Positions 1 to 30,625 of a DNA stretch of 30,625 bases are shown here, piece by piece. Position numbers and translations under genes: made by a program. How positions within the stretch are numbered: position 1 is the stretch's first letter; every line of letters starts with the position of its first letter. The notes under the pieces were generated by a model, which was given only the letters and a program-made list of their open reading frames with translations, ran no database searches and was not told the origin of the DNA. This DNA is from Deltaproteobacteria bacterium (GTDB lineage: Bacteria; Desulfobacterota; DSM-4660; Desulfatiglandales; HGW-15), in contig JAFGDF010000300.1 in the NCBI GenBank assembly GCA_016932235.1, forward strand, positions 1 to 30,625. The letters are read 5' to 3'.

Positions 1-465
1 AACAACCTGATTTTGGACTGGCTGCCGGAAGAACCGATTTTTTCAGTCGATACATTCACAAATTATACATCTTCCGATTATAATGGTTTTTGTCCCAACC
101 CGAGAGCACCCTATTCATATGCATGGAACTCACCATCATTTGAAATAATGAAAGACTATGATAATCCACAAAAGAACCGCAAATTTACCGATCTGACTCA
201 ATTTCAAAAGGCTACAAAGCAGGATACACATAGTATGTTGATCGATTTTAGTATTTTTCAAAATGTAAAAGCCCCGGACTATAAATCTCCAACTCAAGTA
301 TATTATGAGGTAAAGCCTTCAGATTTTCAGCTTGTTGAAGGGGCATCTGCAATTGATGCGGGATGTGTTATCCCAAATGTAAATGATAATTTTACCGGTA
401 AAGCCCCGGATTTGGGTGCACTGGAAGCCGGTATGCCCTTGCCAATATACGGACCTCGAAAATAA
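1..465 (+). CDS. C-terminal end of a parallel beta-helix (polysaccharide-lyase-like) protein, partial
   Basis: The reading frame is open from the first base of the window and stops with TAA at 463-465, so only the last 154 residues are seen and the start lies upstream. The closing segment (SAIDAG followed by IPNVNDNFTGKAPDLGALE) matches the final rung and cap that I associate with secreted right-handed parallel beta-helix proteins, where SPAIDAG and PDLGA(Y/L)E close the domain. Such proteins are often carbohydrate-binding or polysaccharide-lyase-like, but no catalytic region is visible here, so substrate and enzymatic activity cannot be stated. It is followed by a 143-bp AT-rich gap before the next gene on the same strand. 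The family assignment rests on the short C-terminal signature only. Confidence 0.6.
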   Translation, partial: NNLILDWLPEEPIFSVDTFTNYTSSDYNGFCPNPRAPYSYAWNSPSFEIMKDYDNPQKNRKFTDLTQFQKATKQDTHSMLIDFSIFQNVKAPDYKSPTQVYYEVKPSDFQLVEGASAIDAGCVIPNVNDNFTGKAPDLGALEAGMPLPIYGPRK

Positions 466-608
466 TGGTAATATATTTAATTGGTTATTTAAGTATTGTC
501 TCTATTTTTACATTGTAAAATAAGGCTGAAATAGAATATTTTAAACCCGAAGGAACGGTCATCGATAAAAAATAATATAATAAATATATTTAAAAAGGAG
601 GTTTTTAA

Positions 609-1523
609 ATGAAACACAAGTACGGAACAGGTAACAAAATTATCTTATCGGTATTGTGCCTTGCAATCAGTCTTTTTCTGACACAGTTTTCACTTGCCCA
701 GGATCCTGCTCGAAAACCCAGGCCAAAAACGGGTTTCAGTTTTCAGATGGATCCAAGAGCAAAGGAAATGTCCTATCATTTTAAAGAGGCGGGCAAAGAC
801 CTCAAATACGGACTATTTGTATCATCCAAGGTGAATAAAAATAAGAAAGCACCTCTTATTGTTACCCTGCACGGCCTGGGGGCTGGTTTTCAGATCATGC
901 TTTCAAAACAGGCTGTAGATCTTGCTGAAAAAGGAGGGTACATCCTCGTGGCACCAATGGGCTATAATGAACGCGGGTGGTATGGTATGCCATTTGGCAT
1001 TCCCGCTGGCAAAACTCCTCCTAAAAAGGCGCCCGCTGGTAACAATACGTCCCCGAAACCAAAACCAAAGAGGTCCATGTTTAACAATCCCGATGATCCG
1101 CCGAACCTGCATGAATTGAGCGAAAAAGATGTAATGAACGTACTGGATATTGTGCGCAAAGAGTATAACGTGGATGAAAACAGAATATACCTGATGGGGC
1201 ATTCCATGGGCGGCGCCGGAACGCTATATCTTGGAACCAAGTACCCGTCAATATGGGCTGCCATAGCTCCTGTCGCACCGGCAGCCTTCGGCATAGAGCC
1301 CGAAAGCCTGGAGAAAATCAAAAACATGCCTGTATTATTTGTTCATGGCGGCACCGATGAGGTGGTCCCTGTTGATATTTCCCGCCGCTGGGCTCAAAAG
1401 GCGAAAGAACTGGGTATGACCTATGAATTCAACGAGATGGAAGGTCTGGGTCATGGCCCCATAATCATGGCCTCTCTTCCGAGTGCTTATGAATTTTTCA
1501 GTAAACACTCAAAAACTAAATGA
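609..1523 (+). CDS. Secreted alpha/beta hydrolase (PHB-depolymerase / prolyl-oligopeptidase-like esterase)
   Basis: A 304-residue protein with a Sec signal peptide (residues 1-30, ending FSLA before QDP). The alpha/beta-hydrolase core shows the oxyanion strand LIVTLHGLG (about 83-91), the nucleophile elbow GHSMGG with Ser199, an acid at Asp250 (HGGTDEVVP) and His282 (GLGHG), so the triad looks complete. This arrangement is typical of secreted feruloyl-esterase/PHB-depolymerase-like enzymes acting on ester bonds; the natural substrate is unknown. Residues about 132-166 form a Lys/Pro-rich low-complexity insertion (PPKK, PKPKPKR) between the core strand and the nucleophile helix. The start is set by AAAAGGAGG seven bases upstream of ATG 609. 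It heads a same-strand run continuing into the truncated lipase (44-bp gap) and the selenoprotein gene. Confidence 0.82.
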   Translation: MKHKYGTGNKIILSVLCLAISLFLTQFSLAQDPARKPRPKTGFSFQMDPRAKEMSYHFKEAGKDLKYGLFVSSKVNKNKKAPLIVTLHGLGAGFQIMLSKQAVDLAEKGGYILVAPMGYNERGWYGMPFGIPAGKTPPKKAPAGNNTSPKPKPKRSMFNNPDDPPNLHELSEKDVMNVLDIVRKEYNVDENRIYLMGHSMGGAGTLYLGTKYPSIWAAIAPVAPAAFGIEPESLEKIKNMPVLFVHGGTDEVVPVDISRRWAQKAKELGMTYEFNEMEGLGHGPIIMASLPSAYEFFSKHSKTK

Positions 1524-1567
1524 AGGCTTCATGCAGGAACCCATAAACCTGGCAAGGGAGAAAGACG

Positions 1568-2077
1568 ATGAGGCAATCAGAAGGCTATTTTAACGGATTA
1601 GATAATTATAAAATCTATTATCAGAAATGGTCACAGGAAGGGACGCCGAAAGCAGTTATACTAATAGCCCATGGCTATGCCGAACACAGCGGACGATACA
1701 TGAATGTGGTAAACCACTTTGTACCATCGGGTTATCAGATATATGCCCTGGACCATCGTGGTCATGGTAAATCAGACGGTAAACTCGATGAGATCAGTGA
1801 TTTTTCAATATTTGTTGCTGATCTCAGAAAATTACATAATATCATCCGCGAGGAATATCCTGATGAGAAAATTTTCCTTATAGGTCACAGCATGGGGTCA
1901 CTCATCAGCCTTTTATACGCACTTGAATACCAGCGGGAACTCGCGGGTCTGGCAATCTCCGGCGGAGGTCTTCCAAAACCGGATGACCCGCCATTACCCA
2001 GGAGACCGTCAGATCAACCTTTGGATTCTTCATTCCTCAGTCGTGATCCGGAAGTATGGTTTAAAACACAAATATAG
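1568..2077 (+). pseudogene. Truncated monoacylglycerol-lipase-like alpha/beta hydrolase
   Basis: The frame encodes 169 residues matching the first part of bacterial monoacylglycerol lipase / lysophospholipase-type serine hydrolases: AHGYAEHSGRY (about 34-44), DHRGHGKSDG (62-71) and the nucleophile elbow GHSMGS with Ser108. The protein stops at TAG 2075-2077 just after a segment resembling the start of the lid region (FLSRDPEVW). Family members are normally about 260-300 residues, so the part that should carry the catalytic Asp and His is absent. The next 68 bases before the selenoprotein gene contain no continuation in any frame that I can recognise. I infer a 3' deletion that left an inactive gene; a GGGAG ribosome site precedes ATG 1568, so the fragment may still be translated. 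Confidence 0.75.
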
Positions 2078-2145
2078 TATGGCAATAAATTTAAGATGAA
2101 ATGTTACCCATAAAACCAATAACCTGTTTGAATAAGGAGTAACCT

Positions 2146-3921
2146 ATGAAACATCGATCTATTTTTTTCACATTAACAATTTTACTGTCATTCATAATAG
2201 CATCTCCTCAATTTGCTGCAGCAGCAGAGAAGATCGTTGTGATGAATCCACGGGGCATTCAGCCTGAAATACGCAAGATTCCCATGGCAGCACGGCCAAA
2301 GACTCTTGATAAAAAAACCGTTTATATAGTGGATACCAAATATCCCAATACCAAACCCTTTGTTAATGAGCTTTTTGCCGCTTTAAAAGCCAAATACCCG
2401 AAAACAAACTGGGTTCTTAAGGAGAAGTTCGGTGGGTACATGGATGACGATCCTAATCTCTGGAAAGAGATCAAGGAAAAAGCCGCAGGCGCTATTGTTC
2501 TGGTAGGTCATTGAAGCAGCTGCTCTCCGGCGGTCGTCGGCCACGCAGTAACCCTTGAAAGAATGGGCGTACCTGCAATCCCCATGATTACTCAGCGTTT
2601 TGAAGAACTTGTAACTACTACTGCCTTTAAAAAGGGCATACCCAATCTTAGGATAGTGTATACCCCCCATCCCATCACGGACAGGCCTGCAGAGCTTTGC
2701 AGGGAATATATCGCAGGAAATGATAACATTGCAGGCAAACCCATGCTTGAGCATATATATTCAGGCCTGACCCGGCCCCTCTCTGCAGCAGATGCCAAGG
2801 CCGGATTTCTTGAGAGGGAACCCAGACCCCGGGTCTTTCCCGCTGATACACCTGAAAACCTGATGGAGTTTTTCCATAACCAGGGTTATACAGACGGAAA
2901 TCCTATAATCCTTCCGACCGAAGAAAAGGTTAAGGAGATGCTCAACGCCACAAGCCATGATCCCGAGGAATGGGTGGGCCAGATGCGTCCATCCCCGCCC
3001 CATGAAGCATGGTATTACAATGTTGAGATGGTTGCGATTAACGCGGTAATGGCAGGTGCAAAACCTGATTATTTCCCTGTTATACTGGCCATTGCCTCAA
3101 AGGGCGTGACCTCCATGTTCAGTTCCACATCATCCTTTGCAAGGATGGTTGTAGTAAACGGTCCCATTGCGGACGAGATCGGCATGAACAAGGGAATAGG
3201 CGCCATGGGTCCTGTTAACCGGGCCAACTCTTCAATCGGCAGGTGCTGGACCCTTATCTCCAGAAACCTGGGCGGTTCAGGAAAACCTGGAGAGACCTAT
3301 CTTGGAAGCCAGGGAAATCAGCTTAACTACAATAACATCTGCTTCCCGGAAAACGAAGAAGAACTGCCTGAAGGATGGCTTCCCCTGCATGTGCAGAAGG
3401 GCTTTGATAAATCCGAGAGTGTCGTAAGCATATTCAGCGGCTGGAGCATGAATGACATAGCCTGGTATTCTCCCCTTCCCCAGCATGAGGTCATAAGGGG
3501 ATGGCTTGAACATTTCTTCTCCTTTGGCGTTACCCAGGCCATACTTGTTCTTGACCCCATAGTTGCCGATGATGTGGCTTCAAAAGGGTACAATACCAAA
3601 CAGGTCTTTGCAAAGTACCTTGCTGAAAATACGGGAACACCTGGCTGGCTCTACTGGTCGGAGAATAGAGAAAATCTCAAAAAGGCCAAAGATGGCATCG
3701 AGCCTTTTGCAGGCTGGCTTAAAAGGGGAGAAGATGCCGTTGTACCTGTTTCACGCTACAAGGGCAGAAGGATGGGCAATTCGAGTCTCCTTGCGACAAC
3801 CGATAATAAGGAATCGATAAGGTCAATTAATATTGTAGTCACTGGCGGCGGAACAAATACCTTCTGGTCAGGGGGTGATTTCGGTTATGTTGGCAGTACA
3901 TCCGTGGACTTCTGGAGATAG
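2146..3921 (+). CDS. Exported UGSC-family selenoprotein, variant motif U-S-S-C (Sec encoded by TGA 2512-2514)
   Basis: Reading the in-frame TGA at 2512-2514 as selenocysteine gives one 591-residue protein; read as a stop, it leaves 122 and about 450 residue pieces in the same frame with no ribosome site between them. Residues 1-27 form a Sec signal peptide (hydrophobic core, then AAAAE). The first domain (about 30-220) has alternating beta/alpha character, and its strand IVLVGH runs straight into U123-S-S-C126, a UxxC redox-type motif at a helix start. The second domain (about 235-591) shares GYTDGNPIILPTEEKV, INAVMAGAKP and NGPIADEI with the homologue at 18400. UGSC proteins are a known selenoprotein family of unknown function; here Gly is replaced by Ser. 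AAGGAG precedes ATG 2146. Nine bases separate it from the next gene, suggesting co-transcription. Confidence 0.88.
2515..2547 (+). promoter_or_regulatory. Candidate bacterial SECIS hairpin for Sec123
   Basis: Directly after the TGA, CCGGC (2527-2531) pairs with GTCGG (2536-2540, one G-U pair) around the four-base loop GGTC (2532-2535). TGC (2521-2523) pairs with GCA (2545-2547) below an internal loop. The GGUC loop lies 18-21 bases after UGA, nearly the same place as the GGUC of the E. coli fdhF SECIS apical loop (19-22 by my count). This is the element SelB should recognise. It is a hand-drawn fold, not a computed one. Confidence 0.62.
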
Positions 3922-3930
3922 GAGGCTGAA

Positions 3931-4509
3931 ATGATAAAAAGAATATCTATAATAATTTCCATCTGTATAGTTCTGTGCCTGATACTTGCTCCGGGAAATG
4001 TGCTCGCACAGTATAATTCATCAAAAAACCCTGCAGCCATTGGTACACCGGTAAAATCAATGGTTGAGCTTGGATCCGTATACTCGAGCATATACGATAT
4101 TACCATAACGGTTCTGGAAACGGTAAGGGGCAAGGATGCCATGAATCTACTTAAAAAGGCCGATTCCAAAACCCCTAAACCTCCCAAAGGATTTGAATAT
4201 GTACTTGCCAGGGTAAAGTTTGAAATGAAGTCAAGGGCCGTATCAGACAGACTTAGCTTTGTTCTGGGTGACTCGCCCCTTCAATGGGTTGCGCTCGCAT
4301 CTGACCTGACCGAATATCCCAGGGTCTCTGTAACTGTTCCTGCACCTGCGCTTAAGGGAACGGTAAAACCCGGTGATTCGTTTGAAGGATGGGTGGCATT
4401 TGCTGTGGATAAAAAGGACAGCGGGCCGGTCATGGTATTTAGTCCTGACTCGGGCGGGGCAACCGGAAGAGGAAAAACTCTGTTCTTTAAATTGTTCAAG
4501 GATAAATAA
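3931..4509 (+). CDS. Small secreted DUF4352-like protein
   Basis: A 192-residue protein with a clear Sec signal peptide (1-26, cleavage likely at VLA-Q). The mature part resembles DUF4352-type extracellular beta-sandwich proteins: a start like PVKSMVELGSVYSSIYDITI, a central GFEYVLARVKFEMKS strand pair, and PGDSFEGWVAFAV near the end. In that family these segments form an Ig-like fold; no enzymatic residues are expected and none are seen. It begins nine bases after the selenoprotein stop, with AGGAGG overlapping that stop region as ribosome site, so translation is probably coupled and the protein may be a partner of the exported selenoprotein. Family placement is by pattern only and the function is unknown. 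Confidence 0.65.
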   Translation: MIKRISIIISICIVLCLILAPGNVLAQYNSSKNPAAIGTPVKSMVELGSVYSSIYDITITVLETVRGKDAMNLLKKADSKTPKPPKGFEYVLARVKFEMKSRAVSDRLSFVLGDSPLQWVALASDLTEYPRVSVTVPAPALKGTVKPGDSFEGWVAFAVDKKDSGPVMVFSPDSGGATGRGKTLFFKLFKDK

Positions 4510-4545
4510 TATTACGAGAACAAATACGTTATTGACATCAAATAC

Positions 4546-4611
4546 AGGCTGAAGCATTAAGTAGAACTGAGAAGACAGAAGTCAGTGCAGGCGATTTTCC
4601 TAACAGCCTAC
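4546..4611. repeat. Dispersed short repeats shared with the 29.2-29.9 kb spacer
   Basis: Within the 221-bp gap before the double cupin, TTTTCCTAACAGCCTAC (4595-4611) is identical over 17 bases to 29291-29307. AGGCTGAAGCATT (4546-4558) is the reverse complement of 29497-29509. No reading frame of note occupies the gap. The matches suggest members of a genome-wide spacer repeat family rather than a gene. Confidence 0.45.
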
Positions 4612-4730
4612 CTTGGCCTAACGTAAAAGGCTGATCACTGGCCTCTGTCTTTTTCCTAATAACATACGGCCTAAACCGTTTCCATGGCACGCAGTAGATG
4701 ACCAGGGGAAGAAAAAGTAAGTAGAAAATA

Positions 4731-5597
4731 ATGTCTGAGAACGATTACAGTAAATATGTTGTCCAGGATCTAAAAACACCCTTTTCACCGGAGGAAAATA
4801 CCGCTTATTCAAAAATCGCCAAACGTATCCTTTGGATAGATGATAAAGTAGTTCCGGGAGCTTTCCAGATGAACTGCTCATGGTATTTTAAAACTAATGA
4901 AAAAAGCCCGCCGGTCCATACTCATAATGTGGGTGAAATTCTCGGCTTTTTCGGAAACGATCCGGATGATCCGTATAATCTCCATGGGGAGGTGGAGATC
5001 TGGCTGGGTGACCAGAAATTTAGCATCAATAAAAGCGCCATAGTCTTCATCCCACCCGGTTTGAAACATTGTCCGCTGCTGCTAAAGCGAGTGGCCAGAC
5101 CCATCTTCCATTTTTCCGTTGTTATCAGTGGATCTTGGGATGCAGAATCCCTAAACGAGACACATAAAGCTGAATCAGATTACAGTAAATATATAGTCAC
5201 CGAGCTTAAAACTCCGGACTTCAAACCAGAATTCGTGGAAGCCTATAAAAAGTTTGCCACGCGCGTACTCTGGATAGATAAAAATATAGTCCCCGACGCG
5301 TTCCAAATGAATGTTTCCTGGTACTGTAAACCTGCAAATCATGCGCCGGTATCACACAAGCATGATGTAGATGAGATTATCGGTTTTTTCGGTGGTGATC
5401 CCGACGATTGCTATAACCTCAACGGCGAGGTGGAGATGTGGATGGGAGACGAGCAGTTCCTTCTTACTAAAAGTACACTGCTTTTTGCACCTGCCGGCAT
5501 AAAACACTGTCCCCTTGTTATCAGGCGAGTTGACAGGCCGATTTTCCATTTTTCCATCGTCACCGGGGGCACGTACGGAATTAAAACCGACGATTGA
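4731..5597 (+). CDS. Double-cupin (bicupin) metal-binding protein
   Basis: A 288-residue protein made of two tandem homologous cupin units (about 5-131 and 150-276), each starting DYSKY and ending RPIFHFS. Both carry the metal set: His63, His65, Glu69 and His113 in the first; His209, His211, Glu215 and His259 in the second. Both also share GFFGxDPDD, NLxGEVE and KHCPL, and the C-P-L cysteine after the last His is conserved. No signal peptide is visible, unlike the related Tat-exported single cupin at 20276, so this one is probably cytoplasmic. Family knowledge supports a divalent-metal site but not a reaction. The start ATG 4731 has only a weak upstream purine stretch (GTAGAAAAT). The gene lies 221 bp after the DUF4352-like gene, and a cupin next to a UGSC selenoprotein recurs at the second cluster. 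Confidence 0.85.
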   Translation: MSENDYSKYVVQDLKTPFSPEENTAYSKIAKRILWIDDKVVPGAFQMNCSWYFKTNEKSPPVHTHNVGEILGFFGNDPDDPYNLHGEVEIWLGDQKFSINKSAIVFIPPGLKHCPLLLKRVARPIFHFSVVISGSWDAESLNETHKAESDYSKYIVTELKTPDFKPEFVEAYKKFATRVLWIDKNIVPDAFQMNVSWYCKPANHAPVSHKHDVDEIIGFFGGDPDDCYNLNGEVEMWMGDEQFLLTKSTLLFAPAGIKHCPLVIRRVDRPIFHFSIVTGGTYGIKTDD

Positions 5598-5629
5598 TGA
5601 GGGCTATAACATAAAAAAAACTCATACCA

Positions 5630-5925
5630 ATGACGTATATAATTCAAATCGATCAGAATGTCCCCATAGAGATGCGAGACAGGGTGAAACTGGCTGGTGA
5701 TATCTATCGTCCCGGAAGCACGGGAAAATATCCAGCCATTCTCATGCGTACGCCGTATCACGCCGATGACGTGTTAAGCTTCAGCTATGTAAAAGTGCTC
5801 CCGACCGGAACATGAATACGGGTGACGACGAAGGAGTAAACGTGGAAGGAATCCCGGCTCTGCAAACAATATATCACCTGACCGGACACTCTTCTTTTAT
5901 AGATTTATCGGTGATTCTTACATGA
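5630..5925 (+). pseudogene. CocE/NonD-family hydrolase reduced to its two ends by an internal deletion
   Basis: Frame one (ATG 5630 to about 5790) gives the N-terminus of an X-Pro dipeptidyl-peptidase/CocE-type hydrolase: VPIEMRDRVKLAGDIYRP then YPAILMRTPY. From about 5800, one frame over, the sequence reads DRNMNTGDDEG, then ALQTIYHLTGHSSFIDLSVIL and a TGA at 5923-5925. That matches the characteristic C-terminus of the same family (xRNxNTG ... QTIYH ... HPSxIxLPVI). Family members run to roughly 550-700 residues, so most of the gene, including the catalytic Ser, Asp and His, is missing and the two ends are joined out of frame near 5785-5800. It lies 32 bp after the bicupin and converges on glpB. 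I infer a non-functional deletion relic. Confidence 0.72.
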
Positions 5926-5995
5926 TATAAGGTTTTCACTCTGTATTACCAATCATCGGAATTGATTTAAAATCATATAGGAATTTCGATTCCTG

Positions 5996-7276
5996 TTATT
6001 CCTTATATTTTAAATATGCCTTGACGGCTGCATAAGCTGTAGCGATCGATAGCCCTGATCCGCACTTCATTCGCATCCAATCGGCATGTGCCAGAATGGA
6101 GCCGGCAACAAAGAGTCTTGGATGAAAGATACAGCCGTTTTTATCAAGAGGCCGAAATGCATCGTCTGTTGTAATCCCGCAGCGGTTGATTGCATGGCCT
6201 CTCGGGTCCAGAAAATCCGGTTGATACCATTCTTTACGGGAAGAGGGTTGACAAACCGGCAGGTCAAAAATGGTTTCTCGGATTTTGGATCGACCCGCCT
6301 TAAGGCCCTGCCCGATAAATCGACCGCTGGCCAGTACAACCGCCTTTGCCCTCACAGTCAATTCTGTGTCATCTTGACCAATGTACAAGACAAAGTCTCC
6401 TGATTTGGCAACCTGAACCTGCAGGACCTTCATTTGATAAAAAGTACGCACACCGTTTTCTGATAACCACTGAATCATGGCCTCCCGCATCCGAATTCCA
6501 GTAATAGAAGGAGGCAGTGTCGGAATTTCGAAAACCTGGCATCCGATGATCTTTTCAATATCCGCGATAATAGTGGAACTGGCTTTGATCCCCAGAACAG
6601 CCGGCAGCCCCACTGCCTCTTCATGGGAAATCATGGGTTTCAATATTTCAGCCAAACGATTTCGATATTGAGATAGCTGAAATTGGAGTGCAAGATGTTC
6701 CGCATACAATTCGCCCTGTATTTCAGGCCACTCGATATGGCCGTACCGCAATCTCGGCCATTGGTCCTTCAATGTTTCGAAGATTTGCCGGGCGCTGAAG
6801 CCCATTAGCCCTTTAAAATCAACAAGTAGACAGGGCCATTTATTATGCCAGGCCTTAGCCCCGACCCACATACTTTGAGGCACTCCATAGGTGAGTTTAA
6901 TGGTACCGGTCGGGGTCAAGACTTCGGTGTTTTGGGCGATCTGTCGACAATACGGTAGGCCGGCTTCATTCAAATGGGTAATAAATTCTCCAAATGCCGC
7001 TTCGATGTCCTGTGGTGACAGGCAGGCATACGGGTGATCTGGCTGGTCTTTGCTGAGTGAAGCGATGGCGGCCCAGGGATCGGTCCGGAACCGTCTATCA
7101 CCAACAGGGTGAACACCCATCAGGTCCAGCAGGCCACTTGCATAAATGATTGCACTGGTAGTGCCGACCTGTACGGTGGAAATTCCACGAACGGCGGCAA
7201 AACCGGCAGCCGCCATTCCTGCCATTCCGGCACCTATCACCAGCAAATCGCACTGTATTGGTTCGGGTGTTTTCAT
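5996..7276 (-). CDS. glpB: Anaerobic glycerol-3-phosphate dehydrogenase subunit B
   Basis: A 426-residue protein, close to the E. coli GlpB length of about 419. It has the N-terminal dinucleotide-binding turn LLVIGAGMAGMAAAGFAA (about residues 11-28), the GlpB-type ASGLLDLMG segment and a C-terminal FVAGSILAH...CGSGLSIATAY flavoprotein end. GlpB works with GlpA to oxidise sn-glycerol-3-phosphate to dihydroxyacetone phosphate and passes electrons on, normally to the membrane Fe-S subunit GlpC. It follows glpA with a 33-bp gap and only a weak ribosome site, consistent with one transcript. No glpC follows: the next thing downstream is the CocE relic on the opposite strand. The partner Fe-S subunit must be encoded elsewhere or replaced. 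Confidence 0.9.
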   Translation of the reverse strand: MKTPEPIQCDLLVIGAGMAGMAAAGFAAVRGISTVQVGTTSAIIYASGLLDLMGVHPVGDRRFRTDPWAAIASLSKDQPDHPYACLSPQDIEAAFGEFITHLNEAGLPYCRQIAQNTEVLTPTGTIKLTYGVPQSMWVGAKAWHNKWPCLLVDFKGLMGFSARQIFETLKDQWPRLRYGHIEWPEIQGELYAEHLALQFQLSQYRNRLAEILKPMISHEEAVGLPAVLGIKASSTIIADIEKIIGCQVFEIPTLPPSITGIRMREAMIQWLSENGVRTFYQMKVLQVQVAKSGDFVLYIGQDDTELTVRAKAVVLASGRFIGQGLKAGRSKIRETIFDLPVCQPSSRKEWYQPDFLDPRGHAINRCGITTDDAFRPLDKNGCIFHPRLFVAGSILAHADWMRMKCGSGLSIATAYAAVKAYLKYKE

Positions 7277-7309
7277 ATATCACTTACCACGATGCTTAAG
7301 CACTTGGCA

Positions 7310-8869
7310 TTATTCGGATTTTGTGTCCGCCAGTTCGAGGCCCAGCAACCCGCAATGCATAGCCTCCTGCAATTCGGCCTGGACCAGCCGTGCCCCCCAC
7401 ATGATGGGATGCTGACCACGCCATCGTTCCCTGAGAAAGGACTTCAGCTCCTCTATTCCCTCGCAGCCTTCAATCATGCCGGTATGGTAAAGATATGCCA
7501 TCACACGGGTACCGCAAAACATACCCTGGCAGGGACCTTTGCCGATACGGCTTCTGTTGCTTATGGACCGGAGTAAAGTATTACGATGATTATTGCCCAG
7601 GGAGTCAACCAGAGAATCAATAGAACTTTGGGGAACCATTTCGCATCCGCAAAGCAACATATCCTTAGGATCTTTGTTTTTTATCCAGAAACGCGCTCCT
7701 GAACCGGGCTCTGTCCAGCGTGAGGCAGACTGGGCCGGAAGTGGCAGAACCGCAGTTTTACAGGGTGCGTCGACACCAAGGTATTGGCAGATCTCATCCG
7801 TAGCTTTTTCAGCCATCAAGCGAAATGTGGTCAGCTTGCCCCCGGTTATGGTCAAAAAATTGTCAACACCATGATCCGAATGTTTAATGAGTGAAAAGCC
7901 TCGACTTACATCCCGGTCGTTTCCTCTCCTGGACGGACCGGTTAAGGGTCGCACTCCGGAATAGGCACGAATATAACGAGCAGTTTCCAGTTCCGGAAGC
8001 ATAGCGGCCCCTTGGCTTATAATCTGGTCGACTTCGGCAACCGTGGGGCTTATCTGTTGGGGCGTATCGATACGGATGGAGGTGGTACCCAAAATCGATA
8101 CGGTTCCCCCCGGGACAAGAATATCGCCATCACTCGCTTTTCGCATGCGGTTGATGACCCGGTGGGTGATACGATGTTGGGTTACCAGTAGACTTCCCTT
8201 GGAATAGATCATGGGTAAGGAAATGTCTGCTAGGTCTGTGACTTGATCGGACCAGGTTCCGGCGGCATTTACGACATACCTTGTTTCAATGGATTTTTCT
8301 TCACCGGTAAGGGTGTCAATTGTACTCACATGGCAGATCTGCCTATTCCGTATCATAAACTTGACCGCGCAGGTATTGGGCAGGAATTGGCTTCCCAGTT
8401 CCTGTGCATGTCCGATATTGTCAAACGTTAAACGGAACGGATCTACGGCGGCATCTTCCACCCCGTAAACAGCTATTGTTTTAGGAGACAGACTAGGTTC
8501 CAGGTCCCTTGCCGTAATCACGTCCATTGGAACAACAGGAATACCGGCCTGGTCACAAAGACTTGGGAAATCAGATATATAGGATTCATCATCCCCTTCA
8601 ATCGCAACAAAAAGACCGCCGGTATCTTCAATGCATTGGGGTGCCAGTTGTTTGAGAAGCCGGTTTTCGACCTGACATTCTCCTGCAACTAAAGGATCCA
8701 CCTCAATGTAACGGGCGCCGCTGTGCAACAGTCCATGGTTCCCGCCGGAGGCGCCGGCATTGAGATCCTCTTTTTCGATCAGGATGCTATGTATGCCTCT
8801 TAACGCCAGATCCCGGGCAATACCCGTACCGGTAATGCCGCCTCCGATAATGAGTACCTGGGTTTTCAA
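7310..8869 (-). CDS. glpA: Anaerobic glycerol-3-phosphate dehydrogenase subunit A
   Basis: A 519-residue flavoprotein. It opens with the FAD-binding loop IIGGGITGTGIARDLALRG (residues 7-25). The GlpA/GlpD-type NHGLLHSGARY segment follows at about 44-54, and SGVRPLTGPSRRG and TITGGKLTTFR lie at about 304-350. The C-terminal BFD-like region carries Cys407 and Cys409 (CGC) and Cys447 and Cys452 (GPCQGMFC), the usual [2Fe-2S] ligand set of GlpA. The enzyme feeds glycerol-3-phosphate electrons into the anaerobic respiratory chain. The start is TTG at 8867-8869; GGAG lies seven bases upstream, and the FAD loop begins only six residues in, so a later start is unlikely. It is divergent from glpR across 213 bp and is probably co-transcribed with glpB. 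Confidence 0.93.
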   Translation of the reverse strand: MKTQVLIIGGGITGTGIARDLALRGIHSILIEKEDLNAGASGGNHGLLHSGARYIEVDPLVAGECQVENRLLKQLAPQCIEDTGGLFVAIEGDDESYISDFPSLCDQAGIPVVPMDVITARDLEPSLSPKTIAVYGVEDAAVDPFRLTFDNIGHAQELGSQFLPNTCAVKFMIRNRQICHVSTIDTLTGEEKSIETRYVVNAAGTWSDQVTDLADISLPMIYSKGSLLVTQHRITHRVINRMRKASDGDILVPGGTVSILGTTSIRIDTPQQISPTVAEVDQIISQGAAMLPELETARYIRAYSGVRPLTGPSRRGNDRDVSRGFSLIKHSDHGVDNFLTITGGKLTTFRLMAEKATDEICQYLGVDAPCKTAVLPLPAQSASRWTEPGSGARFWIKNKDPKDMLLCGCEMVPQSSIDSLVDSLGNNHRNTLLRSISNRSRIGKGPCQGMFCGTRVMAYLYHTGMIEGCEGIEELKSFLRERWRGQHPIMWGARLVQAELQEAMHCGLLGLELADTKSE

Positions 8870-8962
8870 TAGAACTCTCCTTTATCAAAACGCTGCCAGA
8901 GGAAAAAATAATTATTTGGGAGATATATTTTTTCACCTGTGATAAAAAACATTCAATGATAC

Positions 8963-8992
8963 TTGATTAATAGACCGTATCTATCATATAAA
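8963..8992 (+). promoter_or_regulatory. Candidate sigma-70-type promoter for glpR
   Basis: In the 213-bp divergent gap between glpA and glpR, TTGATT (8963-8968) is followed after 18 bases by TATAAA (8987-8992), about 90 bp before the glpR start. The surrounding DNA is very AT-rich, so chance matches are likely. No convincing GlpR operator could be picked out. Confidence 0.35.
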
Positions 8993-9082
8993 CTAAAAGA
9001 TGTCACGATAGATTTTCATTATAGAAAATTTTATCTTTGATATTTTCTTTTTCGAATATTTTTTCATTTCTTGGAGGACTAA

Positions 9083-9937
9083 ATGAATCATTCGACCCAC
9101 AACACCGAACAATCCCCTGAAATCGGAAACAATTATGCCGGCAAAACAATACCGGCAAATGGGAAGTCCACTCTGGTCCGTGATCGGCATGAAAAAATAT
9201 ACCATTTGATACTTTCCAAAGGGTTTGTCACAATTGAAAACCTTGCTGAGGAATTCAAGATGACTCCCCAGACAATCCGGCGGGACATCAACATGCTGAG
9301 CGATGAAGGCATGATCGTACGCTATCATGGGGGTGCCGGTCCCTCCAGTACTGAAAATATGGAATATAATCAGCGGAAGGTTCTATACCTGAAAGAAAAA
9401 CAGGAAATCGCTAAAATGGTTGCCAAACATATTCCCAACAATGCATCACTGTTCATCAATATCGGCACGACCACCGAAGAGATATCAAAAGCACTTTGCA
9501 ATCACCAACGCCTGAGAGTCATAACCAACAATTTGAACGTGGCTACAATTCTAAGCCGCAATGAAAATTTCGAAATCATCACCACCGGCGGCTTAATCCG
9601 TCATCGCGATGGGGGTATCATCGGCCCGTTGACAATCGATTGTATTCAGCAGTTCCGAGTGGATATCGGCATCATAGGCATCAGCGGTATCGATATGGAC
9701 GGCACGCTGCTCGATTTCGATTACCGGGAGGTTAGGGCTTCACGGGCCATTATAGATAATTCACGCAAAGTTTTTTTAGCCGCGGATCATACCAAATTCG
9801 GCCGCAATGCCATGGTTCACCTGGGAAACATTTCAGATATCGATGCCATGTTTACCGATCGTCAGCCACCTGCCGCTTTAAGAAAAATCCTGAAGGAGGC
9901 ATCGGTGGAAGTTTATGTCAGCAATAGAGGGGAATAA
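9083..9937 (+). CDS. glpR: DeoR-family transcriptional repressor, GlpR-like
   Basis: A 284-residue DeoR-type regulator. The N-terminal winged helix-turn-helix covers about residues 35-90: RHEKIYHLIL, then VTIENLAEEF and the recognition helix TPQTIRRDINMLSDEG, with the YHGGA wing. The C-terminal sugar-phosphate sensor domain (about 105-265) contains NIGTTTEEIS, ITNNLNVATIL, TTGGLIRHRDGGIIG and RASRAIIDNSRKVFLAADHTKFGR, typical of GlpR proteins that bind glycerol-3-phosphate. About 34 residues precede the usual GlpR start, but GGAGGA seven bases before ATG 9083 supports the long form. It sits between divergent glpAB and the glpSTPQUV transporter genes, so it most likely controls both, relieved when glycerol-3-phosphate accumulates. 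Regulation is inferred from position and family. Confidence 0.88.
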   Translation: MNHSTHNTEQSPEIGNNYAGKTIPANGKSTLVRDRHEKIYHLILSKGFVTIENLAEEFKMTPQTIRRDINMLSDEGMIVRYHGGAGPSSTENMEYNQRKVLYLKEKQEIAKMVAKHIPNNASLFINIGTTTEEISKALCNHQRLRVITNNLNVATILSRNENFEIITTGGLIRHRDGGIIGPLTIDCIQQFRVDIGIIGISGIDMDGTLLDFDYREVRASRAIIDNSRKVFLAADHTKFGRNAMVHLGNISDIDAMFTDRQPPAALRKILKEASVEVYVSNRGE

Positions 9938-9939
9938 TC

Positions 9940-9952
9940 GTCACACTGTGAC
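9940..9952. promoter_or_regulatory. Short perfect palindrome downstream of glpR
   Basis: GTCACA-C-TGTGAC begins three bases after the glpR stop and about 215 bp before glpS. It could be an operator for the transporter operon. The arm order TCACA-TGTGA is the reverse of the usual CRP/FNR-type layout, so no regulator is named. Confidence 0.3.
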
Positions 9953-10168
9953 AATTCAACCGCATGATGATCGAAAATACCTTAAGAAATACAAATTTTT
10001 GTTGTAATTTGAATTTTATGTAAATAATTAATCACTTGCGAAAATATTTTGAGTATGCTAGAGAGCTTAGGTCTTTTGTAAAATAAAAATTATTTAATAG
10101 ATACTACTTTTGGAACATATTTCATAAAAAATCAATCTCTTTGAAAGTATGAAATCCTCGGAGTGCAC

Positions 10169-11305
10169 ATGATAGGATTGAAACTTGAAAATATTGAGAA
10201 GACTGTCGGCGGTAAAATGCACTTGACGGGAATCAATCTCGATTTTGCACCCGACTCCCTCAATATTCTACTGGGCCGCACACTAGCTGGAAAAACATCT
10301 CTGCTGCGCCTCATGGCCGGTCTGGACAAACCTTCCAAAGGACGAATCTTCATTAATGGCAAAGATATTACAGGTGTTTCGGTCAGAAAACGCAGTGTTG
10401 CTATGGTCTACCAACAATTCATCAATTATCCTTCCATGACGGTTTATAAAAATATTGCTTCGGCTTTAATTACCAAGGGCATGAAAAAAGCGGAAAGAGA
10501 CCATCGCGTTCGAGAAACGGCCGAAATGCTTAATATAGAAAAACTGCTGGACCGGTTACCTTCAGAACTGAGCGGAGGGCAACAACAACGTGTCGCTATC
10601 GCCCGCGCACTTGTAAAAGAGGCTCATCTGCTTCTTCTGGACGAACCTCTGGTTAACCTGGACTATAAACTACGGGAAGGATTACGGGCAGAACTTAGGG
10701 ATATTTTCGAACGACGCGAATCGATCGTGGTTTACACAACAACAGAACCGACCGAAGCATTGATGCTGGGAGGCAATATCGTGGTTATTGATGAAGGCCG
10801 TGTTATCCAGTCCGGTCTTACTCCGGAAGTCTATCACAATCCTGCCACAATGAAAGTGGCAGAAGTTTTCAGTGATCCGCCCATTAATTATATGGATGCC
10901 TGCGTTAATGGAAAATATCTCTATTTTGGCAAAGATATCCGAGTTCCCCTAGACGGTCATATAAAAGGACTGACACCCGGCGATTACCAGGTCGGCGTTC
11001 GATCAAACCATTTGTTCTTAAAGCGAAAAGGCGCCAACGATGTTGAATTGAAGGTCCGGGTGGAATTATCGGAAATAAACGGCTCCCAAACCATCACCCA
11101 TGTCCGTCACAAAGATTCATCCCTTGTGGTGCTGGATGAGGGGATTTATCCTCAGAAAATCGGAAGCGAAATCCCGGTGTTTGTCAATCCACAGGTTTTG
11201 TTTATATTTGACAGCGCAGGCAATCTCGTCGCTTCGCCCGGAAAAGATAGGTCAAAATGGGACGTTTTGAAACTGGTTCCTGACAAAAAGACCGCTAACA
11301 TGTAA
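10169..11305 (+). CDS. glpS: Glycerol ABC transporter, ATP-binding subunit GlpS
   Basis: A 378-residue ABC ATPase with a C-terminal TOBE-like regulatory region (about 240-350). Walker A is GRTLAGKT (36-43), the Q-loop glutamine is near 82 (YQQF), the signature is LSGGQ (134-138) and Walker B is LLLLDEP (155-161). The switch (H-loop) histidine is missing: TTTEPTEA stands where VTHDQVEA is found in GlpT. It belongs to the MalK/UgpC-like group and its neighbours identify it as GlpS of the rhizobial-type glycerol importer, where GlpS and GlpT form the ATPase pair. A GTG at 10163 could extend it by two residues, but GGAG at 10160-10163 sits five bases before ATG 10169 and decides the start. The stop lies 18 bp before glpT. 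Confidence 0.88.
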   Translation: MIGLKLENIEKTVGGKMHLTGINLDFAPDSLNILLGRTLAGKTSLLRLMAGLDKPSKGRIFINGKDITGVSVRKRSVAMVYQQFINYPSMTVYKNIASALITKGMKKAERDHRVRETAEMLNIEKLLDRLPSELSGGQQQRVAIARALVKEAHLLLLDEPLVNLDYKLREGLRAELRDIFERRESIVVYTTTEPTEALMLGGNIVVIDEGRVIQSGLTPEVYHNPATMKVAEVFSDPPINYMDACVNGKYLYFGKDIRVPLDGHIKGLTPGDYQVGVRSNHLFLKRKGANDVELKVRVELSEINGSQTITHVRHKDSSLVVLDEGIYPQKIGSEIPVFVNPQVLFIFDSAGNLVASPGKDRSKWDVLKLVPDKKTANM

Positions 11306-11323
11306 GGTGCAGGGTAAGTTTGA

Positions 11324-12409
11324 ATGGCTACGATTCAATTTAATAAAGTCGCGCACAGCTATCTACGCAATCCCCAAGGAGAATTTGATTACGCACTCAA
11401 ATATATCAACCACTCATGGGACGACGGGGGGGCCTATGCCCTGCTCGGTCCTTCAGGCTGCGGAAAAACCACCTTGCTGAACATTGTTTCAGGGCTTTTA
11501 ATCCCCAGCAAAGGCCGTGTATTATATAATGACCGGGATGTAACAACTCTTCCTCCGGAAAGAAGAAATATCGCCCAGGTTTTTCAGTTCCCTGTTCTTT
11601 ACGATACCATGACTGTTTTCAACAACCTGGCTTTTCCATTGCGGAATCGAGGCATACCTGAAGCAAAGTTAAAGGAAAGAGTCCTTGAGGTTGCCGACTT
11701 ACTGGAACTTACCCCTTTTCTCAACAAACGGGCCGCGGGTTTAACCGCCGATGCCAAGCAAAAGATCAGCCTTGGAAGGGGGCTTGTCAGAAAAGATGTG
11801 TCCGCCATTCTTTTCGATGAACCACTTACAGTGATCGACCCTTATCTGAAATGGCAGCTGCGGCGCAAGTTAAAGGAAATTCATGAACAACTCAAAATCA
11901 CCTTCATCTATGTGACCCACGACCAGGTAGAAGCCATGACATTTGCCGACCAGGTAATGGTAATGAATGAAGGTGAAATCCTCCAAATCGGTACGCCTCA
12001 GGATCTTTTTGAAAATCCGGAACATACCTTTGTGGGCTACTTTATCGGGAGTCCCGGAATGAATTTTATACCCTGTACAATTGATGAAAATAAAGCCAGA
12101 TTTAACGGTATGCAGATCACATTGGACAATGACTTGGCCGAGCGTGCCCGGACCGCCAGGGGAAGAATGGAATTGGGCATAAGACCTATGTATCTTGAAG
12201 TACATTCACAATTCCTTGAGGGGAGTATCCCGGGCAAGATCAAGACAGTGGAAGATCAGGGGACCTGCAAGATTGTCAGTCTTATCGTAGATGACAATAT
12301 TTTACACGCCATGGTATCGGAGGGGAAACCGATACCGGAAAAAGAGGCATGGCTTCGATTTCCACCTCAACGGACAAAACTTTTCGCCGATGGACGGTTA
12401 ATACAGTAG
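11324..12409 (+). CDS. glpT: Glycerol ABC transporter, ATP-binding subunit GlpT
   Basis: A 361-residue ABC ATPase with an intact Walker A (GPSGCGKTT, 42-50), Q-loop Gln88 (VFQFP), Walker B (AILFDEP, 161-167) and H-loop His199 (VTHD). The signature motif is degenerate: LTADAKQK (140-147) replaces LSGGQQQR. A TOBE-like tail occupies roughly 240-360. It complements GlpS, which keeps the signature but lacks the H-loop histidine, so only one composite ATP site should be fully competent. The name follows the rhizobial glpSTPQUV scheme and must not be confused with the E. coli glycerol-3-phosphate antiporter GlpT. It follows glpS by 18 bp and precedes glpP by 7 bp, within one operon. Substrate assignment (glycerol) comes from gene order and the DUF2160 partner. 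Confidence 0.88.
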   Translation: MATIQFNKVAHSYLRNPQGEFDYALKYINHSWDDGGAYALLGPSGCGKTTLLNIVSGLLIPSKGRVLYNDRDVTTLPPERRNIAQVFQFPVLYDTMTVFNNLAFPLRNRGIPEAKLKERVLEVADLLELTPFLNKRAAGLTADAKQKISLGRGLVRKDVSAILFDEPLTVIDPYLKWQLRRKLKEIHEQLKITFIYVTHDQVEAMTFADQVMVMNEGEILQIGTPQDLFENPEHTFVGYFIGSPGMNFIPCTIDENKARFNGMQITLDNDLAERARTARGRMELGIRPMYLEVHSQFLEGSIPGKIKTVEDQGTCKIVSLIVDDNILHAMVSEGKPIPEKEAWLRFPPQRTKLFADGRLIQ

Positions 12410-12416
12410 GAATACC

Positions 12417-13298
12417 ATGCAAAAATGGCAGAACAACAAGGCTTGGCTTTTGGTTTTACCGGCTTTTATTATCGTCGCCTTTAGCGCCGTTATCCCGTTG
12501 ATGACCGTGGTCAACTATTCGATCCAGGACATCCTCGGACCGGGTCAAAGTGTCTATGTGGGTTTCGATTGGTTCAAAGAGATGTTGACTAACTATCGCC
12601 TGCACGATGCCCTATGGCGCCAGTTCCTGTTTTCCGGCCTTACTCTGCTGATTGAGATTCCCCTGGGAATAATGATTGCCCTGGCCATGCCCAAACGTGG
12701 CTGGGGCGTCTCCGCCAGTCTCGTGATACTCGCTATGCCGCTTGTTATCCCCTGGAATGTGATCGGAACCATCTGGATTATTTTTACCCGACCGGATATC
12801 GGTCTTTTTGGCGTGGGGATCAATAGTCTTCATATATTAAAGGATACTTATGACCACACAGCGAGGCCTCTGTATGCTTGGATAACTGTGGTGGTGATGG
12901 ATGTATGGCACTGGACTCCGCTTGTGGCCCTCTTATGTTATGCTGGTCTGCGGGCCATCCCCGATGTTTACTACCAGGCGGCCAGGATTGACGGTGCATC
13001 AGGCTGGTCTACCTTTCTCTATATCCAACTGCCGAAAATGCGCGGCGTACTCACCATTGCCGTCCTGTTGCGCTGGATGGACAGCTTCCTTATTTATGCG
13101 GAGCCATTTGCCTTAACCGGAGGCGGTCCCGGCAATTCAACCACGTTCCTGTCCATATACCTCGTCAAACTCGCCACCATGCAATTTGATCTTGGACCGG
13201 CTGCGGCCTTCTCACTTATCTACTTTGTCATTATTCTCCTCTTTAGCTTTATATTCTACCAGGTTCTGCTGAATGTAGGAAGAGGAGAGAAGGTATGA
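12417..13298 (+). CDS. glpP: Glycerol ABC transporter permease GlpP
   Basis: A 293-residue MalF/UgpA-type inner-membrane permease with about six hydrophobic segments. The first is WLLVLPAFIIVAFSAVIPLM near residues 10-29, and the last is LIYFVIILLFSFIFYQVLL near the end. The cytoplasmic EAA-type loop that docks on the ATPases is seen as AARIDGASGWSTF followed by LPKMRG (about 190-210). It would form the membrane channel with GlpQ. Its start overlaps nothing: glpT ends seven bases earlier and AGGA precedes the ATG. The 3' end overlaps glpQ in an ATGA tetranucleotide, a sign of coupled translation. Specificity for glycerol is inferred from the operon. Confidence 0.88.
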   Translation: MQKWQNNKAWLLVLPAFIIVAFSAVIPLMTVVNYSIQDILGPGQSVYVGFDWFKEMLTNYRLHDALWRQFLFSGLTLLIEIPLGIMIALAMPKRGWGVSASLVILAMPLVIPWNVIGTIWIIFTRPDIGLFGVGINSLHILKDTYDHTARPLYAWITVVVMDVWHWTPLVALLCYAGLRAIPDVYYQAARIDGASGWSTFLYIQLPKMRGVLTIAVLLRWMDSFLIYAEPFALTGGGPGNSTTFLSIYLVKLATMQFDLGPAAAFSLIYFVIILLFSFIFYQVLLNVGRGEKV

Positions 13299-14098
13299 AA
13301 ATTCAGAAAAGAACCATCGGACTCCTTTTATATTTCGGATTTCTTATCGTCCCCATATACTGGATGATAAACATGTCATTAAGGACTAATGCTGATATCA
13401 TGGCTGATTTCAAGCTCTTTCCGGTTGATATGTCTTTTCATAACTACATTCATATTTTTACGGATCGTACTTGGTACATAACCTATGTTAACGCGATCAT
13501 ATATGTCTGCTATAATACCATTCTCTCATTGGCGGTTGCCCTGCCCGCGGCTTATGCCTTTTCACGCTACCGCTTTCTTGGTGACGGGCAAATGTTCTTT
13601 TGGTTCCTTACAAACCGGATGGCGCCTCCGGCGGTCTTTCTCCTCCCTTATCTCCAGCTTTATGGTACCCTGGGCCTGCTTGACACGCATATCGCTGTAG
13701 CCCTGGCCCATTGCCTGTTTAATATACCTATGTCAATCTGGATATTAGAAGGTTTTATGTCTGGAATTCCCAGGGAGATCGATGAGACCGCCTTTATCGA
13801 CGGATACAGTTTTCCACGCTTTTTTATCACCATCTTCATCCCGCTGATCCGGGCTGGTGTGGGCGTGACCGCCTTTTTCTGTTTCATGTTCAGTTGGGTT
13901 GAACTTCTTTTTGCCCGGACATTGACCATCACTGAAGCAAAACCGATAACGGCTGCCATGACACGCACCATAAGCGCCGATGGCCTTGACTGGGGACTGA
14001 TAGCAGCGGCCGGTGTACTCACGATCATCCCCGGGGCCGTGGTGATCTGGTTTGTACGCAATCATTTGGCCAAGGGCTTTACCCTTGGGCGTGTATAG
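13295..14098 (+). CDS. glpQ: Glycerol ABC transporter permease GlpQ
   Basis: A 267-residue MalG/UgpE-type permease with hydrophobic segments starting at IGLLLYFGFLIVPIYWMINM (about 8-27) and ending at AAAGVLTIIPGAVVIWFV. The EAA-type ATPase-docking loop appears as EIDETAFIDGYSF followed by IFIPL (about 160-185). It pairs with GlpP to form the translocation path. The start codon overlaps the glpP stop (ATGA) and GAGGAGAG lies just upstream inside glpP, so the two permeases are made together. The name is that of the rhizobial transporter gene, not the E. coli glycerophosphodiesterase GlpQ. Confidence 0.88.
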   Translation: MKIQKRTIGLLLYFGFLIVPIYWMINMSLRTNADIMADFKLFPVDMSFHNYIHIFTDRTWYITYVNAIIYVCYNTILSLAVALPAAYAFSRYRFLGDGQMFFWFLTNRMAPPAVFLLPYLQLYGTLGLLDTHIAVALAHCLFNIPMSIWILEGFMSGIPREIDETAFIDGYSFPRFFITIFIPLIRAGVGVTAFFCFMFSWVELLFARTLTITEAKPITAAMTRTISADGLDWGLIAAAGVLTIIPGAVVIWFVRNHLAKGFTLGRV

Positions 14099-14109
14099 AG
14101 GGAAATACC

Positions 14110-14388
14110 ATGAGTCTCCAATGGATGTGCTGGACCAAACCGACGGCCATTTTTTTTATTGTTTTATTCTTAATGATCATGGGTATGCTTGTCTGGGAGC
14201 TTATCTCCCCGACAATTGAACGCCATGGGTTCTTAAAGATCTCGACGACCCGCGGGACACGATTCTTTCTTGGCTTATTGGGCAGCGGCTATATCCACCT
14301 TGCCTGGATCGCATTCACTGATCTGACAGTGTGGCTCGCTATTCCCATTTCTGTTTGCTGGATAATCATTGTGATGCGTTGGGGATAA
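14110..14388 (+). CDS. glpU: Small membrane protein of glycerol transporters, DUF2160 (GlpU)
   Basis: A 92-residue, strongly hydrophobic protein with about three membrane segments: AIFFIVLFLMIMGMLVWEL near 13-31, a middle one around FFLGLLGSGYIHLAWIAF, and LAIPISVCWIIIVM at the end. The residues WMCWTKPTAIFF, SPTIERHGFL and TTRGTRFFLGLLGSGYIHL fit the DUF2160 family, which is found between the permeases and the binding protein of glpSTPQUV operons. Its role there is not established; an accessory or stabilising subunit is likely. It starts 11 bp after glpQ with a GAGGGAAA ribosome site. Its presence is the best evidence that this transporter is of the glycerol type rather than a generic sugar importer. 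Confidence 0.85.
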   Translation: MSLQWMCWTKPTAIFFIVLFLMIMGMLVWELISPTIERHGFLKISTTRGTRFFLGLLGSGYIHLAWIAFTDLTVWLAIPISVCWIIIVMRWG

Positions 14389-14411
14389 AAAAATATAAAC
14401 AAGGTCTATTT

Positions 14412-14450
14412 CGTTAGACGTAACGGCCTTCGCATCGGCGGGATAGGCCG
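14412..14450 (+). promoter_or_regulatory. Overlapping small hairpins between glpU and glpV
   Basis: CGTTA (14412-14416) can pair with TAACG (14421-14425), and CGGCCT (14424-14429) with AGGCCG (14445-14450); the two share two bases and so exclude each other. Hairpins ahead of a binding-protein gene often stabilise that part of the message so that the binding protein is made in excess. That role is inference here. Confidence 0.3.
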
Positions 14451-14499
14451 GGAGGAATCATCAGACAATAGTAAGAAAAAGGGAAAAAGGAGGTTCCAT

Positions 14500-16260
14500 A
14501 TGAGGAAACCATTATCAAGGAAGATCTCCCAGGAAATTATCCTGGGGTTGGTTGTTGTGGCGCTGTTCGCGTTTTTAACAAACCCGGCAAATGCTGACAT
14601 GGCTGCCGCGAAAAAGTGGGTTGATGAAGAGTTTCATCCATCGACCTTAACCAAAGAGCAACAGATGCAAGAGATGGAATGGTTCGTCAACGCAGCCAAA
14701 CCGTTTGTCAAGATGTCTCAAAGCGAGCCAATCAGGGTTGTGGCTGAGACCATCGCCACCCACGAATATGAAGCCAGGGTACTGTCCAAGGCCTTTGAGG
14801 AAATAACCGGTATCAAGGTCTCCTATGACTTGATCCAGGAAGGGGATGTCATTGAAAAGCTTCAGTCTCAGTGGGCCTCGGGCAAGAATCTCTATGACGG
14901 CTGGGTTAACGATTCCGACCTCATCGGAACCCACTGGCGTCTTGGATATGTGGTTCCCCTGTCCGACTTCATGGAGGGGGAAGGCAAAGATGTGACCCTG
15001 CCGACACTGGATGTGGATGACTTCATGGGCAAATCTTTTACCACCGCTCCGGACGGCAAACTGTACCAGCTCCCGGACCAGCAGTTCGCAAACCTGTACT
15101 GGTTTCGCTATGACTGGTTTAACCGCCCGGATTTCAAAAAGAAATTCAAGGAAATTTATGGCTATGAACTTGGTGTACCGGTCAACTGGTCGGCCTATGA
15201 GGATATAGCCGAATTTTTTACCGAGCATGTCCGCGAAATCGACGGCAAAGCGGTTTTCGGTCACAATGACTATGGCAAGAAATCCCCGGACCTGGGCTGG
15301 CGTTTCCATGATGCATGGCTCTCCATGGCTGGCGCCGGCGACAAGGGAATCCCCAATGGTCTGCCTGTGGACGAATGGGGCATCCGTGTTGACGAACAAT
15401 CCCGACCGGTGGGTGCTAGCGTGAGTCGGGGGGGTTGTGCGAATTCTCCGGCAGCCAAGTATGCACTCCGCAAGTACATGGAATGGCTCCGGAAGTATGC
15501 GCCCCCGGGTGCTCTTGGAATGGATTTCTATACTTATGGACCCTTTCTCGCGAGCGGGGTCGTTGCTCAGGAGATATTCTGGTATACATCCGCCCTTCCG
15601 GACATGGTTGCTCCCGGACCAACGGTTAATGAGGATGGGAGCCCGAAATGGCGTATGGCCCCATCACCCCATGGCCCTTACTGGGAAGATGGGATGAAAC
15701 TGGGGTATCAGGACTGTGGTTCCTGGACCTATATGAAGAGCACTCCCCTTGATCGTAGAAAGGCTGCATGGCTCTTCGGCCAGTTCTGCGTCTGTAAAAC
15801 TACATCACTGAAAAAAGCCCATGAGGGTCTGACGCCTATACGTGACAGTGACATCCGACACGAGTCATTTACCGAGCGCGCACCCAAACTGGGAGGTTTG
15901 GTAGAGTTCTACCGCAGCCCGGCGCGCGTGGCCTGGACACCATCCGGTACCAACGTACCGCATTATCCCATGCTGGCGCAGTTATGGTGGCAAAATGTAG
16001 GTGAGGCAGTTTCCGGTGAGGTAACCGTGAGCAGGGCCATGGACAATCTGGCTGCTGAGATGGACAAAGTTATGGCACGTCTCGAACGGGCTAAAATCAG
16101 CAAGGTGGCCGGTCCAAAGCTGAATGAAGAAAAGGATGAATCCTACTGGCTGAATCAGCCCGGTTCACCCAAGCCAAAGCTGGCCAATGAAAAACCGAAA
16201 GGTGAGACTATCAATTATGATGATCTGATTAACGCCTGGAGCGAGGGGCGTGTCAAATAG
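14500..16260 (+). CDS. glpV: Glycerol ABC transporter substrate-binding protein GlpV
   Basis: A 586-residue periplasmic binding protein with a Sec signal peptide (about 1-32, ending NPANA before DMAAA). It is much longer than typical sugar-binding proteins, which fits GlpV-type glycerol binders (about 570-590 residues). Recognisable stretches include AKKWVDEEFHPSTL, ESEPIRVVAETIATHEYEA-like sequence, AFEEITGIKVSYDLIQEGDV, KLYQLPDQQFANLYWFRYDWF and AWTPSGTNVPHYPMLAQLWW. It would deliver glycerol to GlpP/GlpQ. AAAGGAGG lies eight bases before ATG 14500. It closes the operon, followed by 255 bp without a gene in which a new promoter is seen. Confidence 0.9.
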   Translation: MRKPLSRKISQEIILGLVVVALFAFLTNPANADMAAAKKWVDEEFHPSTLTKEQQMQEMEWFVNAAKPFVKMSQSEPIRVVAETIATHEYEARVLSKAFEEITGIKVSYDLIQEGDVIEKLQSQWASGKNLYDGWVNDSDLIGTHWRLGYVVPLSDFMEGEGKDVTLPTLDVDDFMGKSFTTAPDGKLYQLPDQQFANLYWFRYDWFNRPDFKKKFKEIYGYELGVPVNWSAYEDIAEFFTEHVREIDGKAVFGHNDYGKKSPDLGWRFHDAWLSMAGAGDKGIPNGLPVDEWGIRVDEQSRPVGASVSRGGCANSPAAKYALRKYMEWLRKYAPPGALGMDFYTYGPFLASGVVAQEIFWYTSALPDMVAPGPTVNEDGSPKWRMAPSPHGPYWEDGMKLGYQDCGSWTYMKSTPLDRRKAAWLFGQFCVCKTTSLKKAHEGLTPIRDSDIRHESFTERAPKLGGLVEFYRSPARVAWTPSGTNVPHYPMLAQLWWQNVGEAVSGEVTVSRAMDNLAAEMDKVMARLERAKISKVAGPKLNEEKDESYWLNQPGSPKPKLANEKPKGETINYDDLINAWSEGRVK

Positions 16261-16387
16261 GAAATAAATCCTGTAGTTTTGTTTTTTTCATCGCGATGCA
16301 TCTATGGCGGATTTTTCCTCTTGGTGAATTAAATATGTAAAAACGATCCCTATGTTTACGGGTACAACATATTTTGGCGATTCTGTA

Positions 16388-16418
16388 TTGACAAACTATT
16401 GTGATCTCGGCATATACT
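16388..16418 (+). promoter_or_regulatory. Candidate sigma-70 promoter for the carboxylesterase gene
   Basis: A perfect TTGACA (16388-16393) is followed by CATATA (16411-16416, 17-base spacer) or TATACT (16413-16418, 19-base spacer), about 100 bp before the start at 16516. The gene itself has an AAGGAGG site eight bases ahead of its ATG. This is the best promoter match I noticed in the window. Confidence 0.5.
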
Positions 16419-16515
16419 TGCTCTCAAAAATCAAGTTCCTATAGTTGGGGCTACTACCGTTTTCTGCCAAATCTGTTCAAAAAGGCAACCTTGTAATGAA
16501 AGGAGGCAATATCAA

Positions 16516-18132
16516 ATGAAGAGATCTTTTCCAGTTGTAATATTCGTAATTCTTATAGCCGGGATCTGCGTCGCGCAGGAGCCTGCACCCGCGCCTGTCA
16601 GGGTCGAGGGCGGAGTGGTGCAAGGTGTCGTCGAGGACGGGCTCACGGTTTACAGAGGCATCCCGTTCGCGGCGCCTCCGGTTGGTGATCTTCGTTGGCG
16701 CGCCCCTCAGCCGGTGGTGAAATGGGATGGCGTGAAGGAAACCTTCAAGTTCGCTCCCGCGTGCGTTCAGGGCTTGATGATGGGTCCCGGGGAAAGCGGA
16801 TCTGCGCCGTGTGAGGACTGTTTATATTTGAATATCTGGAGTCCGGCGAAATCGCAGCGCGATCGTGTTCCCGTTTTTGTGTGGATCTACGGTGGCGGAT
16901 TCGCAGGCGGTGCGACATCCTATCCCATATTCAGCGGAGAGAAACTCGCCAAAAAGGGGGTGGTGCTGGTGAGTATCGCCTACCGTGTGGGGCAAATGGG
17001 ATTCTTCGTTCACCCGGAGTTGAGCGCCGAGACTGAAAATCATGTATCGGGAAACTACGGCCTGCTGGACATGATCGCCAGTCTCAAGTGGATACAGAAC
17101 AACATTGCTGCATTCGGTGGCGATCCCAATCATGTGACCATCTTCGGTGAGTCCGCCGGAGGAATAGCAGTCAGCATGTTGTGCGCATCGCCTCTGGCTA
17201 AAGGGCTATTTCACGGCGCGATCTCAGAGAGTGGCGGGTCTTTTGGGCCTCCGAGACCTGCAACCATGCCCGGTGAGAACATGAAAAAGTTGACCGATGC
17301 TGAGCGTTCTGGTGTAGCAACCCTAAAAGCGGCCGGCGTGGAATCAATAGCGGAAGCGCGGAAGCTCTCTCCAGATAAGCTTTCGAGCGGCGGCCGTGGT
17401 CAAGGCGGTCAGGCTGCTCGTGGCGGCGGGTCGGCCGGCCTGAGTAATTGGCCGATCATCGATGGATGGGTGATTCCGGACGATCAATATAAGCTCTATG
17501 ACGCGAAGCGGTACAACGACGTTCCGGTTCTTATTGGCTATAATTCCGACGAGGGCCTAAGCTTCTCTCCCGCGAGGACACCGGAGGATTACATTACCAG
17601 CGTGAAGTTGCGCTTCGGTCCGTTCGCCGATAAACTCATCGCGGCTTATCCCCCGGGAACTGAAACCGTGGCCAAGACAGCACGCGACCTGATGCGTGAC
17701 GCAGCGTTCGGATGGCAAACTTGGATTTGGGCGCGGTTGCAGTCAAAGACAGGTAAATCCAAGGTGTTTTACTATTACTTCGATCAGCATCCGGATTATC
17801 CTGATGATTCACCGCAAGCCGGGCAGGGATCGCCGCATGGGCAGGAAGTGTCCTATGTATTCCAGCATCTGAATCCGAATCAGCAGCCCGCCAAGTCGGA
17901 TGAAGTAATTTCGGAAGCTATGGCCACCTACTGGACAAACTTCGCCAAATTTGGCGACCCTAACGGTCCGGGCCTCCCCGAGTGGCCAGCATTCAGCGAC
18001 GTCAACCCCGTGGTGATGTACTTTGCCCGGACGCCTCACACCGGGCCGGTTCCCAGCGGTGATGCGCTCATGGTGATGGATCAGTATTTCGCTTGGCGGA
18101 GGACTCCCGAGGGCGAAGCCTTTGTGAAATAG
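16516..18132 (+). CDS. Secreted type-B carboxylesterase (para-nitrobenzyl-esterase-like)
   Basis: A 538-residue alpha/beta hydrolase of the cholinesterase/type-B carboxylesterase family with a Sec signal peptide (1-20, CVA-QEP). The triad is visible: Ser213 in FGESAGG, Glu346 in NSDEG and His441 in SPHGQE. The oxyanion segment is YGGGFAGG (125-132), with the family motif EDCLYLN at 100-106. It hydrolyses carboxylic esters outside the cytoplasm; the natural substrate is unknown. A Gly/Arg-rich stretch (about 291-309) interrupts the fold. Base composition is visibly richer in G+C than the neighbours (40 of 60 bases at 16621-16680), and the stop codon lies directly before a broken cupin tail, so it looks like a transferred or recombined gene with its own promoter. 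Confidence 0.9.
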   Translation: MKRSFPVVIFVILIAGICVAQEPAPAPVRVEGGVVQGVVEDGLTVYRGIPFAAPPVGDLRWRAPQPVVKWDGVKETFKFAPACVQGLMMGPGESGSAPCEDCLYLNIWSPAKSQRDRVPVFVWIYGGGFAGGATSYPIFSGEKLAKKGVVLVSIAYRVGQMGFFVHPELSAETENHVSGNYGLLDMIASLKWIQNNIAAFGGDPNHVTIFGESAGGIAVSMLCASPLAKGLFHGAISESGGSFGPPRPATMPGENMKKLTDAERSGVATLKAAGVESIAEARKLSPDKLSSGGRGQGGQAARGGGSAGLSNWPIIDGWVIPDDQYKLYDAKRYNDVPVLIGYNSDEGLSFSPARTPEDYITSVKLRFGPFADKLIAAYPPGTETVAKTARDLMRDAAFGWQTWIWARLQSKTGKSKVFYYYFDQHPDYPDDSPQAGQGSPHGQEVSYVFQHLNPNQQPAKSDEVISEAMATYWTNFAKFGDPNGPGLPEWPAFSDVNPVVMYFARTPHTGPVPSGDALMVMDQYFAWRRTPEGEAFVK

Positions 18133-18137
18133 ATCGC

Positions 18138-18295
18138 GTCCTGTGCTCCGGTCTACATGGCCGGAGCACAATCCGATGGATATTAAGAGGGGGGGTAAAC
18201 CTTTATTGTTCATACCCCTGCTTCTGTCGCCCTATTTCAACGGGTACTACCAGACGGGTTACATGCAATTTATCGGTAATGAAAAGATCGATTAG
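18138..18295 (+). pseudogene. Broken 3' tail of a cupin gene
   Basis: From GAG 18164 the frame reads EHNPMDIKRGGKPLLFIP and continues through PYFNGYYQTGYMQFIGNEKID to TAG 18293-18295. This is nearly identical to the last 43 residues of the intact Tat cupin at 20276 (EHNPMDIKRVGKP...YMQFLGNNKID). Bases 18138-18163 also resemble the cupin codons just upstream (PCILYIPKG), but with a small deletion that breaks the frame. The rest of the gene is absent: the carboxylesterase stop lies only a few bases before. I infer that a former cupin gene was cut by insertion of, or recombination with, the carboxylesterase. The inverted pair TGTGCTCCGG/CCGGAGCACA (18142-18151, 18161-18170) lies partly in this relic and may be fortuitous or serve as a terminator stem. 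Confidence 0.8.
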
Positions 18296-18399
18296 TGAAT
18301 TAATTGGACATTCATGCAGAAACGGATTTACAGTTTCATTACACGCTCTGCGCGATGTCCCCTTTTAGCAAACCATTTTGAAAGGAGAATTAGATTACC

Positions 18400-20112
18400 A
18401 TGAAAAGATATTTATTGGCGCTTTCCATCGGGATTCTCGCAGTCATAGCAGCCCAGGGGACATCATGGGCTCAGGGGGCTGCCGGTTCCAAAGCAAAGAC
18501 GCCCGACGTAAAATTTGAAGCATTAAGTCCCTGGGCGGATGCCGACCCGATTCCGTTCCGGGGGATATCCCCGAGACTTGACAGCCTCGCAGGAAAGAAA
18601 ATCGGATTATTCGTCAATTCCAAACGGGCTGCCATGCCCATTTCTAATTCAGTTGACAAGAGACTCAAGGAGATGTACCCAGATATCCGGACAATCGTGT
18701 TCCATTCCACAGAACCGAATGTCAACGAAATCGAGACAAAGAACAAGGAAAAATTTACTGCATGGGTTAAGGGTGTTGATGCTGTTATTGCCCTCGTCGG
18801 AGATTGAGGATCCTGCACAAAGTACCTCGTCTACAATGGTATAGCAGTCGAGGACTTTGGCAAGCCGGTCGTGTTACTGGCTAATAATGGTTTTACTCAT
18901 GATGCTCATTCAGCTGCATCAAGCAGGGGAATGCCCGGAATCAGAATTATCGGAGAATCCGTGGCCTGTGAATCAACCGTTGTTGCGGAAATAGAAAAGG
19001 GAGTAGCTGCAGCAATGAAGGATGTGATTGAGGGTTTGACCAGGCCGCTCTCTGCCGAAGAGAAATCTCCCAAACAGCCGACAGGCAAGTCTCCAAGGGT
19101 TGCCTTCAAAGGAACTCTACAGGAAGTGAATCAGTTCTTCTACCGCAAGGGGTGGGGTGACGGCCTGCCTATTATTCCGCCGACCGAGAAGGCCGTGGCG
19201 GAAATGATGAAGGGGACAGATCTGCCGCCCGACCATATTGTGGCAAAGATAATTCCTAGAAAAGGTAAGGCCACAATTGAAAAGATCGCGATCAACGCGG
19301 TGATGGCAGGTGCTCTGCCCACACACATGCCTGTTTTGATTGCAACCGTGGAGGCCTTTGCAGATCCAAAATCAAGGTTTGATACATTTGAGGTGAGTAC
19401 AGGTTCATGGGCCCCCTCTTTGACCATAAATGGTCCCATAAGAAGAGATATCCACGTCAACTGCAGTTCCGGCTCGCTTAGTCCGGGGGATATTGCAAAC
19501 GCTGCAATCGGCCGTGCAGTCGGACTTATCGTCAAAAACATCGGCGGAGCAAGAAAGGCCGTTGAAGACATGGGTGTCGTAGGTAATCCGGGCAAGTACA
19601 GCCTTGTTATAGGTGAGGATGAAGAGGCAAGTCCCTGGGAACCGCTAAGTGTTGAACGCGGATTTTCAAAGGAAGACAGCACAGTGACCGTGTTTTTCCC
19701 CAACACGTTTATACAGACTGTACCGGGCGGGACAGACGCAAAGGGGATTATGGATAGCCTTGTAAGGATGGGCACTACAAGCATGTCCAGCGTCATTCTT
19801 ATTCCCTCCTGGGCAAAGGTTATTGCAGGAGAAGGATACTCAAAGCAGGACGTCAAGGATTATATAGCGGAACACAGTAAACCCGCTGTAATCGCCGGTT
19901 TTGAAGAAATCACAAATCGGCCTAAAATGGATACCGAAAACCTCATTATCCTGGTTGCCGGCGGGCCGGGCTCCTTTATAGGGCTGCTCAGAAGCGTTGG
20001 GCCCGGATTTTTTAATAATGCACTTGTCACCAAAAAAATCAGACTGCCGAAGAACTGGGACAAACTGGTTGCAAAATACAGCAACCTTAAACCTATTTAC
20101 GAGAGGTACTAG
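18400..20112 (+). CDS. Exported UGSC-family selenoprotein (Sec encoded by TGA 18805-18807)
   Basis: With TGA 18805-18807 read as selenocysteine, one frame gives 570 residues. The strand AVIALVGD leads into U136-G-S-C139, the defining UGSC motif. Read as a stop, the TGA would leave two in-frame halves with no ribosome site between them. Residues 1-25 are a Sec signal peptide (ending SWA-QGA). The second domain (about 220-570) carries GWGDGLPIIPPTEKAV, INAVMAGALPTHMPV and NGPIRRDI, all matched in the homologue at 2146. UGSC is a recognised selenoprotein family without known activity; the UxxC pair suggests thiol/selenol redox chemistry outside the cytoplasm, which is inference. AAAGGAG precedes the ATG. 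A hairpin-rich 163-bp gap leads to the Tat cupin, with the glycyl radical enzyme beyond. Confidence 0.92.
18808..18847 (+). promoter_or_regulatory. Candidate SECIS hairpin for Sec136
   Basis: CTGC (18813-18816) can pair with GCAG (18844-18847) and, above an asymmetric internal loop, GTA (18822-18824) with TAC (18832-18834) around the loop CCTCGTC containing G-U. Loop distance from UGA (about 18-24 bases) is right for a bacterial SECIS, but the upper stem is only three pairs. The fit is weaker than at the first selenoprotein gene. Confidence 0.4.
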
Positions 20113-20121
20113 GAATAAACG

Positions 20122-20158
20122 CCATGAATTTCTGAAATCTGTTTCATGAAATTCATGG
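20122..20158 (+). terminator. Strong hairpin after the second selenoprotein gene
   Basis: CCATGAATTTC (20122-20132) is perfectly complementary to GAAATTCATGG (20148-20158), and inside the loop GAAA (20134-20137) can pair with TTTC (20142-20145). It begins ten bases after the stop codon. No U-tract follows directly, so it may act as an mRNA-stabilising or partial terminator structure rather than a full intrinsic terminator. Confidence 0.5.
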
Positions 20159-20173
20159 TGTTGCCGCTGTGAA

Positions 20174-20234
20174 AAAGAAGGACGGTTTTTTAAAATCCAA
20201 CTAAAACACGGACCGTGAAGGATCGTCCTTCTTT
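20174..20234 (+). promoter_or_regulatory. Leader with mutually exclusive pairings ahead of the Tat cupin
   Basis: AAAGAAGGACG (20174-20184) pairs perfectly with CGTCCTTCTTT (20224-20234). The second arm can instead fold locally, with GAAGGA (20217-20222) pairing to TCCTTC (20226-20231), and ACGGT (20182-20186) can pair with ACCGT (20212-20216). Competing stems like these, 42 bp before the cupin start, could form an attenuator, or be a degraded mobile repeat. Which is true cannot be told from the sequence alone. Confidence 0.35.
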
Positions 20235-20275
20235 ATGTCACAGGAGGTAAACAGCAACATAAGAGGAGAGATCCA

Positions 20276-20926
20276 ATGAATACTGACAACGGGAAAAAGA
20301 ATCAGACCCGAAGGGCGTTTTTCAGCGACTTGACAGCCTCCACAGCTCTGGCAACAGTGGCTCTGGCACAACTGGGTTCCCCTGCGGCTGCAATTGCGCA
20401 GGAACAGGACAAGCCCTCTGATAATTTTAGAAAACCTCCCAATCTGCCGCCCTGGCCCGAAGGAACCACAGGCAGCAAATATGACCATCTGTTCTGCACC
20501 AGCCTGAAAGAGAAACCCCTGACCGACACAATAATGAGTCCGACGATCAGTTTCCGAGGCAACAGTGACCTTCCCGGTGCAGGGATTAATTTTGGGTTCC
20601 GTTATTATGTCAAACCATTCAAGATGGAACTGCAGTCACATCACCACGATGTAGATGAATACCTGTTTTTCCTGGGCGGTCAGTTACCGGACCTGACAGC
20701 CAATTTTGATGCGGAAATTGAAATATTTTTAGGTCCGGAGTATGAAAAACACATTATTACAAAGCCCTGCATCCTGTATATCCCAAAAGGTATGGAGCAC
20801 AATCCCATGGATATTAAAAGGGTTGGTAAACCGTTACTTTTCATCCCACTGCTTCTGGCGCCCTATTTCAACGGCGTCTACCAGACAGGTTATATGCAGT
20901 TTTTGGGTAATAATAAGATAGATTAG
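20276..20926 (+). CDS. Tat-exported cupin-domain protein
   Basis: A 216-residue protein with a twin-arginine signal (TRRAFFSD at 11-18, then a hydrophobic stretch and AIAQEQ near 39-44), so it is exported folded, probably with its metal already bound. The single cupin shows SHHHDVDEYLFFLGG with ligands His122, His124 and Glu128, and a second motif PKGMEH with His175. The pattern is the same as in the double cupin at 4731 (HxHxxxE...GFFG...KH). A broken copy of its last 43 residues lies at 18164-18295, upstream of the selenoprotein gene. It sits between the UGSC selenoprotein and the glycyl radical enzyme, with AGAGGAGAG before the ATG. Metal binding is well supported; isomerase, oxygenase or sensor roles are all possible and none is proven. 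Confidence 0.88.
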   Translation: MNTDNGKKNQTRRAFFSDLTASTALATVALAQLGSPAAAIAQEQDKPSDNFRKPPNLPPWPEGTTGSKYDHLFCTSLKEKPLTDTIMSPTISFRGNSDLPGAGINFGFRYYVKPFKMELQSHHHDVDEYLFFLGGQLPDLTANFDAEIEIFLGPEYEKHIITKPCILYIPKGMEHNPMDIKRVGKPLLFIPLLLAPYFNGVYQTGYMQFLGNNKID

Positions 20927-21031
20927 AGATTCGGTAGCTGCTTATTGCATAAATAATAAATGAAGAACTAAATACTCTGCCTCGCGCGGAGGTAATTATA
21001 ATAAATAAAGATTTAAGGAGAGGTTGCAAAA

Positions 21032-23434
21032 ATGGAAGACTTGGCAGCCAGGATTGTCAGGGGTAATTTTCCCCTGTGCTTTGAAAAAGCGCGCCTGATT
21101 ACGGAATCCCATAAACAGACGGAAGGTGAACCCGCCATAATCCGCTATGCGAAGGCCCATGCGAATGTACTGGAAAATATTCCGGTAATCATTGATAAGG
21201 ATGAACTTTTTGTGGGTGAAGGTGCCAGTAAACCCTGGGGCGCTGAGATTGATCCTTTCCTGGGTGTATGGAAAGAGGATGCGATCAGGGGCGCGGTCAG
21301 GGATGGTATAGTATCCATGGATGATGCGGACTGGCCGCTTATGAGAGAGATAGGCCGGTACTGGGCTACAAGGTGTTCCGAGTACGCACAGTCAAAGCTG
21401 TTCGATGAAAGATTCTTTGACTACCTGCAGGTCGGAATTACATTACCGCCCATGAAAAACAGGGATGAATTCAGGGGCGCCTATGCGGGTAGCGGCCTCT
21501 GCCTCTCCTTTAACTTTACGGATTGCTATACGGACTTTATGCGATGGATGAACGGGCTCAATCCGATAATAGAGGAGGTAGAGGAAGAACTCAGGAATCT
21601 TAAGTTTCTCTCCCTGGAAGCGGTTGACAAGAAACAGTTCCTGAATGCTTCCCTGATTGTTCTTAAAGCGGTAATCCGGCTTGCCGAAAGATACGCAGAA
21701 GATGCTGAAAGACTGGCTGCAGAGGAAACAGACCCGGCGCGCAGGAAGAATCTGGAACGGATAGCAGAGGCCTGCCGCAGGGTTCCTGCCAATCCCCCGG
21801 AAAATTTTTATCAGGCCATGCAGTCCTTATGGTTCAACCAGATCCTCTCAACACCCAGCTCTACGCATAATTTCGGCAGGTTTGATCAGTATATGTACCC
21901 TTTCTATAAAAAAGACCGGGATTATGGAAAAATCACTGATGAAGAGGTCCTCACTCTCTTGTGCGAACTGCGTGTAAAGAGCATGCGGCCTGAAAACATA
22001 AAACTTTCGGCAGCCAAACGTTCACAGCACTCGGGATTTGCAAAATGGAAAAACATGACCATTGGCGGTGTCACGGCAGACGGAAAAGACGCCAGCAATG
22101 AACTGACATGGCTCGTCCTTGAAGCGGCGTACCGGGTGAGAACTCCTCACCACACCATTACCCTCAGAGTACATAAGGGAACACCGGATAATCTGATGAT
22201 AAAGGCCCTGGAAGTGGTAAAGACCGGTATCGGCATGCCTGCCCTGGCACTGGACGATTCCTTTATCGATTACATGACCTCAGGAGGTATCTCCCTGGAT
22301 GAAGCCCGTGGCTACCACCTTGCCGGATGCGTGGATCCGGCTATCCCCGGAAAACAGAGCTTTCTGGCAGGCCTGTTTTTTGTTGTCCCCAAGGTGTTCG
22401 AGATTTATCTGAATAACGGAATAGATCCGAGGACAGGGCTGAATGTGGGGCCGGCTAAACCGGATGTTGAAACATATAAAACCTTTGAGGAATTTTATGC
22501 CGGATTCAAGGACTACCTGAAGTATTTTATCGGCATATGGCATGAACACAGCTTTCTTGTTTCCGGGAGATCCGGAGATGTTTATGGATATAACGATATC
22601 GTGGAAGTCATTGATACTGTACTCATGCAGGATGGAATCAGGATGGGTAAGGCATTATCCAACAGGGACCCTGTGCCGCCCTATGATTTCAGGGCCGTAA
22701 TGGTACCGGTCGGAGCTATCAATACAGCTGATTCACTGGCTGCGATCAAACAACTGGTTTTTGAAACAGAGCAGATTACCCTTAAAGAGCTTAAAGAGGC
22801 ACTTGACTCAAACTGGGAAGGCCATGATGATATCAGGAGATTGTGTCTAAAATCACCCAAATACGGAAATGACAATGATTATGTGGACTCGATCGCTGCA
22901 GACCTCTATAATTTTCTACTGGAGGAGGAATCGAATTATCATACCTTCGGTCGGCCCGTAAATGCAAAGGTGAGGGGTCTCGGAGGGGCATCCATTTCAT
23001 CCATGTTTGCAGGCGGGTCAATTATAGGGGCAACGCCTGACGGCAGGTATGCCGGAACAACCCTGTCTGACGGGACAGTCTCTCCCGCACAGGGCATGGA
23101 TACAAAGGGGCCGACTGCCATGCTGAGAAGCGCTGCAAAAATCAACCAGGCAGCATGTTCCTCTTCGCTGCTCAACGTTAAACTGCATCCGTCATTTATT
23201 GCAACAACTGAAGCCCTGGGAAAACTCGGTATTCTTATAAAAACCTACAGCGATATGGGCGGCAAGTGGGTCCAGTTAAATGTAGTGGGGAACGAAGAAC
23301 TTCTGGATGCGCAGGAACACCCGGAAAATCACAGGGACCTGATTGTAAGGGTTGCAGGCTATAGCGCCTATTTCACGGATCTGAGTAAAGGAGTCCAGGA
23401 TGATATCATCAGGCGTATGGAGGTTGCCATTTGA
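21032..23434 (+). CDS. Glycyl radical enzyme, pyruvate-formate-lyase-like dehydratase/lyase family, substrate unknown
   Basis: An 800-residue enzyme of the glycyl radical family. The C-terminal radical site is RVAGYSAYF with Gly776; the active-site cysteine is Cys433 in HLAGCVDPAIPG. Length and layout (PFL domain to about 665, glycine-radical domain after it) match the dehydratase/lyase subgroup (glycerol or propanediol dehydratase, choline lyase, hydroxyproline dehydratase). Those usually read GCVE, whose Glu acts as a base; here Asp435 stands in its place, so a shifted or different chemistry is possible. The enzyme is cytoplasmic and needs a radical-SAM activase, which is not encoded anywhere in the window. 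AAGGAGAGG precedes ATG 21032. It follows the Tat cupin by 105 bp and precedes a secreted esterase by 62 bp. Confidence 0.9.
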   Translation: MEDLAARIVRGNFPLCFEKARLITESHKQTEGEPAIIRYAKAHANVLENIPVIIDKDELFVGEGASKPWGAEIDPFLGVWKEDAIRGAVRDGIVSMDDADWPLMREIGRYWATRCSEYAQSKLFDERFFDYLQVGITLPPMKNRDEFRGAYAGSGLCLSFNFTDCYTDFMRWMNGLNPIIEEVEEELRNLKFLSLEAVDKKQFLNASLIVLKAVIRLAERYAEDAERLAAEETDPARRKNLERIAEACRRVPANPPENFYQAMQSLWFNQILSTPSSTHNFGRFDQYMYPFYKKDRDYGKITDEEVLTLLCELRVKSMRPENIKLSAAKRSQHSGFAKWKNMTIGGVTADGKDASNELTWLVLEAAYRVRTPHHTITLRVHKGTPDNLMIKALEVVKTGIGMPALALDDSFIDYMTSGGISLDEARGYHLAGCVDPAIPGKQSFLAGLFFVVPKVFEIYLNNGIDPRTGLNVGPAKPDVETYKTFEEFYAGFKDYLKYFIGIWHEHSFLVSGRSGDVYGYNDIVEVIDTVLMQDGIRMGKALSNRDPVPPYDFRAVMVPVGAINTADSLAAIKQLVFETEQITLKELKEALDSNWEGHDDIRRLCLKSPKYGNDNDYVDSIAADLYNFLLEEESNYHTFGRPVNAKVRGLGGASISSMFAGGSIIGATPDGRYAGTTLSDGTVSPAQGMDTKGPTAMLRSAAKINQAACSSSLLNVKLHPSFIATTEALGKLGILIKTYSDMGGKWVQLNVVGNEELLDAQEHPENHRDLIVRVAGYSAYFTDLSKGVQDDIIRRMEVAI

Positions 23435-23490
23435 CAGGTTAAGCAGTTCTACCTGATTGCACATAATTAAACTTTAATATGAAAGGATAA

Positions 23491-24705
<1,215 letters not shown>

Positions 24706-24732
24706 CCATTAAAAAAGTGACTTTGAGAAGAC

Positions 24733-24788
24733 GGGACGATCTGATGCTTCAATAATCATTTTCTATTAAAAAATTAAAAGATCGTCCC
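24733..24788. terminator. Inverted repeat between convergent genes
   Basis: GGGACGATCT (24733-24742) is perfectly complementary to AGATCGTCCC (24779-24788) around a 36-base AT-rich loop, 27 bp past the esterase stop and before the end of the kinase gene. It may be a bidirectional terminator or a small mobile repeat. The GATCGTCC core also occurs in the hairpin at 20221-20228. The rest of the 272-bp gap shows nothing else I can name. Confidence 0.4.
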
Positions 24789-24977
24789 TCTCCTTGTATT
24801 ATGGCAAAGAACACTGGTTCTCAATTTTATACCAGCATATCTATTATTCCTGACCTCTATACCAGTCCTCATGACCGTATAGTTCTTCAGAACATTCAGG
24901 GCAGATTCCATGATTAAATTAACAGCAGTGGGGTCGCATCTTTACTTCACAGGAGAACGGCTATAGAACTCATCAGG

Positions 24978-27398
24978 CTAAACTAGCCATGATTTACTCA
25001 GCTCCTCTTTAATAGCCTGACCCAACTTTTTAAGTGACAATGGCTTTTTAATATATATACCAGCCCCCAGGTTCTGAGTTTCTTTAACCTCTTTTGTTTC
25101 TGAATATCCGCTGACAAGCACGGCTTTCTGTTTCGGATGTATCTCCAGTATACGTTTATAGGTTTCACTGCCGCTTATCCCCGGGTCCATAATCATATCC
25201 AGAAGAATGATATCTACACTATGTTCCTTCAGATATAAAACCGCCTCCTCTCCGCTTGATACAGTCTTTGCTTTGTAACCCAGTTTTTCCAGCATCTTAC
25301 AGTTTATCTTCCTTTGAGTTTCTTCATCGTCAACAATCAGTATGCTTTCACCATTCCCCAAATAATCTTCAATTGATAATGGTAATTCCTTTTCCAGCAT
25401 CTTATCTCTAATAATCGGGAAGTACACCTCAAAGGTGGTACCATTATCATTACTCGATACATCTATGTAACCTTCATGATCCTGAACAATATTCCAGACC
25501 ACAGCCAGTCCCAATCCTGTGCCGCTTCTGCCCATGACTTTTTTTGTAAAAAACGGTTCGAATATCCTGTCAAGATACTCTGACAATATCCCTGATCCGT
25601 CATCTGATACACGGAGCACTGCATATTCTCCTCTCTTCACATCTTCATACCCTTTTACCGGTCTATCAACATATCGATTCATGGTCGATACAGTCACATT
25701 TCCTCTGCCTTCAATAGCTTCCGAAGCGTTCGAAACCAGGTTCATGATTATCTTCCTGATATGAATCGGGGAACCGCTGATAACCATCAATTCCTCATTC
25801 AGTTCTGTCCTGATCGTTACTGTAGGATGATACTGTTTGAGCTTTTTAAATTCAGGAGACGTCATATATTCTTTAATTATATCATTTAAATTCAGGTTTT
25901 CTTTTACAGTGGCTGCTCCCCTGGCTATTGTTAACAGGTCCTGAACGATTGCAGCTGCCCTTGTTCCTGATTCATGTATTGCATTCAGAGGCTCCCGGAA
26001 TTTACTGTCTTCAGGCAAATCCAGTAACAGTAATTCAGGATAACTGACAATTCCCGATAAAACATTATTTAAATCATGTGCAACACCTCCTGCAAGAAGA
26101 CCCAGGGACTCCATCTTTCTTGCCCTGGCAAGTTTTTCTTCGCTCTTCCTCAGTCTCTCTTCCGCGTGCCTGCGCTCAGTAATATCCTGATTCACGCCAA
26201 AACATTTAATCTGGACATCCTCATCGTTTATTTCAACTACACCCTTCGATCGAATAATTCTTACCATCCCGTCGGGTCTGATAATGCGAAACTCCGAATC
26301 CCATGATTGCGTTTTTTCGATCGATTCCCTGATCTCTTTACTGGCTCTATCAGCATCATCCGGATGGATTAATTGATTGGATATTTCAAACAGATCCCCT
26401 TTAAATGTTTTCTCGTCGTAACCATATATAGCATACATATTTGGAGACCAGATAATAGAATGGTTTTCCATATCCCAGATAAAACTCCCTATTGATGCCA
26501 TCTCCTGGGATCTGTTTAAAAGCTCCTGTCTTTCATGTAATGCTTCTTCCGCTTTTTTCCGTTCGGTAACGTCACGCAGAAAACAGACGGCTCTTTCTTC
26601 GTCACGCTGATACTGGATACTTATTTCCACATCAAAGAAACTGCCATCCTTGCGTTTATGCCTGGCGACAAAAAGATTTCCACCCCTGTCAATAAGTGTT
26701 TGTCTTCTCCGGGCCATTTCCTCTGCTGACTCAGGAACTTCCAGATCCGTAATTTTCATATTTAAAAGTTCCTGGCGGCTGTAACCGCTCATTTTACAGT
26801 AGGCATTATTTACTTCAAGAATATGATCCTGCATATCGATTAACTGAAAACCATCCATGGCGGTCTCGATGATACTCCTGTACCGTTTTTCGCTTTCCCT
26901 CAGACTATCTTCAACCTTTTTTTTCTCTGTGATATCTGTCCCGGTACAAAACGATCCGATAATTTTACCATTTTTATTTTTTAGCATTGTGTTATGCCAT
27001 GCAATTATCTTCTCTGTACCGGAAAGGCATACAACTTTATACTCGGCGTAGGGTGTAATCTCAATTCGACCTTCTATCAAATCACGATAATTCTTTTTAA
27101 CATCTTCAATTATGTCCTTTGGGGTAAATAGATCGAACCAGTTCTTTCCAAGAAAATCAGTCTCGGTTCCTTCTAGAATCTCACAGCCTTTTCTATTGAT
27201 ACTTATGATCTGCCCGGTCCGGTCCAATACCAGGATAATAACTAGTGCAGCATCTATCAGGCTTTGAGAAATGTCACCTTCGATCATCATATCCGTTCTC
27301 TCATCCGTATTTTTGTCTGTCCCTTTTAAGATTGATTCAGCCTGTTCCAGTATTCGAATCCGCTGCTCTAATTCTTCATGGGTTGGTTTTTCTGACAT
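24978..27398 (-). CDS. Hybrid sensor histidine kinase with three PAS domains and a receiver
   Basis: An 806-residue soluble kinase without membrane segments. Order: N-terminal coiled coil (EKPTHEELEQRIRILEQAE), PAS-1 (about 45-160), PAS-2 (165-282), PAS-3 (295-410), HisKA with H-box VAHDLNN (His441), and HATPase with N-box MNLVSNASEA (552-561), VSDDGSGI and GTGLGLAVV. A C-terminal receiver (about 684-800) follows, with phospho-acceptor Asp734 in LLDMIMDPG and Lys785. The HDLNN-type box and receiver tail are typical of Desulfobacterota kinases acting as signalling hubs. The signal and the output partner are unknown. AGGAG lies six bases before the ATG on this strand. It converges on the esterase; whether it controls the cluster cannot be told. 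Confidence 0.93.
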   Translation of the reverse strand: MSEKPTHEELEQRIRILEQAESILKGTDKNTDERTDMMIEGDISQSLIDAALVIILVLDRTGQIISINRKGCEILEGTETDFLGKNWFDLFTPKDIIEDVKKNYRDLIEGRIEITPYAEYKVVCLSGTEKIIAWHNTMLKNKNGKIIGSFCTGTDITEKKKVEDSLRESEKRYRSIIETAMDGFQLIDMQDHILEVNNAYCKMSGYSRQELLNMKITDLEVPESAEEMARRRQTLIDRGGNLFVARHKRKDGSFFDVEISIQYQRDEERAVCFLRDVTERKKAEEALHERQELLNRSQEMASIGSFIWDMENHSIIWSPNMYAIYGYDEKTFKGDLFEISNQLIHPDDADRASKEIRESIEKTQSWDSEFRIIRPDGMVRIIRSKGVVEINDEDVQIKCFGVNQDITERRHAEERLRKSEEKLARARKMESLGLLAGGVAHDLNNVLSGIVSYPELLLLDLPEDSKFREPLNAIHESGTRAAAIVQDLLTIARGAATVKENLNLNDIIKEYMTSPEFKKLKQYHPTVTIRTELNEELMVISGSPIHIRKIIMNLVSNASEAIEGRGNVTVSTMNRYVDRPVKGYEDVKRGEYAVLRVSDDGSGILSEYLDRIFEPFFTKKVMGRSGTGLGLAVVWNIVQDHEGYIDVSSNDNGTTFEVYFPIIRDKMLEKELPLSIEDYLGNGESILIVDDEETQRKINCKMLEKLGYKAKTVSSGEEAVLYLKEHSVDIILLDMIMDPGISGSETYKRILEIHPKQKAVLVSGYSETKEVKETQNLGAGIYIKKPLSLKKLGQAIKEELSKSWLV

Positions 27399-27489
27399 CT
27401 GTTTCTCCTGTCAATTTTTATGTCGATATTGAAAGGGGGTTTCCCTTCATTTGAGTGGAAAATCCCATTGGACTCAGGGTTTCTTCCTC

Positions 27490-27629
27490 TCATATGCACG
27501 AAAGATCAACAGTAAATTCCCTCGGGTTTTCACTGGTCATGGCACCGATGTACCATTTATCGGCTTTTTTTCTGGCAAGCACAATATACTCTCCCACGCT
27601 TTCTTCCAGAACAATAGTGCGGAGAAAAC
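27490..27629 (-). pseudogene. Remnant of a GH97-type glycosidase C-terminus
   Basis: On the minus strand, from the edge of the mobile element to TGA at 27490-27492, the frame reads TIVLEESVGEYIVLARKKAD, then KWYIGAMTSENPREFTVDLS. This resembles the C-terminal beta-sandwich of GH97 alpha-glucosidases (WDETxVLxGxxGEYxxIARRKGxxWYIGAMT...R(D/E)LxxxLSFL). Only about 45 residues are left. Homology stops just inside the element boundary, and the far flank of the element does not obviously continue it. I infer an old deletion next to the insertion. The assignment rests on a short match. Confidence 0.5.
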
Positions 27630-27655
27630 CGGGGTCAGCCCTTGACATTGGACAT
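27630..27655 (+). repeat. Left inverted end of the RAYT element
   Basis: Twenty-six bases, starting CGGGGTCAGCCC and ending CATTGGACAT, perfectly complementary to 28650-28675. It contains the stop codon of the transposase (27635-27637 on the minus strand). Confidence 0.88.
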
Positions 27656-28603
27656 ATATTGATCGATTTTAACTACTTTCTTCTTTAATACCCGGTCTTT
27701 ATTAAGCTTATTTAAGAACCTCTCCTTTATCTTTGCTATAGCAGAATAGCTTAACCCTCCAAAGTATTCTCCAACCTCTTTGTTGCTTAGTTCGGTATGG
27801 GTTTTAAGTATGTAAACCACAATATCTCTATCCTCCCCTTTTAAAAGGGTAAGGTCAGATACAGATACTTTTAATTTCCCTGCAATAACTTCAAGTATCT
27901 CTTCAGGTTCAGCTCTTTTATGAAGTGTTTTCCTGAACGATGTCTCTTTATCTTCCAGCTTTTTATCTTTCAATTTATCAAGAGATTGCTTAATAAAAGT
28001 TTTACTACCAAGTATTATCCCACCATAAAGATCTTTTATTGGATTCTCCAGCTCCTCAACACTTATTTCTTCTACAAATGACCTGTATCCTGATACTGCC
28101 TGCTTCCTGTCTTTTGATATCATACCCAGGATCAGATCTCTGTAGACCATATCGACTCCTTTATTTTTTATAAAAGATCCATAACTGCTGTGAGGGTAAT
28201 CCTGTGGCCTCTCAGCTAATCCCGCCTTAACTGGATTAAGGTGTATATATCTGCTGAGTTCCAGAAGGTATTTATCCTTTTCGACAAGTATGGCCTTGTA
28301 CCTACCTTGGAATAAATGACCGCTTCTGTCTCTTTTCCGGTTTATATACGTTGTATATGAGCCGTTTATGTAATGCATTAGTTTACTGAGATTGGCCTTT
28401 TGTGTCTCAAGGAGGAGGTGATAATGGTTTGTCATTAAGGCATAGGAATGAATCCTGTATTCGAACTTTTTAATTCCTTCTTCAAGGTAGGCTATAAATT
28501 TACCGTAATCTGTATTACTGAAAAATATTCTTTTTCGGTCATTCCCCCTGCTGGTGATATGATAAAACGCACCTTCGCTTTCTATTCTTATCGCCCTTGC
28601 CAT
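27635..28603 (-). CDS. REP-associated tyrosine transposase (RAYT, Y1_Tnp family)
   Basis: A 322-residue protein of the IS200-like Y1 transposase / RAYT group. Diagnostic features: the start ARAIRIESEGAFYHITSRGN, the metal-binding HUH-type pair His60 and His62 in MTNHYHLLLE, FQGRYKAILVE (98-108) and RYIHLNPVKAGL with the likely catalytic Tyr119. The C-terminal third (about 235-310) resembles a DnaA-like helix-turn-helix (SNKEVGEYFGGLSYSAIAKIK). Such enzymes nick and join single-stranded DNA at short palindromes. The gene looks intact. It fills almost the whole element, and its stop lies within the left inverted repeat. Confidence 0.92.
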   Translation of the reverse strand: MARAIRIESEGAFYHITSRGNDRKRIFFSNTDYGKFIAYLEEGIKKFEYRIHSYALMTNHYHLLLETQKANLSKLMHYINGSYTTYINRKRDRSGHLFQGRYKAILVEKDKYLLELSRYIHLNPVKAGLAERPQDYPHSSYGSFIKNKGVDMVYRDLILGMISKDRKQAVSGYRSFVEEISVEELENPIKDLYGGIILGSKTFIKQSLDKLKDKKLEDKETSFRKTLHKRAEPEEILEVIAGKLKVSVSDLTLLKGEDRDIVVYILKTHTELSNKEVGEYFGGLSYSAIAKIKERFLNKLNKDRVLKKKVVKIDQYMSNVKG

Positions 28604-28649
28604 ATATAAGCCCCCATTCCTTAATATCAGGAGCTTATATCACTCTTTA

Positions 28650-28675
28650 ATGTCCAATGTCAAGGGCTGACCCCG
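28650..28675 (-). repeat. Right inverted end of the RAYT element
   Basis: Starts ATGTCCAATG and ends GGCTGACCCCG on the + strand; exact reverse complement of 27630-27655. It lies 46 bp upstream of the transposase start. Confidence 0.88.
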
Positions 28676-28781
28676 ATCTTTTCAGAATACCGTCCCTGAA
28701 TACAAATGTCACCTTTTTTGCTTGTTGATTTTTAAATACTTTTCCAATAAGCTTGAAGAACATTTAAGTAGAGGTGTGATA

Positions 28782-28979
28782 ATGATTATTCAAAAAAAAT
28801 ATATAGTGGATGAACAGGGTAACCCCAAAGAAGTGATTATACCAGTGGATGACTTTAAAAAAATAGAAGAACTGCTGGGTTGGGATTTGGATAATGAAGA
28901 CGTTCATCAATTGCGTGAAGCAAGGAAGGATAGGGAAAAAGGAAATAAAGACGCTTACACCGATCTGGACTCTATCTAA
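28782..28979 (+). CDS. Type II antitoxin, small protein before a RelE-type toxin
   Basis: A 65-residue protein: MIIQKKYIVDEQGNPKEVIIPVDDFKKI-like N-terminus, then an acidic and charged tail (LREARKDREKGNKDAYTDLD). The V-DE-G-P-VIIP pattern followed by a disordered C-terminus is common among Phd/YefM-like and related antitoxins that neutralise RelE toxins, though the exact family is uncertain. An upstream ATG at 28722 would add 20 residues, but AGAGGTG lies just before ATG 28782 and the conserved part starts there. Its stop overlaps the toxin start by one base (TAATG), the classic layout of a toxin-antitoxin operon. Autoregulation by the complex is typical but not visible. Confidence 0.78.
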   Translation: MIIQKKYIVDEQGNPKEVIIPVDDFKKIEELLGWDLDNEDVHQLREARKDREKGNKDAYTDLDSI

Positions 28980-29239
28980 TGTCAAAAGTAATAGTACATC
29001 GCAATGCAGTAAAATACCTAAAACGCCTTCCCGAAGAAACAAAAAATCGAATTAAAAAAGCACTCAAACAATTGGAAAGCAACCCGCTTAATTATCCCGG
29101 CATAAAGCAAATGCATGGTGAATGTTCAGGCTATCACAGAATCCGCTTAGGAAAACTGAGGGCTATTTTTTGGTATGATTCGAAAGAGGATATTATATAC
29201 ATTGACCATATAGGCCCAAGAGGAGATGTCTATAAATAG
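28979..29239 (+). CDS. RelE/ParE-family toxin
   Basis: An 86-residue basic protein with the RelE-superfamily layout: VHRNAVKYLKRLPEETKNRIKKALKQLE (helical pair), then YPGIKQMHGECSGYHRIRLGKLRAIFWYD (beta sheet with HRIRLGKLRAIF) and the end IIYIDHIGPRGDVYK. RelE toxins cleave mRNA on the ribosome, and ParE relatives block gyrase. The RIRxGxxRxxF and HIGxRxDVY pieces favour a RelE-type mRNA interferase. It starts on the last base of the antitoxin stop codon, so translation is coupled. The pair adjoins a RAYT element and repeat-rich DNA, a common setting for mobile toxin-antitoxin genes. Confidence 0.88.
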   Translation: MSKVIVHRNAVKYLKRLPEETKNRIKKALKQLESNPLNYPGIKQMHGECSGYHRIRLGKLRAIFWYDSKEDIIYIDHIGPRGDVYK

Positions 29240-29314
29240 GCTCCATTTTCTTTCCTCTTTTCTATTTCCTGATTTCTAGTTTTTCAATTCTTTTCCTAAC
29301 AGCCTACAGCCTTT

Positions 29315-29387
29315 ACCCTGTTAAATCCGCAAAGCCCCGATAAACCGGGATGCAAGCACGAGCTTGCGAAGCAACATTTAACAGGGT
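29315..29387. repeat. Branched inverted repeat (stem with two inner hairpins)
   Basis: ACCCTGTTAAAT (29315-29326) is the exact complement of ATTTAACAGGGT (29376-29387). Inside lie two smaller hairpins: CCCG...CGGG near 29335-29349, and GCAAGC-ACGA-GCTTGC near 29352-29367. Together they give a three-way junction. This is a structured repeat or a small RNA-like element; no promoter was identified. Confidence 0.6.
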
Positions 29388-29673
29388 GAACAGCTTCAGC
29401 CTGGTTCTCCCCCTGATCTCTGACTTCAGGTTTTTTACCAATCTTGAATTTTGAATATTGAACTTTGAATCAATACACTAACAGCCCTCAGGCTAAAATG
29501 CTTCAGCCTAGTTTTCCCCTGACCTCCCTGGCGCGCCATAGCCTTGGCGAAGGCGGCTGTCTTTTTCCCCTTGAATTTATTAAAAAAAAGTCTTAAAAAT
29601 AATTGTATCATATCAGGCATAAAGACATACTGCCTCAAAGATTTATCGTTTTGGATTACTGATAATTGTTTAA

Positions 29674-29726
29674 TTGTCTGCCTATGGCGGATTGATCACT
29701 TGTCAGCCTCTGGCTGATTGTTAACT
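29674..29726. repeat. Two imperfect 26-bp-period hairpin repeats
   Basis: TTGTCTGCCTATGGCGGATT (from 29674) and TTGTCAGCCTCTGGCTGATT (from 29700) are imperfect copies. Each can fold as a short hairpin (TCTGCC/GGCGGA with one G-U, and CAGCC/GGCTG). The compensating changes in the two arms suggest the fold is kept. Confidence 0.5.
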
Positions 29727-29937
29727 GGTAATTGTTCATTGTAAAAGTTTTTCTAAACATTTTTTATTGTCATTCCACTGCCATGACCGTGGAATCCATT
29801 TGTTTTTGATGTATATAATTTGGGCAACTGTGAAAAGTGAAGACATGACACCTATATTTTGTTCACGTATTGGCTAATGAAAAGCTTTATTTGAGATTTA
29901 AGCAAAGTCTTATGTGTTTTGACATAAAGGATAGCTT

Positions 29938-30625
29938 ATGAAAAAGTGGCCTTATCCGGTTCATTACGGGAAAGAAAATGAAATAGAAACGGATGTTCTC
30001 TTTATAGGGGGCGGGATAGCCGGTTCCCATGGTGCTATCAGTGCAGCGAAAAAAGGCGCCAGGGTTGCAGTCGTTGATAAGGGGCCGGTCATAAGGAGCG
30101 GTCTTGGCGGGGCGGGTGTCGACCACTGGCACCTTGCCTGCACGAATCCGGCGTCAAATATCACGCCAGATGAAATCATGGAATATGTGTCGGGTTTCGG
30201 GGATTACGGATACCTTGAGTTCGGAAACGGCATTTCGGCCTACATCACTGCAAGAGAGAGTTATGATGCGCTTCTTGATATCGAAAAAATGGGCATGAAA
30301 GTAAGAGATGTCGATAATGAGTTCGTGGGCGCACCCTTCAGAGACGAAAAAACAAAGCTGTTGTTTGCCTACGACTATGACAGCAGGTATACCATCCGGG
30401 TTCAGGCTGCAAAGGTAAAGCCTGCATTGTACAACGAAATGAAGCGGCTTGGTGTTCAAATTTTTGACCGTATTACAATGACGAGCCTGTTAACCGAAAA
30501 CGGCAGCCAGGGAGGCAGGGTTATCGGTGCGACGGGCGTTCACAGGCGCACGGGAGAATTTTATATTTTCAAGACAAAAGCCGTCGTCATGTCTGTGGCC
30601 CGGCCCCATGATATCTGGATTTTTG
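29938..30625 (+). CDS. FAD-dependent oxidoreductase (fumarate-reductase-flavoprotein-like), partial
   Basis: The frame is open from ATG 29938 to the end of the window (229 codons), so the C-terminus is missing. The N-terminal FAD-binding Rossmann motif is VLFIGGGIAGSHGAISAAKKG (about 20-40) closing with VAVVDKG, followed by RSGLGGAGVDHWHLACTNP, the position where succinate dehydrogenase/fumarate reductase-type flavoproteins wrap the FAD. This places it in the FAD_binding_2 superfamily (fumarate reductase, AprA, aspartate oxidase relatives), but the substrate-binding part is not in view. AAAGGA lies six bases ahead of the ATG. A 700-bp repeat-rich spacer separates it from the toxin gene, so it starts a new transcription unit; any link with the selenoprotein cluster is speculative. 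Confidence 0.82.
   Translation, partial: MKKWPYPVHYGKENEIETDVLFIGGGIAGSHGAISAAKKGARVAVVDKGPVIRSGLGGAGVDHWHLACTNPASNITPDEIMEYVSGFGDYGYLEFGNGISAYITARESYDALLDIEKMGMKVRDVDNEFVGAPFRDEKTKLLFAYDYDSRYTIRVQAAKVKPALYNEMKRLGVQIFDRITMTSLLTENGSQGGRVIGATGVHRRTGEFYIFKTKAVVMSVARPHDIWIF

Follow-up and report, generated by a model that had tools for sequence, protein, structure and literature searches.

Selenoproteins of the UGSC family are not new. UGSC and a UGSC fusion have been in print since 2008: the portions of PMC2398784 available to us describe a fusion of UGSC with a conserved but uncharacterised domain (UGSC/Unknown_1), with a guessed Trx-like fold. In the part of a 2026 review that we could consult (PMC13188914), UGSC is given with one Sec and no function, and is credited to a 2007 paper on an Olavius symbiont. 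The same part puts the largest bacterial selenoproteomes at 57 and 63 genes. Going by excerpts of PMC2398784 and of another survey text, ocean surveys find UGSC to be one of the commoner selenoprotein families; excerpts of PMC9312934, PMC7539508, PMC9402790 and PMC5029168 contribute abundances and lists.

The accessible text of the literature searched makes no mention of UGSC export, of sets of UGSC paralogues or of kinship with GrdB, and this includes the 2008 description of the fusion. Where GrdB and UGSC are both named in that text, they stand side by side and no link is drawn.

The window, meaning the whole stretch of 30,625 nucleotides that was analysed, holds a variant of this published fusion, on the plus strand at 2146..3921. 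The gene very probably reads UGA as selenocysteine, making one long protein, and this selenoprotein is probably exported. Its motif is U-S-S-C, and it is called the USSC gene here. A sequence-only reading of this DNA had described exported selenoproteins with a large extra domain as little studied. What we did not find in print, within the portions seen, are 10-26 UGSC paralogues per genome, the joint loss of the partner Cys, the match to the GrdB Sec segment and a subfamily with four TGAs.

Layout and surroundings of the USSC gene

The frame encodes 591 residues, ends in TAG and has a single internal TGA (2512..2514), which is codon 123. A Shine-Dalgarno-like AAGGAG (2134..2139, plus strand) precedes the ATG by 6 bases. 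The protein starts with MKHRSIFFTLTILLSFIIASPQFAAAA-EK, which resembles a Sec signal peptide. The predicted peptide, residues 1-27 (2146..2226) with an AXA-type end, comes from a hydrophobicity heuristic and not from a dedicated signal-peptide program; the structure model has a helix at residues 2-18. The sequence-only reading had placed the redox motif outside the cytoplasm. The start of the protein agrees with this, but export itself is no more than probable.

The read-through does match the family profile, a check that the sequence-only reading had proposed: Pfam's PF24696 spans the TGA at residues 32-187, with 102.1 bits against a gathering cut-off of 25. The domain (2239..2706) is layered alpha/beta and resembles the Sec segment of GrdB, judging by profile, structure model and HHalign. 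The protein further shares with the family the UxxC pattern and the existence of both Sec and Cys forms. It differs in its motif (the literal U-G-S-C is absent, just as the earlier reading had it), in its signal-peptide-like start and in a fused C-terminal domain of about 360 residues. It also scores only 74 bits against the NCBIfam UGSC equivalog NF041046, where the cut-off is 125, and so falls outside that equivalog.

The C-terminal domain (2818..3918) is probably the Unknown_1 of the 2008 paper, an identification made without alignment to its figure. It had no match in a Pfam profile search, and no clear match in a fold comparison with the PDB.

Directly downstream lies a gene for a small protein (3931..4509, plus strand) with a signal-peptide-like start and a sub-threshold DUF4352 match. 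Among 15 related loci having downstream DNA, 13 have such a protein next after the USSC gene, a count that leaves out L006, whose DNA ends at the USSC gene. It was not found at L069 and at the divergent L008. Just upstream is a hydrolase-like gene (1568..2077), apparently shortened (169 aa), whose product matches positions 2-111 of the 239 in Pfam's Hydrolase_4.

The window contains a second UGSC fusion selenoprotein gene, identified by profile and alignment, at 18400..20112 (plus strand), with motif U-G-S-C and its TGA at 18805..18807. The two proteins align on both flanks of the Sec codon, with Sec facing Sec and 29% identity in 485 columns (E 6e-50), which bears out the alignment claimed earlier. 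Between the two genes (5996..16260) there are glpA- and glpB-like genes, a GlpR-like regulator and a sugar/glycerol-type ABC transporter. A cupin-like protein is found about 1 kb or less downstream of each UGSC gene (4731..5597 and 20276..20926). The first has a Cupin_2 match and the second is tied to it by clustering alone; their cluster counts 12 members from 10 loci. Another recurrent neighbour of UGSC genes is a gene for a glycyl-radical (pyruvate formate-lyase-like) enzyme, which the window has at 21032..23434; one cluster of such genes spans 6 loci, the window included.

Paralogue sets and the UxxC couple

The set of paralogues in related genomes is a larger observation than the USSC variant itself. 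The UGSC profile has 203 matches in 12 relative genomes, 10-26 per genome; these genomes were picked because they matched and are not a random sample, and not all matches are listed. In six of the 12, the frames matching the fusion profile were read, which gave 92 frames in 72 regions. The residue in the Sec column is U in 70 of these and Cys in none, with S, N, L, T, G, A or a gap in the other 22. By genome, the share with U is 8/9 in G001, 12/15 in G006, 7/9 in G214, 16/23 in G513, 14/14 in G522 and 13/22 in G664.

Together with the two window genes this makes 72 Sec rows, and both U and the later Cys (Cys126 in the USSC protein, 2521..2523) are present in all 72. The residue before U is H, D or G, and the two residues between U and C vary. 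Because U and C alone are fixed, UxxC serves as the working definition here. The USSC motif had been presented as a variant of U-G-S-C; this is correct as far as it goes, but it is one of many UxxC motifs. In the 22 non-Sec rows the partner Cys is lost or gapped in 20 and kept in 2. By joint conservation and joint loss, Sec123 and Cys126 are a UxxC couple.

A FastTree tree was made of 95 rows, being the frames longer than 400 aa and six Cys homologues. In it, 11 of the 15 multi-member motif classes form single clades, for example GGUDGC, GHUSQC, GHUSTC and AGUPGC; GHUSSC, GHUSLC, GHUSVC and GDUGSC do not. The window USSC gene clusters with the USSC genes of G214 and G001 (support 1.0). The genomes are MAGs, yet the UGSC genes would seem to be mostly old paralogues rather than mixtures of strains.

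The signal-peptide heuristic is positive for 58 of the 72 Sec rows, leaving 14 with no such start, and for 12 of the 22 non-Sec rows. The Cys homologues, from Neorhizobium, Ramlibacter and others, are of a different kind. They are named UGSC family (seleno)protein and have the same full-length two-domain chain, with GHCSTC or GHCSSC, and those of Neorhizobium are 39-43% identical to the USSC protein. Apart from having Cys for Sec, they mostly lack the signal-peptide-like start, which is present in 4 of the best 120 and absent from 116. Two fused homologues on plasmids, from Sporomusa (L014) and Vibrio (L020), have GDMGTS and ADMGTS at the Sec site, and each lies near aconitase X and DUF126 genes.

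One subfamily goes further. A UGSC fusion with four conserved in-frame TGAs occurs in 5 of 11 genomes searched (L210, which is G001:C155, and L211, L212, L213 and L214). Its first domain has GG-U-U-G-C, and GGH-U-(V/G)-U-APFSW follows near the end. The stop stays in one place while its codon varies between TAA, TAG and TGA. Hairpins of -10.7 to -19.5 kcal/mol, values that come without a shuffled control, are predicted after both Sec pairs. The available part of the 2026 review (PMC13188914) gives 1 to 3 Sec residues for catalogued prokaryotic families, and a narrow literature search found no report of a four-Sec bacterial protein.

Relation to GrdB and possible functions

HHalign places the UGSC domain on the Sec segment of GrdB with probability 89.8 and score 49.8 over 99 columns, Sec on Sec. 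Shuffling the columns gave a score of at most 20.2 in 20 shuffles, and with one GrdB alone the probability is 85.3. Besides UxxC, the E..GxP.V and PHP motifs are common to both. This is a resemblance, and the protein is not classed as GrdB. It has another second domain and a signal-peptide-like start. The Pfam model GRDB (PF07355) does not match it at E up to 10, a weak test since the model seems to end at Sec, given that full-length PF07355 matches contain no stop.

The partners of GrdB were not seen either. Neither grdE nor grdA was found beside the USSC gene, and the GrdE, GrdA and thioredoxin families have no match among the 19 window proteins scanned. Against GrdE, HHalign gives a probability of 0.1 for the C-terminal domain and 5.7 for UGSC. 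In other organisms the two domains occur apart: on the three haloarchaeal plasmids read, they are annotated as two genes lying next to each other. A link to thioredoxin is seen on an Arthrobacter plasmid, where trxB, trxA, a gene for the C-terminal domain and a UGSC (Cys) gene lie side by side.

Component B of glycine reductase works through a selenolate, and this is the model for the chemistry proposed here. The whole explanation is that the USSC gene makes an exported, GrdB-like reductase with a UxxC couple, and a C-terminal domain for a small organic substrate. We would put its chances at about even. The protein would be exported through the Sec pathway, its N-terminal domain acting as a GrdB-like redox module around Sec123 and Cys126. 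The C-terminal domain may present or activate the substrate, a role suggested by the fusion and by gene adjacency to UGSC elsewhere. The selenolate would attack an electrophilic carbon and expel a leaving group; release would follow through a Se-S bond with Cys126, to be reopened by an external reductant. The paralogues, which differ in the residues near U and C, would presumably act on different substrates. Among the points against such an exported reductase are that cytoplasmic thioredoxin is out of reach, that no exported electron donor was found and that 14 of the 72 Sec rows have no signal-peptide-like start.

It is at least conceivable, if rather unlikely, that the protein is instead a thiol-disulfide oxidoreductase or a redox protein of peroxide type, likewise exported, in which Sec/Cys would exchange disulfides or reduce oxidised thiols and the second domain only docks partners. 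A couple that is kept and lost jointly fits this, as does the signal-peptide-like start of most Sec rows; there is also the Trx-like guess of 2008 (PMC2398784, seen in part), and one database record bears the name thiol-disulfide oxidoreductase. The profile match, however, goes to GrdB, and the neighbours look catabolic (CoA transferase, TRAP or TTT transport, carboxylesterase). The structures listed for the UGSC domain in the fold comparison are doubly wound alpha/beta with no thioredoxin among them, though this absence excludes nothing.

Less probable still is a role as chaperone or detoxification factor, with a metal or metalloid bound by the Sec. Such a role has been suggested for the Sao selenoproteins, according to the portion of PMC13188914 at hand. 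Probable export and the UU and UxU pairs of the four-Sec relative would suit it. No metal resistance family was seen, however, among the 10 neighbour representatives annotated, two of which have no family at all. Moreover, many of the C-terminal domain's conserved residues survive in the non-Sec paralogues, a sign that the protein may do more than bind through Sec. The GrdB-like reductase is the preferred reading.

The TGA codon and the reach of the family

That TGA 2512..2514 lies in one continuous frame and is a Sec codon had been claimed from the sequence, and the comparison with relatives upholds this. Samples of 395 and 396 genomes from the two phyla concerned were searched, with at most 3 candidates scored per genome; 36 and 38 genomes respectively have a match. 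All 17 places that are at least 60% identical contain exactly one in-frame TGA. In the loci returned from genome contigs, the TGA is at the same place in 8 of 8: seven have GHUSSC, and the 50%-identical one has GHUSTC. All 16 USSC genes compared have it.

On Neorhizobium plasmids the chain is full-length, with Cys at the Sec codon (GHCSTC), although it is split into two frames in one of the three strains read (L009). A search with the Neorhizobium protein found 6645 relatives among 7998 scored candidates. The best 120 of these all have Cys exactly at position 123, 117 as GHCSTC and 3 as GHCSSC, so the Cys versions anticipated by the sequence-only reading do exist.

A reading of the locus as two proteins or a pseudogene, with this TGA a true stop, a disabling mutation or an error of sequencing, is very improbable. 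The one thing in its favour is how gene callers treat the locus. A search with the window protein found 5616 relatives among 7997 scored candidates, and the best 120 all begin after the TGA, at residues 135-200; 62 of them start at position 140, which is a Met in the window protein. Separate proteins of this sort had been named as a possible refutation. Since the upstream half and the TGA are conserved in the DNA of those relatives that were read, they are truncated gene calls, and the splitting that had been foreseen is what the database contains. A genuine stop does not sit well with the same single TGA at 17 of 17 close places, with Cys in the best 120 full-length homologues, or with codon conservation that peaks at the TGA.

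This last point comes from the 16 USSC genes, some of which share a genome. Where these agree in the residue, they also agree in the codon in a share of 0.75 over the 14 codons from 122, the highest of 540 stretches of this length. Blocks of 15 codons range from 0.38 to 0.58, except for the one at the UGA (115-129) with 0.61. For each of the two serines that follow the UGA, all 16 use AGC.

A SECIS-like hairpin, CCGGC-GGUC-GUCGG (2527..2540), begins 12 bases past the UGA. This is the usual place of bacterial SECIS elements, whose loops usually carry G and U. Standard pairs fill 91.1% of the pair cells in 30 sequences, whereas slid versions of the hairpin reach 7.8-76.1%; covariation is slight, with a low score. 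Both this set and the one of 16 are a selection from the loci in hand. RNAalifold chose other pairs in this region. Folding of the window USSC gene has a z of -1.62, and 6.7% of 300 synonymous shuffles are equally stable. No excess folding appears in 18 GDUGSC genes, which include the second window gene (mean z +0.31). Taken as a whole, the 72 Sec genes show more stable folding than either comparison set, 209 control stretches (p 7e-5) or 21 non-Sec paralogues (p 0.014).

The conservation points to decoding of UGA 123 by SelB and tRNA-Sec, which the downstream hairpin would help. For the Sec machinery, which the sequence-only reading had wanted looked for in the genome, the evidence is indirect and comes from relatives. 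In 7 relative genomes the machinery exceeds curated cut-offs for selB in 5, selA in 6, tRNA-Sec in 6 and selD in 7. All four are present in G001, the nearest relative genome, whose own protein is, at 86% identity, the closest to be found in genomes. Among 14 control genomes the counts are selB 2, selA 1, tRNA-Sec 5 and selD 2, and with 5 of 14 controls over its cut-off the tRNA-Sec test alone is soft. On a plasmid of Paracoccus ferrooxidans (L016, 6001-12760) there is a UGSC gene with an in-frame TGA and the second domain in a separate frame, and an annotated selB about 3 kb downstream.

A host code in which TGA stands for Trp or another amino acid, which would also keep the frame open past the TGA, can practically be dismissed: TGA ends 6 of the 22 counted window reading frames, there are 141 TGG codons and internal TGAs are confined to the two UGSC positions, from which it follows that the code is not reassigned.

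UGSC ranks with the commoner selenoprotein families in ocean surveys, and the available part of PMC13188914 gives no function for it. The relation to GrdB offers testable chemistry, and the Cys homologues of Neorhizobium and Ramlibacter are proteins that can be expressed without selenium. The paralogue sets suggest a large repertoire of exported selenoenzymes that gene callers truncate. Tentatively, and with somewhat less than an even chance of being right, some uncultured genomes of Desulfobacterota type and of Acidobacteriota may each carry 10-26 UGSC paralogues that are mostly exported, GrdB-like selenoenzymes, varied around the invariant UxxC to suit different substrates outside the cytoplasm; one conserved member would have four Sec residues, as UU in the UGSC domain and UxU in the second domain. 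If true, this battery would amount to an extracytoplasmic, reductive selenium chemistry of an extent uncatalogued in the literature searched.
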